Shown here: in pieces, positions 1 through 64,000 of the stretch | Position numbering within the stretch: the stretch's first letter is position 1 | Layout of the letters: every line of letters begins with the position of its first letter | Assembly (NCBI RefSeq): GCF_003590945.1 | Contig: NZ_QYUK01000011.1 | Span: forward strand, 338,001-402,000 | Origin: Oleomonas cavernae | GTDB taxonomy: Bacteria > Pseudomonadota > Alphaproteobacteria > Zavarziniales > Zavarziniaceae | Direction of reading: 5' to 3' | Length of the DNA stretch: 64,000 nucleotides | The notes under the pieces: model-generated | Seen by the model: only the letters and a program-made list of their open reading frames with translations | Database searches by the model: none | Told to the model about the DNA's origin: nothing | Program-made: the position numbers and the translations under genes

Positions 1-10
1 GGAGACTTCG

Positions 11-1158
11 ATGCCCTTTCCGCCCCGCCCCTGGATAAACGCCGAACTTGAGTCCCTCAGTGCGACGGTGGCGCGCTTCATCGCGGACGAGATCACGCCC
101 AACATCAAATCCTGGTCCGCACAGGGATATATCGATCGCCGGCTGTGGCTGAAGGCTGGTGAACTGGGCCTTCTGTGCACCGATGTCTCGGCGGACGAGG
201 GCGGCATCGGCGGCGACATCTCGCACGAGGCGGTCATTTCGATGGACCTGGTCCGCGGCGGCGGCAATTGCTTTCGCGCGTGCCGCTCGATCCACGTGAT
301 TGCCGCCCATTATCTCGAAGCCTATGGCACGCCCGCGCAGAAAGCGCGCTGGCTGCCCGGGCTTTGCTCCGGCGAACTGGTCGCCGGCATGGCGATGACG
401 GAACCGGGCGGCGGTTCCGACCTGCAGAATGCCCGCACCAAGGCGGTCCGCTGCCAGGGCGGCTATCTCATCAACGGTTCCAAGACCTTCATCACCAACG
501 GCTCGACCGCCGATCTTCTCGTGGTCGCGCTGAAGACCGATCCCAAGGAAAAGGCCCGGGGATGTCGCTTTTCCTCTTCGACACCAAGACGCCGGGCTTT
601 CGCGTGGGGCAGCGGCTGGACAAGGTGGGCCTGCACTATTCCGACACCTGCGAACTGTTCTTCGACGATTGCGAGGTGCCGGAGGAGGCTCTGCTCGGCG
701 GGGTCGAGGGGCGAGGTTTCTATCAGATGATGGACCAGTTGCCCTACGAACGGGCCATGGTCGCCCTCGCCAGCGCCGCCAACATCGAATACGCCTACGA
801 CCTGACGCTGGACTACACCAGGGAACGGGAAGCTTTCGGCAAGAAACTCGTCGAGTTCCAGAACACGCGCTTCGAGCTTGCCGAAATCAAGACGGATGCC
901 CTGGTGAGCCGGCTTCTCGCCGACCATGTGCTCCAGCGCGCGCTGGCCGGCACGGCCGATACCGAACTGCTGTCGATGGCCAAGTACTGGCTGACCGACA
1001 AGCAGGGCGAAGTGGTGGACCGCTGCCTCCAGCTCTTCGGCGGCTATGGCTACATGATGGATTACCCCATCGGGCGCCTGTATGCCGACGGCCGCATCGA
1101 ACGCATCTACGGCGGCACCAACGAGATCATGAAGGAACTGATCAGCCGCTCGCTTTGA
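11..1158 (+). CDS. Acyl-CoA dehydrogenase (interrupted by a frameshift)
   Basis: FAD-dependent acyl-CoA dehydrogenase that would introduce the alpha,beta double bond in an acyl-CoA, passing electrons to ETF. The N-terminal part ends its reliable frame near residue 183 with the family motif AMTEPGGGSD at about residues 132-141. The C-terminal part continues in another frame and holds FGGYGYM and RIYGGTNEIMKE, typical of the family C-terminus. The frames join at the G run 558-561; one extra G would give a continuous protein of about 382 residues, the normal family length. A GGAG sequence at the first bases of the window is a suitable ribosome site. It is first in a plus-strand run of five CoA genes. 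The substrate cannot be deduced. Confidence 0.85.
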
Positions 1159-1249
1159 CCGGGCCGGCACCCGCAGGCCCGACCAAAGTCGGGGATGGCG
1201 TGCGCAAGGGCCGGCACAGTGCGGGTATGGATTGGCAAGGAACAGCGAC

Positions 1250-2458
1250 ATGGCATCGACAGCCTATATCTATGACGCGATACGAACGCCGCGCGGCAAG
1301 GGCAAGCAGGATGGCGGGCTGCATTCGGTGAAGCCTGTCCGCCTGCTGGCGGATCTCCTGAACGTGCTGCGCGAACGCCACGACCTGGACACCGCGCTGG
1401 TCGAGGATGTGGTGATGGGCTGTGCTTCGGCGACCGGTGAACAAGGCGCGGCCATCGGCAAGGCCGCGGCGCTGATGGCCGGCTGGAACGACAGCGTTCC
1501 CGGTTTCCAGCTCGACCGCTTCTGCGCCTCGGGCCTCGAGGCGGTGAATGTCGGCTTCGCCAAGGTGGCGAGCGGCATGGAGGATCTGGTGGTTGCGGGC
1601 GGTGTCGAATCCATGTCGCGCGTCCCCATGGGGGCCGCCGGCGGCGCCTATGCCCTGGACCCCGAACTGATGGGGGCGACCGGCTATGTCTCGCAAGGTG
1701 TCGCGGCGGACTTGATCGCCACCCTGGGCGGCTATGATCGCGAGGCGATCGATGCCTTTGCCCTGCGGTCCCAGCAGCGGGCGACGGCGGCGCAGCAGGC
1801 CGGCCGCTTCGACCGCAGCGTGGTCGCGGTGCGCGACCGCTTCGGCGACGCCATCCTGGCCCGCGATGAATTCATCAAGCCGAACACCACCATGGCAGGC
1901 TTGGCGGCGCTCAAGCCCTCGTTCGCGCGCATGGGCGAGATGGGCATGGATGCGGTCGCCATCGCCCGCTACCCCGAAATAGACCGGATCGACCATGTGC
2001 ATACCGCCGGCAATTCCTCGGGCGTGGTGGATGGTGCAAGCGTGGTGCTGATCGGCTCCGCGGCGGCGGGCAAGGCGATGGGCAAGGATCCGCGCGGCCG
2101 CATCATCGCGACCGCCGTGGTCTCGACCGAGCGGACCATCATGCTGACCGGGCCGGCGCCGGCCACCCGCAAGGTGCTGGCCAAGGCCGGCCTCACCCTG
2201 GACGACATCGACCTGTTCGAGGTGAACGAAGCCTTCGCCTCGGTCGTGCTGCGTTTCATGGCCGACCTGAAGGTGCCGGAAGACAAGGTGAACGTGAACG
2301 GCGGCGCCATCGCCCTTGGCCATCCGATCGCGGCGACCGGCGGCATGCTGATCGGCACCGTCCTCGACGAGTTGGAGCGCCGCAAGCTGAAACGCGGCCT
2401 GTGCACCCTTTGTGTCGGCGGCGGCATGGGTATTGCCGCCATCGTCGAGCGCGTCTGA
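1250..2458 (+). CDS. Thiolase family acetyl-CoA acyltransferase
   Basis: Thiolase of about 402 residues that cleaves 3-ketoacyl-CoA to acetyl-CoA plus a shortened acyl-CoA, or the reverse. The nucleophilic cysteine is in RFCASGLEAVN at about C92. The C-terminal NGGAIALGHPIAATG and LCVGGGMG segments supply the catalytic His and second Cys. I chose ATG 1250 rather than an upstream in-frame TTG at 1232 because AAGGA lies about 8 bases before it. It follows the acyl-CoA dehydrogenase by about 90 bases and precedes the FadB-like gene by 16 bases, so it probably supplies the last step of a beta-oxidation operon. Confidence 0.92.
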   Translation: MASTAYIYDAIRTPRGKGKQDGGLHSVKPVRLLADLLNVLRERHDLDTALVEDVVMGCASATGEQGAAIGKAAALMAGWNDSVPGFQLDRFCASGLEAVNVGFAKVASGMEDLVVAGGVESMSRVPMGAAGGAYALDPELMGATGYVSQGVAADLIATLGGYDREAIDAFALRSQQRATAAQQAGRFDRSVVAVRDRFGDAILARDEFIKPNTTMAGLAALKPSFARMGEMGMDAVAIARYPEIDRIDHVHTAGNSSGVVDGASVVLIGSAAAGKAMGKDPRGRIIATAVVSTERTIMLTGPAPATRKVLAKAGLTLDDIDLFEVNEAFASVVLRFMADLKVPEDKVNVNGGAIALGHPIAATGGMLIGTVLDELERRKLKRGLCTLCVGGGMGIAAIVERV

Positions 2459-2474
2459 AGGATAAGGATCGATC

Positions 2475-4628
2475 ATGCGCGATGCACTCTATGACCTCGG
2501 CGACGACGGTATCGTCACGGTGACCTTCGACATGGCCGGCCGGCCGGTCAATGTCATGAACGACGACTTCTCCGCGGCGATGGACGAGATCCTGGCCCGC
2601 CTCGAGGCCGACAAGGAGAAGCTCAAGGGGATCATCGTCACCTCGGCGAAGTCGAGCTTCGTCGCCGGCGGCGATGTCGAGCGGTTGCTGGCACTGCGCC
2701 ACGAAGGCTATCAGCCCGCCAGGCAGTTCTTCGATGGCCTGAAGGCCCGGCTGCGCCGGCTGGAGAGTTTTGGGCGGCCGGTGGTCGCGGCGATCAACGG
2801 TTCCGCGCTGGGCGGCGGGTTGGAACTGGCGCTCGCCTGTCACCACCGGATTGCCATCGACGATCGCAAGATCCAGTTCGCCTTCCCCGAAGTCACCCTC
2901 GGCATCCTGCCGGGGGCGGGCGGTGTCGTGCGCAGCGTGCGCCTGCTGGGCCTGATGAAGGCCCTGCCGCTGCTGACCGAGGGGCGCCGCATCGATCCGC
3001 GCGAAGCCCTGAAGCAGGGCCTGCTCGACGAACTGGCCGGCGACCAGGCGGAGCTGATCGCCCGGGCCCGCGCCTGGATCGCGGCCGGGCCGGAGGCGGT
3101 CCAGCCCTGGGAGCGTAAGGGTTACGCCATTCCCGGCGGCTCGATGTTCTCGGGCGACAACGCGCCCATGCTTTCGGTCTTTCCGTCCATGGTCTTCAAG
3201 AAGACCCGCGGCCTGCTGCCGGCGGCCGAGCGGATCCTGGCGACCGCGGCGGAATCGACGCAGATCGGTTTCGACGCTGCCATGGCGGTGGAGACGCGGA
3301 ACTTCCTGGACCTGCTGATGAACCCGGTGACCGAGAACCTGATCACCAGCATGTTCTTCCAGATGAACGAGATCAACGGCGGCGCCAGCCGGCCCCAGGG
3401 TCCCGCCAAGTCGAAGGTTGCCCGCATCGGCGTGCTGGGGGCCGGCATGATGGGGCGCGGCATCGCCTTTGCCGCCGCAAGCGTCGGCATCGGGGTCGTG
3501 CTGCGGGACGTAACCCTGGAAGCGGTGGAGAAGGGCAAGGCCTATACCGCCGAGATCCTGGGCAAGCGTGTCGCCAAGGGCGCGATGACCCAGGCCGCCC
3601 TGGACGAGACCCTGGCCCTGATCCAGACCACCACCGACATTGCCGACATGGCCGGCTGCGACATGGTCATCGAGGCGGTGTTCGAGGATGTCGCGCTGAA
3701 GCAGTCGGTCCTGCGCGAGGCCGAGGCGGTGCTGGGGGCCGATGCGGTGGTCGCCACCAATACCTCCACCCTGCCGATCGCCCTGCTGGCGCAAGGTGTC
3801 GCCCGGCCGGAGAATTTCATCGGCCTGCACTTCTTCTCGCCCGTCGACAAGATGAACATCGTCGAGATCATCAGCGGCAAGGCGACCAGCGATGCCTGCC
3901 TTGCCCGCGCCTACGACCTGGTGCAGCAGATCCGCAAGACACCGATCGTCGTCCGCGACAGCCGGGGCTTTTATACCTCCCGGGTCTTCAGCGTCTTTGC
4001 CGACGAGGGTGATATCCTCTTGAAGGAAGGTGTTGCCCCGATCCTGATCGAGAACCTGGCAAAGCAGGCCGGCATGCCGGTCGGCCCGCTCTCGGTCCAG
4101 GACGAGGTGATGATGAGCATGCTGCTGCGGGCGCAGCGCACGAACCAGGAATTGGATGCCCAACTGGGCGACGACTATGCCAAAAGCTTTGGCGTCTGCG
4201 GCGAGCTTTGCGCCCTGATGTGCGACAAGGGCCGCCCCGGGCGGCTGGACGGGGCGGGGTTCTACGACTATCTGCCCGATGGCACCAAGCGGATCTGGCC
4301 GGGCCTGCGCGAACTGTTCGGCGGCGACAAGCCGATGCCCCATGCCGACATCCAGGACCGCCTGATGTTCCGCATGGTGATCGAGGCGCTGAAATGCCTG
4401 GACGAGGGCGTGGTCACCAGCCTGCGCGACGGCAACATCGGCTCGATCCTGGCTTTCGGTTTCCCGGTCCACACTGGCGGCGTGTTCCAGTACGTAACCT
4501 CCTATGGCATCGAGGCTTTCCTCGCCCGCGCCCGTCAACTTGCGGACCAGTATGGCGACCGCTTCCTGCCGCCTGCCGGCATCGAAGCCAGGCTGCAATC
4601 GGCGGAGATGACACGCCGCGTCGCCTGA
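2475..4628 (+). CDS. FadB-like multifunctional enoyl-CoA hydratase / 3-hydroxyacyl-CoA dehydrogenase
   Basis: Protein of 717 residues with two catalytic modules, as in the alpha subunit of the trifunctional fatty acid oxidation complex. The N-terminal crotonase domain (about 1-200) includes NGSALGGGLELALAC, the oxyanion-hole region. A Rossmann fold begins near residue 318 with GAGMMGRGIAFA, followed by the 3-hydroxyacyl-CoA dehydrogenase motif LHFFSPVDKMNIVEII near residue 450 and a C-terminal dehydrogenase domain. It would hydrate enoyl-CoA and oxidise the product to 3-ketoacyl-CoA with NAD, feeding the thiolase directly upstream. An AAGGA site 6 bases before ATG 2475 supports the start. Confidence 0.93.
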   Translation: MRDALYDLGDDGIVTVTFDMAGRPVNVMNDDFSAAMDEILARLEADKEKLKGIIVTSAKSSFVAGGDVERLLALRHEGYQPARQFFDGLKARLRRLESFGRPVVAAINGSALGGGLELALACHHRIAIDDRKIQFAFPEVTLGILPGAGGVVRSVRLLGLMKALPLLTEGRRIDPREALKQGLLDELAGDQAELIARARAWIAAGPEAVQPWERKGYAIPGGSMFSGDNAPMLSVFPSMVFKKTRGLLPAAERILATAAESTQIGFDAAMAVETRNFLDLLMNPVTENLITSMFFQMNEINGGASRPQGPAKSKVARIGVLGAGMMGRGIAFAAASVGIGVVLRDVTLEAVEKGKAYTAEILGKRVAKGAMTQAALDETLALIQTTTDIADMAGCDMVIEAVFEDVALKQSVLREAEAVLGADAVVATNTSTLPIALLAQGVARPENFIGLHFFSPVDKMNIVEIISGKATSDACLARAYDLVQQIRKTPIVVRDSRGFYTSRVFSVFADEGDILLKEGVAPILIENLAKQAGMPVGPLSVQDEVMMSMLLRAQRTNQELDAQLGDDYAKSFGVCGELCALMCDKGRPGRLDGAGFYDYLPDGTKRIWPGLRELFGGDKPMPHADIQDRLMFRMVIEALKCLDEGVVTSLRDGNIGSILAFGFPVHTGGVFQYVTSYGIEAFLARARQLADQYGDRFLPPAGIEARLQSAEMTRRVA

Positions 4629-4660
4629 ACAACGGCAAGAAGGTACAGGGAGCGTTGCCG

Positions 4661-6190
4661 ATGACATTGTCGAGTCTGTCCGACGTCTATCGCTTGCAGG
4701 ATCCGTCCTGGGCCGATCGGCCGGCTGTCACCATGGGTGACGCGGTCCTGACTTTCGGGGCATTGGATCGCCTGTCCAACCGCATCGCCCGGGCCTTGAT
4801 CCGGGATGGTGTCGTGCCCGGTGCCCGGGTCGCGATCCTGGACAAGAACAGCCTGGTCTACCCGGCGCTGATCGGCGGTATCCTGAAGGCAGGCGGCGTG
4901 GCGCTGCCCATCAATTTCCGGCTTGTGATGGACGAGGTTGCCTTCACCCTGGAGGACGGCGATGCCGGCATCGTCTTCGTCGGGCCCGACCACCTCGCCT
5001 TGGCGGCCGGGCTCGTCGAGCGTCTGCCGCACTTGGTTTTGGTCGATGTGGCTGACGGGTTGGAGGCCTGGCTCGGCGACGTCGGCGAGGGCGACCCGGA
5101 CATTCGGCGGGGCGGCGAGGCCGAAATCGTCCAGCTTTACACCAGCGGGACGACGGGAAGGCCCAAGGGCGTCTGCCACACGGATATCGCCTATTGTGCC
5201 ATCACCGAAGCCTTCGGGCGGCACGTCGGCCTGCCGGCGGCGGGCAAGGAGATGCTGGTCCTCGTCCCGCTGTTCCACCTGGCCGGCTTCGATCTCGCGA
5301 CCTTTGCCCTGGCCCATGGCATCGGCATCGTTCTGCAGCGGGATGTCGATGCGGCGGCCGCGCTCAAAACAATCGAGGCCCGGCGGATCGCCGCCTTGAT
5401 GGTCGTGCCCACCGTCATACAGATGCTGGTCGATGCCCAGGGGCGGGCCGGCGCGGACCTTGGCAGCCTGGAGCGGATCTACTACGGGGCATCGTCCATC
5501 CCCGAGCCCCTGCTGGTGCGCGCGCTTAAGATGACGGGCGGCGTCGGCTTCACCCAATGCTATGGCATGAGCGAGACCAATATCATCACGGCGCTGCGCC
5601 CGGCGGATCACGCCGACAGCGCGTTGCTGGCCTCGTGCGGTCGGCCGCTGCCCGGTTGCGCCGTGCGCATCGCCGATGCCGACGGGCGCGAAGTGCCGGC
5701 GGGCGAACTGGGCGAGGTAACCGTGAAGGCACCCTGGCTGATGCCCCGCTACTGGAAGCGGCCCGAGGCGACCAGGGAGACATTCCGCGACGGCTGGCTG
5801 CGCACAGGCGATGCCGGCTCGGTCGACGAACGGGGCTTCCTGTTCATCCGCGACCGCATCAAGGACCTGATCATCACCGGCGGCGAAAACGTCTATCCGG
5901 CCGAGGTCGAGCGGGTGCTGATCGAACACCCGGCACTGGTGGAGGTCGCCGTCTTCGGCGTGCCGGATGCGCGCTGGGGCGAATCCGTGCGGGCCGCGGT
6001 GGTGCCGCGGGCCGGGGAAAGCGTGACCGAGGCGGAATTGCTCGCCTTCGTGGCGGGGCGGATTGCCCGCTACAAGCAGCCCAAGTCCATCACCATCCTG
6101 GGCGCCCTGCCGCGCAATGCGTCGGGCAAGGTGCTGAAGTTCCGCCTGCGCGAGGAATGGCAGAACGCCGGCCTTGCGACCGGCACCTAG
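4661..6190 (+). CDS. AMP-dependent acyl-CoA synthetase
   Basis: ANL-superfamily ligase of 509 residues that activates a carboxylic acid to its CoA thioester via an acyl-adenylate. It has the P-loop-like YTSGTTGRPKGVCH near residue 160, QCYGMSETN, the DGWLRTGD motif with the ribose-binding Asp, the hinge RIKDLIITGGENVYPAEVE, and the C-terminal lysine motif PRNASGKVLKF. The frame is open upstream inside the preceding gene, but ATG 4661 has CAGGGAG 8 bases ahead and sits 32 bases after the FadB-like stop. As the CoA-activating enzyme of the operon it probably loads the acid that the neighbours degrade. Chain length or ring structure of the substrate is unknown. Confidence 0.92.
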   Translation: MTLSSLSDVYRLQDPSWADRPAVTMGDAVLTFGALDRLSNRIARALIRDGVVPGARVAILDKNSLVYPALIGGILKAGGVALPINFRLVMDEVAFTLEDGDAGIVFVGPDHLALAAGLVERLPHLVLVDVADGLEAWLGDVGEGDPDIRRGGEAEIVQLYTSGTTGRPKGVCHTDIAYCAITEAFGRHVGLPAAGKEMLVLVPLFHLAGFDLATFALAHGIGIVLQRDVDAAAALKTIEARRIAALMVVPTVIQMLVDAQGRAGADLGSLERIYYGASSIPEPLLVRALKMTGGVGFTQCYGMSETNIITALRPADHADSALLASCGRPLPGCAVRIADADGREVPAGELGEVTVKAPWLMPRYWKRPEATRETFRDGWLRTGDAGSVDERGFLFIRDRIKDLIITGGENVYPAEVERVLIEHPALVEVAVFGVPDARWGESVRAAVVPRAGESVTEAELLAFVAGRIARYKQPKSITILGALPRNASGKVLKFRLREEWQNAGLATGT

Positions 6191-6230
6191 CCCGCGGGCC
6201 ATGCCGGCCACCACAAACTGGAGTTGCCCG

Positions 6231-7001
6231 ATGAACGTCCTCTATGACCAGCGGCCCGAAGGCGTCGCCGTCATCACGCTGAACCGGCCGGACGCGCTCA
6301 ATTCGATGGATCAGGCCCTGCGCCGGGAACTGACCACCGCCCTGATGCGCGCCTCCCATGACAAGGATGTCCGGGTCGTGGTTCTCACCGGCGCGGGCCG
6401 GGCCTTCTGTTCCGGCACAGATCTGCGCGAGGCCCACGAGCACAAGACGATCGAAGACCTGGTGAATGTCGAATACGGCGGCCTGATCGAGATGATCACG
6501 ACGATGAACAAGCCGGTCATCGCTGCCGTCAACGGCCTGGCGACTGGTGTCGGCGTCGCCTTCGCGCTTGCTTGCGACCTGGTCGTCATGGGCGCGGACG
6601 CCTATCTCTGCTCGGTGTTCTCGACCATCGGCCTGCTGCCGGATGGCGGGCTCTCGGTGCTTCTTGTCCGCCAGCTCGGCTACCACCGGGCCTATCAGCT
6701 CGCGATCGAGGCGGAACGCATTCCGGCGGCGCGCTGTGTCGAACTGGGCCTGGCCAACAGGCTCGCCGCGCCGGATGGCGTGGCGGCGGAAGCCATCGAA
6801 TGGGCCGGCCGCCTGGCCGAACGGGCCCCGCTGGCCCTGAGCCTGACCAAGCAGACCTTCCGCGCCGCCCACCTGAACACGCTTCGCGCCGGGATCGCGC
6901 AGGAGGCCAAGCTTCAGGACCGCGCCGCCGCCAGCGCCGACTTCAGGGAAGGCGTGAGTGCCTTGTTCGAAAAGCGGCGCCCTGTGTTCACGGGCACCTG
7001 A
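6231..7001 (+). CDS. Enoyl-CoA hydratase/isomerase family protein
   Basis: Crotonase-fold protein of 256 residues. Typical segments are TGAGRAFCSGTDLRE (about residues 54-68) and NGLATGVGVAFALACDLVV, which form the CoA and oxyanion-hole surfaces. The usual pair of catalytic glutamates cannot be assigned with confidence, so hydratase, isomerase and other crotonase reactions are all possible. ATG 6231 with GGAG 7 bases before is preferred over the in-frame ATG at 6201. It is the last gene of the plus-strand operon and ends 3 bases from the convergent LuxR-type regulator. Confidence 0.87.
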   Translation: MNVLYDQRPEGVAVITLNRPDALNSMDQALRRELTTALMRASHDKDVRVVVLTGAGRAFCSGTDLREAHEHKTIEDLVNVEYGGLIEMITTMNKPVIAAVNGLATGVGVAFALACDLVVMGADAYLCSVFSTIGLLPDGGLSVLLVRQLGYHRAYQLAIEAERIPAARCVELGLANRLAAPDGVAAEAIEWAGRLAERAPLALSLTKQTFRAAHLNTLRAGIAQEAKLQDRAAASADFREGVSALFEKRRPVFTGT

Positions 7002-7004
7002 GCA

Positions 7005-9632
7005 TCAGGCCAGCATGCCGTTCGCCCGAGCCTTGGCAATGGCGGCCGTGCGCGTCTTCACCTCCCATTTGTTGAAGATATTATGCAGGTGCCATTTGAT
7101 GGTCGGCACGGCGATCAGCATCTGTGCCGCGATATCGGCATTCTTCAGCCCGCTAGCCGCGAAGGTAAGAACCCTGATCTCCACCGGCGTGAGCGGGTCG
7201 ACCGGGCCATCTTCCTCCCTGGCAGGTTCGGCAACCGCAAAGGATACGCCCCAGACGGTAGACATGGCTTCCACCACGGCGATGCAGGCGGGATCGATAC
7301 TGCCTTGAAGGCGCTGGGCATGATCGATCAGGGCGGGTGCCAGCGGCCGCAGGACCACCGCATTGTCGATGAAGCACTGGCGCATGCCTTCGGGGCCGCC
7401 CGTTCGATCGCGTTCCACAGCGATTTTATCGCCGCGCCACTATCGCCCTCCGCCAGATGGGCCGCCGCCCGCAGGATCGAGGCCTCGGTATGGACCCGGA
7501 AGCGCCGGTTCGTTGCCGCGGGGTCATGATCGTGCTGGTGATGGCGATGGCCTGGCGTGTCTCGCCCCGCGCCAGACAGTGGGCGGCCTGGGCAAGGCGG
7601 ATCTGTTCGGCGACGGCGGGGCAGTGCCGCATGCCGCCTTGGGCAAGGGCATCGAGGTCGGCCAGGCGGGCGTTGGCGGCACGGCCCAGCAGCTCCTCCC
7701 TGTAACCTAGTATGATCTCGATGCGCAGCAGGCGCAGGCGGTTGCGGGCGCGCGGACCGAAGCGCTTCTCGACGGTTTCCTCGAGTGAATCGGCGAGTGC
7801 CAGCGCCGCCTCCGCGCCCGCGCGCTTCGATCTGATCAAGACGGCGACACGGATGCCGGCAATGGCCGTGTCGGCCACACCGTGGCGCAACCCGGCCAGA
7901 AGATATCGGTCGATCAACCTTGCCGCCCGATCGAAAGCACCGTTGTCGTAGAGACAGGCCGCCCGCAGGAGTTCGATGGTCGGCCGGATGGCGGCGCCTG
8001 GATCGATTTCCGACAGAATGTGCTCGAGCTTGCGCAGGGCATCCAGCGGCATGCCGGCTTCCAGCGATTGCAGGGCGGCGACGACGGCGACCCAGGCGCG
8101 GAGATATTGGCTGTCGTTCTTCGCCGTCTCGGCGCGTGCGATATCGAGCGCCGCTGCCGCCCTGATCGGATCAAGGACGGCCATGCTCGACATCGCCAGT
8201 GCGATCGCAATCGTGGCCCGATCGATGGGGCAGCGTCTTCGGCCTCGACGAGCCAGCGCGCACCCTCCTGGCGGACCCGGTCGAATTCCTCGAAGCCGAA
8301 GGCCAGCAGTATGTTGATAAGCTGCATCCTGAGGGGGCTGGCGCCGCCCGATACCGTGTCCGGGTCATCGATCAGCCTTGCGGCACGGCCGAAGTCACCA
8401 TGGAAGACGACACTGCGGCTGATCCAGAACAGGTTCTCGGGGGACCGGCTGATGATCGGGGCCAGTTGCTGGATCATGGAAATCAGCGATTCCGATTTCC
8501 CCTCTCGCGCAAAAATTTCATCGGCGTGCCTGCACAGCAGGCGCGCTGCCGCCTCGCCATGGCCGGCCCTCAAGCGACAGGACGCGGCCGCGATCCAGTC
8601 GTGCCGCGACTCGTGCCAATCGGCCGCGGTCAGGAGGACAAGGTCGACCATTTGGGGATCGCGGTGACGGGCAACCGCTGCCAGATAGGTTCTGAAGAGC
8701 GGGTGGATGCTGAAGATGCCTTTGTCAAAAGTGACGAAGGGGCAGGCGTCGACCGCGCGCATCAGCGAGAATTCGGCTTGCCGGCCAGTCACCGCCTCGA
8801 CGAGGTCGGGCGCGAGGATTTCAAGGGGCGCGATGGTCAACAGCAGTTCCGCCATCTCGGGTGGAACCAGCGCGAGTGCATCCTCGAAATAGGCGGTGAA
8901 CTCGCGCATCGTGCTCGAATAGGCGCCGGCGATTTCGCTCAGGCGTTCACCGCGGGCCAGTCGCCGCTTGACGACGGCGAGCGCCGCGCCCCAGCCATCG
9001 GCGCGCCGGATGATGCTGTCGAGTGCTTTCTCCTCGTCCGGCCGCAGCGTTGCCGGGAACTGGGCGCGTGCCTCGGACGGGGTAAAGGCCAGTTCGGCCA
9101 GGCCGATCTCTTCCATCTTGCCATCGATAAGCAGGCTGCCCATGCCACAGCGGAAACGGTGCCTGGCCGTGGCGAGAACCCGGATGGAGCCATTCGCCCG
9201 ATGAAAACTCTCAACGATGAGTTGGCGTTGCGACTTATGATCGGCGTGGTGAAAATCGTCGATCAGGAGATAGGCCGTCTGCCGGTTCGGTCCCGTGCCG
9301 CACAAGCCGGCGATGACGCTTTCCGGCGTGATCGGGACGGGGGCCGCGCCGGTGGCCAGGCGCAGGCGTTCGGCGAAAATTTCGGGGTCCGCGCAATCGG
9401 GTTCGCAGGCCAGGAAGGCGAGCGGCACTCCTTGCATTTCAAGGGCGGCCCGGGCATCGCCGAGCACACGAGATTTTCCACTGCCCGGCGGTGCGAAAAC
9501 TGCCGTGACGATGTTGCGCGACAGGCTTTCCATGATCCGCTCGGAAAGACGCGCGCGCCTCTCGTTGGGTGGCGGGTAGAATTCGTTGCCTGCCGGGCAT
9601 ATCGAATGGGTCTGGAAGACTCCTTCGGACAT
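7005..9632 (-). CDS. MalT-like LuxR-family ATPase regulator (three frameshifts)
   Basis: Large signal-transducing NTPase regulator. The N-terminus has a Walker A APPGSGKS at about residues 47-54 and a Walker B LLIDDFHH, followed by a long helical TPR-like region and a C-terminal LuxR helix-turn-helix (LTPVEIRVLTFAASG to VKTRTAAIAKA). The coding sequence is split into three or four frames at G runs 8227-8230, 7520-7523 and 7392-7395. Adding one G at each restores a protein of about 876 residues, the usual size of the family. ATG 9632 is preceded by a strong GGGGAGGA site. It converges on the CoA operon and may control it; the inducer is unknown. Confidence 0.8.
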
Positions 9633-9805
9633 GGTTCCTCCCCTGGAGGGCACGGGTCACATGGCCGTGCCGCATTATTGTTTGTCATATTCTAGGGGAG
9701 AGATGGGCTGTGCAGAATGTCTGATCGGGCCAATTTTCTTGATCGTTTACGCCACGAGCGTATGGTCTATGGGTGTTTCCCTCACCCCGGAAAGAACACG
9801 GCCGC

Positions 9806-10851
9806 ATGGGGAAGACCACGGGACAGCCGCTCGACCCCAAGAGCACCGGCCTGGCGCTGGGGCGAACCTTCGAGGACCTGCTGGGGGCATCCAGGGCGTT
9901 CCAGCTTGGCCTCGGGGGATCCCGGCAGGGTGACGGAGCGCCCCGGCACGAGGCTTCCGTCGGCGAGATTTCAGGCTACCGCGAGTTTGCCCGCTGCGTG
10001 ACCAGCCACGCCGTTCAGATCGGCGATGAAGGATTGGGATTGCTGGCCGAGCCGATTTCGCTCGGCACCTTTCACCTCTTGGCAGATGCCGTTGTCGGGG
10101 AGCCGACCCTGCTGGACATCTGGCGCAAATGTGCGCGGTTTAATAATACGGTCACATCGGCGCCACCCTTTTCCGTACGCCATGCCGATGATCGCATTGC
10201 CCTGGCCTGGGGAGCATTCGATCCGGCCCGCGTCCATCCGCTGTTTCCCTTTGTTCAACTGCTCTTCTTCCAGCGCCTGACCGTTTGGTTGACCGGCCGA
10301 AAATCGCTCGAGGGCATTCTCCATGTCCACGCCATGGCGCCCCCCACGTCGCCGACTGGGCGGCGATCCTGAGCGGCCGTGTGGAGCGTTCCGAATTTTT
10401 CGGCTTTTCCCTGCCGCGGGAGCAGGGGGAACTCCCCAACATCCGCGACCATCGCGCCTTGGCCGAACTTGCCGGTCGTCCGGCTGAGTATTTGCTCTAT
10501 GTGGACGACGAGCCCAGCCTGACGGAACGGGTCCGCCGCGTTCTGCTCACCAGGCCCGGCGAAATCGTTTCCTTGAAAGCGGCAAGCAATCTTCTGCGTA
10601 CCAGCCCGCGCAGCCTGACCCGCCATCTGGCGGCGGAAGGCACCACGTTCACCGACCTGCGTACGGACATGATTTGCGAGGCCGCTGCACGTCTGCTGGG
10701 GCAGAGCAGCCTGCCGATTGCCGAAATCGCGCGGCAACTCGGCTTTGCCGAGGCGGCCAGCTTCAACCGCCTCTTCAAGCGCGGCACGGGGGTGGCACCC
10801 AGCGCATACCGCCGCACGACGGCCTTGATGCGGATCGACCGGTTCTCCTGA
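9806..10851 (+). CDS. AraC-family transcriptional regulator (frameshift)
   Basis: Regulator with an N-terminal ligand-binding half of the Arabinose_bd type (about residues 15-200) and a C-terminal double helix-turn-helix including LAEGTTFTDLR-like and IAEIARQLGFAEAASFNRLFK segments, the AraC signature. The frame breaks in the C run 10340-10345; one added C joins ...LHVHAMAPP to HVADWAAIL and gives about 348 residues, the family norm. ATG 9806 is chosen over a GTG at 9773; a weak GGAAAG lies ahead. It is divergent from the MalT-like regulator and upstream of a DUF1302 gene, which is a plausible target. Confidence 0.8.
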
Positions 10852-11056
10852 CGAACCCTCCTCAGCCAACAAGAAAAAGCGAAAAAGCGCCGATGCCCGT
10901 CCTTGGTATGGGATCGGTCCCAGGCGTTCTGGCCTGATCGCTCCAGCGCCCACCTCGCGGGGCGCCGAGAGTTGCTCGCATAACGAGATCAACAGTCGGT
11001 TACAGACCAGAAATATCCGCCGGCGCGTACCGGCGGGCAACGGGGGGCTTGTGCTC

Positions 11057-12829
11057 ATGGGAAAGGGAAAGGGGCAGGTCGTCGCGCTCGCGGCGCTGAC
11101 GACTGCGGCTTTTGGGATCTGCGCGCCGGCTCGGGCGGCGGAATTCCGGGTCGGCGACGCGGACATCACCTTCAGCAACGTGGTCAGCGCCGGCATGCTG
11201 ATCAGGGCGGAAAAGCCGGATCCGGAATTTGCCGCGCCTGGAAATCTCCTAGGGGGCTATGCCTCGTCGAACGCCTTTGACGACGGTTCGTTGAACTTCG
11301 CCAAGGGGGATGTGGTCTCCAGTACCGTGAAGCTGTTCAGCGAACTGAAGGTGGACTTCGGCGATTTCGGCGCGGTCATCAGCGGCAAGGCCTGGTACGA
11401 CTATGAGCTGGCCCAAGGCACGCAGGACCACGGCAGCATCACCAGCGGTTACGGATCGCCGCGCCAACTCGACGATTCCGATTTTGCCAACCTGGCACGC
11501 TTCCAGGGCGTGGCGCTGCTCGACGCCTATGTCCGCGGCAGTGTCGACATCGGCGACCTGCCGCTCGAGCTGCGCCTCGGCCGCCAGGTGGTGAGCTGGG
11601 GCGAAAGCACCTTCATCGGCGGCGGCATCAACGTCATCAATCCGATCGACGTGAACGCCTTCCGCCGGCCCGGCGCCGAATTGAAGGAGGGCCTGCTGCC
11701 CGTCGGCATGGCCTATGGCAACCTGGGCCTGACACCGGCGCTGAGCCTCGAGGCGCTCTATCAATTCGAGTGGTTGCCGACCGAGATCGATGGCTGCGGT
11801 ACCTTCTTCTCGACGGTGGATGCCGTCGCCCGGGGGTGCAACACCTTCACCCTGGGGACCAGTGCCGATGCGACCGCCGTGGCTGCAGGCATTGTCACGC
11901 AGCGGGCCAGCGACCTGAAGCCCGAGGATGGCGGGCAGTACGGCTTTGCCCTTCGCTATTTCTGGCAGGATCTCGACGTCGAGCTTGGCGCCTATTTCTT
12001 CAACTATCACAGCCGCACGCCCTTCATCGGCGCGTACAAGACGACGACGGCAAACGGCAGCTTTCCCTTTATCCCGGGCGATCCCCGAGGTGGCAATCCG
12101 CGCTACGTCATCGAGTACCCTGAGGATATCCAGCTCTATGGCGCCAGCTTCGCCACGGTAATTGCCGGCCTTTCTGTCTCGGGCGAGCTCAGCTACCGCC
12201 CGGAACAGCCGGTGCAGTTCAATGCCAGCGACATCCTGGCGGCGGCGGTCTCTGGTGGTGTCGCGGTCGATACGCCGCTGTCGGGTCCGTGGTCTCGGCT
12301 GGGGCCCGGGGAACTGCTTCACGGCTATGCCGAGCTGCGTCAGACCCGCGCCCAGGTTACAGCCTTCAAGACGCTGCCGCCTGTTCTGGGGGCGGCCGGC
12401 ATCACCGTGATTGGCGAGGCGGGCGTCGAGTTCCTCGGCAACATGCCGGATGACATCCGTTTCGGCCGCAGTTCGGTCTTCGGCATCGCCGCCCACGGTG
12501 GCGTGTGCCGCGAAAGCACGGCCAAGAAATGCGAGAACGACGGCTATGTGACCAACTTTTCCTGGGGCTACAGGGCCCGGGCGGTCTTTGACTACCCGGA
12601 CATCTATGCCGGCATCAATGCCAAGCCGTTCCTCAGCTGGTCGCACGATGTGAGTGGTTATTCGGCCGATGGCACCTTCATCGAAGGCCGCGTCGGTCTC
12701 GGGGTTGGCCTGGACCTTGACTATCAAGGTTACAGCGTCGGCGCCTCCTACACCACTTTCTCGGGCGGCGAATACAACTACGGCCAGGACCGAGATTTCT
12801 TCGCGCTCAACGCGACGGCCAGATTCTGA
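11057..12829 (+). CDS. DUF1302 family outer-membrane protein
   Basis: Protein of about 590 residues with a Sec signal peptide: basic start, hydrophobic VVALAALTTAAFGICAP, then an ARA-AE cleavage site near residue 30. The mature part alternates short hydrophobic and polar stretches rich in aromatic residues and ends in ...FALNATARF, a terminal Phe typical of outer-membrane beta-barrels. DUF1302 proteins are commonly encoded beside DUF1329 proteins and near steroid or aromatic catabolism genes; their exact function is not settled. The pair with the next gene (19-base gap) follows that pattern. The ATG at 11057 follows a GGGGGG tract; GTG 11051 is an alternative. Confidence 0.8.
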   Translation: MGKGKGQVVALAALTTAAFGICAPARAAEFRVGDADITFSNVVSAGMLIRAEKPDPEFAAPGNLLGGYASSNAFDDGSLNFAKGDVVSSTVKLFSELKVDFGDFGAVISGKAWYDYELAQGTQDHGSITSGYGSPRQLDDSDFANLARFQGVALLDAYVRGSVDIGDLPLELRLGRQVVSWGESTFIGGGINVINPIDVNAFRRPGAELKEGLLPVGMAYGNLGLTPALSLEALYQFEWLPTEIDGCGTFFSTVDAVARGCNTFTLGTSADATAVAAGIVTQRASDLKPEDGGQYGFALRYFWQDLDVELGAYFFNYHSRTPFIGAYKTTTANGSFPFIPGDPRGGNPRYVIEYPEDIQLYGASFATVIAGLSVSGELSYRPEQPVQFNASDILAAAVSGGVAVDTPLSGPWSRLGPGELLHGYAELRQTRAQVTAFKTLPPVLGAAGITVIGEAGVEFLGNMPDDIRFGRSSVFGIAAHGGVCRESTAKKCENDGYVTNFSWGYRARAVFDYPDIYAGINAKPFLSWSHDVSGYSADGTFIEGRVGLGVGLDLDYQGYSVGASYTTFSGGEYNYGQDRDFFALNATARF

Positions 12830-12847
12830 GATCGGCGGGAGGACAAG

Positions 12848-14206
12848 GTGCATAAGATAGGCGCATATTTTCTGGTCGGCGCGGCCTGTGTTGGTCTGAC
12901 CTTCGCGGCCCATGCCAAGATGACGCAAGGTGAGGCGGCCCGTTTGGGTGCGGACCTGACCCCCACCGGGGCCGAGCGGGCCGGCAATGCCGCCGGCACG
13001 ATCCCGGCCTGGGACGGCGGCCTCAAGACCCCGTTGCCGGGCATCGTTCCGGGTGTCTCACGTCCCGATCCCTACCCGGACGACAAGCCGCTTTTCCGCA
13101 TCACGGCCGCCAATGTCGAGCAGTATCGCGGCCAGCTTTCCGATGGCCAGGTCGCGATGCTGAAACGCTACGCCGACACTTACTATCTCAATGTCTATCC
13201 AACACGGCGCAGCGCCGCCCTGCCGCCCGCGATCTATGCCGCGATCAAGGAACAGGCGACGAAGGCCGAACTCGCCGATGGCGGCAACGGCATCAACGAC
13301 CTTGGACAGTCGACCGTGCCGTTCCCGCAGCCCAAGGACGGCCAGGAGGCGATCTGGAACCATCTGGTGCGGTACCGAGGCGAGGCGATCGACCGCCGCG
13401 TGCTGCAGGCGGTGGTGCAACGTGACGGGTCTTTCGCGCCGGTCATCATCCGCGACCTGATTTCCTTCCGTCCATCGTTCGCCGGCAAGCCCGAGTACGA
13501 CAATACCCTGTTCATGGATGTGCAGAAGGTGTTGGCCCCGCAGCGCCTCGCCGGCACGGCGCTGCTTGCCATCGATTCGGTCAACCAGGTGACCGAGGCC
13601 CGGCAGGCCTGGGTCTACAATGCCGGCACGCGCCGCGTTCTTCGCGCGCCCGAGGTGGCCTATGACAACCCGGGCACAGCCGCGGACGGTGCCCGCACGA
13701 CCGACAACTACGACATGTATAACGGCGCCATTAACCGCTACGACTGGAAGCTCTTGGGAAAGCGTGAAGTCTACGTTCCCTACAACGCCAACAGGCTCGA
13801 CTCGCGTGGCCTCAAATACGCGGACATCATTCAACCGGCCCATCTGAATCCCGAGCATCTGCGCTACGAACTGCACCGCGTGTGGGTGGTCGAGGCGACT
13901 CTGAGGGAAGGGATGCGCCACATCTATGCCAAGCGCGTCTTCTATCTCGATGAAGATTCGTGGTCTGCCCTGCTGATCGACCACTACGACGGGCGGGGCG
14001 AGTTGTGGCGCACCTCCGAAGGTCACATCATGGAGTACACCGAAGCATCGGTGCCGTTCTATGCGGTCGAGACCCTGTACGATCTCAACGGCGAGCGCTA
14101 TCTCGCCTTCGGCATGAACAACGAGGAGCCCTACGAACTCAATTTCGACTGGCGCGCCGAAGAAGGTTTCTACACCCCGAGCAGTTTGCGGCGCTTCGCC
14201 AATTGA
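12848..14206 (+). CDS. DUF1329 family envelope protein
   Basis: Protein of 452 residues with a Sec-type signal peptide (hydrophobic YFLVGAACVGLTFAAHA, cleavage near AHA-KM). The mature DUF1329 domain contains RRVLRAPEVAYDNP, a KREVYVPYNANR segment and LHRVWVVEATLREGMRHIYAKR, all shared with the second paralogue at 16409. The fold resembles lipoprotein carrier (LolA/LolB-like) domains, so periplasmic binding of a hydrophobic ligand is plausible but inferred. The GTG start has GGGAGG 5 bases before it. A strong terminator follows, so the DUF1302-DUF1329 pair ends its transcript here. Confidence 0.8.
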   Translation: MHKIGAYFLVGAACVGLTFAAHAKMTQGEAARLGADLTPTGAERAGNAAGTIPAWDGGLKTPLPGIVPGVSRPDPYPDDKPLFRITAANVEQYRGQLSDGQVAMLKRYADTYYLNVYPTRRSAALPPAIYAAIKEQATKAELADGGNGINDLGQSTVPFPQPKDGQEAIWNHLVRYRGEAIDRRVLQAVVQRDGSFAPVIIRDLISFRPSFAGKPEYDNTLFMDVQKVLAPQRLAGTALLAIDSVNQVTEARQAWVYNAGTRRVLRAPEVAYDNPGTAADGARTTDNYDMYNGAINRYDWKLLGKREVYVPYNANRLDSRGLKYADIIQPAHLNPEHLRYELHRVWVVEATLREGMRHIYAKRVFYLDEDSWSALLIDHYDGRGELWRTSEGHIMEYTEASVPFYAVETLYDLNGERYLAFGMNNEEPYELNFDWRAEEGFYTPSSLRRFAN

Positions 14207-14534
14207 GGCCATAGCTGCCCCAATAGCATTGTCCACTCTCCGCGTGCATGTCTCCTCCAAACCGCAGGCACGCCAACTTTGCCCCGGAATCTCAGGCGCC
14301 GTCCTGATATCCGGGGTTTTTTTAGGTCCGCGAAGCCGGTGGAGGCCCTGACGGAAATGTGGTGCGGGCGACATATTGCAATGGATAGGAGGATGATTGA
14401 TGAGGTGGTGCGAAGGTACTAGATCAGCCCGGAGCCAATGGCCCGATGGAGAGGGGTCTTATTTACCTTGGTAGCGGCGCGAGAGCTGGTCGAGTGTTGC
14501 CGCCCGCCGGGTGATCAGCTCGAGGCGGGCGTCT
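14207..14534. other. Intergenic region between convergent genes
   Basis: Apart from the terminator at 14282-14323 I see no gene or clear signal in this stretch between the DUF1329 gene and the convergent glutathione-transferase gene. Confidence 0.6.
14282..14323 (+). terminator. Rho-independent terminator after the DUF1302-DUF1329 pair
   Basis: A hairpin with outer stem CCCCGGA/TCCGGGG and inner stem TCAGG/CCTGA around a small loop is followed directly by seven T residues. It lies about 75 bases after the DUF1329 stop. Confidence 0.9.
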
Positions 14535-15523
14535 TCACGGGGCAAACAGGGCGGTCGAGCGAAGGGTTGCTACACCGCGGTCGACAATCGGATGGCGCAT
14601 GTCCTCGATCGCCGCCTGCCAGGAGGGACGGGCGCGGACCCGGTCGTAATAGGTCAGGGTCGCGGGAAGCCCGCCTGCGGCAGCAAACCGGGGGAGCCAT
14701 CCGGTCTCGTCCAGGCGCAGGAGGGCGCAGGCCAGCGAGATGTCGGCGAGGGTGAATTCGGCGCCGAGCAGCCAGGGGCCGGCACTGTTGCCAAGTGCCG
14801 CCTCCACCCTCGCCAGATGGCCGCGCATGGGCCGCCGGCTGGCGTCGATCAAGGCCGCCACGGCCGGCAGGCGCATCGCTCGGCGGAGCCCCAGCAGCTT
14901 GGCCATGAAGAAGAAGGCGGGGCGCTTGCGATCGAAATGGAACAGCAGGCCGACGGCGATCCGGCGCAGCGGCACAAAGCGGATCATGGCGGCGAAGAGC
15001 GGCAGCGTCAGCCCCGGAATGCAGGCCCCGAGACGGTCTGCCGCGCGCCCCGTCGGGTCGCTGCTGGACAGGGAGCAATAATCGATCCACCAGGCCATTT
15101 CGGCCTGCGCCGCGGCAGCGGCGGGCACGAGCGACGGCGCCCCGGGCCCCGCCGCGCGGGAGGCATAGGCGAGGATCTCGTCGGATTCGTAAATGGGATG
15201 CCCGTTGTGCACCAGGACAGGAATCAGGCCAGACGGGTTGATCTGCAGATATTGGGGGAGATGGTGCCGTAGGCGCCGGTCTCGATGAGGTCGATGTGCC
15301 GGTGGCGATAGGGAATGCCAAGTTCCGCCAGGACCAGCCGCGCCTTGCGCGAGCAGTGGGAAAAGGCGTTGCCGTAAAGCTCGAACTCCTCGCTGTGGGG
15401 CAGCGTAATGTCCGCTTTGAGGCCACCGCTGACCGGATGGGTGCGCCGTCGCCGCTTTTCACGGGCGAAGACGAGTGCGGCCCCAGCCACGGGGATCAGC
15501 GCCGCTGCCAACCACACGCTCAT
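14535..15523 (-). CDS. Membrane-anchored glutathione S-transferase family protein (frameshift)
   Basis: GST-fold protein with an unusual N-terminal membrane anchor (WLAAALIPVAGAALVFA, residues 4-20) before the thioredoxin-like domain. That domain begins FELYGNAFSHCSRKARLVLAELGI and continues with YLQINPSGLIPVLVHN and IYESDEILAYAS, the cis-Pro and SNAIL-like region. The helical C-terminal domain includes PWLLGAEFTLADISLACAL. The frame breaks at the G run 15254-15258; one more base joins the two parts into about 329 residues. The start ATG 15523 has GGGGGA upstream. It is divergent from a TetR gene and probably regulated by it. Confidence 0.8.
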
Positions 15524-15598
15524 GAGCGTCCCCCAGGGTTCCGGCCGCCGGCCGCGGCACGACTCGCTCCCTGCCGGGAGTCGTTAATTTGCATCTCG

Positions 15599-15623
15599 GT
15601 TCATAAATGAACAGATTTGTTCA
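15599..15623. promoter_or_regulatory. Candidate TetR operator, nested GTTCA palindromes
   Basis: Two overlapping palindromes share arms: GTTCAT-AA-ATGAAC (15599-15612) and TGAACA-GATT-TGTTCA (15608-15623). They lie between the divergent GST gene and TetR gene, a typical autoregulated operator position. Binding is inferred. Confidence 0.45.
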
Positions 15624-15792
15624 ATATCAGTCATGCTTGCGCAGTGTCAAGCTTTTGGAATTTACGGTCTCGTCGGTTGCCTGCACCGCAACCAACCAAG
15701 CCACAACAGCAGGCACGCTGCCCCAGCGCAAAATTCCCTTGAATCGGGATATGGACTAGGCTTCCGTCTGCTCGTGTCTGCCCAAGGTGCTC

Positions 15793-16395
15793 ATGAACTC
15801 CGTCCCGTCGACCAGGCAATTCAACGAAACGCAGCAACGGATTCTTGATGCCGCGATCGACTGCGTGAAGCAGTGGGGAATCGACAAGACCAACCTCAAC
15901 GACATCGCCAAGCAGGCGGGGGTGACGCGGCCGACGGTCTACCGCTACTTCGCCAGCCGCGACGAAGTGCTGACGGCGGCACTGCTGCAATCGGGCTTTG
16001 CCCTGGCGCAGCGCATGCTGAACCAGATCGACCGCTATCCCGAGCCGGGCGAGCGGTTTGTCGAGGCGGTTCTGTTTGCCCTGGGTGAATTCCCCAACGA
16101 GCCCTATCTCGCCGTGATCACGCGAGGCGACCTCACCTCCTATGTCAGCGGGGATGCGCTCAACAATGCGGAAGGCTGGGCCTTGTCGCTGGACCTGACG
16201 CGCCGGATCCTGCATGACTTGGTCATCCCCGAATCCGACCTGGAGGAAATCACCGAGGTGTCGGTGCGAATGATCCTGTCCCTGCTCATCATGGCCGGGC
16301 CCAGGCAGCGATCGGTGGAGGAGATGCGCGGATTTTTGACCCGCCGCCTCCTGCCCATGCTCGGGCTCGAGCACTATCCCCGCCGCGGCGCCTGA
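15793..16395 (+). CDS. TetR-family transcriptional regulator
   Basis: Regulator of 200 residues. The N-terminal helix-turn-helix is clear: RILDAAIDCVKQWGIDKTNLNDIAKQAGVTRPTVYRYFASRDEVLTAAL, about residues 15-65 (shown here only as landmarks). The C-terminal ligand-binding domain is not diagnostic. ATG 15793 is preferred over GTG 15787 because AAGG precedes it at proper distance. It is divergent from the GST gene with the palindromic site at 15599-15623 between them, and converges on the second DUF1329 gene. Confidence 0.88.
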   Translation: MNSVPSTRQFNETQQRILDAAIDCVKQWGIDKTNLNDIAKQAGVTRPTVYRYFASRDEVLTAALLQSGFALAQRMLNQIDRYPEPGERFVEAVLFALGEFPNEPYLAVITRGDLTSYVSGDALNNAEGWALSLDLTRRILHDLVIPESDLEEITEVSVRMILSLLIMAGPRQRSVEEMRGFLTRRLLPMLGLEHYPRRGA

Positions 16396-16408
16396 TGCGG
16401 TCGCCCGT

Positions 16409-17788
16409 TCAGACTCCCTTGCGCTTGAGTTCCTGCGGCGTGTAGTCGGTCAGTTTCCGGCCGCCCTCGTTGTAACGCATGCGATCGCTGACCTCGTTCG
16501 ACAGCCGGTCGGCCATGTACGCGCCCGAGATCAGGTCGTGGTAGACGGTCACCCGCTGCTGGAAGAACTGTGAGCCATAGTCATAGGATGTCGTGTTCAT
16601 CGCCGCGCGGTAGAGCATGCCCCGCGCGTCGTACATGTCGGCCAGCACCGGATTGAAGGAATCCTCGTCGACATAAAGCGTCCGCGCCGCATAGATGTGG
16701 CGCAGGCCGGGCTTCAGCTTGGCCTTCAGGATCCAGACGCGGTGCAACTCCCAGCGCACATGGTCGGGGTTGAGGTGGGACGCCCCCAGCAGGTCCTTGT
16801 ACTTCACCCCCGGATCCTCGACCCGGTAGTTGTTGTAGGGAACGAAGACCTCTCGCTTGCCGGCCAATTCCCAGTCGTAGCGCTTGGGCGACTGGGTCCA
16901 CAGGCCGGTGTCGTCCACGGTGTGGAACCCGCCGGGCCCGAGCGGATAGTCGCCGGCGATCTCCGGTACCTGCTTCACCCGCCTTGTGCCGGGGATGTAC
17001 TGCCAGGCCTGGCTGGGCCTTGCGCCGTAATCCCAGAATTCCCGGACCAGCGTGATGCTGCCGCGCTCGCGCTCGGGCTTGAGCGTGCTGCGGAACACGA
17101 AAGCCGACTCGCCGCCGAACGCCTCGCGTTGCACCGACGGGTCGTAGGCCGCGCAATAGATGTCCCACAGCTGGGCGCCCCAGGCGATATTGCCGTCGGG
17201 ATAGGCCACCGCCTCGTCCATGGTGCCGCGCTGGGTAAAGCCGCGCGGGATGGTGATGATGTTCCAGATCGTCTCCAGCCCGTTCTTGGGGAACGGGAAG
17301 GCCGGGGCCCCGAACACGCCCGTCACCCCTTCGCTGTCCGGCGTCACCTGGGCCGAGGCGGCATTCAGCTTGAGATTGGCGGTGACCCAGTCCGTCAGGC
17401 GGAAGTCGCGGTGGCAGGGATAGACATCCATGCGGAACGTCTTGGGGTATTTCTGCAGCATGGCCTTCTGGCCGTCGCCCAGCCGGCTCGCATACTGCTG
17501 GAAATTCTGCCCGGTGATCGAGAACAGGGGCTTCTCGGCGGCATAGGGGTCGGCCAGCGGCTTGCCCGTGCCGGCGAAGGCGATGCCCGGCGGCGCGCCC
17601 TGCCATTGGCCGGACCAGGGAGCCAGCAGGCCGTCGGCACTGCCTTCCTTCACCGCGCCGACCGGCGTCAGGGACGTGCCGAGTTTCGCGATGTCGTCGG
17701 CCGATGCCGCCGCCCGAAGATAGCGGGGCGCCATGCCGGCCAGCAGGGCCGAGGCACCGGCGCCCTTGATGAATGTCCTGCGATCCAT
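16409..17788 (-). CDS. DUF1329 family protein with a twin-arginine signal
   Basis: Second DUF1329 protein, 459 residues. Unlike its paralogue at 12848 it starts with MDRRTFIKGAGASALLAG, a twin-arginine (Tat) export signal, so it is likely folded, perhaps with a bound ligand, before export. Shared DUF1329 blocks include GTRRVKQVPEIAGDYP, KREVFVPYNNYR and LHRVWILKAKLKPGLRHIYAART. The frame is open further upstream, but ATG 17788 has GGGAGA at good distance and places the Tat motif at the N-terminus. It lies 31 bases after the DUF1302 gene, the same pairing as at 11-14 kb. Ligand unknown. Confidence 0.82.
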   Translation of the reverse strand: MDRRTFIKGAGASALLAGMAPRYLRAAASADDIAKLGTSLTPVGAVKEGSADGLLAPWSGQWQGAPPGIAFAGTGKPLADPYAAEKPLFSITGQNFQQYASRLGDGQKAMLQKYPKTFRMDVYPCHRDFRLTDWVTANLKLNAASAQVTPDSEGVTGVFGAPAFPFPKNGLETIWNIITIPRGFTQRGTMDEAVAYPDGNIAWGAQLWDIYCAAYDPSVQREAFGGESAFVFRSTLKPERERGSITLVREFWDYGARPSQAWQYIPGTRRVKQVPEIAGDYPLGPGGFHTVDDTGLWTQSPKRYDWELAGKREVFVPYNNYRVEDPGVKYKDLLGASHLNPDHVRWELHRVWILKAKLKPGLRHIYAARTLYVDEDSFNPVLADMYDARGMLYRAAMNTTSYDYGSQFFQQRVTVYHDLISGAYMADRLSNEVSDRMRYNEGGRKLTDYTPQELKRKGV

Positions 17789-17819
17789 GAGCTTTCTCCC
17801 GCTGTTCTTGTCGTTGCGC

Positions 17820-19853
17820 TCAGAAGGTGTACTTGACCGTGGCGACGACATAGTCGCGGTCGACCAGCGGCCGCTCGATCCGGTGGTAGGAGCCGAAGAA
17901 GGCGTTGTACATCACGCCGATCTCGAGATTGTTCAGGTGCCGGAACTTGACCCCGGCCGCGACCCGCACGTCGCCCGATCCAGACAGGGCGCCGAGCGAA
18001 CCCGCAACGGCCGGCGTGCCAAAGGCAATGCCGAAGACGACGGGCACGGACATGTCCCAGCCGCCCGGGAAGACATCCGTATAGCCGAATTCGGCAAGCC
18101 CCTGGATGCCCCAGGAGGTCTTGTCGCCGGTCAGTTCGCGGAATGCGTTGATGTTGTTGCCGTTGCCGTCCTGCAGGGGCTGGCCGTCAACATCGTAGAG
18201 ATAGAGGGTATCGTGGCGGACGACATGGTTGAGGCTGGCCTCGACCACCAGGTTGAGCGAATCCCAATAGGCTGTCGTTCCGCCGACATAGAGGCCGCTG
18301 AGATTGACCTGCCAGGTATCGCCGCGGACCGGCTGTGGCGCGGTGATCCCGGCCAGGTCGCCGTCGACCAGCATGGGCACGCCCTGGCGATAGGCGAATT
18401 CGAAGCCGACATTGACGGGCCCGAGCGTCGTGGTCGCGCTGGCGCCATAGAGCTTGATGTCGTCGAAATAGCGGATGTTGTAGCTGTAGGGCAGATAGAC
18501 CGACGCCACGGAGGCGATGACCTCGTCGACCACGTCCGTCACCACGTTCTCGACCGCCGAACAGTCGAGCCCGAGCGTACCGCACAGGCCCGACACCACG
18601 CCGAGCACCGTGCCCTCGCGGAAGGGGTTCGACCTGATCGTCGAGACATTGAAGAGCGGCGACGGGTTCTTGTCGTGGTAGTTGAGGACATAGAGGCCGG
18701 TGGTCAGATTGTCGGTCAGGTCGTACATCAGCCCGGCGCCCCACTGGCCGCTGTTGGGCTTGATCTCACCGGCGTAGTCGACGTCGAAGCGGTGGTAGTC
18801 GGCATCGGCGATCCCCAGCGCGTTGTAACTCAGGATGTCCGACAGGATCTGCGCCGCCTGGATCGGCAGGCCGAGCTGGTCGCAGCTCGGGATCGCGGCA
18901 CTCAAGGTACAGGCGGAGGCAAGCTGGGCGATGATGTCGGGGAAGGGATTCTTGGCGCCATAGGCGAATTCAGCGCCCGGCCCGACAATGTCGGAACGGC
19001 TGAAATAGGCGCCCGGGCCATCCAACTGATTGAATTCATACATGGGCTGGTAATAGCCCACGACGGACAGGCGCGGCGTCACGCCCCAGTTCATCGAGAT
19101 CTGCGGCTGGGGCAGGAGGATGTCCTTCACCTCCGCCCCCGGCGTATTGGCGCGGGTGACGTCGACCACGCCTTGCGAGATCGCTATATTGCCGAAGAAC
19201 AGGCTTTCGCCCCAGGCCACCACCTGATTGCCCACGCGAACCGAAAGATCGGTGTCGAACACTTCGAAATTGCCATAGGCGAAGAGATTGAGCAGGCGGA
19301 AGCGCCCGCCGTTGGCATAGCGCGTGCCGCCCATGAATTCATCCGGCTCCCCGCTCTTCTTGTTGATGCCGTCGGGGAACACGGTGTCGTTGGAATTCGA
19401 CTGGTGGTAGACCAGATCGTAGAAGCCGTTGCCGCTGAAACTGAGGCCGTAGTCCTGATACTTGAACTCGGCCTCGAGCAGGGCGCTGGCCGCATTGGTG
19501 ATCAGGTCGCCCTTCTCGAAATTCAGGTTCGGATCGTCGAAATTATAGGTGCGGGGAACCAGGATGGAGGTCGTGACGGCGGGCAGCAGCGGCACCGGCT
19601 CGAGGAGCCTGACCGTGATCTGGTCGGTTTCGGGCGAGAAGGACCGCGGGTTGGGATCTTCCGCGCGGATGCCGACCTGATAGGTCGTGGTCAGGCCGAC
19701 CGACAGGGTGGCGCCATTGTCGAATTCATAAACCTCCGATAGCGCCGAGGTGGCGGCCCCCAGGATGCTGCCGGCGAGCGCCGCCCGCAGCGCCAGTCGC
19801 CCAGCTTCCGTCAGGCCGCCCCGCTGCCCGACCGCTGCCCTGTTCTTCGCCAT
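17820..19853 (-). CDS. DUF1302 family outer-membrane protein
   Basis: Protein of 677 residues, longer than its paralogue at 11057. The N-terminus has a signal-like hydrophobic stretch (LALRAALAGSILGAATSALS) ending near residue 39. The rest is rich in Tyr, Asn and Gly, with repeated beta-strand-like segments such as RVGNQVVAWGESLFFGN, which closely parallels LRLGRQVVSWGESTFIGG in the other copy. The C-terminus ends VATVKYTF with terminal Phe, as in outer-membrane barrels. It sits between the HsaA-like oxygenase gene and the Tat-type DUF1329 gene on the same strand, which suggests a role in moving or binding the hydrophobic substrate of that operon; this is inference. Confidence 0.8.
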   Translation of the reverse strand: MAKNRAAVGQRGGLTEAGRLALRAALAGSILGAATSALSEVYEFDNGATLSVGLTTTYQVGIRAEDPNPRSFSPETDQITVRLLEPVPLLPAVTTSILVPRTYNFDDPNLNFEKGDLITNAASALLEAEFKYQDYGLSFSGNGFYDLVYHQSNSNDTVFPDGINKKSGEPDEFMGGTRYANGGRFRLLNLFAYGNFEVFDTDLSVRVGNQVVAWGESLFFGNIAISQGVVDVTRANTPGAEVKDILLPQPQISMNWGVTPRLSVVGYYQPMYEFNQLDGPGAYFSRSDIVGPGAEFAYGAKNPFPDIIAQLASACTLSAAIPSCDQLGLPIQAAQILSDILSYNALGIADADYHRFDVDYAGEIKPNSGQWGAGLMYDLTDNLTTGLYVLNYHDKNPSPLFNVSTIRSNPFREGTVLGVVSGLCGTLGLDCSAVENVVTDVVDEVIASVASVYLPYSYNIRYFDDIKLYGASATTTLGPVNVGFEFAYRQGVPMLVDGDLAGITAPQPVRGDTWQVNLSGLYVGGTTAYWDSLNLVVEASLNHVVRHDTLYLYDVDGQPLQDGNGNNINAFRELTGDKTSWGIQGLAEFGYTDVFPGGWDMSVPVVFGIAFGTPAVAGSLGALSGSGDVRVAAGVKFRHLNNLEIGVMYNAFFGSYHRIERPLVDRDYVVATVKYTF

Positions 19854-19914
19854 CCCCGCGGCCCCCTGCCGATGTTTGCGCGGCGCCTGTTGCGTTTGCC
19901 GCTGGTTCCGCCGC

Positions 19915-21108
19915 TCAGATCCACAGGTCGGTGTTTTCCAGGCCCAGCATCACACCGCCCCAGTTCCGGCCGATCGAGTCGACCTGGTTGGCGGCGTGGG
20001 CCTTGCCGGTATGGATGTCCGCCAGGATCCGGGCGAAGGGCAGCCTGTTGAACACGGCCGCGCCGCCGCCCGCCTTGAACAGGCGCAGGGCCAGGTTGGC
20101 ACAGCGTTCCGGCACATCGGCCGACTGAAAGCGATAGCGCAGGCGGTCGGGCAGCAGGACGAATTCGCCGGCACAGGCCTGGCGGTACATGGTGTCCATG
20201 TTCCGGTGCAGGACCAGCTTCATCGTGTCGATCGCCGACGCCGCCTCGGCGCAGGCGAGCTGGGCGCTGGCATCCTCCGCCGTGCGGGAACCGGTGACCG
20301 TGGTACGCTTGGCGCCATAGTCGAGGAAGGCGTTCAGCATGGCCTGCAGCGCGCCGATCGACGCGGTCGAGACAGCCCGGATGAAGACCTGCGGGTGGGG
20401 CATGCGGAACAGCGGATGGGTGTTCACCGCGTTGCCCGGGCTGTCGCACATCATGCCGTCCATGAACTTGTGCGTGCGGTGCTCCGGCACGAAAGCGTCC
20501 TTCACCACGATGTCGTGGCTGCCCGTCCCCTTGAGGCCCAGCGTGTCCCAGGTGTCGACGATCTGATAGTCGGCGCGGGGCAGCAGGAAGGTGCGCATGT
20601 CCATGTTGCCCGAGCCGGGCTCGACCTCGCCGCCCAGGAAGATCCACTGGCAGTGCTCGCAGCCCGACGAGAAGCGCCAGCGCCCGTTGAAGATGTAACC
20701 GCCATCGACCGGCTGGGCGTTGCCCTGGAGCATGTAGGTGGAGGAGACCAGGACCGAGGTATCCTCGCCCCACACGTCCTGTGCCGCCTTGTCGTCGAAC
20801 AGGGCGAGCTGCCAGGGGTGGCAGCCGATGACGCCGTAGCACCAGGCGGCGGACATGTCGCCTTCGCCAAGCGTCATCAGCACGTCGTAGAAGACATTGG
20901 GATGCATCTCGTAACCGCCCCAGCGCCGGGGCTGGAGGACGCGAAACAGCCCGGCCGCCTGCAGGGCGGCGATGGTGGCCGCGGGCAGCCGGCGGGCGCG
21001 TTCCGCCTCGGCCGCCTGTTCGCGCAGGAAGGGGACAAGGGCCCGCGCGCGGGCGCGGATTTCATCCTCGCTGGGAATGCTGGTGTCGAATTCGACGGCG
21101 CCATCCAT
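19915..21108 (-). CDS. HsaA-like flavin-dependent monooxygenase (acyl-CoA dehydrogenase fold)
   Basis: Protein of 397 residues with the acyl-CoA dehydrogenase fold but resembling the oxygenase component of two-component hydroxylases such as HsaA, which hydroxylates a phenolic seco-steroid. Landmarks are LQPRRWGGYEMHP, WCYGVIGCHPWQLALF, GGYIFNGRWRFSSGCEHCQW and a C-terminal AGGGAAVFNRLPFARILADIHTGKAHAANQ-type helix region. It lacks the catalytic Glu motif YGGTNE of true dehydrogenases. The start at ATG 21108 follows GGGGGA; a longer reading frame upstream is less likely. A reductase supplying reduced flavin is needed; the FNR-type gene upstream could contribute electrons but is not the usual HsaB type. 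Exact substrate uncertain. Confidence 0.75.
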   Translation of the reverse strand: MDGAVEFDTSIPSEDEIRARARALVPFLREQAAEAERARRLPAATIAALQAAGLFRVLQPRRWGGYEMHPNVFYDVLMTLGEGDMSAAWCYGVIGCHPWQLALFDDKAAQDVWGEDTSVLVSSTYMLQGNAQPVDGGYIFNGRWRFSSGCEHCQWIFLGGEVEPGSGNMDMRTFLLPRADYQIVDTWDTLGLKGTGSHDIVVKDAFVPEHRTHKFMDGMMCDSPGNAVNTHPLFRMPHPQVFIRAVSTASIGALQAMLNAFLDYGAKRTTVTGSRTAEDASAQLACAEAASAIDTMKLVLHRNMDTMYRQACAGEFVLLPDRLRYRFQSADVPERCANLALRLFKAGGGAAVFNRLPFARILADIHTGKAHAANQVDSIGRNWGGVMLGLENTDLWI

Positions 21109-21413
21109 GATCGATCCCCCGTGCTTGTCCTTGCCGGTCTGCCGCCGGCCTCTTTCCAGTAAAGCGATCTTCAGCGCCCCGGCTCGGACCGGCATCGTCT
21201 AACCGGACTATTGGCTCAGTTATTGGGTTGAATAAGACGCGTATCGCCTTGGTGAAATCGCAAATACCAACCCGTTGGATGGCGAGAAATCCATCCATTA
21301 CTGCATAGATATTGGAGCGGATTTGGAATCCGCCGGATTTGCTCTTGTCTGTCCCGCGCGAAGTCTGGCTTCAGGGGGCGCGGATATTCCTTACGCAAGT
21401 GTGCAACATCGCG
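21109..21413. other. 305-base intergenic region with a palindrome
   Basis: No open gene is supported here. The region separates two same-strand genes, so it probably carries the promoter of the HsaA-like gene. It contains the inverted repeat TGGATGG-N8-CCATCCA at 21276-21297, a possible operator. Confidence 0.45.
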
Positions 21414-22190
21414 TTACCTCTCGACGAAGGCCCGTTCGAACACATAGTCGCCGGGAACGCCCAACTGGGGCGACATCTTGAAACCCCGGGCGTCCAGCAG
21501 GGCCTGAAGATCCTTCAGCATGGCCGGGCTGCCGCAGATCATGACGCGGTCGGTCGCCGGGTCGAGCGGCGGCAGGCCGACATCGGCGAAGACCCGCCCC
21601 GATTCGAGAACCTCGGTGATGCGGCCCTGGTTGTCATAGGGTTCGCGCGTCACCAGCGGGTAGTAGATCAGCTTGCCCCGCACCATCTCGCCGAAGATCT
21701 CGTCACCGGGCAGTTCGTGGCGAAAGAAATCACGATAGGCGAGCTCGCTCGTGTAGCGCACGCCGTGCATGAGCACGATCTTCTCGAAGCGCTCGTACAT
21801 CGCCGGGTCCTTGGCCAGCGACAGGAAGGGGGCGAGGCCCGTGCCGGTCCCCATCAGGTAGAGGTGCCGGCCCGGGCGCAGGTCGTCGAGCAGCAGGGTG
21901 CCGGTCGGCTTGCGGCTGACCAGGATTTCCTGGCCGGGCTCGAGGTGCTGAAGCCGCGAGGTCAGCTTGCCGTCCTGGACCTTGATGCTGAGGAATTCCA
22001 GGTGTTCTTCGTGATTGGCGCTGGCGACGCTGTAGGCGCGCAGCAGCGGGCGGCCGTCGACGGGCAGGCCGATCATGATGAACTGGCCGTTCTCGAAGCG
22101 AAGGCCGGCGCTGCGCGTGGTGCGGAAGCTGAATAGGGTCTCGTTCCAGTGGTGCACGTCGAGGACGCGTTCGGTGCCGATGGTCGACAT
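21414..22190 (-). CDS. fpr: Ferredoxin-NADP reductase (Fpr type)
   Basis: FAD/NADP oxidoreductase of 258 residues of the bacterial subclass I Fpr family. RAYSVAS at 51-57 binds FAD, GTGTGLAPF at 114-122 binds the NADP pyrophosphate, CGSPAMLKDL is the adenosine side, and the protein ends DYVFERAFVER, close to the usual Fpr tail. It moves electrons between NADPH and ferredoxin or flavodoxin. In this operon it could serve the flavin monooxygenase, or the ferredoxin domain of the CYP51 fusion nearby; it could also serve nitrogenase. Start ATG 22190 has GGGA upstream. Confidence 0.88.
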   Translation of the reverse strand: MSTIGTERVLDVHHWNETLFSFRTTRSAGLRFENGQFIMIGLPVDGRPLLRAYSVASANHEEHLEFLSIKVQDGKLTSRLQHLEPGQEILVSRKPTGTLLLDDLRPGRHLYLMGTGTGLAPFLSLAKDPAMYERFEKIVLMHGVRYTSELAYRDFFRHELPGDEIFGEMVRGKLIYYPLVTREPYDNQGRITEVLESGRVFADVGLPPLDPATDRVMICGSPAMLKDLQALLDARGFKMSPQLGVPGDYVFERAFVER

Positions 22191-22204
22191 GGCGTTCCCA
22201 CTCC

Positions 22205-22987
22205 TCAGAGGCCGAAGCCGCCGGAGACGTTGATCTGCTGGCCGGTGATATAGGCGGCCTGGTCCGAGGCCAGGAACACGGCGGCATGGCCGATCTCCTC
22301 GGGCCGGCCGAAGCGCTTCACCGACAGCATCTTCAGCGTCTCCTTGATCCAGTGCTCGTTGAACACGCCGCGTTCCTTCAGCTCCAGGAACATGCCCGCC
22401 TCGATGACGCCGATCAGGACCGAATTGGCGCGGATGCCGTTGACGCCCTCCTCGCGGGCGATGCCCTTGACCAACGCCTCGTTCGCCGCCTTGGGCGCAA
22501 CCGAGAGGCCATCCTTGCGGGGCCACCGCACATGCCCGGCCGAGCCCAGATGGACGAAGGAGCCGCCACCCTTTTCCCGCATATGCGGCACGGCGGCCGA
22601 GACGGTGTTGAAGAAGCCGAAGGTCTCGGTCTCGATCGATCGGCGCCACAGGTCCGGGCTCACATCGGCGATGGGCAACTGCTCCACCACCGGGCCGGCG
22701 GCGAAGACCACGGTGTGGATCCGGCCATGGTCGGCGACGGCAGCGGCCACCATGGCCCGCACATTGGCCGCATCGGTGAGATCGGTCGAATGGGTGCTGG
22801 CTTTGAGGCCCAGGTCGCGGCATTCGCCGGCCAGCGCCTCCGCCACGTCGGCCTTGCGGCGATAGGTGACGGCGATGTCGCTGCCCGCGAGCGCGAAACA
22901 CTTCGCGACCGCGCGGCCGATGCCGCCGCTGCCGCCCACCACCAGGGTGGCGCCGGCCGGGAACTGCCGGGTTGCCTGGTCGGCCAT
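22205..22987 (-). CDS. Short-chain dehydrogenase/reductase, atypical active site
   Basis: SDR of 260 residues. The cofactor motif is VVGGSGGIGRAVAKCF near residue 16, with YRRK after the second strand suggesting NADPH preference. The C-terminus ITGQQINVSGGFGL is classical. The YxxxK catalytic motif is altered: the segment reads GLSVAPKAANEAL, so the Lys is kept but the Tyr position holds Ser. The enzyme may therefore be inactive as a standard SDR or use a variant mechanism. Its ATG overlaps the TetR stop (TGATG), implying coupled translation. A 3-ketosteroid reductase role is conceivable from context but unproven. Confidence 0.8.
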   Translation of the reverse strand: MADQATRQFPAGATLVVGGSGGIGRAVAKCFALAGSDIAVTYRRKADVAEALAGECRDLGLKASTHSTDLTDAANVRAMVAAAVADHGRIHTVVFAAGPVVEQLPIADVSPDLWRRSIETETFGFFNTVSAAVPHMREKGGGSFVHLGSAGHVRWPRKDGLSVAPKAANEALVKGIAREEGVNGIRANSVLIGVIEAGMFLELKERGVFNEHWIKETLKMLSVKRFGRPEEIGHAAVFLASDQAAYITGQQINVSGGFGL

Positions 22988-23754
22988 CAGGCGGCCTCGT
23001 CGAGCTGTTCGATCTGCGCGAGAACGGCCGGCTTGAGGCCGGCGCCATCCTCGGTCAGCAGGTCGAGGGCGACGGCCGGCCGACAAAAGAAGCGCACGAA
23101 ATCGGTCTGCACCCGCTCGATCACGGCGTCGTGCGCTTCGTGCATGCCGTCGGCCACCCAGTTGGCGAGCCTTGTCTGCTGCAGGGCCAGCACCATGCGC
23201 GCCTGGTCGGGGCCCTTGCCGCCGACCATGTGACCTGCCGCGATGCCCCAGGCCAGCACCTGCTCGATCGCGGCGATGCCGCGTTCCCAGATCTGCTGCT
23301 CGTCGCTCGTGGGCTGGGCGGCGGCGTGATACCAGGCATAGCCTTCCTGCAGGATCAGGCGCAGGTAATCGGTGTGTCCCAGCAGGAACTGCATATGGGC
23401 GCGCTGCACCCACAGCATCTGCACCATGGACTGCGGCCGCTCCAGCGAGGCCTGCACCTTCTGCAGCACCGCCTCCAGCATCTCGTTGTCCCGCGCGATC
23501 AGGATGGCCCGGTGCAGTTCCCGTTTGCCCGGATAGAACTGGTAGAGCGTGGCGAGCGAGATGCCCGCTTCCCGTGCCACGTCCTGCATCCGCGCACTGG
23601 CGAAGCCGCCGTCGGCAAAGACCCGCTCGGCCGCGTCCAGGATGTGCTCGCGCGACAGGGCGTCCTTGGCGGCGCGCAGCGCCTGCGCCGCCTGGGCACG
23701 GCGGCGGCCCGCCTCGCTTTCCGCCGGTTCGGCGGTCTTTGGTTCAACGCTCAT
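22987..23754 (-). CDS. TetR-family transcriptional regulator
   Basis: Regulator of 255 residues with a basic, Ala-rich N-terminal extension. The helix-turn-helix covers about residues 36-80 with ILDAAERVFADGGFASARMQDVAREAG and ISLATLYQFYPGKREL. ATG 23754 is preferred over a TTG further upstream, though the GGAAG before it is close. It is divergent from the GMC oxidoreductase operon and overlaps the SDR gene by one base. Two palindromes in the divergent gap are candidate binding sites, so it probably controls both the minus-strand operon and the plus-strand alcohol/sterol operon. Confidence 0.85.
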   Translation of the reverse strand: MSVEPKTAEPAESEAGRRRAQAAQALRAAKDALSREHILDAAERVFADGGFASARMQDVAREAGISLATLYQFYPGKRELHRAILIARDNEMLEAVLQKVQASLERPQSMVQMLWVQRAHMQFLLGHTDYLRLILQEGYAWYHAAAQPTSDEQQIWERGIAAIEQVLAWGIAAGHMVGGKGPDQARMVLALQQTRLANWVADGMHEAHDAVIERVQTDFVRFFCRPAVALDLLTEDGAGLKPAVLAQIEQLDEAA

Positions 23755-23806
23755 GTCTTCCGTCGGGCCATTCGTGCAGATCGGGTGCAGGCCATCATTG
23801 ACAAAC

Positions 23807-23817
23807 AGAACTGTTCT
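23807..23817. promoter_or_regulatory. Palindrome AGAAC-T-GTTCT, candidate operator
   Basis: Perfect 5-1-5 palindrome in the divergent gap between the TetR gene and the GMC oxidoreductase gene. Confidence 0.35.
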
Positions 23818-23827
23818 TTCCAAGATA

Positions 23828-23841
23828 GTAATTGAAATTAC
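23828..23841. promoter_or_regulatory. Palindrome GTAATT-GA-AATTAC, candidate operator
   Basis: Perfect 6-2-6 palindrome, about one helical turn from the AGAAC palindrome. It lies 63 bases before the GMC gene start, a good place for a repressor. Confidence 0.4.
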
Positions 23842-23903
23842 CTACTTTGCAAGGGCCGTTACCGGCCCGGTCAAAGCGAAGGGAAGGCGGAACAGGGGCG
23901 GCA

Positions 23904-25499
23904 ATGCAGGGCGAGGCCTATGATTTCGTTGTCGTCGGGGGCGGATCGGCGGGCTGCATCGTGGCGGCGCGGCTGGCGGCGGGCGCGCGCGTGCTGCTGC
24001 TGGAAGCCGGCGACGCGGCAACCGCGCACCCGGAGACTCAGTCCGCCGACGGCTTCAAGGATGCCTTCAGCAAGGACGCGCTGATGTGGCACCGGATGTC
24101 GGCCCCGCAGGCTGATTGCGGCGGCCGCTCGCTCTATGTCGGTACCGGCCGGGTGATGGGGGGCAGTGGTTCGGTCAACGGCATGGTCTATACCAGGGGC
24201 GACCGCCGCGACTTCGAAAACTGGCCCGCGGGCTGGCGGTGGCAGGATATCGGCCCCGCCTTCGCCGCCGTGGAGGCGCGCCTGGGGGTGAGGCCGCGCC
24301 CGGCGACGCCCTTTGCCCTGGCCTTCATCGATGCGGCGGTCGAGGCCGGCCTGGCCCGCAAGGACGGCCTGAACGACGGCGATCTGGGCGGTGTCGTCGG
24401 CGCCAACGACATGAACTACGAGGGCGACACCCGCCGTTCCTCCTATCGCGCCTTCCTGCACCGGCGGGACCTGCCGGGCCTGACCGTGCGCACCGGCGCC
24501 GCCGTCCGCCGCATCCTGTTCGACGGGTCGAAGGCGGCGGTCGCGGTGGAATTCGCGGCCGATGGCGCGGTCCACCAGGCGCGCGTCGGCCGGGAACTGG
24601 TTTTGTGCGCGGGGGCGCTGGAAACGCCCCGCCTGTTGATGTTGTCCGGCGTCGGCCCGGTGGGCGACCTGGAACGGGTCGGCATCCGCCCGGTGCAGGA
24701 TGCGCCGGGGGTGGGCCGCCACCTGCAGGATCACCCCAATGTCTGCATGTTCTACCGTGCCCGGGCGCCGATCGATTTCCAGTATCCGCAGGTCTACGGC
24801 TTCGACGCCGCCCGCCGCCCGGCCGATGCGCCCAAGGGGCAGGCGCCCGATACCTGCTTTGTCTGCTATGCAGCACCCGCCTCGCTGAAACAGTCGATGG
24901 CGCGCATGGTGCCGATCCTGGCGCTGCCCGGCCGGCTCTATCGCCTCGCCTTCCTGCGCAAGCTGCTGCGCGGGCTGATCGACCTGGCCTTCCTGCTGCC
25001 GCCCTTGCGCCGGTTCGTGGCCCAAGTCTTCGGCATCGTCGTCATCCTGGGCAAGCCGACCTCGCGCGGGCGCATCACGCTCGCCTCTTCGAGCCCGGAC
25101 GTGCCGGCGAAGATCGACCTTGGTTACTACGCGACGCCGCAGGATCGCGAGACGATGCGCGCCGGCATCGCCAAGGCGCGCGACATCGCCGCCCGCGCCA
25201 CCTTGCGTGCCGCCGGCGCCACGCCGCTGTCGGCCGGCGCCAAGCCGGTTTCGGACAAGGCGCTGTGGAAATGGCTGACCGCGGCGACCATGACCACCTT
25301 CCACTTCTGCGGCAGTTGCCGCATGGGCGACGACGCCGACAGCCCGGTCGACACCAGGCTGCGGGTCAAGGGCCTGCGCAACGTGCGCGTGGCCGATGCC
25401 TCCGTCATCCCGGAAATCCCGGTTTCCGCCCTGAACGCGCCGGCCATGATGATCGGCTGGCGCGCGGCGGACTTCATCCTGCAAGGAGACGCGGCATGA
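23904..25499 (+). CDS. GMC-family FAD oxidoreductase
   Basis: Choline dehydrogenase-like GMC flavoprotein of 531 residues that would oxidise a primary or secondary alcohol. VVVGGGSAGCIVAARL at residues 9-24 is the FAD-binding Rossmann motif, GTGRVMGGSGSVNGMVYTRG is GMC signature 1, and GALETPRLLMLSGVGP is signature 2. The active-site region is FHFCGSCRMG followed by ALNAPAMMIGWRAADFI. ATG 23904 has AGGGG upstream; the open frame from 23832 is less likely. Its stop overlaps the aldehyde dehydrogenase start (ATGA), so the two probably act in sequence on one alcohol. Sterol or long-chain alcohol substrates are both plausible. Confidence 0.88.
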   Translation: MQGEAYDFVVVGGGSAGCIVAARLAAGARVLLLEAGDAATAHPETQSADGFKDAFSKDALMWHRMSAPQADCGGRSLYVGTGRVMGGSGSVNGMVYTRGDRRDFENWPAGWRWQDIGPAFAAVEARLGVRPRPATPFALAFIDAAVEAGLARKDGLNDGDLGGVVGANDMNYEGDTRRSSYRAFLHRRDLPGLTVRTGAAVRRILFDGSKAAVAVEFAADGAVHQARVGRELVLCAGALETPRLLMLSGVGPVGDLERVGIRPVQDAPGVGRHLQDHPNVCMFYRARAPIDFQYPQVYGFDAARRPADAPKGQAPDTCFVCYAAPASLKQSMARMVPILALPGRLYRLAFLRKLLRGLIDLAFLLPPLRRFVAQVFGIVVILGKPTSRGRITLASSSPDVPAKIDLGYYATPQDRETMRAGIAKARDIAARATLRAAGATPLSAGAKPVSDKALWKWLTAATMTTFHFCGSCRMGDDADSPVDTRLRVKGLRNVRVADASVIPEIPVSALNAPAMMIGWRAADFILQGDAA

Positions 25500-27075
25500 G
25501 CCTGCCGAATGTTGCCGCCGCCAATGTGGGACCCCGCTCTTCGCCCGCGGTCATCCACTGTATCAACCCGGCGACCGGCGAATCCCTGGGCGACGTGCTG
25601 GTGGCGACGCCAGACGACGTGAGCGCCGCAGTGGAGCGTGCCCGCCTCGCCCAGAAGGCCTGGGGCAGCAGCAGCTTCGCCCAGCGGCGCCGGGTGCTGG
25701 GCCATCTGCTGGACCTGGTCGTGAGCAGGATGGACGACATCTGCGGGGCGGTGGTCGAGGACAGCGGCAAGACGTTCGAGAATGCCTTGCTGGGCGAGGT
25801 CATGCCCGTGTGCAACAAGATCCGCTGGGTGATGAAGCACGGCGAGCGGCACCTGCGGCCCGAGAAGGTCGGCACCGGCATCCTGCTGCACAAGAAGGGC
25901 CGCATCGAGTACCGGCCGCTGGGCGTCGTCGCCTGCATCGTGCCCTGGAATTATCCCTTCCAGAACATCTTCGGTTCCTTCGTGGCGCCCCTGATGGCGG
26001 GCAATGCGGTGGTGATCAAGGCGTCGGAAGCGGTCGCCTGGTCGACCCGCTTCTTCCAGACCCTCATCGACGAGGCCCTGCGCCGCGAGGGCTTCTCCGC
26101 CGACACGGTGCAGATCATCAACGGCTTCGGCGAGACCGGGGCCGCCCTGGTGCGCGCCCGGGTGCAGAAGATCCTGTTCATCGGCTCGGTCGGCAACGGC
26201 CGCCGTATCATCGAAGGCAGCGCGGAACACCTCACCCCCACGGTGATGGAACTGGGCGGCAAGGATCCGATGATCATCTGCGACGATGCGGATCTCGAGC
26301 ATGCGGTTCACTCTGCCTTGGGCGGCTGCTTCATCAACCTGGGGCAAAACTGCATCGCCTCGGAACGGCTGATCGTGATGGAGGGTATTTACGACCGCTT
26401 CGTCGCGGCATTCGGCAAGCGGGCAGGGGCCTTGCGCCAGGGTGTGCCCATCGGCCCCGGCATCCTGGACGTGGGCGCCATCAACACGCGCCAGCAGATG
26501 CGCGTGATCGACGAGTTGGTGACGGATGCGCTGGCCAACGGCGCCCGCGCCCTGGTCGGCGGCCGCCTGCCCGAGGGGCCGGGGCAATTCTATCCGCCCA
26601 CCGTGCTGGTCGATGTGACGCCCGACATGCGTATCGCGCGCGAGGAAGTGTTCGGCCCCGTCGCCCTGATCATGCGGGTGAAGGACGATGCGCAAGCGAT
26701 CGCGCTGGCCAACGGCACGGATTTCGGCCTGCACTCCTCGGTCTTCACCCGCGACAAGGCAAGGGGGAGCGCATTGCCGCGGCACTCGAGGCGGGCGCCA
26801 CCTGCATCAACGATTTCGGCCTGTGCTACCTGAACCAGGACCTGCCCTTCGGCGGGGTGAAATATTCAGGCTTCGGCCGCATGAACGGGCGGGACGGCCT
26901 GCGTGCCTATACCAACGCCAAGGCGGTGCTCAGCGACCGCCTGCCGTTTCCCATCGTGCCGAGACTCTATCCCGTGGGACCGCGCGACTATGCCAAGGCC
27001 CGCCACACCATCCGCCTGATGTTCGGCCGGGGCCTGGGCGCCAAGCTCCGCGCCCTCCTCGGCCTGATGCGCTGA
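25496..27075 (+). CDS. Aldehyde dehydrogenase family protein (frameshift)
   Basis: NAD(P)-dependent aldehyde dehydrogenase. PWNYPFQNIFG at about 150-160 is the cofactor region, MELGGKDP carries the general base E252, and NLGQNCIASERL carries the catalytic C286. The frame changes near 26767 in the G run 26763-26767; with one added G the protein continues through GATCINDFGLCYLNQDLPFGG to about 526 residues. A C-terminal extension after LSDRLPFP, about 50 residues long with basic and hydrophobic character, may associate with the membrane. It is translationally coupled to the GMC oxidoreductase and would convert its aldehyde product to an acid. Confidence 0.83.
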
Positions 27076-27098
27076 CCCTTCGACGACGAGGCACAGTC

Positions 27099-27773
27099 AT
27101 GGACACCGATTTCTTCATCATCTGGGGCGTGACGCTCGCCGTGAACGGCTCGATCATGGCGTTCTTCAACTGGATGTCGAACAACCGCCGCTTCGACAAG
27201 TACCGCATCCGTATCCCCAAGAGCCCGCAGATCCCGCCCTTACGCAAATGGGTCAACGTCAGCCTGAATGGGCTTTTCTCGACCGTGCTGATGATCGGCT
27301 TCTTCTACCTCTTCGGCGACGGGGTGATCTACAAGGGCCTGCCCGGTCCCGCCGGCTTCATCGGTGAGACGCTGGGGGTCCTGCTGCTCTATGATTTCAT
27401 GTACTACTTCCTGCATCGCTTCATGCACTACAAGCCGGTGCTGAAATACGTGCATCGCACCCATCACCTGATCCGCTTCCCGACCGCGCCCGAGAGCATC
27501 TATCTCCACCCGGCCGAGAATTTCGCCGGCCTTGCCCTGCTGCTCCTCGCCATGTGGATCCTGGGGCCGGTTTCGGCCGCTTCCTTCCTGCTCGTGTTCT
27601 TCATCTATTCGGTGATCAACGTGCTGGTGCACACCAATTTCGTGTTCCCGCACCCGGCGTTCCGGCTGTTCAACTTCTGGACCACCAAGCACGACACCCA
27701 TCACTTCCGCATGACCTACAACTACGCCTCGATCTTCCCCTTCTGGGACCAGGCCTTCGGCACCGACAAGTAA
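27099..27773 (+). CDS. Sterol desaturase / fatty acid hydroxylase superfamily protein
   Basis: Di-iron membrane protein of 224 residues. All three histidine boxes are present: HRFMH (106-110), HRTHH (119-123) and HDTHH (198-202). Hydrophobic helices flank them (about 5-25, 55-72, 88-105, 142-178). The superfamily includes sterol C-4 methyl oxidase and sterol C-5 desaturase, both oxygen-dependent. The protein is short for the eukaryotic enzymes, and the specific reaction cannot be read from sequence alone. Position between an aldehyde dehydrogenase and a 3-beta-HSD/decarboxylase-like gene fits C-4 methyl oxidation particularly well, but this is inference. Start ATG 27099 was chosen over the frame open upstream. 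Confidence 0.85.
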   Translation: MDTDFFIIWGVTLAVNGSIMAFFNWMSNNRRFDKYRIRIPKSPQIPPLRKWVNVSLNGLFSTVLMIGFFYLFGDGVIYKGLPGPAGFIGETLGVLLLYDFMYYFLHRFMHYKPVLKYVHRTHHLIRFPTAPESIYLHPAENFAGLALLLLAMWILGPVSAASFLLVFFIYSVINVLVHTNFVFPHPAFRLFNFWTTKHDTHHFRMTYNYASIFPFWDQAFGTDK

Positions 27774-27783
27774 GGGACCGGCA

Positions 27784-28813
27784 ATGACCAAGAAAATTCT
27801 CATCACGGGGGGCAGGGCTTTGTCGGGCGTGCCCTGGTGGACCGCTTCGCCGACCTCGGCGACGAGGTCACCTGCGCCGACGTGAACGACCGGCCGTTCC
27901 GCGGCGATGTCCGCTTCGTGAAGCTGGACATCCGCGATGCGGCCGCAGTTCATGCTGCGCTCGCCGGCATGGACAGCGTCATCCACAATGCCTCGCTGGT
28001 CCACACCAAGCACAACCGGGTCGAGGACGTCTGGGCGGTGAACTTAGGGGGCACGGAGAACATCCTGGCCGCCTGCACCGCCCACAAGATCCCCAAGCTG
28101 GTCTACATCAGCTCGGCCAGCGCGGTCTACGAGGGCGCGGACATCGAACTGGGCGACGAGACGCTGCCCTATTCCAGCATCTCCCAGGCGCCCTATGCCG
28201 ACAGCAAGATCGCGGCCGAGAAGAAGGTCCTGGCCTTCAGCGGCACGGGGCCGACCGTCACCTGCGCGATCCGGCCCCATGTCATCTTCGGCGCCGGCGA
28301 CAACCGCTTCATCCCGGCGATCCTGGACAAGGCCAAGGCCGGCAGGCTCGGCCGGGCCGTGGGCAACCGGGACAAGTTGTCCGACTTCACCTATATCGCC
28401 AACTTGGTCGATGCGGTGGTCGAGGCGGAAGCGGCACTCGAACCCGGCTCGCGCCTGTGTGCCCAAGCCTATTTCATCACCAACGGCGAACCCATGGCCT
28501 TCTTCGACTTCATCGAGAAGGTGATCGTCGAGCTGCGCTATCCGCCGATCAAGGGCAAGGTGCCCTATTGGCTCGCCTATGGCGTGGCCGCGGTGGCGGA
28601 GGCGATCGACACCTTGCGGGGGGCACGCTGAACGCCGAAAACGGCCTGACCCGCTTCTCGGTCCGCTACATGGTTACGCACCATTACTTCAGCATCGAGA
28701 AGGCCAAGCGCGACTTCGGCTGGACGCCCAAGGTCACGCTGGCCGAGGGCATCCGCCTGACCGCGAAGGAACTGGTGGCCCGGCAGCCGTCGATCCTCGG
28801 GCCGGCCAGGTGA
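27784..28813 (+). CDS. 3-beta-hydroxysteroid dehydrogenase-like NAD-dependent epimerase (two frameshifts)
   Basis: Extended SDR related to 3-beta-HSD/NSDHL proteins, the family of sterol C-4 decarboxylases. It has ITGGQGFVGRALVDRF at the N-terminus after frame correction, VIHNASLVHTKHNRVEDVWAVN, and the catalytic YADSK. The sequence breaks at G run 27807-27812 and again at 28618-28623; one G at each restores about 343 residues ending in KRDFGWTPKVTLAEGIRLT, the usual extended-SDR tail. It starts 10 bases after the desaturase gene with AGGGA ahead. It ends 14 bases from the convergent cycloisomerase-like gene. NAD-linked oxidation of a 3-hydroxysteroid is likely; decarboxylase activity is inferred. 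Confidence 0.8.
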
Positions 28814-28827
28814 CGACTTGGTGGTCG

Positions 28828-29616
28828 CTACAGCGATCCCACCCAGCGGGCGGCGAGGTCCAGCATGTAGAAGGTCAGCATGCTGGCCGACAGGCCGCCG
28901 GCGACGGTCTGCACCAAGGACCAGCGTCGTTCCCGCATCTCGTCGAGGAAGTAGTAGACGGGGAAGCTGGCGATGAAATAGGTGGCATAGATCGCCGAAC
29001 CCCAGGCCAGCATCACGTCCATCTTCTGGTAGTAGAAGCTCTGCGCGATCAGCGGGTTGGCCATGGCCTTGGTCTCAGCCCAGGCCCAGAAATAGCCGAT
29101 GGCGAAGACCAGCAGCGGGAACAGTACGGTCCCCAGGGGCAGGGCGCGCAGCCGGCGCAGCACGATGTTGGCCGTCGCGTGATAGGTCATGAAGTAGACG
29201 TGGGTATAGGCATACATGATCAAGGGCACCTGCCGGGTGCCGGTGCCGACCAGCGTCGCATCCAGGTTGGTGGTCACATTGGGATAGACATAGACCATGC
29301 CCAGCACGTCGAAAAAGTATTCCGAGCCGAAATAATTGCCGAAAAAGCCGAAGACGATGAGGTAGAGGTTGGCCTTGAACCAATAGGCGTCGTACCAGGG
29401 TTGCGTGGTGTAACGGCATGCGATCAGGGCCGGGATGATCAGGGCCGGCAGGGTGGTGCCGAAGGCATGGAGCAGCAGGCCGGTGTCGTCGAACGCCTGG
29501 TCCCAGCCGGTCAGCATCATCATGGCCATGGAGGCCATCCAGACGGGCGAGTAGAGCAGGAAGAATTTCTCGACCCAGGCCTTGTCCGGGTTGCCGGAGA
29601 ACCAGGTGCCGCCCAT
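28828..29616 (-). CDS. Cycloeucalenol cycloisomerase (CPI) homologue
   Basis: Polytopic membrane protein of 262 residues resembling plant cycloeucalenol cycloisomerase, which opens the 9,19-cyclopropane ring of cyclosterols. Shared features, recalled rather than searched, include WFSGNPDKAWVEKFFLLYSP at the N-terminus (plant form WLxxNxSKRWGExFFLFYTP), YWFKANLYLIVF and GNYF..YFFDVLG (residues 79-106). Further matches are LRRLR preceded by YHATAN (146-156) and ATYFIASFPVYYFLDE (211-226; plant form AIYFIVSFPMFFRMDE). Length is near the plant enzyme. It is the last gene of the CYP51-EBP operon, 3 bases after the NTF2-like gene. Homology is strong; substrate in this organism is unproven. Confidence 0.82.
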   Translation of the reverse strand: MGGTWFSGNPDKAWVEKFFLLYSPVWMASMAMMMLTGWDQAFDDTGLLLHAFGTTLPALIIPALIACRYTTQPWYDAYWFKANLYLIVFGFFGNYFGSEYFFDVLGMVYVYPNVTTNLDATLVGTGTRQVPLIMYAYTHVYFMTYHATANIVLRRLRALPLGTVLFPLLVFAIGYFWAWAETKAMANPLIAQSFYYQKMDVMLAWGSAIYATYFIASFPVYYFLDEMRERRWSLVQTVAGGLSASMLTFYMLDLAARWVGSL

Positions 29617-29619
29617 CGA

Positions 29620-30255
29620 TCAGCGTCCCGTCAGCGCGATGCGGGCGATCGCGATCGTGTTGCGCAGCTTCTGCAGGCGCGAGGGTTCGGGGTGCAGGCG
29701 GCGATGGCCGGGCAGCAGCCTGCCCTTGGCCTGCTGATGGATCTTCTCCTTCACCACCGGGCTCAGCACGCCGGCGCCGGCAAGCTGGAAGAAGCAATCC
29801 TTGGCATTTCCTAAGTCGAAGAAGTCGCGCTGCCACTGCCATTGCCAGTTGCCGCCGTATTCGAACCAGGAACCGCCGATGCCCGCGATCTCGTAATAGC
29901 TGCCGTCAGGCCGCTGGTAGGGCGCCCGCTGCTTCCAGAAGCCGACGACCGTGCCGCGCTTCTCGTCGATGATGATGTCGTGGTAGGGGTATTCCCACGC
30001 CTCGAACCCCTTCATCTGATAGCCGATGGCGACATCGCGGATCTCGGCGCGGCCGCTCGCCACGAATTCCTCGTTCGGCCCGATGTTCCAGGAATAGACC
30101 GCGTTCTCGGTATAGAACTGGGCCAGGCCGGTCCAGTCGCCCGCCTTCTCGCAGTCGATATTGCCCTGCAGCCAGCGTTCGACCATTTCCTCAAGCTCGG
30201 CCCGCGGCCAGGACCGGTTCGGCGGTGTGATCGACACCACGCGCTTGTCGCCCAT
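29620..30255 (-). CDS. NTF2/SnoaL-like protein
   Basis: Protein of 211 residues with an NTF2-like cone fold predicted for residues 15-140: helix ELEEMVERWLQGNIDCEKAGDWTGLAQFYTENAVYSWN, then strands with GRAEIRDVAIGY and GTVVGFWKQRAP. The superfamily contains ketosteroid isomerases, scytalone dehydratase and many binding proteins, and the sequence does not decide among them. A basic C-terminal tail of about 60 residues is unusual. Between a 3-beta-HSD-like reductase and the CPI homologue, a sterol isomerase or sterol-binding role is attractive but speculative. ATG 30255 has GGGGAG 7 bases ahead. Confidence 0.75.
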   Translation of the reverse strand: MGDKRVVSITPPNRSWPRAELEEMVERWLQGNIDCEKAGDWTGLAQFYTENAVYSWNIGPNEEFVASGRAEIRDVAIGYQMKGFEAWEYPYHDIIIDEKRGTVVGFWKQRAPYQRPDGSYYEIAGIGGSWFEYGGNWQWQWQRDFFDLGNAKDCFFQLAGAGVLSPVVKEKIHQQAKGRLLPGHRRLHPEPSRLQKLRNTIAIARIALTGR

Positions 30256-30280
30256 TGTGCTTCTCCCCTCTCGTATCGCT

Positions 30281-31300
30281 TCAAGCCAGGCGGCCCGCGA
30301 ATTTCTTGTCCAGATGGCCGGCCCTGACCAGCCAGCGTATCGTATCGCCGAAGGTCTCCTCGCCGCTGCGGAAGTGCATCCCCGTGCGCTTCAGGATGCG
30401 GTCCGAACTGGCGACCGCCCATTCGGTCACGTAACCCATGGCCTCGCGCGAGACCTGGGTGTCGAACGGCACCACCTTGCGGACCAGGTCGGTCACGCTG
30501 CCCATGGCGCGCAGCACCGATCCCGGCATGCGGGGACCGGCGATGCGGCGGCCGGTCAATTGTTGCAGCAGGCGGTGGAAGTCCGCCCAGGGATAGTAAT
30601 TGCCGCCCACGATGTAGCGGCTGGCCTCGAAATCATTGGCGGCCGGATGTTCCAGCAAATGAACATGGGCCAGCGCCAGGTCGCGCACGTCGATGCCCTG
30701 AAGCCCGGTGGAGGTGCGCGGCACCACCCGGACGAAGGAGGCGACGCCATGGTTCGCCTCGCTCAGCTTGGGGTCGTCCGGGCCGAAGATGCCGGCCGGA
30801 TAGGTCATCTGGATCGGCATGCCGGCCGCCTGCATCCCGCGCACATGGGCGTCGCAATCGCGCTTCGATCGGGCATAGGCCTGCACCGGGTTGCCCAGCG
30901 GGGTCGCCTCGTCGATCCGCGAGACACCGGGCTGGAACAGCACCGAGAGGCTGGAGACATAGACGATGCGCCCTACCCCTAAGCGGCAGGCGGTACCCAG
31001 CACGGATTCGATGCCGGCGACGTTGTTGCGATAGATCTCGGCCCCGCGCTTGGGGTCGACGCTGACCAGGGCGGCGGCATGAAACACCGCGTCGCATCCC
31101 GTCATGTTCGCCTCGACCAGGGGCTGGTCGCGCATGTCGCCGATCACCAGATCATCCACCCGGTGACCTGCTCTGGCGAAATAGGCGCGCACCTCCGCGG
31201 CCGAACGAACCAGCAGGCGCACCTCGTGGCCGGCCTCTATCAGGGCCCTTGCCGTATGGGCGCCGACGAAGCCGGTCGCGCCGGTGACGAAGACTTTCAT
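30281..31300 (-). CDS. NAD-dependent epimerase/reductase of the 3-beta-HSD / dihydroflavonol reductase group
   Basis: Extended SDR of 339 residues. KVFVTGATGFVGAHTARAL at the N-terminus is the cofactor-binding motif and YARSK is the catalytic YxxxK. VFHAAALVSVDPKRGAEIY and IVYVSSLSVLF are typical of the family. Its ATG overlaps the stop of the CYP51-ferredoxin gene (ATGA), so the two are translationally coupled. It is a second candidate sterol 3-dehydrogenase or C-4 decarboxylase in the block, distinct from the protein at 27784. The reaction cannot be fixed from sequence. Confidence 0.85.
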   Translation of the reverse strand: MKVFVTGATGFVGAHTARALIEAGHEVRLLVRSAAEVRAYFARAGHRVDDLVIGDMRDQPLVEANMTGCDAVFHAAALVSVDPKRGAEIYRNNVAGIESVLGTACRLGVGRIVYVSSLSVLFQPGVSRIDEATPLGNPVQAYARSKRDCDAHVRGMQAAGMPIQMTYPAGIFGPDDPKLSEANHGVASFVRVVPRTSTGLQGIDVRDLALAHVHLLEHPAANDFEASRYIVGGNYYPWADFHRLLQQLTGRRIAGPRMPGSVLRAMGSVTDLVRKVVPFDTQVSREAMGYVTEWAVASSDRILKRTGMHFRSGEETFGDTIRWLVRAGHLDKKFAGRLA

Positions 31301-32961
31301 GGTCCGTGGCGCACGATGCGCAGGGCCGCATTGGGGCAGTGCAGTGCGGCGAGTTGCACCTTCTCCAGTTCCGCCTCGCTGACCTCTTCCTTCAGCAGTT
31401 TCAGGATGCCGTCGTCGCCGACCTGGAAATGCGCGGGCGACTCCCCCGTGCACACCGCATGGCCCTGGCAGAGCTGGCGGTCGACCATCACGGTGATGGC
31501 CGGCATTTGTACCGCCGCCGGCTGGTGCGCCGGGGCCGGGCAGCCCGAGGCCTTGGCCGGTGCCCCCGATGCGCCGTAATCGCTGGCGATGCCGGCGGGA
31601 TCGCGCCGGCGATAGCGCACCCGACACGGTTCCTTCGGCTGCACGATCATGTCGGCATAGTTGTCGACATAGGTCTCCGGGGCATCGACCAGTTCGAACT
31701 CGTAGCGGCGCAGCAGCACGGCGAAGATCGCCTTGATCTGGAACAGGGCGAAGGCATTGCCCGAGCATTTGTGCTTGCCCCCGCCGAAGGGCTGGTAGGC
31801 CATCAGGTTCTTGTCCTCGCGCCGCTCGGGCGCAAAGCGGTCGGGATCGAAGGCATAGGGGTTCGAGAACAGGTGCGACAGGCGGTGGGTCACCGGCGGG
31901 CAGGCCCAGACCATCTCGCCCGCCTTGATCGTGTAATTCTTGAAGCGCAGGTCTTCCGCGACCTTGCGCATCAGGATGATCAGGGGCGGATGCAGGCGCA
32001 GCACCTCCTTCACCACATTCTCCAGCATGGGCATGTCGCGCATGCTGTGGAAGCTGACCTCACCCTTGCGGCCCAGCAGGCCGTCCAGCTCGTCCCGCGT
32101 GCGTTTCAGGATATGGGGATGCTTGAGCAGTTCCAGCAGCACCCAGGCGGCGGTGCCGGAACTGGTGTGATGGCCGGCGAAGATCGCACCGACCAGCAGG
32201 CCGGTGATCTCGTTCTCGTCGAGCTTGGTGCCGTCGTCATAGCGCATGTCGATCAGGGTCTGGAACATGTCACTGGGCTTTTCGGCCTGGTTCGCCCGCT
32301 TGCGCACGATGGCGCCGACCAGTTCCTGCAACCGCTTGCGTGCCCTGTCGCGCTTGCGGAACTTGGGGATCGGCAGATGGGGGAAGTGGTAGGCGAGGGG
32401 GTGTACGCCCTGTTCCAGGTCGTGATAGATGCTGGCGAACTCCTCGCTCAGCTCATAGCGGAACTCGCGGCCCAGCAGGCAGTGGCTGGCGGTATTGATG
32501 GTGAGCTGCTTCATGAACGCGACGAGGCCGATCTCGCCTGAATCGCCCCAGTCGGCGATGATGTGTTCGACCTCGCCCACGATCTTGTGGGAATGGTCGC
32601 GCATCGCCTCGACGCGCAGCGAGGGCATCAGCATGCGCAACTGTTCGTTCTTGCGCGCGATGGGCGCATCGAACACCAGGCCCTGGCCGAAGATCGGCGT
32701 CATCAGCTTGTAGGCAGCCGACTGGTCCAACTGCTCGTCGGAGGAGCGGTAGAAGAGTTCGCTGGCCTCGTCCCCGGTCAGCAGGACGATTCTTTGGCCC
32801 AGCAGCTTGAACGAGGTGATCTCGCCGCCTTGCCGGGCCACCTTCTCGACGAATTTGAAGGGGTTGCTGGCGAAAGACAGCATGTGGCCGAACCAGGGAA
32901 ACCCTCCCTTTGCCGCCGGCGGCGCCGCGCCGCCGCCCTGCACCGATGCCTGGATGCTCAT
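31297..32961 (-). CDS. cyp51: CYP51-like sterol 14-alpha-demethylase fused to a ferredoxin
   Basis: Protein of 554 residues joining a P450 (about 1-450) to a C-terminal ferredoxin (about 487-552) through an Ala/Pro-rich linker. The I-helix reads FAGHHTSS (261-268), the hallmark AGHHTSS of CYP51 in place of the usual AGxDTT. The heme-binding loop is FGGGKHKCSG with C399, and the K-helix ExxR is at EVLRLH. The ferredoxin has CQGHAVC (C498, C504) and a later CP at 542, the CxxHxxC-CP pattern of [3Fe-4S] ferredoxins. The same architecture is known for Methylococcus capsulatus CYP51. It should remove the 14-alpha methyl of a sterol using oxygen. ATG 32961 is preceded by GGGG. Confidence 0.9.
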   Translation of the reverse strand: MSIQASVQGGGAAPPAAKGGFPWFGHMLSFASNPFKFVEKVARQGGEITSFKLLGQRIVLLTGDEASELFYRSSDEQLDQSAAYKLMTPIFGQGLVFDAPIARKNEQLRMLMPSLRVEAMRDHSHKIVGEVEHIIADWGDSGEIGLVAFMKQLTINTASHCLLGREFRYELSEEFASIYHDLEQGVHPLAYHFPHLPIPKFRKRDRARKRLQELVGAIVRKRANQAEKPSDMFQTLIDMRYDDGTKLDENEITGLLVGAIFAGHHTSSGTAAWVLLELLKHPHILKRTRDELDGLLGRKGEVSFHSMRDMPMLENVVKEVLRLHPPLIILMRKVAEDLRFKNYTIKAGEMVWACPPVTHRLSHLFSNPYAFDPDRFAPERREDKNLMAYQPFGGGKHKCSGNAFALFQIKAIFAVLLRRYEFELVDAPETYVDNYADMIVQPKEPCRVRYRRRDPAGIASDYGASGAPAKASGCPAPAHQPAAVQMPAITVMVDRQLCQGHAVCTGESPAHFQVGDDGILKLLKEEVSEAELEKVQLAALHCPNAALRIVRHGP

Positions 32962-33017
32962 GCCGCCCCATATTCTTCCGCACGGGCAGTGTTCTCCCTG
33001 TCCTGCCAGCGAACATA

Positions 33018-33038
33018 TACATATTAACGTAAAGTGTA
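33018..33038. promoter_or_regulatory. TACA-N13-TGTA palindrome before CYP51
   Basis: An AT-rich stretch in the gap between the EBP-like gene and CYP51 contains TACA, 13 bases, TGTA. The identical arrangement occurs at 33943-33963 before the EBP-like gene. Such shared dyads suggest a common regulator of the sterol genes. Confidence 0.4.
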
Positions 33039-33082
33039 AAGTTGTAAATTGAGCGGCGACCCGGCGCGGGACAAGGTTGCAA

Positions 33083-33895
33083 CTAGGCCGATCGCAGCGC
33101 TTTCCGGCGGACGGGAGGTTCCGCGCGGCCGGCGGACTCCCGCATGGCTGCCTCGTAACCCTCGACGCGGTACAGGTGCGCCAATTCGTCGATCGCCGCC
33201 GGAATGGCAATGAACGGCGCAACGATCCAGGGCACGTTGAGGCCGACGAATTTCAGCCAGAAGCCCACGGCGCCCTGCTGAATGTTGACCCAGCCCACAT
33301 GCCATTCGGCGACAAAGAACACGCCCGTCATATAGGTCAGGCCGATGCCGATGATCAGCGCCATCCAGCAGGCGGCAATCCTGTTCTTGAAAGTCTTGCC
33401 GAATTTATACAGGTACCAGGCCAGCAGCTCGAAAGGCCCTGAGAACCCGGCCATGAATTCAAGGCCGGCGATGGTGGGGCTCGAGGTGAGATAACGCGTG
33501 TCGGCGCCGCCATAGACCCACCAGGCCCAGAGATACCTGTCCTCGACACCGATGTCGTGGACGACTCCGGTCAGGTCCAGGAAGAACCAGGGGAGTTCCC
33601 AGAAGGTCTGGGCAATGCCGGAGACGAGCAGCCAGACAAAGCCGAACTCGGACCATTTCTCGAGACGCGTGCGCTTCTCCCCCGAACCATCCACCAGCGC
33701 GATGAACGGCACGAACAGGATGGCGAGGATCACCCACGAGGAATAGACGTCGATCGGGGTTCCCGGGATGACGCCTAGCGCCACCAGCGCATAGGCGCCG
33801 CCGGCAAACATCAGCGTCAGCAGCAGCGACAGCCGGTAGATCCATTTCCTGGCGCCGCTGGCGCCCCGCCCCAAATTCGGATGCAGGTCACGCAT
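33083..33895 (-). CDS. EBP/EXPERA-family protein, candidate sterol delta8-delta7 isomerase
   Basis: Polytopic membrane protein of 270 residues similar to emopamil-binding protein (EBP). Equivalent blocks, recalled rather than searched, are FWELPWFFLDL with E100, WWVYGGADTRY (EBP has KEYAKGDSRY), LEFMAGFSGPFELL with E146 (EBP ETITACLWGPLSLW), and FFVAEWHVGW with E197 (EBP YFLTEHRDGF). The order and spacing of the acidic residues match the catalytic set of EBP. EBP shifts the sterol double bond from C-8 to C-7. ATG 33895 is preferred to a TTG at 33919 because GGGGGG lies 5 bases before it. It is the first gene of the minus-strand sterol operon. Confidence 0.75.
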   Translation of the reverse strand: MRDLHPNLGRGASGARKWIYRLSLLLTLMFAGGAYALVALGVIPGTPIDVYSSWVILAILFVPFIALVDGSGEKRTRLEKWSEFGFVWLLVSGIAQTFWELPWFFLDLTGVVHDIGVEDRYLWAWWVYGGADTRYLTSSPTIAGLEFMAGFSGPFELLAWYLYKFGKTFKNRIAACWMALIIGIGLTYMTGVFFVAEWHVGWVNIQQGAVGFWLKFVGLNVPWIVAPFIAIPAAIDELAHLYRVEGYEAAMRESAGRAEPPVRRKALRSA

Positions 33896-33942
33896 TGAGG
33901 CCCCCCGTTGATTGGCCAAGCGCGAACTGAAATATACAAATA

Positions 33943-33963
33943 TACAATATTAGTCAATATGTA
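33943..33963. promoter_or_regulatory. TACA-N13-TGTA palindrome before the EBP-like gene
   Basis: Second copy of the TACA-N13-TGTA dyad, embedded in a strongly AT-rich patch (33930-33965) unusual for this genome, about 50 bases before the EBP-like start. It probably overlaps the promoter. Confidence 0.45.
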
Positions 33964-33997
33964 TAGTCGCGGCCCTCCAATCCCTGTCGCGGCCTGC

Positions 33998-34288
33998 TCA
34001 ACCGAACTTGAACAGGACGCCGTAGCCGCCGCGGGGATAGTTCCATTCGATCTCGCCGCCGTCGGCGGTGAGCACCCGGCAGGTGCCGCATTCCATGCAG
34101 CCGTCGGGCACGACCTCGACCTGGCCGCGATCGTTGGTGGAATAGCAGCCGGCAGGGCAGACATGGGTCAGCGCCACCAGTGCCGCCGAGGGCGTCTCGT
34201 GCGGGCGCACCTTGATGTGGGGCCGCCCGGCATCGACCAGGTAGCGGTTGACGTAGAGCTTTTCCTCGACCTTCACCACCGCCGTCAT
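33998..34288 (-). CDS. fixX: Ferredoxin-like protein FixX
   Basis: Small Fe-S protein of 96 residues, last member of the FixABCX electron-bifurcating complex that delivers low-potential electrons to nitrogenase. It carries HVCPAGCYS (C44, C48) and GCMECGTCR (C64, C67, C70), the FixX cysteine arrangement for a [4Fe-4S] cluster, and ends [15 protein letters not shown], a conserved tail. Its ATG overlaps the fixC stop by 4 bases, indicating coupled synthesis. Confidence 0.95.
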
Positions 34289-35591
34289 CGCCAGGCCCTC
34301 GCCAGTTTGAAAGCATCGCCGATAAGGCCGAGCAGGCCCCGGTTCTTGCGGAAGGAGGTGACGATCTGGCGCTCCTTCTCACGTTTTGCCACGCCGTCGA
34401 CCCGGAACCAGCGTTGTGCCGCTTCGTTGATCAGGCGCGGATAGGTGCCGAAGACATTGGCCGCATTGCCGTGAAGGAAATTGGGGATGTCCTTGTATTT
34501 CTTCAGGTCCTTCATGACGAAGGAGTCGTCGAGCGTCTTGCGGTAGAGTGCCAGATCCGCCTTCGAGAAGTCCGAACGGATCTGGCGCAGGCGGATGATG
34601 GTCTCGGCCGCGACCCGCCCCGTGGTCATGGCCAGGTTGGAACCTTCCCGGTGTACCGCGTTCACGAAGTGGCCGGCGTCGCCGACGATCAGCCAGCCGT
34701 CGCCGTGGATCTCCGGGATGTGGCGATAGCCGCCCTCGGGATCAGATGGGCGGCATATTCTTTCACTTCCGATCCTTCCAGCAGCGGCTTCACGCTGGGA
34801 TGGTTCTTGAAGGCTTCGAGCAGGGCATAGGGCGTCGTCTGGTTCTGCGCGAAATCCGAAACCATACAGCCGATGCCGACCGACAGGGATTCCTTGTTGG
34901 TGTAGATGAAGGCGGTGCCGGTCATGCCGTTGGTAACCGTGCCCATCACCTCGATCACGACGCCTTCGTCGCCTTTGAGGTTGAAGCGCTGCTCGATCAC
35001 CTCCTGTGGCAGGAAGTGCATCTCCTTGACCGCCAGGGCCACCGCTTCGGGCTTCAACTCGGGGCGGAGGCCGGCCCGGTTGCCGACGAGGCCGTTCACG
35101 CCCTCCGCCAGCACGACGACGTCGGCATGGATGATGGCGCCGCCCCGGTCGGTGCGCACGCCGATGACCTTGCCCCTGATATCGCGGACGAGGTCGGTCA
35201 CCGTCGTCTCGCACAGCACCGTCGCGCCGGCCTCGCGCACCCGGCGATTGAACCATTTGTCGAACTGGGCGCGGATGATCGTGTAGCGGTTGGGCTTCTC
35301 TTCGTTGAAGTCTTCCGAACGGTAGTGCATACCGACATAGGAAGTATCGTCCAGCATCCACAGTCGCTGTTCGATGACGTGGCGCTCGAGGGGCGCGTCC
35401 TCGCGGAAATCGGGGATCACCTTCTCCAGCGCGTCGGCATAGAGGATGGCACCCTGGACGTTCTTGGAGCCCGGGTATTCACCGCGTTCCAGTTGCAGTA
35501 CCTTCAGCCCCGCCTTGGCCATGGTATAGGCGGCGGCGTTGCCTGACGGGCCGGCACCGACCACGATGGCGTCGAAGCGTTCCTCGCTCAT
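34285..35591 (-). CDS. fixC: FixC, ETF-quinone oxidoreductase-like flavoprotein (frameshift)
   Basis: FAD protein of the FixABCX complex, about 435 residues after frame correction. [19 protein letters not shown] near residue 8 is the dinucleotide motif, and [12 protein letters not shown] is the second FAD contact. The frame breaks at 34738-34740, where [19 protein letters not shown] should read through; one missing C/G base accounts for it. An intact gene is expected, because the rest of the operon is in order. It lies 13 bases after fixB and overlaps fixX. Confidence 0.92.
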
Positions 35592-35604
35592 GCTTGGGCC
35601 TCCT

Positions 35605-36702
35605 TCAACTGGCGAGACGGTGGACGGACAGGCGCTGACGGAATGCGGCGGTCAGCGCCGGCAGCAGTTCGACGGCGTTGGCGACGATCCCGATCTGGGC
35701 GAAATCGAAGATCGGCGCCTTCGGGTCCGTATTGATGGCAACGATCAGGTCCGCGCCCTCGACCCCCACCCGGTGCTGGATCGCGCCGGAGATGCCGGCC
35801 GCGATATAGAGCTTGGGGCGAATGGTCTTGCCGGTCTGGCCGATCTGGCGGTCGGCGGTGATCCACCCTTTCTGCACCAGCGGGCGCGAGCCGCCGTAGT
35901 CGGCACCGAGCACGCCGGCCAGATCCTTCACCAGTTGGAAATTCTCGGCCGACTTGAGGCCGAGGCCGCCGGCGACCACGACGTCGGCATAGGCGAGCTG
36001 GGCCTTGTCGGTATCGCGGTCGGGAATGAACTGCAGCACCTTGGTGATGATGTCGAGTTCGGTCATGTCGAGGCCGTGGTCGACGATCCGGCCCGACCGC
36101 CCCGGTACCGCCGGCGGCATGGCCATCACGCGCGGGCGAATGGTCGCCATCTGCGGCCGGAAATTCAGCGTGTGGATGGTGCACAGCAGGGAGCCGCCAA
36201 AGGTCGGCCGCGTCGCGGCCAGCGAGCGTTCGTCATCGATCGCAAGCTCGGTGCAGTCGGCGGTGAGGCCGGTCAGCAACGTGGTGGCGACGGAACCCGC
36301 AAGATCCCGGCCGAGCGTGGTTGCGCCCAACAGCACGATCTCGGGCTTGTAGGTGTTGACAAGATCGGTCAGGGCCTTGGTATAGGGCTCGTTCCGGTAG
36401 TGCGCCAGCACGGGGTCGGCAACGCGGTAGACCAGGTCGGCACCGTGCTCGAAACAGGCCCGCGCGGCTTCGCCCAGCTCGTCGACGTCGCCCCCGATCA
36501 GCACGCCGGCGAGTTCCACTTGCAGCTTGTCGGCCAGTTTCCGGCCTTCGCCCAGCAGTTCCAGGGAAACCGGGTGGATGTGACCGTGCTCGTATTCGAT
36601 GAAGACCCAGACGTGCTTGTAGGACTTGAAGCGGTCGGGCAACTCCTTCTTCATGCCGGCGCGACCGGCGGCCGGGGCCTGTTGGCGGGGGGCGTCGCTC
36701 AT
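35605..36702 (-). CDS. fixB: FixB, electron transfer flavoprotein alpha-type subunit
   Basis: ETF-alpha family protein of 365 residues. The N-terminal domain starts after a short Ala/Pro extension at [22 protein letters not shown]. The C-terminal FAD-binding domain contains [56 protein letters not shown] and [18 protein letters not shown], all typical of ETF-alpha. Fix-type members work with FixA in flavin-based electron bifurcation for nitrogen fixation. It follows fixA by 13 bases. Confidence 0.95.
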
Positions 36703-36715
36703 CCTTCCATCCTCC

Positions 36716-37570
36716 TCAGAAGCCGGCCGACAGGCGCCGAAGATCGGCGTCCAGCGCGGGGTTGCGATCGAGGATCGCGGCGATCAGGGCATCGGCCATC
36801 TGGGCGCCGTTCCTGCCGTCGGTCTCGATCAGTACCGCCTTTTCCGTCCGCGCGCTGGGGGCGAAGACTTTCTTCACCACCGTGGGCGAGCCGCGCAGGC
36901 CGCATTTCAGGAGCTCGGTAATCCCGGCATCGGCCGCGTTCCAGGTGGTGACTCCGGCCCGCGCCGCACGCAGCGCGTCCGCAAGCGAGCCGCGGCGGAT
37001 CTCGTTGGTGCCTTCCAGCATGGTGATCAGCACAGGCAGTACGGTCTTCAGCACCTGCACCCCGCCTTCGGCTCGGCGCTCCACCGTGATCTCACGCGTG
37101 TCCGCGTCGATGCCGGCGATGCGCGAGACATAGGTGAGCTGGTTGAGGTCGAGACGCTTGGCGATGCCCGGGCCGACCTGCGCGGTGTCGCCGTCGATCG
37201 TCTGCTTGCCGGTGAAGACGATGTCGACCGGACCGAAAGTCTCGCCGATTTTCGCGATCGCCGACGACAGGGCGAAACTGGTCGCCAGCGTGTCGGAACC
37301 CGCGAAGTAGCGATCGGTCAACAGCACTGCCCGGTCTGCCCCGAACGTCAGCGCCTTCCGCAGCGAATCTTCCGCCATGGGCGGGCCCATGCACAGCACC
37401 GTGACCGTGCCGCCCAGCTTGTCGCGCAGGGTCAGTGCCGCCTCCAGGGCGAAGAGATCATAGGGGTTGATGATGGTCGGCACGCCCTGGCGCATGATCG
37501 TGTTGTGGACGGGATGGACGCGGATCTGTGCGCTGTCGGGCACTTGCTTGATACAAACGACGGTGTGCAT
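36716..37570 (-). CDS. fixA: FixA, electron transfer flavoprotein beta-type subunit
   Basis: ETF-beta family protein of 284 residues starting [20 protein letters not shown], the typical N-terminus. [23 protein letters not shown] is the conserved nucleotide-binding segment. ATG 37570 has AGGAGG upstream, while the longer open frame is not needed. As first gene of fixABCX it sits downstream of a sigma-54 promoter and a NifA site, so it is expressed with the nitrogenase genes. FixA is expected to take electrons from NADH and bifurcate them with FixB. Confidence 0.95.
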
Positions 37571-37612
37571 CCGCTCCTCCTGCTGCCGGCCGACGGCCGC
37601 AAATGATGTTTC

Positions 37613-37627
37613 GCAAGACTCGTGCCA
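37613..37627 (-). promoter_or_regulatory. Sigma-54 promoter of fixABCX
   Basis: Read on the minus strand: TGGCAC-GAGTC-TTGC, a full -24/-12 element with correct 5-base spacing, about 42 bases before the fixA start. Confidence 0.93.
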
Positions 37628-37671
37628 GAGACTGTTCCTCGCCATTTCAGGGGCTTGCAGGCCGACAGCCA

Positions 37672-37687
37672 TGTCGGCTTCGCGACA
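37672..37687. promoter_or_regulatory. NifA upstream activator site for fixABCX
   Basis: TGT-N10-ACA (TGT CGGCTTCGCG ACA), 45 bases upstream of the -24 element. It lies just at the end of nifW, on the same strand order as the other nif sites. Confidence 0.85.
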
Positions 37688-37691
37688 AGCC

Positions 37692-38017
37692 TCAACCCTT
37701 TCGTACGCCGAGGGCGGAAAGCGGCACGAAGCTACGGCCCTTGGGACGCACGGCGTCCTTCAGCACCTTGAACACGCGCTGGTCGAGGGGGAGGAGGCGG
37801 CGAAATCGGCATAGGCGTTTTCGAGATCGGCCCGGGCGCGCAGGTAGACGGCGTCGTCCGAAAGGCCATTCAGATCCTCGCGCCGCAGGTAATCGCCCAT
37901 GCGGCGCAGGATGTGCAACCGGGCGACGTTCAGCACCGCGGGATCGTAGCCGACGTCGAGGAAGGCGAAGAATTCCTCGGCGGCCGACATGCGTGTCAGG
38001 GTGTCGATCAGGCTCAT
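37692..38017 (-). CDS. nifW: NifW nitrogenase-protective protein (frameshift)
   Basis: NifW protein of about 108 residues, thought to protect or stabilise the MoFe protein against oxygen. It has the family features [16 protein letters not shown] and [14 protein letters not shown]. The open frame ends early near residue 75 (ASSPSTS...), but adding one base in the G run 37787-37791 restores [20 protein letters not shown] and a stop at 37692. AGGAGG precedes ATG 38017, which overlaps the cysE stop (ATGA). It is the last gene of the iscA-nifUSV-cysE-nifW unit. Confidence 0.88.
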
Positions 38018-38745
38018 GGCAAGTCCTCCTGCGCCGGCTGGCGGTCGCGGGTCTGGTAGTGGGCGAGGCGGGTTTCGAGGAAATCGATGCGGTCGATCAG
38101 AGCGGCGATCGCTTCGCCCACCGGGTCGGGCATCAGGTGATGCTCGAGGTCGATGCGGCCGTCGACGCGGCGGCGCTGATCCGCCGGGCGGACGATGCGG
38201 CCGGGAATGCCGACGACGGTCATGCCCGGCGGCACGTCCTCCATCACCACCGCATTGGCACCGATGCGCGCGCCACGGCCCACGGTGATGGGCGACAGGA
38301 TCTTGGCCCCGGCGCCGATCAGCACGCCGTCCTCGACCGTCGGATGGCGCCGGCCCGGCGACCAGCTCGTGCCGCCCAGGGTGACACCGTGATAGAGCGT
38401 CACGTCGTCGCCGATCACCGCCGTCTCGCCGATGACAACGCCGGCGCCATGGTCGATGAACAGGCGCTGGCCGATGGCCGCACCGGGATGAATGTCGACA
38501 TTGGTCAGGAAGCGGCCGAACCACGACAGCAGCCGGGCGGGAAAGCGCACCCCCGTCCGCCACAGCCGATGGGACAGGCGGTGGATCATGACGGCATGGA
38601 CACCGGGGTAGGTGCAAAGAATTTCGAGGCTGAAGCGGGCGGCCGGGTCTCGTGCCTTCACGCAGGCGACATCCTGCCGCCAGGTGGCGAGGAGGCCGGG
38701 CGCGCGCGGTGGCGCATCGTCGGGGGCGGCGGTGATGTCCACCAT
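38014..38745 (-). CDS. cysE: Serine O-acetyltransferase (CysE/NifP type)
   Basis: Acetyltransferase of 243 residues that makes O-acetylserine, the precursor of cysteine, from serine and acetyl-CoA. The N-terminal helices run to about residue 85; the left-handed beta-helix follows with [25 protein letters not shown] and [13 protein letters not shown], carrying the catalytic histidines. In nif clusters this enzyme (often called NifP) supplies extra cysteine for NifS-driven cluster assembly. Its ATG overlaps the nifV stop (TGATG), and its own stop overlaps the nifW ATG. Confidence 0.93.
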
Positions 38746-39901
38746 CACTCCGCCCCCATCAGGACACCCGGCTGGGCGCAATGGGCATAGATTTCGAGAA
38801 GGTCGCTGTTGCCCACGGTGCGCTTGGTGCGGCTGGCTTTTTCCCGCACCTTGGCCAGCACGGCGCGGGCGCGGCATTCGTCAGCGGCAAGGCCAAGCCC
38901 CTTCAGGGCGGCGAAGACGGCGGACAGGCCGGAATGCTTGCCCAGGACGATTTCCCGCCGCCGGCCGAAGCGCGCCGGCGACAACGCCTCATAGGTCGCC
39001 GGGTCCTGCAACAGGCCATGGACATGGATGCCGGATTCATGAGTGAAGACGCCCGCGCCGACGATCGATTTCGCCATGGGGATCGGCCGGCACGACGCGG
39101 CGGCGACGATATCGGCGAGGCCCTGCAGCCGGGCGAGATCGACGCCGGTGCGCCGCCCCTGCGTCTGGGCCAGTGCGGCGACGACTTCCTCCAACGCGGC
39201 ATTGCCCGCCCGCTCGCCCAGGCCGAGCACGCAGACCGAGGCGTGATTGGCCCCGCCCTGCACCGCCGCCAGCGTGTTGGCGGTGGCGAGCCCCAGATCG
39301 TCGTGGCCGTGGAACTCGATCTCCAGATCGGTTTCGGCACACAGGCGCCGCGTGATCGCATAGGTCGCGAAGGGATCGAGAATGCCGAGCGTATCGGCGA
39401 AGCGGAAGCGGTGGGCGCCGGCCGCTTCCGCCACCTGCATCGCGGTGCAGACGAAGCCGAGATCGGCCCGGCTGGCATCCTCCCCGCCCATGGCGACCTC
39501 GAGGCCGAGATCGCGGGCATGGCGGATCACCCGGTCGATCCGGCGCAGCACGTCGGCCCGGTCGCTATGGTACTTCGCCCTGATCTGCAGGTCGGACAGG
39601 GGAACCGACAGGTTCACGCGGGCCAGGCCGGTGCGCAGGGCGGCCTCGACATCCGCCTCGGTCATGCGGCACCAGGCGATCGCCTCGGCATGGGTCAGGC
39701 TTTCGGCGACGGCGGCGATCGAGTCGATTTCAGCCGGTCCCATGGCGGGGGTGCCGGCCTCGATCTCGTCGACGCCGGCCTCGTCGAGGGCACGGGCGAT
39801 CGCCAGTTTCTCGTCGAGGGTGAAGGCGACGCCGGGGCCTGTTCGCCGTCACGCAGCGTGGTGTCGTTGATGACGACGGCGGGAAGATGCACGGGGGTCA
39901 T
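38745..39901 (-). CDS. nifV: Homocitrate synthase NifV (frameshift)
   Basis: Homocitrate synthase condenses acetyl-CoA and 2-oxoglutarate to homocitrate, the organic ligand of FeMo-co. [14 protein letters not shown] at the N-terminus is the metal- and substrate-binding motif of the family; [12 protein letters not shown] and [16 protein letters not shown] carry further metal ligands. The first 23 codons are in another frame because one base is missing in the G run 39834-39837; corrected length is about 385 residues. AAAGGA precedes ATG 39901. It follows nifS by 20 bases. Confidence 0.93.
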
Positions 39902-39921
39902 GGCACGCTGTCCTTTCGTGG

Positions 39922-41136
39922 TCAGGCATAGGTCGGGTTGAAGGCGGCGGCGGGCGCCGGTCGGTCCTGCCCTCTCTCCTTCCAGAAGGGGGAGAGGGAG
40001 CGCAGGTTGGCGATGATGCCGGGCATCGCCTCGAGCACGCGGTCGACATCCTCGTCCCCGTTTTCCCGCGAGAAGGAGAAGCGGATGGCGCCGTGGGCCG
40101 CCGTATAGGGCACCTTCATGGCGCGAAGGACATGGGAGGGTTCGAGCGAGCCCGAGGTGCAGGCGGAGCCGGAAGAGGCGGCAATGCCCGCCCGGTTGAG
40201 GAGGAGGAGGATGGCCTCGCCCTCGATGAACTCGAAGGCGATGTTGGCGGTGTTGGGCAGGCGGTGCTCGGGATCGCCGGTCACGAAGCTGTTGCCGATT
40301 CGCTGCAACAGGCCTTGTTCCAGCCGGTCGCGCAGGGCCTTCACCCTGGTCTGCTCGTCGAGCATGTGGGCAAGCGCCAGCTCCGCCGCCTTGCCCAGGC
40401 CGATGATGGCCGGCGCATTCTCGGTGCCCGCCCGCCGCCCGCGTTCCTGGTGGCCGCCGCGGATCAGCGGGCGCAGGCGCACGCCCTTGCGGACGTAGAG
40501 CGCGCCGATGCCCTTCGGCCCATGCAGCTTGTGGCCGGATAGCGACAGCATGTCGATCTCGGTCGATTTCAGGTCGATCGGCAGCTTGCCCACCGCCTGA
40601 ACCGCGTCGGTATGGAACAGGGCGCCGGCCTCATGGGCCATCTCCGCCAGCCTCGCGACCGGGAACAGGGTGCCTGTCTCGTTGTTCGCCCACATGATCG
40701 AGGCGATCGCCGTCTTCGGCCCCAGCGCCTTGCGATAGGCCTCGACATCGAGCCTGCCCTTGGCATCGACCGGGATGCGGTGGACGGTGGTGCCCTTGTG
40801 CTTCTCCAGCCAGTCGCACAGCGCCAGAATCGCGGGATGTTCCACCACCGAGGTGATCACCTCGGTGCGCTGGCCTTGCGTTTCCAGGGCCGAGAGGATG
40901 GCGGTATTGTCGGATTCGGTACCGCCCGAGGTATAGATGATCTCGTGGTCGTGCTCGGCCCCGAGCAGCGCCTGCAACTGGCGCCGCGCCGTCTTCAGCG
41001 CCCCGCCGACCGAGGCGCCGAAGGCGTGCATGGACGAGGCATTGCCGAACTGCTCGGTGAAGAAGGGCAGCATGGCGGCGACGGCCGCCGGGTCGACCCG
41101 GGTGGTGGCGTTGTTGTCGAGATAGACGGGACGCAT
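39922..41136 (-). CDS. nifS: Cysteine desulfurase NifS
   Basis: PLP enzyme of 404 residues that releases sulfur from cysteine for Fe-S clusters. SLSGHKLHGPKG contains the PLP lysine K203, and the sulfur-carrying C326 is in ASSGSACTSGS, the long loop form typical of NifS/IscS group I. HTDAVQAVGK includes the PLP-binding Asp. ATG 41136 has GGAGGT 4 to 5 bases upstream and an in-frame ATG lies 4 codons earlier. It follows nifU and would charge that scaffold. Confidence 0.95.
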   Translation of the reverse strand: MRPVYLDNNATTRVDPAAVAAMLPFFTEQFGNASSMHAFGASVGGALKTARRQLQALLGAEHDHEIIYTSGGTESDNTAILSALETQGQRTEVITSVVEHPAILALCDWLEKHKGTTVHRIPVDAKGRLDVEAYRKALGPKTAIASIMWANNETGTLFPVARLAEMAHEAGALFHTDAVQAVGKLPIDLKSTEIDMLSLSGHKLHGPKGIGALYVRKGVRLRPLIRGGHQERGRRAGTENAPAIIGLGKAAELALAHMLDEQTRVKALRDRLEQGLLQRIGNSFVTGDPEHRLPNTANIAFEFIEGEAILLLLNRAGIAASSGSACTSGSLEPSHVLRAMKVPYTAAHGAIRFSFSRENGDEDVDRVLEAMPGIIANLRSLSPFWKERGQDRPAPAAAFNPTYA

Positions 41137-41156
41137 GGCGACCTCCATGACCGGGA

Positions 41157-42083
41157 TCAGACGGGGATGACGCGCAAGGGCTGGCCGAGTTTTTCGATCA
41201 GCCGCTCCTGCACGCCGTTCACGGTGATGCTGGCCATCTGGCAGCCGACGCAGGCGCCCGACAGTTTCACCATCACCCGGTCGCCTTCGACATCGATCAG
41301 TTCGCAGTCGCCGCCGTCCTGGCGCAGGAAGGGGCGCAGGCCCTCGATCGCTTCCTCGATCAGGCGGATGCGCTGGAGGTTGGTCAGCTTCGGCTTCGAT
41401 ACCGGCTCCAGCTTGATCGCGAGGGGCGACTTGCCCGCCTTGGGCCGGCGCACCGGGCGCGCAGCCTGGTCGGGGTCGAAGGCTTCGGCCGCGTCGAGCA
41501 GGCCTTCCGCGACCATGGCGGCATTGGTCTTGACCAGGACCTCCTCGATCCCCTCGATGCAGGTGGCGCAGGAGCCGCCCGCCTTGGTGAAATGGGTGAC
41601 CTGTTCCAGCGTGGTCAGGCCGTTCATGCGCACGGCCCGCTCGATCATGCCTTCGTCGACGCCGAAGCACTTGCAGACCAGGGCGCCTTCCTCGTGGTCG
41701 TCCTCCCAGGCCTCGCCGCGGTAATTGGCGACGGCGGCGCGCAGCGCCTCGTAACCCATGACGGAGCAGTGCATCTTCTCGGGCGGCAGGCCGCCGAGGA
41801 AATCGGCGATGTCCTGGTTGGTCAGGGTCAGCGCTTCGGCGATGGTCTTGCCGATGATGAGTTCGGTCAGCGCCGAGGACGAGGCGATGGCCGAGCCGCA
41901 GCCGAAAGTCTGGAACCGGGCGTCGGTGATCGTGTCGGTGGCGGGATCGACCTTGATCATCAGGCGCAGCGCGTCACCGCAGGAAATGGCGCCGACGTCG
42001 CCGATACCGCTGGCGTTCTCCATCACACCCGCATTCTTCGGGTTGTAGAAGTACTCCTGGACCTTTTCGCTGTATTCCCACAT
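41157..42083 (-). CDS. nifU: Fe-S scaffold protein NifU
   Basis: Full-length three-domain NifU, 308 residues. The IscU-like N-domain has the ligand cysteines C35, C62 and C106. The central domain carries a permanent [2Fe-2S] cluster bound by CKC (137, 139) and CATC (172, 175). The C-terminal Nfu domain ends with SGACVGCQM. It assembles clusters with sulfur from NifS and donates them to nitrogenase maturation. GAGGAG precedes ATG 42083; iscA is 11 bases upstream. Confidence 0.96.
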
Positions 42084-42094
42084 GGCGCGTCTCC

Positions 42095-42415
42095 TCAGCC
42101 GAAAGACTTGCCGCAGGAGCACTGCGAGGATGCTTGCGGATTGTCGAAGGTGAAGCCCGAGCCTTCGAGCGCCACGACGAAATCGATCGTCGTGCCCTCG
42201 ATGACCGGCTTGCTCTTTTCGTCGATGAAGACTTTCACGCCGTCCTGTTCGGCGACGATGTCGCCCGGCTCGGCGGCGGCGACGAGGCCCATCATATATT
42301 TGAAGCCGGCGCAGCCGCCCGCCTCCACCATCACGCGCAGGCCTTCGACCGGCTCGGCCGAGCCCGAGATCGCAGTCCTGACGGCATTCACGGCACTCTG
42401 GGTCAGATGGATCAT
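42095..42415 (-). CDS. iscA: IscA/HesB-type Fe-S carrier (nif-associated)
   Basis: A-type carrier of 106 residues with the conserved cysteines C35 ([10 protein letters not shown]) and the pair C99, C101 (QCSCGKSF). It begins [13 protein letters not shown], close to IscA-Nif proteins, and would carry iron or clusters between NifU and targets. ATG 42415 with GGGAA upstream is preferred; the longer frame reaches back into the sigma-54 promoter. It is the first gene of the nifUSV unit. Confidence 0.92.
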
Positions 42416-42449
42416 GGCGATGTTCCCAAGATTGGTCGAAAGACACATC

Positions 42450-42464
42450 GCAAGGCCCGTGCCA
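42450..42464 (-). promoter_or_regulatory. Sigma-54 promoter of iscA-nifUSV-cysE-nifW
   Basis: On the minus strand TGGCAC-GGGCC-TTGC, a complete -24/-12 element, 35 bases before the iscA start. Confidence 0.93.
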
Positions 42465-42526
42465 AGCAACGGGCCCTTGATTTTGCATAGGTTTTTCGGA
42501 TCGCGCGATTGTCGGCTTTGCGCCTT

Positions 42527-42542
42527 TGTCGGGTTTGCGACA
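42527..42542. promoter_or_regulatory. NifA upstream activator site for iscA-nifUSV
   Basis: TGT-N10-ACA (TGT CGGGTTTGCG ACA), 63 bases upstream of the -24 element, in the short gap after nifQ. Confidence 0.85.
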
Positions 42543-42572
42543 GGGACGGACCCGGGCCGGCCGCGGGCCTCG

Positions 42573-43196
42573 TCAGGCGGTGGCGCGGAGGTCCATGCCG
42601 CGCCGGCTACGGGCCATCAGGCTTTCGCCGTCCTCGGTGCCGAAGCAGGTCTCGAAGTCGTCGCATTCGCTGCAACTGGGTGCGGTACACAGGCGATAGC
42701 CCTCGTCGCGACAGATCATGCGGTAGAGGAATTTCTTCCACTTCATGTCTTGCGCATTCTTGCGCGACAACGGTTCGAAATGCCGCTCCATCAGCCAGGA
42801 CAGTTCCCGCCGGTTGCGCAGGCCGAGATCCTGCCACAGGTGATTGGGCCGCTGGGCCCGGCGGGCGATCATCGCGGCAAGGGCGGCTTCGAGCGGATCG
42901 CCCTCGCAAGCGTGGCGAAACAGAAAATCGCGCAGGCAGGCCTCGTCATCCGCCAGCGTCACCTCGGCAAGGGGGAAGCGCTCGAATTGCGGGCGGGCGG
43001 CGGGAAAGACCGCGTCGACAAGGCCGAGGAGCTCGGCCGCGCCAAGGCCGATGCGCTCGCCCGGCGAGACCTTGTCGCGCAGCGCCTCCTCGAGAGACAG
43101 CGACAGGATCGAGGCGACGACATGGGCATCGAAAGCCTCGCAGGCCGGCCGGCCGCCGGCGCCCATCAGCCAGTCGTAGAGATCTCGGGCCTTCAT
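42573..43196 (-). CDS. nifQ: NifQ, molybdenum delivery protein
   Basis: Protein of 207 residues. Near the C-terminus it has CTAPSCSECDDFETC (C170, C175, C178, C184), the C-x4-C-x2-C-x5-C motif that defines NifQ and binds its Mo-Fe-S cluster. NifQ supplies molybdenum for FeMo-co. GAGGAGG precedes ATG 43196. It is the last gene of the long nifH operon. Confidence 0.95.
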   Translation of the reverse strand: MKARDLYDWLMGAGGRPACEAFDAHVVASILSLSLEEALRDKVSPGERIGLGAAELLGLVDAVFPAARPQFERFPLAEVTLADDEACLRDFLFRHACEGDPLEAALAAMIARRAQRPNHLWQDLGLRNRRELSWLMERHFEPLSRKNAQDMKWKKFLYRMICRDEGYRLCTAPSCSECDDFETCFGTEDGESLMARSRRGMDLRATA

Positions 43197-43206
43197 CGCC
43201 GCCTCC

Positions 43207-43482
43207 TCAGGCCGCGCCGTGGCGCTGGCAGTTGGTGGGGCAGACCCGGGCACAGGCGCCGCAGCCGATGCAGGCGCCGGCATCGACCAGGGCCATGACC
43301 TTGCGCTCGATATCGTCCTCGTCCGGATCGACCAGCTCGTCCTCGTCGGTCACGCCCATCAGGGTCATCACGCCCCGGCCGCAGACCTTGTAGCAGCGGC
43401 CGCAGCCGATGCAGACCCTGGCATCGATGGCGAGAAGATAGTCCGGCGTCCAGGCGCGGCCGTCGCGTGTCTGCGTTTGCAT
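43207..43482 (-). CDS. fdxB: Nif-specific ferredoxin III (FdxB)
   Basis: Two-cluster ferredoxin of 91 residues. Motifs are CIGCGRCYKVC (C24, C27, C30, C34) and CIGCGACARVC (C71, C74, C77, C81) separated by an acidic insertion of about 36 residues, the arrangement of nif-associated ferredoxin III. It probably supplies electrons for cofactor assembly or nitrogenase. It lies between nifQ and the CCE_0567-type gene. Confidence 0.93.
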   Translation of the reverse strand: MQTQTRDGRAWTPDYLLAIDARVCIGCGRCYKVCGRGVMTLMGVTDEDELVDPDEDDIERKVMALVDAGACIGCGACARVCPTNCQRHGAA

Positions 43483-43495
43483 CTGCGGGCTCCTT

Positions 43496-43696
43496 CTAGG
43501 CGGCCTCGAGGCGCTTCAATTCGGCCCGCTTTGCTTCGAGCGTGGCGAAGGCCTCGAGGGCGCGGGCGGCGATTTCCGGGATCTGCTGCCAGTTCACCGG
43601 CAGATCTTCGGAAAGGTCGTGCAGGTCCATCTTGGCCTGGGTCGCCTTGGCCGAGAGCTTCCTCAGCTCCGCCTTCAGCAGGTCGATATCGGTCAT
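43496..43696 (-). CDS. CCE_0567-type small nif-associated protein
   Basis: Helical protein of 66 residues with two predicted helices (MTDIDLLKAELRKLSAKATQ and IAARALEAFATLEAKRAEL) linked by LHDLSEDLPVNWQQIPEIA. Small proteins of this kind are regularly encoded between the DUF269 NifX-associated gene and fdxB in nif clusters; one homologue is described as metal-binding. Function unknown. GGAGG precedes ATG 43696. Confidence 0.85.
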   Translation of the reverse strand: MTDIDLLKAELRKLSAKATQAKMDLHDLSEDLPVNWQQIPEIAARALEAFATLEAKRAELKRLEAA

Positions 43697-43707
43697 GGCG
43701 GCCTCCG

Positions 43708-44175
43708 TCAGGCGCGGGCGACGTCGGGGAACTGCGCGATCACGGCGGCGGCCTGACCGGTCGCCTTCATGCCTTCGGCGGCCAGCATCTCGACATCCTC
43801 GAAGCCGAAACGATGGACGTCCCGCAAGCTTTTCGAGAAGGCGACCAGCCGGCCGACGAGCAGGACGACGCGGCCAAAACCCTCGTGGCTCATCTTCATC
43901 ATCGGGCTGGCCATCAGGCCGCACTGCTTTTCGATGGTGAGGCCCACTGCCTTGTAGAATTTCTCCACCCGGTCGATCGTGTCTGGGTCGGGGTCGCCCA
44001 TGATGGGCATCGCCCGCTTTTCCGCCTTGGTGACGATGTAGTCCTCGAGCAGGCGGGCGTCGCCGCGATTTTCCCAGGCGCCGTAACTGTCCTCGGCGCG
44101 GATCAGGCTCACCAGGCTCTGCACAAAGGGGCTGTCCAGGGCCGCGGGCACGGCGATTGGGGCAAGGGCGGTCAT
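43708..44175 (-). CDS. NifX-associated protein (DUF269)
   Basis: Protein of 155 residues of the DUF269 family regularly found directly after nifX. Landmarks are LIRAEDSYGAWENRGDARLLEDYIV, MPIMGDPDPDTIDRVEKFY and GRLVAFSKSLRDVHRFGF. Likely helps FeMo-co synthesis or storage, but its role is not established. ATG 44175 has AGGAGG upstream; a TTG 6 bases earlier is less likely. It starts within 3 bases of the nifX stop. Confidence 0.92.
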   Translation of the reverse strand: MTALAPIAVPAALDSPFVQSLVSLIRAEDSYGAWENRGDARLLEDYIVTKAEKRAMPIMGDPDPDTIDRVEKFYKAVGLTIEKQCGLMASPMMKMSHEGFGRVVLLVGRLVAFSKSLRDVHRFGFEDVEMLAAEGMKATGQAAAVIAQFPDVARA

Positions 44176-44177
44176 GT

Positions 44178-44657
44178 TCAATCCTCCTCGTCGAGATAGG
44201 CCATGGAGCGTTCCGGCTGCGCCGACATCACCTTGCGCAGCCAGGGCGGCGGATTGCCGGTCATCATGGTCTGCACCTTGGCGATAATCGCTTCGATCGG
44301 CTCGGGCGCCGGCAGTTTCACCGGGTGGATGCGGGCATTCACGACCTTCACCGCCGACGGCCCGCCGATGGCGAGGCAGAACAGCAGGTTGCAGCCGCGC
44401 AAGGCGTCGACCTTGGGGCCGATCCGGTCGTCGCCCTCGTTTCGGTGCTTGCCGGATTCGTCCGAGACCGTGCCGAACTCCACCGCCTCGACGAAGCGAG
44501 AATCCTGCGGCGTTACGTCATAGACGGCGAATTTCCGTGCCGAGCCGAAATGGGCGTTCAGCGCCTTCATGTCTTGCGTCGCGATGGCGATGCGCAGGCG
44601 CGGCACGGTTTCCGGCGCCGACTCGGGCGCGGTCTCAACAAGTTGCAATCGGCGCAT
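44178..44657 (-). CDS. nifX: NifX, FeMo-co precursor carrier
   Basis: Protein of 159 residues of the NifX/NafY family: RLRIAIATQDMKALNAHFGSARKFAVYDVT and GCNLLFCLAIGGPSAVKVVNARIHPVK. NifX carries NifB-co or the VK cluster between NifB and NifEN. Its start lies 23 bases inside the 3' end of nifN in another frame, a larger overlap than the rest of the operon. GGAGG precedes ATG 44657. Confidence 0.94.
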   Translation of the reverse strand: MRRLQLVETAPESAPETVPRLRIAIATQDMKALNAHFGSARKFAVYDVTPQDSRFVEAVEFGTVSDESGKHRNEGDDRIGPKVDALRGCNLLFCLAIGGPSAVKVVNARIHPVKLPAPEPIEAIIAKVQTMMTGNPPPWLRKVMSAQPERSMAYLDEED

Positions 44658-46032
44658 GGCGCATGTCCTCCAGGGGCGGTGCGGGCATGGGCGCCAGCAC
44701 GTCGGCGAAGTCGGCCGGCCCCTTCTCGGGGCGCACGGCGATGAAGAGATTGGCGATGTCGGCGATCAGGTCGCGGGTACCGCGATAGAGGATGCGGCAG
44801 CGATGCTGCGCACCCAGCCGGTCGAAGATCGGGAAGCCGACACGCAGGAGCGGCACGCCCAGCCGCTCTGCCGCCTGGCGGCCATGGGCATGGGTGACCA
44901 GCAATTCCGCCCCCCGTGCCGCCGCGGCGGCCTCGAAATCGCCGAGGTCGCCGATGATCACCTCGTCCGCGGGGATGTCGCCCAGCGCCGGCGAATTGCC
45001 GGTGCTGGCGACGGCGACCACGACCGCCGCCCCCAGGCCACCGAAGAACAGGCTCAGGCTGCGCAGCAGATCCGGGTCGGCGGCGATGGCGATGCGCCGG
45101 TCGCCGAAGTGGAAATGGCCGTCCAGCATCATGTCGACCAATTGCGATCGCCGCCGTTTCACGCTGGCCGGCACCGGCTGGCCCGAGAGATGGGACAGCA
45201 GGGTGACCAGGCTGTCGACCGGGGCGAGGCCGGTCAGGCTGGCAAACAGCGTGGTCGGCACGCCGGTCAGGCCCTGCAAGGCCTCGGCGGGCGGGCGCAT
45301 ATGATGGCCGATGGCGATCGTGTGCAGTGCCCGGCCCATCTCGGCGATATCGCCCACCTTGGTCCCGCCGCTGGTCGGGCCCGAGTACTGCTCGTTCACA
45401 TGGCCGTCGAGGGACCCCGAAACATCGGGCAGCACCGCCGCGGTAAAGCCGAAAGCGGCGATCAAGTCACGTAATTCCTCGATATCGCCCGAGGTGAGAT
45501 GAACGCCAGGCAGCACGTTGATCTGGCGAAGCGGCACGTCGCGCCGCTCGCCCGGGATCACCAGGCCCTCGATGATCGCGGTCACCGCCGCGGCCCAGCC
45601 GTCCTCCAGCGCGCCCGAGAAATCCGGGGTGGATGCGAGGACGATCTTGGTTTCGGCGAGTTCGTCGCGCCGGGCGAGGATATTCCGCAGATCGCCGACG
45701 AAATCCTCGCCTCGGGTTTCGACCAGCGCCGTGGTCGCGATGCCGACGAATTGGGGCTTCATGCGCGTGGTCAGGTTGATCAGCGCCTCTTCGAGGTTGT
45801 CGGCGCCGCCCAGCACCGTCGCCACCTCGTCGATCGCCGTCGTCTGCAACGGCATGTCTTCCTTGAAGTGGCGAACCGCCAGGGTCAGGGCGAAGGAGGT
45901 ACAGCCCTGGCTGCCGTGGAACAGGGGCACCGCGCCGTCGATGCCCAGGTAGGCGAGCGCCGCGCCCATGGGCGCGGAGGACTTCACCGGATTGACCGAC
46001 AGGTTCTTCTTCGGGGTGCGGATGGCAGCCAT
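44635..46032 (-). CDS. nifN: NifN, FeMo-co scaffold beta subunit
   Basis: Protein of 465 residues, homologue of NifK that with NifE forms the scaffold on which FeMo-co is completed. SVNPVKSSAPMGAALAYLGI and FHGSQGCTSFALTLAVRHFKE are family hallmarks. Cys in FHGSQGC is an Fe-S ligand; the remainder has fewer P-cluster cysteines than NifK, as usual for NifN. GAGGGAG precedes ATG 46032. It follows nifE by 11 bases. Confidence 0.96.
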   Translation of the reverse strand: MAAIRTPKKNLSVNPVKSSAPMGAALAYLGIDGAVPLFHGSQGCTSFALTLAVRHFKEDMPLQTTAIDEVATVLGGADNLEEALINLTTRMKPQFVGIATTALVETRGEDFVGDLRNILARRDELAETKIVLASTPDFSGALEDGWAAAVTAIIEGLVIPGERRDVPLRQINVLPGVHLTSGDIEELRDLIAAFGFTAAVLPDVSGSLDGHVNEQYSGPTSGGTKVGDIAEMGRALHTIAIGHHMRPPAEALQGLTGVPTTLFASLTGLAPVDSLVTLLSHLSGQPVPASVKRRRSQLVDMMLDGHFHFGDRRIAIAADPDLLRSLSLFFGGLGAAVVVAVASTGNSPALGDIPADEVIIGDLGDFEAAAAARGAELLVTHAHGRQAAERLGVPLLRVGFPIFDRLGAQHRCRILYRGTRDLIADIANLFIAVRPEKGPADFADVLAPMPAPPLEDMRHAPIATC

Positions 46033-46043
46033 GTCGCACTCCC

Positions 46044-47471
46044 TCACGCGCGCGCTTCGATTTGGGCGAAGGGGAAGCCGGCATTGGGCAGGTCCCAGGG
46101 CGCCGGGCGCCGGATGTCCTGCCAGATCGGGTTGCGCAGCGACTTGGCCAGTTCCCGCACCAGTGTGACCATGCCGTCGTAGCCGCCGAAGGCATGGTGC
46201 CGTTCCTGGTTGATGTCCAGCCAGGGTACCTTGGCCTTGAGGGCGACGAACTGGCTCTTGCCGCCGGAGAGCAGGATGTCGGCATCGCCCCGCTTGAGCT
46301 GCGCGTACATCTCCCGAGGCGGCACGCTTTCGACCATATGGGGGTCTTCCATGATGGCCTTGATGCGGTCCTTGTCTTCCTCCGTCGATTTGCGGACCGA
46401 GGTGTAGACGATCTCCATGCCGATTTCCTGCAGCGCGGCGACGATCGACCAGGACTTGACGCCGCCGGTATAGAGCATCACGCGCTTGGCCTTCAGCGCC
46501 TCGCGGTAAGGCGCGATCCGGCTCCAGGCATGGGCTTCCTCGCGGGCGATCAGGGCTTCGGTCCGCGCGATCAGGTCTTCGGGGGCACCCCGCTCCACGA
46601 GGAGGCGCGCCGTGGTGCGCAGCGTCGCGCTCATGTCGGAGAGGCCGTAGAAGGAACACTCGAAATAGGGAATGCCCCAGCGTTCCTCCATCTTGCGCGC
46701 GACATTGATCAGCGCGGTGGAGCAGACCATCAGGTTGACCCGGGCGCGATGGGCGGTGGCGATCTCCTCGTAGCGCCCGTCGCCCGACAGGCAGGAGAGG
46801 ATGCGGATGCCCAACGCCTCGAACAGCGGCTTGATCTGCCACAGTTCGCCCGAAAGATTGTATTCGCCGATGATGTTGATGTCGCAGGGCGTGGTGAATT
46901 CGGGTTCGCGCGTGCCGATGACATGGTCGAGCAGCGCCTCTCCCGCCAGCTTGTTGCCGAGGTTCTTGGACCCGGCGAACCCGGGGGCATTCACCGGCAC
47001 GCAAGGGATGCCCAGCTTTTCCGTGGCGTGGCGGCATACCGCCTCGACGTCGTCGCCGATCGTGGCGGTCACGCAGGTCTGATAGACGAAGACGGCGGGC
47101 GGGGCATAGGCCGCGACCGCGTCCTTGATCGCGCGGTAGAGCCGCTTCTCGCCATTGCCCATGACGATGTCGAGTTCCGAAAGATCGGTGGTGAACGAGA
47201 CGCGATAGGTCTTCGCGCCGGAACTCGCCGCATTGCGGTTGTCCCAGGAATTGCCTTCGCAAGCGAGGGGGCCGTGGATGAGGTGGACGACGTCGGTGAT
47301 GGGCTGCAGGGCGATCTTGGCGCCGTCGAAGGCGCAGCCGCCGGCGGCCGCGCCAGGGGTGAGCGGTTTGGAGCAGCCCTTCTTTTTCGCCTTCTCGTCC
47401 TTGGCCTGATTCTTGTCGCAGCCGGGTTCGTTGAAGACGTCGGCGATCTTCGTTTTCAATGCCTCGCTCAT
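46044..47471 (-). CDS. nifE: NifE, FeMo-co scaffold alpha subunit
   Basis: Protein of 475 residues, homologue of NifD. After a lysine-rich N-terminus it has AGGCAFDGAKIALQPI, HLIHGPLACEGNSWDNR and VYQTCVTATIGDDVEAVC, the cysteines of the NifEN bridging cluster. It ends with the NifE-type QERHHAFGGYDGMVTLVREL. With NifN it receives NifB-co and completes FeMo-co. A GC-rich hairpin lies between nifK and this gene. Confidence 0.97.
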   Translation of the reverse strand: MSEALKTKIADVFNEPGCDKNQAKDEKAKKKGCSKPLTPGAAAGGCAFDGAKIALQPITDVVHLIHGPLACEGNSWDNRNAASSGAKTYRVSFTTDLSELDIVMGNGEKRLYRAIKDAVAAYAPPAVFVYQTCVTATIGDDVEAVCRHATEKLGIPCVPVNAPGFAGSKNLGNKLAGEALLDHVIGTREPEFTTPCDINIIGEYNLSGELWQIKPLFEALGIRILSCLSGDGRYEEIATAHRARVNLMVCSTALINVARKMEERWGIPYFECSFYGLSDMSATLRTTARLLVERGAPEDLIARTEALIAREEAHAWSRIAPYREALKAKRVMLYTGGVKSWSIVAALQEIGMEIVYTSVRKSTEEDKDRIKAIMEDPHMVESVPPREMYAQLKRGDADILLSGGKSQFVALKAKVPWLDINQERHHAFGGYDGMVTLVRELAKSLRNPIWQDIRRPAPWDLPNAGFPFAQIEARA

Positions 47472-47509
47472 GCCGTCGCTCCCCTGGTCTTCATCGGAAG
47501 GAAGAGTGC

Positions 47510-47535
47510 GCCGCCCCGGGCAAGGCCGGGGCGGC
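47510..47535. promoter_or_regulatory. Intercistronic hairpin between nifK and nifE
   Basis: Perfect 9-base stem GCCGCCCCG/CGGGGCGGC with an 8-base loop and no T run. It may attenuate transcription or protect the upstream nifHDK message, matching the expected drop from structural to assembly genes. Confidence 0.55.
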
Positions 47536-47547
47536 GCCGGTCGCCGC

Positions 47548-49086
47548 TCAGCGCGTCAGGTCGTAGGAGTAGTCGGTAACCCCCGCCTCGATGGTCTCGC
47601 CGTCGAGCTTGTCGAAGATCTTGTCGAGCAGGGTGACCAGGAGGCGCAGGCCGCCCTGATAGCCCCAGAGCGGGAAGCGGTGGTGGTGATGCCGGTCGAA
47701 GATCGGGAAGGTGAGGCGGATCAGCGGCGTATCCAGGTCGCGCTCCAGATATTTGCCGTAGGAATTGCCGATCAGCAGATCGACCGGTTCCGTCGCCATC
47801 AGGGAACGCAGGTGCCACAGATCCTTGCCGCCCCAGGCCTTGCAGCTGGCGCCGTAGGGGCTGCTCTCGAACAGGGCCTGCATCTGGGCTTCCCAGGCCT
47901 TGTTGCCGTTGGTGGCGAGGCAGTGCTTCGGCTCGCCGCCCGTCTCGAGGATGAAGCGGGCCATGGCATAGACGAAGTCGGGATCGCCATAGATCGCATA
48001 GGTCTTGCCGTGTAGCCAGGCCTGGCTGTCGGCCATGGCGTCGATCAGCCGCCCGCGCTCCTTGGTCAGGGCATCCGGGATTTCCTTGCCGGTGACTTCC
48101 GCCACCTTCATCAGGAAGTCGTCGGTGCCGCCGATGCCCATGGGGTAGTGGAACGAGGCGGTCTCCTGGCCGAAGCCCGCGGCATAGTCCAGCGTCTTGG
48201 TGGTGCAGTATTCCTGCATCGACAGGGTGGCCTTGGCGTTCAGTGCCGCCTTTGCCGCCTCGATCGTGGTGCCGCCGTCGTACATGCGGTATTCGCCGTC
48301 GGACGGCGTGTCGAACTGGTCGGCGACGTCGGACAGGATCGTGTACTCGACCTCCATCAGGTCCAGCATGCGCTTCAGTTCGCGGTTGTTGCCGACGGCG
48401 AAACCGTCGAAGCCGGGGATGATGTTGATCGCCGTGCCGGCGGTCCGCTCCTGGCCCTTCCAGAAGTGTTCCACGATACCTTTCAGCATGTTGTCATAGC
48501 CCGTGACATGGCTGCCGACGAAGGCCGGGGTATGGGCGAAGGGCACGTCGTAGTCCTGCGGCACCGAACCCTTGGCCTTGGCGTTCAGGATGAAGGACTG
48601 CAGGTCGTCGCCGATCACTTCCGCCATGCAGGTGGTCGAGACCGCGATCATCTTGGGCGCATAGAGCGCATAGGTATTGGCCAGGCCGTCGATCATGTTG
48701 TTGAGGCCGCCGAACACCGCCGCGTCTTCCGTCATCGACGAGGAGACGGCCGAGCACGGCTCCTTGAAGTGACGCGACAGGTGCGAGCGGTAGTAGGCGA
48801 CGCAGCCCTGCGAGCCATGGACGAAGCTCATGGTCTTCTCGAAGCCGGCGGCGACGAAGACGGCGCCCAGCGGCTGGCAGGCCTTAGCCGGATTTACCGT
48901 CAAGGCTTCGCGGGCGAAGTTCTTCTCGCGGTATTCCCACGATTTCGTCCAGTCCGAGGTCTTCTGCACGACGTCGTCCGCCGGCATGCCCTCGAACAGG
49001 GCCTTCTTCTTCGCGAGCATTTCACGATATTCGGGCTCACGGAACAGCGGTGCGTGGTCGAGCACCTTTTCAGCGGACTGGGGCAT
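47548..49086 (-). CDS. nifK: Nitrogenase MoFe protein beta chain NifK
   Basis: Beta subunit of the MoFe protein, 512 residues. Starting at ATG 49086 ([15 protein letters not shown]) places the P-cluster cysteines at C70, C95 and C153, the same numbers as in Azotobacter NifK, and AAGGA is 8 bases upstream. An ATG 9 bases earlier is less suited. Landmarks are [22 protein letters not shown] and [14 protein letters not shown]. Long N-terminal extension present, so it is of the full-length group I type. Confidence 0.97.
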
Positions 49087-49154
49087 CTTCAGCATCCTTG
49101 TCTAGTCGGGGGGGCGGGGCGGCGTTGTGGCGCGCGCGCCCCGCGTCTTCCTGT

Positions 49155-50627
49155 TCAGGCAGCCTTGGTCCAAGGCGCCTTGAACAGGCCCCAGACCGGG
49201 TTGTTGATGGCAAGGTCCATGTCGCGGGCGAAGATGGCGAAGCCGTCGTAGCCGTGATAGGGACCCGAGTAATCCCACGAGTGCATCTGGCGGAACGGGA
49301 TGCCCATCTTCTGCACCGGATACTTTTCCTTGATGCCGGAGCCGACGAGATCGGGCCGGATGTTCTCGATGAATTTCTCGAGCTCGTAGCCGGTCACGTC
49401 GTCATAGATCAGGGTACCGTCCTTGACATAGTGGCCGGTGCGTTTGTAGTCGTCGCCGTGGCCGAACTCGTAGCCCGTGCCGGCGATCTCCATGCCCAGG
49501 TCCTCATAGGCCGTGATGACATGGCGGGGGCGCAGGCCGCCGACATAGAGCATGACCGACTTGCCTTCGAGGCGCGGGCGGTGCTTGGCGATCACCGCAT
49601 CGACCAGGGGTCGGTACTTGGCGATGACCTTCTCGGCGTTTTCCTTGATCGTGTCGTCGAACTGGGCGGCGATGGTGCGCAGCGACTGGGCGATCTGCGA
49701 GGGACCGAAGAAGTTATATTCGACCCACGGAATGTTGTACTTCTCTTCCATGTGCCGGCAGATGTAGTTCATCGACCGGTAGCAGTGGATGAGGTTCAGC
49801 TTTGCCTTGGGCGCGCGCTCCATCTCGGCGAGCGTGGCATCGCCCGACCAGTTGCCGACCACGCGCAGGCCCATTTCCTCGAGCAGGATGCGGGAAGCCC
49901 AGGCGTCGCCGCCGATGTTGTAGTCGCCGATGACGTTGACGTCATAGGGGCTGGTCTCGAACTCGATTTCCTTCTTGTCGAAGACCCAGTCGCGGATCGC
50001 GTCGTTGGCGATGTGGTGGCCGAGGGACTGGGAGACGCCGCGGAAGCCTTCGCAGCGCACCGGCACGATGGTCTTGCCGGTTTCCTTGATCTTCTTGCGC
50101 GAGACCGCCTCGATGTCGTCGCCGATCAGGCCGATCGGGCATTCCGACTGGATCGAGATGCCCTTGGCCAGCGGGAACAGGCCGTCGATCTCGTCGATGA
50201 TCTTCTCGAGCTTCTTGTCGCCGCCGAAGACGATGTCCTTTTCCTGGAAATCGCTGGTGAACTGCATGGTGACGAAGGTATCCACCCCCGTCTTGCCGAT
50301 GTAGTAATTGCGGCGCTGGGACCAGGAGTACTGGCCGCAGCCGACGGGTCCGTGGCTGATGTGCACCATGTCCTTGACCGGGCCCCAGACCACGCCCTTG
50401 GAACCTGCATAGGCGCAGCCGCGGATGGTCATCACGCCGGGGACCGACTTGATGTTCGACTTGACGTCGCATTCGGTCAGCGGCTCGGCGGCTTCCTCGC
50501 CCTCGACGGTCTTGGCGACCGAGAGGTGCTTGGCGCGGCGCTTGCGCGACTTGTCGGGGTAGGCCTCCAGCACCTCCTCGATGAGGCGGGCATGGAATTC
50601 CGAATCGTTTTCATAGTCGAGGCTCAT
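49155..50627 (-). CDS. nifD: Nitrogenase MoFe protein alpha chain NifD
   Basis: Alpha subunit of 490 residues holding FeMo-co. P-cluster cysteines are C71, C97 and C163; the FeMo-co ligands are C282 (HCYRSMNY) and H449 ([12 protein letters not shown]). It also has [11 protein letters not shown] and [15 protein letters not shown]. No sign of damage. nifH is 64 bases upstream, separated by a hairpin, and nifK follows 68 bases downstream. Confidence 0.98.
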
Positions 50628-50655
50628 GATGCCCTCCTTGGTGCCGGGTCGCGCA

Positions 50656-50681
50656 CCCCGGCCGTGCAGGCACGGCCGGGG
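50656..50681. promoter_or_regulatory. Intercistronic hairpin between nifH and nifD
   Basis: Perfect 11-base stem CCCCGGCCGTG/CACGGCCGGGG with a CAGG loop, directly after nifH. Similar structures after nifH in other diazotrophs stabilise the 3' end of an abundant nifH message; here this is inferred. Confidence 0.6.
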
Positions 50682-50691
50682 ATGCAGATGG

Positions 50692-51807
<1,116 letters not shown>

Positions 51808-51831
51808 CTATTTGATTTCTGCGAGCCTATC

Positions 51832-51936
51832 CCCTCACCCCATCCCTCTCCCCAGGGGGCGAGGGAGCAGACCGAGGCGAGGCAGGCCCCCTCGCCCCCT
51901 GGGGGGAGAGGGATGGGGTGAGGGACAGCGCTGTCC
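51832..51936. repeat. Long near-perfect inverted repeat with adjoining palindrome
   Basis: Two arms of about 34-36 bases (51832-51865 and 51889-51924) are complementary except for a two-base difference in a C/G run. The arms begin CCCTCACCCCATCCCTCTCC and end GGATGGGGTGAGGG. Directly next to the right arm is a 14-base perfect palindrome GGACAGCGCTGTCC (51923-51936). Elements of this wording occur as dispersed intergenic palindromes in many proteobacteria. It lies between the nifH regulatory region and the end of the nifB operon. Confidence 0.8.
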
Positions 51937-51943
51937 CCGAAAC

Positions 51944-51970
51944 AGAAAATCCCGGCGTTGCCACCGGGAT
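51944..51970 (-). terminator. Terminator of the nifB operon
   Basis: On the minus strand a 7-base stem ATCCCGG/CCGGGAT with an 8-base loop runs into TTTT, 24 bases after the stop of the SIR2-like gene. Confidence 0.7.
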
Positions 51971-51993
51971 ATCCGCTGCGCCGGAAGATGAGG

Positions 51994-52847
51994 TCAGGCG
52001 ACGAGTTCGGTCACGAAATCGGCCAGGCCGCCTGCCACGGGAATGATGCCCTGGCCGCGCAGGAAGCGGATCTCGTTTCGGGTCGGAACATCGTCGCCCA
52101 TGACGGCGAAATGCGGCCCGCGGCTGCGCTTCATGATCTGGCGGGCGTAGGTGCGCAGCAACTGGTCGTGGAAGCGGCAGCCGAGGAAGAGGAAGCCCCG
52201 GCCCTGGCGCCGCAGGCGCACCGCGCCCGGGATCGGCCCTTGAATGTCGATCTCGGTCAGCACTTCGACATAGTCGCTGTCGGCCAGCAGGAAATTGCCG
52301 GCCGGCGCAACCGCGCCATGGGGTTTGTAGAGCACGGTGGCCCAGCCGCCCGCGTCGGTGATCGGGGCCTCTGCCCCCTTGCGGTCATAGGCGCGGAACC
52401 AGCGGTCCTCGCCGATGGCGGCGCGCGTGATACCCTGGATCTCGCCCCAGTCGAACACCTCGGCCAATGCCGTGCGCATGGCGCCGTCGTACCAGGCGTC
52501 GACGATCAGGGGAGGTGCAGGCCGGCGAGGAAACGGTGCAGCGGTCCCGGTTCGACCGGGCTGGCGAAGATCTCGCGCAACAGCGCGTCGAGGGTCGAGC
52601 GGTGGCGGCTGCTCTCGATGTATTGAGCGGCGGCCCAGGGGTTGCCGCGGGCGCGCCGGGGCAGGGCCACCCGCTTGCCCAGGGCGGCGGCAAGGGCATC
52701 GTAGTCGGTCGGGACGGCGGGGGCGGAGAGCGCCGCCACGCCCATGCCGAGGAAGGGCACCAGCCGTTCCTCGGCCAGGCCGCGGCGGATGGTAGGCAGC
52801 ACGGTGGCCGGATCGGCCAACTGCAGGGTGGGAGTAATGGCATTCAT
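51994..52847 (-). CDS. SIR2-like protein in the nif operon (frameshift)
   Basis: Protein of about 284 residues after correction of a missing base at the G run 52509-52512. The N-terminus RLVPFLGMGVAALSAPAVPTDYDALAAALG resembles the first NAD-binding segment of SIR2-like domains, and GFLFLGCRFHDQLLRTYARQI near residue 220 resembles the late Rossmann strand of the same fold. A classical sirtuin zinc site is not seen. It ends the nifB-fdxN-LRV-nifZ-nifT operon, 3 bases after nifT, so it is expressed with NifA. NAD hydrolysis, deacylation or NAD sensing are possible; the role is unknown. Confidence 0.6.
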
Positions 52848-52850
52848 CGC

Positions 52851-53063
52851 TCACACCTCCCCGCCGCGCTTTTTCGCATTGACGGTGACCGGCAGGCGCG
52901 TGTCGGCAGCCATCTCGGGCAGGTCCAGCACCCAGCCGTTGGACAGCCGCACCCAGCCGCCCCACAGGGCCTCGCGCTCGGTCGCCGTCACCGCTTCCTC
53001 GAGGTCCTTCTTGGGGACATAGACGGACAGGCCCGTGGCGGCCCTGCGGATCATCACTTTCAT
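52851..53063 (-). CDS. nifT: NifT/FixU protein
   Basis: Protein of 70 residues that begins MKVMIRRAATGLSVYVPKKDLEE and contains LWGGWVRLSNGWVLDLPEM, the conserved NifT core. Exact role unsettled; it travels with nifZ. Its start overlaps the nifZ stop by 4 bases. Confidence 0.95.
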   Translation of the reverse strand: MKVMIRRAATGLSVYVPKKDLEEAVTATEREALWGGWVRLSNGWVLDLPEMAADTRLPVTVNAKKRGGEV

Positions 53064-53353
53064 CGGCCGTGGCCTTCCTTTGGCAGATCGTCGAGGGAGA
53101 TCAGCTCGCGCCGGCGCATGCCGACGACGATGCCCCGGTCGATGAACTCGACCGCATAGATGTAGTAGCGCTGCAGGAACATGCCGATGTCGCGGATGTA
53201 ACCTTCATCGCCCTTGCGTACCAGAATGTCGCCGACGTCGCGGCCGGCGAAGGTGCCGTCGTTCTTGACGTATTTCGTCGCCCGGACCTTGGTCCCGGGC
53301 CGGAAGGCGGGCGGCCCGCGGGTCTCGATCTCTTCTTCACGGCCCAGGCCCAT
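53060..53353 (-). CDS. nifZ: NifZ protein
   Basis: Protein of 97 residues with PGTKVRATKYVKNDGTF, GEGY-like DEGYIRDIGMFLQRYYIYAVEF and RRRELISL, the NifZ core that helps P-cluster maturation in the MoFe protein. It lies 3 bases after the LRV gene and overlaps nifT. Confidence 0.95.
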   Translation of the reverse strand: MGLGREEEIETRGPPAFRPGTKVRATKYVKNDGTFAGRDVGDILVRKGDEGYIRDIGMFLQRYYIYAVEFIDRGIVVGMRRRELISLDDLPKEGHGR

Positions 53354-53356
53354 GGT

Positions 53357-54115
53357 CTATTCCTCCCTGGCGGCGAGTCGCCGGGTGACGGTTTCGCGAA
53401 TGAGGGGATCTTCGTCGTTGGCGAAGCTGTCCAGGTCTTTTGCCGGAATGCGTTCCGCGGCGGTGAAGCGGACCCGGAGATCCGCATCCCGTGCGAACAG
53501 GACCAGGCGCTTGGGCTCCATCCGCTCCGCCACTTCCTGGCGGACCAGGGGATCGGAATCGAAGGCCATCTCGACGAGGCGCGGCTCGGCCAGCCGGCGG
53601 GCGACCCAGCGGCGCACTTCCGGCTCCTCGTCCGCCATGGCGGCGGGCAGCAACTCGGGCGGCAGGCGGCGTACGGCGACGAGGCGGACGTAGTAGTCCT
53701 CGTCGGCCAGCATGTCGAGCAGGGCCTTGCCGGCCAGCCGGCTGGCGACGGCGATGCGCACGCGCCGGTCGGGATCGCTGGCGAGGGGTGCGACACGGAC
53801 GGCCGGCAGGCGCAGTGCCGCCATGGCCCGCACCTCAGGCTCGGGATCGGCGAGCAGCGGCGGCAGGCTGAACAGATCGGCATATTTCGCCGCAATCGCC
53901 CGCACCTCGAAATAGGGATGGTCGAGGTATTGGCCGGCCAGTTCCGGGTGATCGATGAAGAAGCGCTCCACCCTTCGCGCGCGGCGGTCGCGCACGCAGG
54001 CCTGGCCCTTGCGGCAGCGGCCGTCGCGGTGCATGGCCTCGTGCGGGCACGACCGGCACGACACCGGCCGGCCCAGCCAGTCGAGGGCTTCCCCCGTCAG
54101 GTCCACCGGCCCCAC
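53357..54115 (-). CDS. Leucine-rich repeat variant (LRV) Fe-S protein
   Basis: Protein of 252 residues. The N-terminus has four cysteines (C20, C23, C34, C40) that would bind a [4Fe-4S] cluster. It is followed by about seven repeats of roughly 24 residues of the type LADPEPEVRAMAALRLP, LADEDYYVRLVAVRRLP and ARDADLRVRFTAAERIP. This matches the LRV protein first described next to nif genes in Azotobacter. Probably a protein-interaction module in nitrogenase assembly; function not established. Starts 12 bases after fdxN. Confidence 0.92.
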   Translation of the reverse strand: MGPVDLTGEALDWLGRPVSCRSCPHEAMHRDGRCRKGQACVRDRRARRVERFFIDHPELAGQYLDHPYFEVRAIAAKYADLFSLPPLLADPEPEVRAMAALRLPAVRVAPLASDPDRRVRIAVASRLAGKALLDMLADEDYYVRLVAVRRLPPELLPAAMADEEPEVRRWVARRLAEPRLVEMAFDSDPLVRQEVAERMEPKRLVLFARDADLRVRFTAAERIPAKDLDSFANDEDPLIRETVTRRLAAREE

Positions 54116-54127
54116 CCGGACAGGCGG

Positions 54128-54322
54128 TCAGGCCGGCACGCAGGTCTTGGGCACCGGGCAGACGGCGGCGCATTGCGGGCTGTCGAACTGGCCGTCGCAT
54201 TCGGTGCATTTGCTGGCGCTGATCACAAAGATGTCGCCCTTCATCGAGATGGCCGCGTTGGGGCATTCGAATTCGCAGGCGGAACAGCCGGTGCATTGGG
54301 AAGCGATGATCTTGTAGGCCAT
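54128..54322 (-). CDS. fdxN: 4Fe-4S ferredoxin FdxN type
   Basis: Two-cluster ferredoxin of 64 residues: [11 protein letters not shown] (C10, C13, C16, C20) and a second set C39, C42, C51, C55 in [18 protein letters not shown], with the 8-residue insertion typical of FdxN. In other diazotrophs FdxN downstream of nifB provides electrons to NifB or nitrogenase. It is 29 bases after nifB. Confidence 0.95.
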
Positions 54323-54351
54323 GGCGGGGTCCTTCCGGTTGGGGATTGGGG

Positions 54352-55835
54352 TCAGGCGGTGAGAAGCTGTTCGTGCGTGCCGTAATGGCCCGCGTACCAG
54401 GCGGCGATGCCGGCCTCGATCCAGTCGTAGGCATGGGCGTCGAGCGCCTCGATGCCCGCGGCGGAGAGGGCATCCTTGGGGCAGTCGCCGATCTTGGCGC
54501 AGAGCACGACATCGACGCCGGCAAGGGCCGCGATCACGCCGTCCAGTGTCGCGTCCTCGCCCCAGCCGCCCTCGCAATATTGCTCGACCTTGCGGTGGCC
54601 GATGAAGGCGACGCCCTTCGCCGACGCCTCGTAGATCTGGAATTCGGTGGCGTGGCCGAAATGCTGGTTGATGCGGCCGCCGCCCTTGGTCGCGACGGCG
54701 ACGAGCACGCAAGCGCCGGCCTCCAGGGCGGCGATCTCCGCGCTGGCCGCCTTGCGCACGGCGACATGCTCGCCCCGTTCGACGGCAACGATCTCACGGT
54801 AGGTCTCCCGCTGGCTGGGATCGTAGGCGACCGCCTCCGGCAATTGGTCCAGGGTGAACTCCTGGCCCCGGTCCTCGCCCAGAAGACCGACGGCATCGGC
54901 CCGGCACTGGCGGCAATGGCGCATCAGCTTGGTGCCGTCTTCCAGCCTGTCCTGCAATGCCTTCAATTCCATCGCCGTCGGCCCGCGCTGGCCGGTCAGG
55001 CCGAAATGGGTGCCGTGGGCGGGATCGGAAATGAGCGGCATGATGTTGTGGAGAAAGGCGCCCTTGCCCTTCACCACCTTGTTCACCTCGATCAGGTGCT
55101 CGTCGTTGATCCCGGGATCATGACCGAATTGACCTTGACCAGGATGTCGCGGGATTTCAGCAGCTCGAGGCTCTCCATCTGGCGCTCGTGCAGGATCTTG
55201 GCGGCGTCGAGCCCGGTCCAGCGCCGGCTGCGGTAGAAGATCCAGGGGTAGATCCCGGTGCCGACCTCGGGGTCGACCATGTTGATCGTCAGCGTCACAT
55301 GGTCGATGTTCATGCCGGCGATCTCGTCGACATGGTCGGGCAGGGCGAGCCCGTTGGTCGACAGGCACAGCTTCACGTCCGGGATCACCCGGGAGACCAG
55401 CTCGAAGGTCGCCCTGGTCTTGCGCCAGTCGTAGGCGGAATCGCCCGGGCCGGCGATGCCCAGCACCGAGAATTGGGGTACCTCGTTGGCGACCGCGACC
55501 ACCTTGCGCAGGGCCTGTTCGGGCGTCAGTTTCTCGGAGACGACGCCGGGGCGGCTTTCGTTGGCGCAATCGTATTTGCGATTGCAGTAGTTGCACTGGA
55601 TGTTGCAGGCGGGCGCGACCGCGACGTGCATCCGCGCGAAGTAGTGGTGCGCCTCCTCCGAGTAGCAGGGATGATCCTTGATGCGGTCCCAGATCTCGGG
55701 CGCCAGGTCGCCGGCCCCTTCGGACGAGCCGCAGGACGAGGCGGAACAACCGCCCTCTTGCAAGGCTTCGCGCATGCTTTCGGCCGATGTGGAAGACTTC
55801 AGGCTGCCGAGCGATATCAACTGTGCCACGCTCAT
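54352..55835 (-). CDS. nifB: NifB, radical SAM FeMo-co core synthase (frameshift)
   Basis: NifB makes the 8Fe-9S-C core of the cofactor. About 494 residues after correction. The radical SAM motif is CNIQCNYC (C77, C81, C84) in the N-terminal domain. The C-terminal NifX-like domain contains [23 protein letters not shown]. The frame breaks at 55111-55116 in the middle ([15 protein letters not shown]); one missing base in CCC or GGG explains it. The gene is indispensable for nitrogenase, so a true lesion is unlikely. First gene of the nifB-fdxN-LRV-nifZ-nifT-SIR2 operon. Confidence 0.95.
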
Positions 55836-55867
55836 CCTCCGTCGCTAGAGATCCCCACCTGTCATTG

Positions 55868-55882
55868 GCAAGCACCGTGCCA
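55868..55882 (-). promoter_or_regulatory. Sigma-54 promoter of nifB operon
   Basis: On the minus strand TGGCAC-GGTGC-TTGC, -24/-12 element, 32 bases before nifB. Confidence 0.93.
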
Positions 55883-55946
55883 AAGGGACAAGTTATTGAT
55901 TTGTTTGGGTGATCACTGGAAGCGGCGGGCCGCTGCTGTCAGGGGG

Positions 55947-55994
55947 CCGACGTTTTGTCGGCCTGCCCTTGTCGCACCCCCGACAAAACGTCGG
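55947..55994. repeat. 15-base perfect inverted repeat after nifA, overlapping the NifA site
   Basis: CCGACGTTTTGTCGG at 55947-55961 and its exact complement CCGACAAAACGTCGG at 55980-55994, 18 bases apart. It begins 8 bases after the nifA stop. The right arm overlaps the NifA activator site. No T run follows, so it is not a standard terminator. Confidence 0.85.
55970..55985. promoter_or_regulatory. NifA upstream activator site for nifB
   Basis: TGT-N10-ACA (TGT CGCACCCCCG ACA), 88 bases from the -24 element. An imperfect second copy, TGT-N10-ACG, is at 55937-55952. Confidence 0.82.
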
Positions 55995-56002
55995 GGCGGT
56001 GT

Positions 56003-57782
<1,780 letters not shown>

Positions 57783-57859
57783 GAGCCACCCCTTCGTAGA
57801 CAGAGACGCAACGACCGACAGGCGATCAGAAACTCTGAACGCATTTTTGCAGTGCGGAA

Positions 57860-57873
57860 TTGATTTTGATCAA
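57860..57873. promoter_or_regulatory. FNR/FixK-type anaerobox upstream of nifA
   Basis: TTGAT-TTTG-ATCAA, a perfect match to the FNR/FixK consensus TTGAT-N4-ATCAA, 78 bases before the nifA start. It also lies in the divergent gap with the exoprotein gene, so either or both may respond to low oxygen. Confidence 0.85.
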
Positions 57874-58040
57874 ATTGAGTTCACGCGCCGTTTCGAGGCC
57901 GCCGGTAGGCCGATACCGCGGCGGGCGGGCTCATTGCAGTGCCATCGTTTTGACGCGCAAAATTCACAAAAATGAGCCGGATTCCGGCGGTTCCTTATGC
58001 CTTATCTAGAGACTTGAGGACTGTGGGGTCGGGGCGGCTG

Positions 58041-61000
58041 ATGCGTGTTCAAGGGCGTAGGGTGACGGACCTTTCGGGGCTTCGGGTGACGACCCGTGGC
58101 CATCGCCGGGCGTTGCTCCTGGCCGGGGCCAGCGTTGTTGCCTTGATCGTCGGCGGGCCGGCGGCCTCGGCCCGCAATATCCTGAGCGGCCCGACCGCCG
58201 CCCCGGTGGCGACGATCACGCCGCAGCAGGCCCAGGCGGCCCAGGCTGCGCAACTGGCGGCCCGGCGCGGCCGCGACAGCCTGGCCCGGACCACCCGGGC
58301 CCTGCAGGCCATGCGCTCGGCCCAGGCGGCCGCGCGCGACTTGGCCATAGCGGCGCCCAGCCCGATTCCCAACGGCTTGGGTACCGGCGGCTTGCAGCCG
58401 GTGCGCAATCCCAATTCGACCACCGACGGCCTGGCCGCCTGGATCGGTGCCGACAGCCCGACGCAGAAACCCGGCACCGGTCCTGGGACCATCGACGTCA
58501 ACATCCACCAGACCGAGAGCCGGGCCGTGCTGTCGTGGGAGACGTTCAACGTCGGCCGCGAGACCACGCTGACCTTCGATCAGCAGGGCAACACGGATTG
58601 GATCGCCCTCAACCGGGTGGTCGGCAACGATGCCAAGCCCAGCGAGATTCGCGGCAGCATCAAGGCCGATGGCACGGTCCTGATCATCAATCACAACGAC
58701 GTCCTGTTCACCGGCACCGCGCAGATCGACGTCCACAGCCTGCTTGCCAGCACGCTGGAGGTCGGGCGCGCCTTCGATTTTGTCGCGACCGGCACGGCCG
58801 CCCGCACCATCGCCCAGCGCAATGCGGAATTCCTGGCCTCGGGCCTCCTCGGCTTCAACGACACCAGCGTGCAAGCCGGCGCGACCTTCTCGGCCCAGCG
58901 CATTCAGGTCGGCACGGGGACCCAGAACGACCCGCTGCCCGAGGGCAGCGTGACAGTCGCCGCCGGGGCGCGGATCACTGCCGGCAAAGACGGCTTGATC
59001 CTGCTGACCGGCCCCCAGGTGATCAACGCCGGCCACCTGTCGGCAACCGATGGCCAGGTGGTGCTGCAATCGGGCCGCGAGATCTTGCTGCGCCGGTCGG
59101 AAGGCAAGGCCACCAGCATCGATCCCAATATCCGCGGCGTCGTCGCCGCCAGCGTGCGCAACCTGGGCGATCCCGATGATTCCGTCGTCAACACCGCGAC
59201 CGGCCTGATCGAGGCTAATCGCGGCAACATCACCCTGGGCGGCTTCAGCACGGTGACCAACCAGGGCCTGCTGTCGTCGACCACCAGCGTATCGCGCAAC
59301 GGCTCGATCGTCCTCTCCGCGGCCGATATCAAGCTGGCGCCGGGCGGCATCTTGTCGATCGGGGCCGACGAAGGCCCTGACGTCATCCCCCAGGACGCCG
59401 CCTCGATCGCCGCCTTCAAGCCGTCCAGCATCGTGATCGGCAACCGCAACGGCCTGGGCGCCACCGTATACGATGCGTCGGCCCGGATCGAGATCGGGCG
59501 GGATGCGCTGATACGGGCGCCGGGCGCCACGGTCGAAATCGGTGCGCGCGCCGGTGCCGCCGGCGCCAGCGACCAGCAGGGCCAAGGCAATTCGCATGTC
59601 GTCGTCGATTCAGGCGCGGTCATCGATGTCGCCGGTTGAAGGACGTGCTGATCCCGGCCTCGCGCAATGTTCTGCAACTGGGGCCGCTGAAGGGCAACGA
59701 GCTGGCGAATTCGCCGCTCTATCGCAACAGCTTCCTGAACGGCGCGACCGTCTATATCGATCCGCGCCAGTCGGGCGTGCGCGCCGACGGCGTCGCCTGG
59801 ATCGGCTCGCCGCTGCTCGACGCCGCCAGCTATTACGCCCAGGTCGGCGTCGGCGTGGCCGAATTGATGACCAAGGGCGGCACGGTAACCCTGGGCGCCC
59901 AGGGCTTTGCCGGTACCGGCACCGCGGCGCTGGCGCCCGATGTCACGGTCGGGGCGGGGGCTGCCATCGACATTTCGGGCGGCTGGGTGCGCTACCAGGC
60001 GGGCCAGGTTCGCACCACCCAACTGGTGACGAGCGACGGCCACATCGTCGATATCGCCCACGCCGATCCCAATATCGCCTATGCCGGGCTCTTCACCGGC
60101 TACACGCTCAACCACGGCCGCTGGGGCGTGACCGAGAGCTGGGTCTCGCCGCTGACCGGCAATGGCCGCTATGTTGCCGAATATACCGAAGGCCGCGATG
60201 CCGGCGCCCTGACCGTCAAGGCCTCGGCCATCGCCTTTGAGGGCGACCTGTTCGCCGATGCCTTCGCCGGCGACCGGCAGCGCCTGGGCGGCAGTGTCGG
60301 CACGGCGGCGAGCAAGATCTTCGGCGATTCACGCGGCCTCCAGGCCAGCAGCGGCCAGCGCCCGGCCGGCGGCTTCCTCTACATCCAGGCGCTGACCGAA
60401 ACCACGGGCGGCGCCGACGTCGTCATCGTCGACGGCGCGGCCGACCGGCCGGCAGCCGGGCTGGACACCATCGTCCTGTCCGATGGCCTGCTTTCCGACA
60501 GCGGCCTGGGGCAGGTCTCGGTCCATACCTCGGGCAAGGTCACCATCGAGCAGGGCGCCGATGTCGAGCTGGGCCCGGGCGGCGTCTTCGACGTGCTGGC
60601 CGGCCGCACCCTGACGGTCGCGGGCAGCATCACCGTGCCCAGCGGCCGCATCTCGCTCGAGACGTTCGATTCAAGGGGCCTCAGCGACCACACCTACGGC
60701 GGCTCCGCCTTTGGCGACAAGGCGGTCGCGGATCGGCTGGGCGACTACGACGTGGTGGTCACCGGTTCGCTGTCGACCCGTGGCCTGTGGGTGAACGACT
60801 ACGGCCAGTTCGCCAGCGGCGGCGATGGCGGCGGCTATCTCGATGGCGGTGCCATTTCCCTTTATGCCGCCCCGAACCTGGCGGCGGCCTTCGACCGCGA
60901 TGGCCAACGCCTGGCCAACAGCACCTATGCCGATCCCGACGATGCGGCGGCGCCTCGTTCGGCCCAGGACATCAGCGGCAGCATCCTGGTGGACGCGGGC

Positions 61001-64000
61001 GCCCGGCTCGACGTTTCGGGCGGCGGCCGGATCCGGCCCGACGGCAGCTTCGATTTCTCTGCCCGGGGCGGCGATCTGGCCCTGGTCAGCGAAACCACCT
61101 ACTTCCAGCTCAGCACCACCACCTCGGGCCGGACCGGCGGCTTGAGCGGCCTGCGTGTCGGCGGCCTGCTGTTCACCGACAGTTCCGGCAGCGAGACACC
61201 TTACGTCTCGCTGAATCCCGACCGGATCAATGCCCATGTCTCGTTCGACCCCGGCTCGATCCTGGCGCATGGCTTTGCCGGCGGCGGGACCTTCGCGCTG
61301 ACGGCGCCGCAGGTCGCCTTCGCCGCGCAGGCGGGCGGGCGGGCGACGGTGCTGCCGCTCGAGTTCTTTGCCGATGCCGGTTTCGGCGCCTATGACATCA
61401 CCTCCTACAAGACGGCCCTGCTGGCCAACCAGTTTGCCAATAGCCTGGGCGGCAGCAACGCGCTCCTGGCGACCCAGACCTTGACCGTGGGCGCCGGCCA
61501 GGTCCTCAGGCTCAGCCAGTCGCTGTTGCCCAGCCTGCTCGATGTCAAGCAGGCCGATGCCCTGCACGCCCTTGGCACCGGCGGCGATCTCTATTCGGTG
61601 CTGACGCCGGCAGTGCCGGCCGACGCCTGGGACCGCCGGGCGGTCGACCTGACCCTGGGCGGGCTTCTGGAACTGCATGTGGCCCAGGGCGGGCGGATCG
61701 AGGGCGAGGCCGGCACTCACCTGACGGTCGCCAAGCTGTTCAACGAGGGCACCATTCGCCTGCCCGGCGGCAAGATCACCCAGAACGAGGTGCTGCCGCT
61801 GATCTATGGTGCCGACGGGCTGCGCCACGGCGTGACCGATCTGGCCCAGGCCTTCTCGACCGATGCCGCCGGGCGCTTCACCGAAGACGGCCCCAACCGG
61901 CTGGGCCTTCGCAACGAAGACGGCGACCTGCTGACCAATGCCGAAGTCGCCGACAGCCACGCGCTCTATCTCCTCGGCCTGCTGGACGAGGGCGAGGGGG
62001 TGAGGCTTGCCGCCGGCAGCCTCACCGACCTGTCGGGCACCGTCATCGTCAATCCGCGCGCGGCCCTGAACGGCATCGGTTTGATGATCCGCGACGGCCG
62101 CGTCATTGCCGGCGGCACGCTGGAAGCGGTTCCGTCGCATGTGCTGGCGGGCCTGCCGTTCAGGGCCAACGAGGACTTGCTGAGCGAACTCAGCCTCGAC
62201 GACGGGCAGCGCTACGGCCTGATCCGGGCGGCGCAGCGCATCACGCTGGACAAGGGCTCGGTCCTCGATCTCTCGGGCGTCGCCGATCGGCTCGACCTGC
62301 CGACCCGGCTGACGGGCTCGCTCAATGGCCTTGGCTATGCCGCCGCCCCGGTCTGGAGCGACGGCGGCACCTTGTCGGCGCCCAACGGCGTGCTCATGGC
62401 CGCCGGCGCTACCGTCAGGGCTGAGGGCGGTGCGCCGCTGGCCCTGGGTGGCAAGCTGGAGGTGTCGGACCTCACCCTGGTCCAGCACGATGGCAAGGCT
62501 GCGGTCGTCGACACCCTCTCGGCTGATCAGATCGAGGCGGCGGGCTTCGACACACTGCGGGTCTTCGGCAGCATCACCGGCAAGGGCGATGTGAGCCTGT
62601 CGCTGGGCCGGGCATTCCTGCTGGAGAGCAAGCCTTTCGCCCTCGATCCGCGCTTCGACCTGGCCGACGGCAGCGTCCGCGACGGCTATCTGCCGACGAT
62701 CCGCTCGTTGGGCGGGACCTTGCGCGTCGATGCCGGCTACATCCGTTTCGGCTCGGGCCTGTTCGACACGGTGTCCGATCCCGCGGCCGGCGTCGCGGGC
62801 AGCGGCAAGGTGAGCTTCGAGGCCAAGGCGATCGATATCGTCGGCGCCCTGCTGATCGACCGCTCGGTGGCCGATGCCCGGTTCGAGGCGACGGGCGACC
62901 TGCGCCTGATCGGTGCGCGGCCCTGGCAATCCCTGCTGCCGACGACGGCAGCGCTGCCGACGACGCTGAACGGCCAGGTCGCCGCCAACGGCAACCTGAC
63001 CTTCGCCGCGTCGCGGGTCTATCCCACGACCGGTTCGGCCTTCCAGATCTCCTCGACCGCGGCGACCGGCCAGATCACCTTCGCCAGGGCCGGCACCTCG
63101 ACCGGCCCGGTGCCGCTGTCGGCGGGCGCCAGCCTGGTGGTGCAGGCGGCGACCATCGTCCAGGGCGGCGCGCTCTATGCCCCGCTGGGGACCATCACCC
63201 TGGGCGGCAACGAGGCCCTCACCCGGCAGGACAGCAGCACCGATCCGGTCCGCTTCTTCGCCCGGCCACCAAGACGGTTACCTTGCAGGCCGGCAGTACG
63301 ACATCGATCACCGCCGGCGGCCAATCGATCCCCTACGGCATCACGACCGACGGGACCGAATGGTTCTTCGCACCGACCAGCGCCGATCCGCTGACCAAAC
63401 CGCCGGGCGGAACCCTGCGCATCGGCGGCCAGGATATCGTCATGGCGGCAGGGGCGACCATCGACCTGTCGGGTGGCGGCGATGTCTTCGCCTATGAATT
63501 CGTGCCCGGCACGGGCGGTTCCTACGATGTGCTGTCGCGCCTCAACGGCGATGCCTCCACCGGCAACGACGGGCTGCAATATGCCGATGGCCGGCAGGTC
63601 TATGCGATTGTGCCGGGCCTCTCGGCGGCCACGGTGGCGGCCTTCGACCCGATCTATTCGGCCGACTATGCGGGCGCCGGCGACATCAATTCGGCCGATG
63701 GCGTGGGCAAGCGGGTGTGGCTGGATGCGGCACCCGGCCTTGCCGCCGGGTGGTACACCCTGCTGCCTGCCCGCTATGCCCTGCTGCCGGGCGGCATGCG
63801 CATCGTCGAGCGGACCGAGGCGGACAGCGTCCGGCCCGGCATCGGCGCACAGTCGCCCGATGGCACGCTCTACGTCTCCGGCCGCTATGGCGATGCCGCG
63901 TCGGGGGCCGAATCGTCGACCGTGCACCTGTTCGACGTCATGCCCCGTGACACCGTCCTGGCCCACTCCAGGATCCAGATCACCACGGGCAATGGCTATT
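58041..64000 (+). CDS. Large two-partner-secretion exoprotein (TpsA/filamentous haemagglutinin-like), partial, two frameshifts
   Basis: Secreted protein of at least 1,980 residues that runs past the window edge. An extended signal peptide (basic start, then RALLLAGASVVALIVGGPAASA) precedes the conserved TPS haemagglutination-activity domain: IHQTESRAVLSWETFNVGRE, IALNRVVGNDAKPSEIRGSIKA and VLIINHNDVLFTGTAQIDVHSLLAS. The rest is repetitive Gly/Asp-rich beta-helix. The frame breaks near 59634-59637 and at 63261-63263; one base at each restores continuity. ATG 58041 follows a GGGG tract; ATG 57972 is an alternative. It needs an outer-membrane TpsB partner, which is not in the window. Likely adhesion or biofilm role. 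Confidence 0.82.

Follow-up and report, generated by a model that had tools for sequence, protein, structure and literature searches.

A CYP51-ferredoxin fusion gene in a conserved bacterial cassette that may trim exogenous sterols for catabolism

The question why a sterol 14α-demethylase is retained by bacteria without sterol synthesis is best known from Mycobacterium tuberculosis. In this steroid degrader, CYP51 (Rv0764c) and a ferredoxin (Rv0763c) carrying the motif CXXHXXC(X)nCP are separate proteins (PMC9868604, in part), and both a working homologue of the bacterial 8,14-sterol reductase (8,14-Bsr) and steroid degradation have been described (PMC13277303, in part). In Methylococcus capsulatus, the demethylase and the ferredoxin are domains of one CYP51-ferredoxin protein (PDB entries 6mcw and 7snm). 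8,14-Bsr itself belongs to the NTF2 superfamily, has Tyr-37, Tyr-43, Tyr-78, Tyr-80, Asp-133, and Asp-136 as pocket residues, and has homologues in alpha- and gammaproteobacteria that are often co-localized with CYP51 (Lee, Giner, and Welander, 2026; PMC13277303, in part). Removal of the C-4 methyl groups, in turn, has been ascribed to SdmA and SdmB, with or without SdmC (PMC10202945, in part).

The DNA analyzed here, referred to as the window, is a 64,000-nucleotide stretch of Oleomonas cavernae contig NZ_QYUK01000011.1. The preliminary description had reported a P450-ferredoxin fusion with AGHHTSS, a heme cysteine at position 399, and CxxHxxC in this window, and the reading frame, coordinates, and motifs were all found as claimed (CYP51-Fd; Table 1). 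The P450 domain (residues ∼13–454) is joined by a linker to a 3Fe-4S-type ferredoxin (residues ∼490–550); Pfam assigned residues 19–445 to p450 (PF00067, 247 bits) and residues 491–549 to Fer4_15 and Fer4_13 (40 and 29 bits, both above the cut-off). AGHHTSS lies at residues 262–268, and FGGGKHKC ends at the heme cysteine. The CYP51 family is defined by AGHHTSS together with the B′-helix signature Y....P.FG....[FY], which is also present (YKLMTPIFGQGLVF). The B′-helix signature was taken partly from PMC11089504 (in part) and the ferredoxin motif from PMC9868604 (in part); the latter is represented by CQGHAVC at residues 498–504 (Cys-498, His-501, and Cys-504), followed by Cys-542–Pro-543.

A phmmer search of the PDB matched M. 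capsulatus CYP51-Fd (6mcw; E = 9e-192, residues 13–550) across both domains and the linker, and the two proteins, which share domain order, ferredoxin motif, AGHHTSS, and heme motif, are 53.9% identical over 538 columns (blastp). Tyr-191 of CYP51-Fd sits where M. capsulatus has Tyr-186. CYP51-Fd was present in all six genomes of Zavarzinia (Alphaproteobacteria) drawn by the search, that of the window included, with 79–100% identity, and is not a chance match. Phylogeny, named beforehand as a refuting test, placed CYP51-Fd inside CYP51 and not outside it: in a 24-row tree, it clustered with M. capsulatus in a group of 14 rows (support 100/97), in agreement with the M. capsulatus-type architecture proposed earlier, and M. 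tuberculosis CYP51 joined one step further out on a different branch (100/99).

The residue at the B′-helix gate is leucine in 11 of the 12 fusion sequences of this group and valine in the remaining one (L028); M. tuberculosis CYP51 carries the plant-like phenylalanine, which has been tied to a preference for obtusifoliol (PMC11089504, in part). Given a leucine gate (Leu-86) rather than a plant-like phenylalanine, 4,4-dimethyl substrates should fit CYP51-Fd, and a marked preference for obtusifoliol is not expected. The preliminary interpretation is partly supported: by tree and PDB match, CYP51-Fd is a fusion of the M. capsulatus type and a putative sterol 14α-demethylase.

Table 1. Genes in and around the CYP51-Fd cassette (positions in the window)
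Feature	Position	Strand	Remarks
Fpr, ferredoxin-NADP reductase-like	21414..22190	-	258 aa; FAD_binding_6, NAD_binding_1
TetR-family regulator	22987..23823	-	conserved, adjoins GMC gene
GMC oxidoreductase, choline-dehydrogenase-like	23904..25499	+	PF00732/PF05199 (L025 copy)
Aldehyde dehydrogenase (ALDH)	25496..27075	+	PF00171 in L025 copy; ATG overlaps GMC stop codon
Gene between ALDH and 3β-HSD, in block with PF04116 hydroxylase	27099..27773	+	
3β-HSD/C4-decarboxylase-type SDR	27784..28813	+	PF01073
CPI-like protein	28828..29616	-	262 aa, many predicted helices; resembles plant cycloeucalenol cycloisomerase
NTF2/SnoaL protein, probable 8,14-sterol reductase (8,14-Bsr)	29620..30255	-	Y48, Y54, Y89, Y91, D144, D147
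Extended SDR, HpnA/SdmB-like	30281..31300	-	ATG overlaps CYP51-Fd stop codon (ATGA)
CYP51-ferredoxin fusion (CYP51-Fd)	31297..32961	-	554 aa; ATG at 32961
EXPERA/emopamil-binding-like membrane protein	33083..33919	-	121 bp upstream of CYP51-Fd

Beyond what the preliminary description covered, the analysis revealed an eight-gene sterol cassette with a probable 8,14-sterol reductase, a genome in which no cyclase domains were found, and steroid degradation genes elsewhere in that genome. CYP51-Fd is the first gene of a tightly packed operon and is followed by genes for an SDR, an NTF2/SnoaL protein, and a CPI-like membrane protein. The overlap between the CYP51-Fd stop codon and the SDR start suggests translational coupling. 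The SDR resembles SdmB of the C-4 demethylation system (PMC10202945, in part), with scores of 92–110 bits against the SdmB model that are far below its cut-off of 600.

The NTF2 protein (SnoaL_2, 32 bits in Pfam) contains all six of the 8,14-Bsr pocket residues with identical spacing and a constant offset of +11, and these residues are invariant in nine of nine aligned rows. It is 56% identical over 197 residues to the protein of a Methylococcus-type genome (G589), in which residues 37, 43, 78, 80, 133, and 136 are Tyr, Tyr, Tyr, Tyr, Asp, and Asp. A comparison with the PDB gave three weak matches, the best of which, to what is presumably a designed protein (7ue2), covered only 44 positions. 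The gene product is probably a bacterial 8,14-sterol reductase, as judged from its sequence. The 8,14-Bsr gene of G589 (G589:C1:1140760) lies apart from its CYP51 gene (1693608), whereas the two are clustered here, and a grouping of CYP51, ferredoxin, and NTF2 reductase is likewise described in PMC13277303 (in part). By contrast, the abstract, Results, and Discussion of that paper describe neither a CPI-like nor a PF04116 gene alongside CYP51 and Bsr, and Zavarzinia is not named in its text.

Neither Pfam nor NCBIfam gave a match for the CPI-like protein at E 0.01. Across nine rows, identity to plant cycloeucalenol cycloisomerase was 32–35%, and a profile comparison gave 157 bits, compared with at most 7.7 bits for 500 shuffled sequences; the plant sequence used in both cases was a provisional one rather than a database entry. 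The predicted structural model was weak (mean pLDDT 59.6), a PDB profile search returned zero hits, and fold searches of the PDB and BFVD with this weak model gave no meaningful match. The protein is considered a candidate cyclopropylsterol isomerase on the basis of its resemblance to this provisional plant sequence. A CPI-like gene was not found in G589.

Tail-to-tail with the CYP51-Fd operon lies a second operon encoding a GMC oxidoreductase, an aldehyde dehydrogenase, a PF04116 hydroxylase, and a 3β-HSD-type dehydrogenase. In the intact copies at loci L021 and L025, the PF04116 protein scored 83–87 bits and the 3β-HSD-type SDR 190–192 bits (PF01073); the best NCBIfam model for the latter was OleD (254 bits, cut-off 580). 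In the window, the ALDH gene changes frame at a run of five G near position 26760, and the 3β-HSD gene does so twice, at G runs close to 27807 and 28618; their position at G runs suggests that all are probably read errors. No SdmA Rieske gene was found among the eight cassette genes. Instead, judged by superfamily, the PF04116 oxygenase and 3β-HSD-type SDR may represent the enzyme types of eukaryotes (ERG25 and ERG26), with ERG25 presumably falling in PF04116.

Directly downstream of CYP51-Fd, 10 of the 12 loci of this kind carry the SDR, Bsr, and CPI-like genes; the remaining two (L022 and L029) end too early to tell. The GMC/ALDH/PF04116/3β-HSD block is near the CYP51-Fd half in seven of the nine genomes whose flanking sequence covers at least 10 kb; within 10 kb, this C-4 half was not found at L026 and L030. 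The EXPERA-like gene (24.3 bits, under the cut-off of 25.7) was looked for in four other stretches of Zavarzinia and not found. Best-segment identity is 71–78% across classes (Zavarzinia versus Nevskiales/Salinisphaerales) and 79% within the genus, and horizontal transfer between these groups is likely on sequence grounds; the tree leaves the group without resolution, so no direction is claimed. A Polyangia genome (G822) has CYP51-Fd (58%), and Bsr, CPI, and cyclase were not found in it. No relative was confirmed in viral contigs. No CPI-like gene was found in 72,556 plasmids, and plasmid CYP51 proteins were at most 42% identical among the listed 20 of 65 records.

The cassette is borne by 11 genomes, of which 10 were searched whole (G003 and G005 being only ∼75% complete). 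The oxidosqualene/squalene-hopene cyclase domain PF13243 was found in none of these 10 cassette genomes but in all five other CYP51-bearing gammaproteobacteria tested, and PF13249 in none of the six Zavarzinia genomes; Methylococcus-type G589, unlike the cassette genomes, has cyclases. Squalene epoxidase was sought through PF08491 and rejected: two of six Zavarzinia genomes scored 20.3–20.6 bits, barely above the cut-off of 20.1, and the model also matched in Escherichia coli and Caulobacter. A 2025 survey places Zavarzinia among the genera of its order that lack shc (PMC12583986, in part). Given the missing cyclase domain and this survey, hopanoid or sterol synthesis by the host was likewise rejected.

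The 3-ketosteroid 9α-hydroxylase KshA (PF19298) exceeded its cut-off in each of the 10 cassette genomes, with 280 bits in that of the window, and in none of 14 controls, a contrast that is one-sided in that the counts leave out the five cyclase-bearing genomes and, for KshA, G006. KstD-like proteins (NF005882) reached 408–609 bits in the same 10 genomes (534 bits in that of the window), compared with 28.7 bits in G006, a genome of the same family without the cassette; all 11 values are below the curated cut-off of 788 bits, and the model also matched, below the cut-off, in all 14 controls. The KshA and KstD genes lie ∼2.8 Mb from the cassette.

The cassette, its probable Bsr, the missing cyclases, and the steroid degradation genes together favor the use of foreign sterols over Methylococcus-like biosynthesis. 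From the genes, their order, homology, residues, and co-occurrence, we infer a catabolic role at a probability of about two in three, in which CYP51-Fd would act as the sterol 14α-demethylase of a cassette for exogenous precursor sterols; each reaction, the substrate, the order of steps, and the reductase are putative. That cyclases are missing and KshA is present in all 10 cassette genomes, whereas the five other gammaproteobacterial CYP51 genomes tested have cyclases, suggests an upstream module trimming 4,4,14-trimethyl, perhaps 9,19-cyclopropyl, sterols. The cell, apparently making neither sterols nor hopanoids, would take up precursor-type sterols of plants, algae, or fungi. CYP51-Fd would remove the 14α-methyl group in three oxidations, with electrons passing from an external reductase to the tethered 3Fe-4S ferredoxin, and the resulting Δ8,14 diene would be reduced and isomerized to the 8(14)-ene by 8,14-Bsr. 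The C-4 methyl groups may be oxidized and removed by the PF04116 oxygenase, GMC, and aldehyde dehydrogenase proteins together with the 3β-HSD-type SDR, and the CPI-like protein may open the 9,19-cyclopropane ring if the substrate is cycloartenol-derived. The trimmed product would then enter ordinary steroid degradation via KstD and KshA.

The same enzymes could instead remodel exogenous sterols into membrane or signaling lipids that are not burned, a fate we regard as unlikely. Methanotroph 8,14-Bsr and CYP51 do yield 8(14)-sterols (PMC13277303, in part), and a genome without a cyclase domain would have to scavenge its sterols. Against this stand KshA and the strong KstD-like genes in all 10 of the cassette genomes that were searched, as well as the GMC and aldehyde dehydrogenases, enzymes more commonly associated with oxidative breakdown. 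Even less probable is another polycyclic substrate, such as plant triterpenoids or steroidal saponin cores, whose degradation would make the CYP51 chemistry incidental: the near full-length match to a lanosterol demethylase at 54% identity, the aligned Tyr-191, and a partner 8,14-Bsr whose only reaction in PMC13277303 (in part) is on the CYP51 product argue otherwise, although the GMC, ALDH, and PF04116 proteins are generic and sequence does not reveal the substrate. De novo synthesis as in Methylococcus is very improbable, since the CYP51-Fd and 8,14-Bsr common to Methylococcus-type genomes are set against the cyclase distribution, the weak, non-specific PF08491 scores, and the shc survey (PMC12583986, in part).

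A narrower form of the catabolic role, held tentatively and with rather less than even odds, is a horizontally shared plant-type route for food, by which bacteria that make no sterols would mineralize precursors: the isomerase would open cycloartenol-type sterols, CYP51-Fd and 8,14-Bsr would act at C-14, and the PF04116/3β-HSD pair would strip C-4. If so, the CPI-like protein would be a cyclopropylsterol isomerase of bacterial origin, of which no example was evident among the records listed, the PF04116/3β-HSD pair would be a C-4 demethylation system unlike SdmAB, and the route would suggest why mycobacteria keep CYP51. The compact cassette, candidate enzymes for neighboring steps, and steroid degradation genes make the catabolic answer directly testable in environmental hosts, for several of which strains exist (Zavarzinia marina, Z. 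aquatilis, and Stenotrophobium rhamnosiphilum).

Two sources of electrons for CYP51-Fd were considered. The Fpr gene that the preliminary description placed at 21414 is real but shorter than the 544-codon reading frame at 21414–23048, the first 286 codons of which precede its start. In the window, in G002, and in G004, it adjoins the TetR gene of the cassette; it was not found in the 40-kb G005 stretch, in L021, where the flanking sequence stops close to TetR, or at the gammaproteobacterial loci L025, L026, L027, and L030. Fpr is a possible candidate donor. The fixABCX genes (33998–37672), just upstream of CYP51-Fd and adjoining a nif cluster, were rejected: they were not found near CYP51-Fd in the L021, G002, G004, and G005 stretches and, given their nif neighbors, more likely serve nitrogenase.

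The P450-ferredoxin gene of Oleomonas cavernae encodes a protein in which AGHHTSS occupies residues 262-268 and the segment FGGGKHKC ends at C399, with CQGHAVC (residues 498-504) and CP (542-543) in the ferredoxin part. Pfam assigned residues 19-445 to a P450 domain and residues 491-549 to a single-cluster ferredoxin. The top solved structure was the Methylococcus capsulatus CYP51-ferredoxin (PDB 6mcw; E = 9e-192, residues 13-550; 53.9% identity over 538 columns), with other M. capsulatus chains and the CYP51 of M. tuberculosis ranking next. Motifs, domains and the 6mcw match across 13-550 thus bear out the preliminary description of a CYP51-ferredoxin fusion with AGHHTSS and heme C399. PMC9868604 gives CXXHXXC(X)nCP as the 3Fe-4S motif in two mycobacterial ferredoxins that partner P450s, assigns the Methylococcus fusion ferredoxin to the 3Fe-4S type and states that such fusions still require a reductase; the Methylococcus ferredoxin was modelled as [2Fe-2S] in PMC9519919.

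Coordinates of the features discussed
Feature	Sequence	Position	Strand	Remarks
CYP51-ferredoxin fusion	window	ORF 31297-33222, in-frame ATG 32961	-	554 aa; sequence motifs, Pfam, PDB match
EXPERA/emopamil-binding-like protein	window	33083-33919	-	121 bp upstream of fusion gene
fixABCX operon	window	33998-37672		directly upstream of sterol cassette
nif genes	window	38745-51744		NifV-like, three nitrogenase component-1-type genes, NifH
Frame change, aldehyde dehydrogenase	window	~26760
Frame changes, 3beta-HSD	window	~27807, ~28618
Frame change, FixC	window	~34700
KstD-like gene	own genome	3128217		within 16 kb of KshA
KshA gene	own genome	3143264
Additional HpnA/SdmB-like SDR	L021, Zavarzinia marina	14281-15264	-	222 bits HpnA, 136 SdmB
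L103 region	Planktothrix agardhii plasmid p2	36556-55942

In a maximum likelihood tree of 24 rows, two of them partial (L027, P450 part; L030, second piece), the protein grouped with other Zavarzinia and Nevskiales/Salinisphaerales proteins (10 rows, 100/100), the branching within this group not being settled by the tree. Addition of L028, L029 and the Methylococcus rows gave 14 rows (100/97), and the CYP51s of M. tuberculosis and Nonomuraea lay further out (17 rows, 100/99). The fusion therefore falls inside CYP51 and groups with Methylococcus, in line with the likeness first proposed. The CYP51 of the Methylococcus-type genome G589 joined 6mcw on a very short branch.

At a threshold of 1e-30, matches to the fusion were found in 11 of 60 relatives including the source genome (5.64 Mb, 96% complete), six from its own genus with 79-100% identity and five more with 25-28%. 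The named 79% matches were Zavarzinia marina, Z. aquatilis and two Zavarzinia MAGs. Two of 398 Pseudomonadota genomes, both of the same genus, matched at 1e-60. Among 369 genomes of the gammaproteobacterial class there were 7 matches, one of them (G470) only 29% identical. Outside the genus, the highest identities were those of Stenotrophobium, Stagnimonas, Oceanococcus and an uncultured Salinisphaerales, 71-78% in the best segment; a gammaproteobacterial MAG followed at 61% and a MAG from the Polyangia at 58%. The scan behind these and the 79% matches used two short patterns as sole queries, so that distant CYP51s such as that of Methylococcus lay beyond its reach. The Polyangia locus (L029) is off the cassette pattern, its contig stopping straight after the gene, and a search of that genome (G822) for cyclase, 8,14-sterol reductase and CPI-like genes found none. 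On Novosphingobium aromaticivorans pNL2 (L078), a 31% identical P450, which the tree does not place in its CYP51 group, adjoins a 2Fe-2S ferredoxin, SDRs and an NTF2-family gene, a set similar to the cassette.

In the Acanthamoeba CYP51, which is plant-like and prefers obtusifoliol, the B'-helix residue is Phe (PMC11089504). It is Leu in the O. cavernae protein and in 10 of the 11 other fusion sequences of its group (Val in L028), Ile in 6mcw, G702 and G589, and Phe in three rows of 41% identity and M. tuberculosis CYP51. Leu at this position predicts that 4,4-dimethyl sterols, e.g. lanosterol, would be accepted. Y191 stands opposite Y186 of M. capsulatus (numbered by position in the PDB chain), a substrate-bonding Tyr termed conserved among bacterial CYP51s in PMC9519919.

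The fusion gene is directly followed by an SDR, its start ATG overlapping the stop codon of CYP51 (ATGA), by an NTF2 protein and, after 3 bp, a 262-aa membrane-type protein. This order was observed in 10 of 12 loci (window, L021, L023, L024, G002, L025, L026, L027, L028 and L030), the stretches of L022 and L029 being too short to show it. A second block, comprising a GMC oxidoreductase, an aldehyde dehydrogenase, a PF04116 hydroxylase and a PF01073 SDR, lay close by in seven of the nine genomes in which the flank reached 10 kb or more (window, L021, G002, G004, G005, L025 and L027) and was not found near the fusion in L026 and L030. In Stenotrophobium and Stagnimonas both blocks run collinearly on a single strand, and in the window, L021 and G002 they are convergent; G004 and G005 carry the second one ~10 kb upstream, on the other strand. 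Such persistent proximity across differing arrangements speaks for a functional link. A TetR gene adjoins the GMC gene in all seven genomes with the second block nearby. The L021 cassette also holds an additional SDR, with ~30% identical genes near CYP51 in three cyclase-bearing genomes.

No Pfam or NCBIfam entry matched the 262-aa protein at E 0.01. It was 35% identical over its whole length to plant cycloeucalenol cycloisomerase (CPI), and a profile comparison scored 157 bits, the best of 500 shuffles reaching 7.7; the plant sequence used was a provisional one rather than a database record. For that reason, its possible relationship to this enzyme is a lead only. Within the sets searched its model matched cassette genomes alone (2 of 398 Pseudomonadota genomes, both from the same genus; 7 of 15 chosen genomes, with none of the five cyclase-bearing ones), and structure-based checks were uninformative.

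An NTF2 protein of M. capsulatus converts the CYP51 product to an 8(14)-sterol (Lee, Giner and Welander, PMC13277303). That report names pocket residues Y37, Y43, Y78, Y80, D133 and D136, not all of them essential for activity on mutation, and notes that alpha- and gammaproteobacteria have homologues, frequently co-localised with CYP51. The G589 homologue (56% identical to the window protein over 197 aa) carries these residues at the same numbers, and the window protein, a probable 8,14-sterol reductase, has Y48, Y54, Y89, Y91, D144 and D147, a constant offset of 11; all six were invariant in nine of nine aligned rows. The family model matched 9 of 15 genomes, namely seven of eight cassette genomes tested, G589 and G702, with no match in the fragmented cassette genome G003 or in G006, G633, G481, G627 and G822. 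An additional weak match (~50 bits) occurred in G450 and G452.

The cyclase domain PF13243 was found in none of the 10 cassette genomes searched (six Zavarzinia and G450-G453, of eleven in all with that of L028), among them G003, in which only the fusion and part of the SDR are visible before the contig end; G003 and G005 are ~75% complete. All five other CYP51-bearing gammaproteobacterial genomes tested contained it, three within a few kb of CYP51. PF13249 was found in none of the six Zavarzinia, and in a 2025 survey (PMC12583986) Zavarzinia is one of the genera of its order recorded as lacking shc. KshA (PF19298) exceeded its cut-off in 10 of 10 cassette genomes versus 0 of 14 controls, one control matching below it. 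A KstD-like enzyme scored 408-609 bits in all ten, none at the curated cut-off, compared with 28.7 bits in G006 (same family, without the cassette) and sub-cut-off matches in 14 of 14 controls; both searches were run on the ten cassette genomes and the 14 controls, that for KstD also on G006.

In the proposed pathway, sterol uptake and, where needed, ring opening would precede 14-demethylation by the fusion and 8,14-reduction. The PF04116 oxygenase with alcohol and aldehyde dehydrogenases would then oxidize C-4, the 3beta-HSD-type SDR would decarboxylate, a second SDR would handle the ketone and KstD/KshA would cleave the rings. The GMC and aldehyde dehydrogenases could equally act on the side chain instead. 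The reported formation of a C19 steroid with an 8(14) double bond by lanosterol-fed Mycobacterium (cited in PMC13277303) fits the proposed pathway.

The EXPERA/emopamil-binding-like protein, possibly a sterol isomerase, was not found in the four other Zavarzinia stretches used for comparison. Among 72,556 plasmid records its one match (39% over 147 aa) was an emopamil-binding protein of P. agardhii p2, ~7 kb from a CYP51-like gene. That region (L103) holds several P450s including the CYP51-like one, Rieske proteins, a squalene/phytoene synthase, a squalene-oxidase-repeat protein and the emopamil-binding protein, and looks like a triterpene or sterol cluster. Three of the four frame changes in the window, identified against intact relatives, fall at runs of five or six G, which makes residual read errors in the assembly likely.
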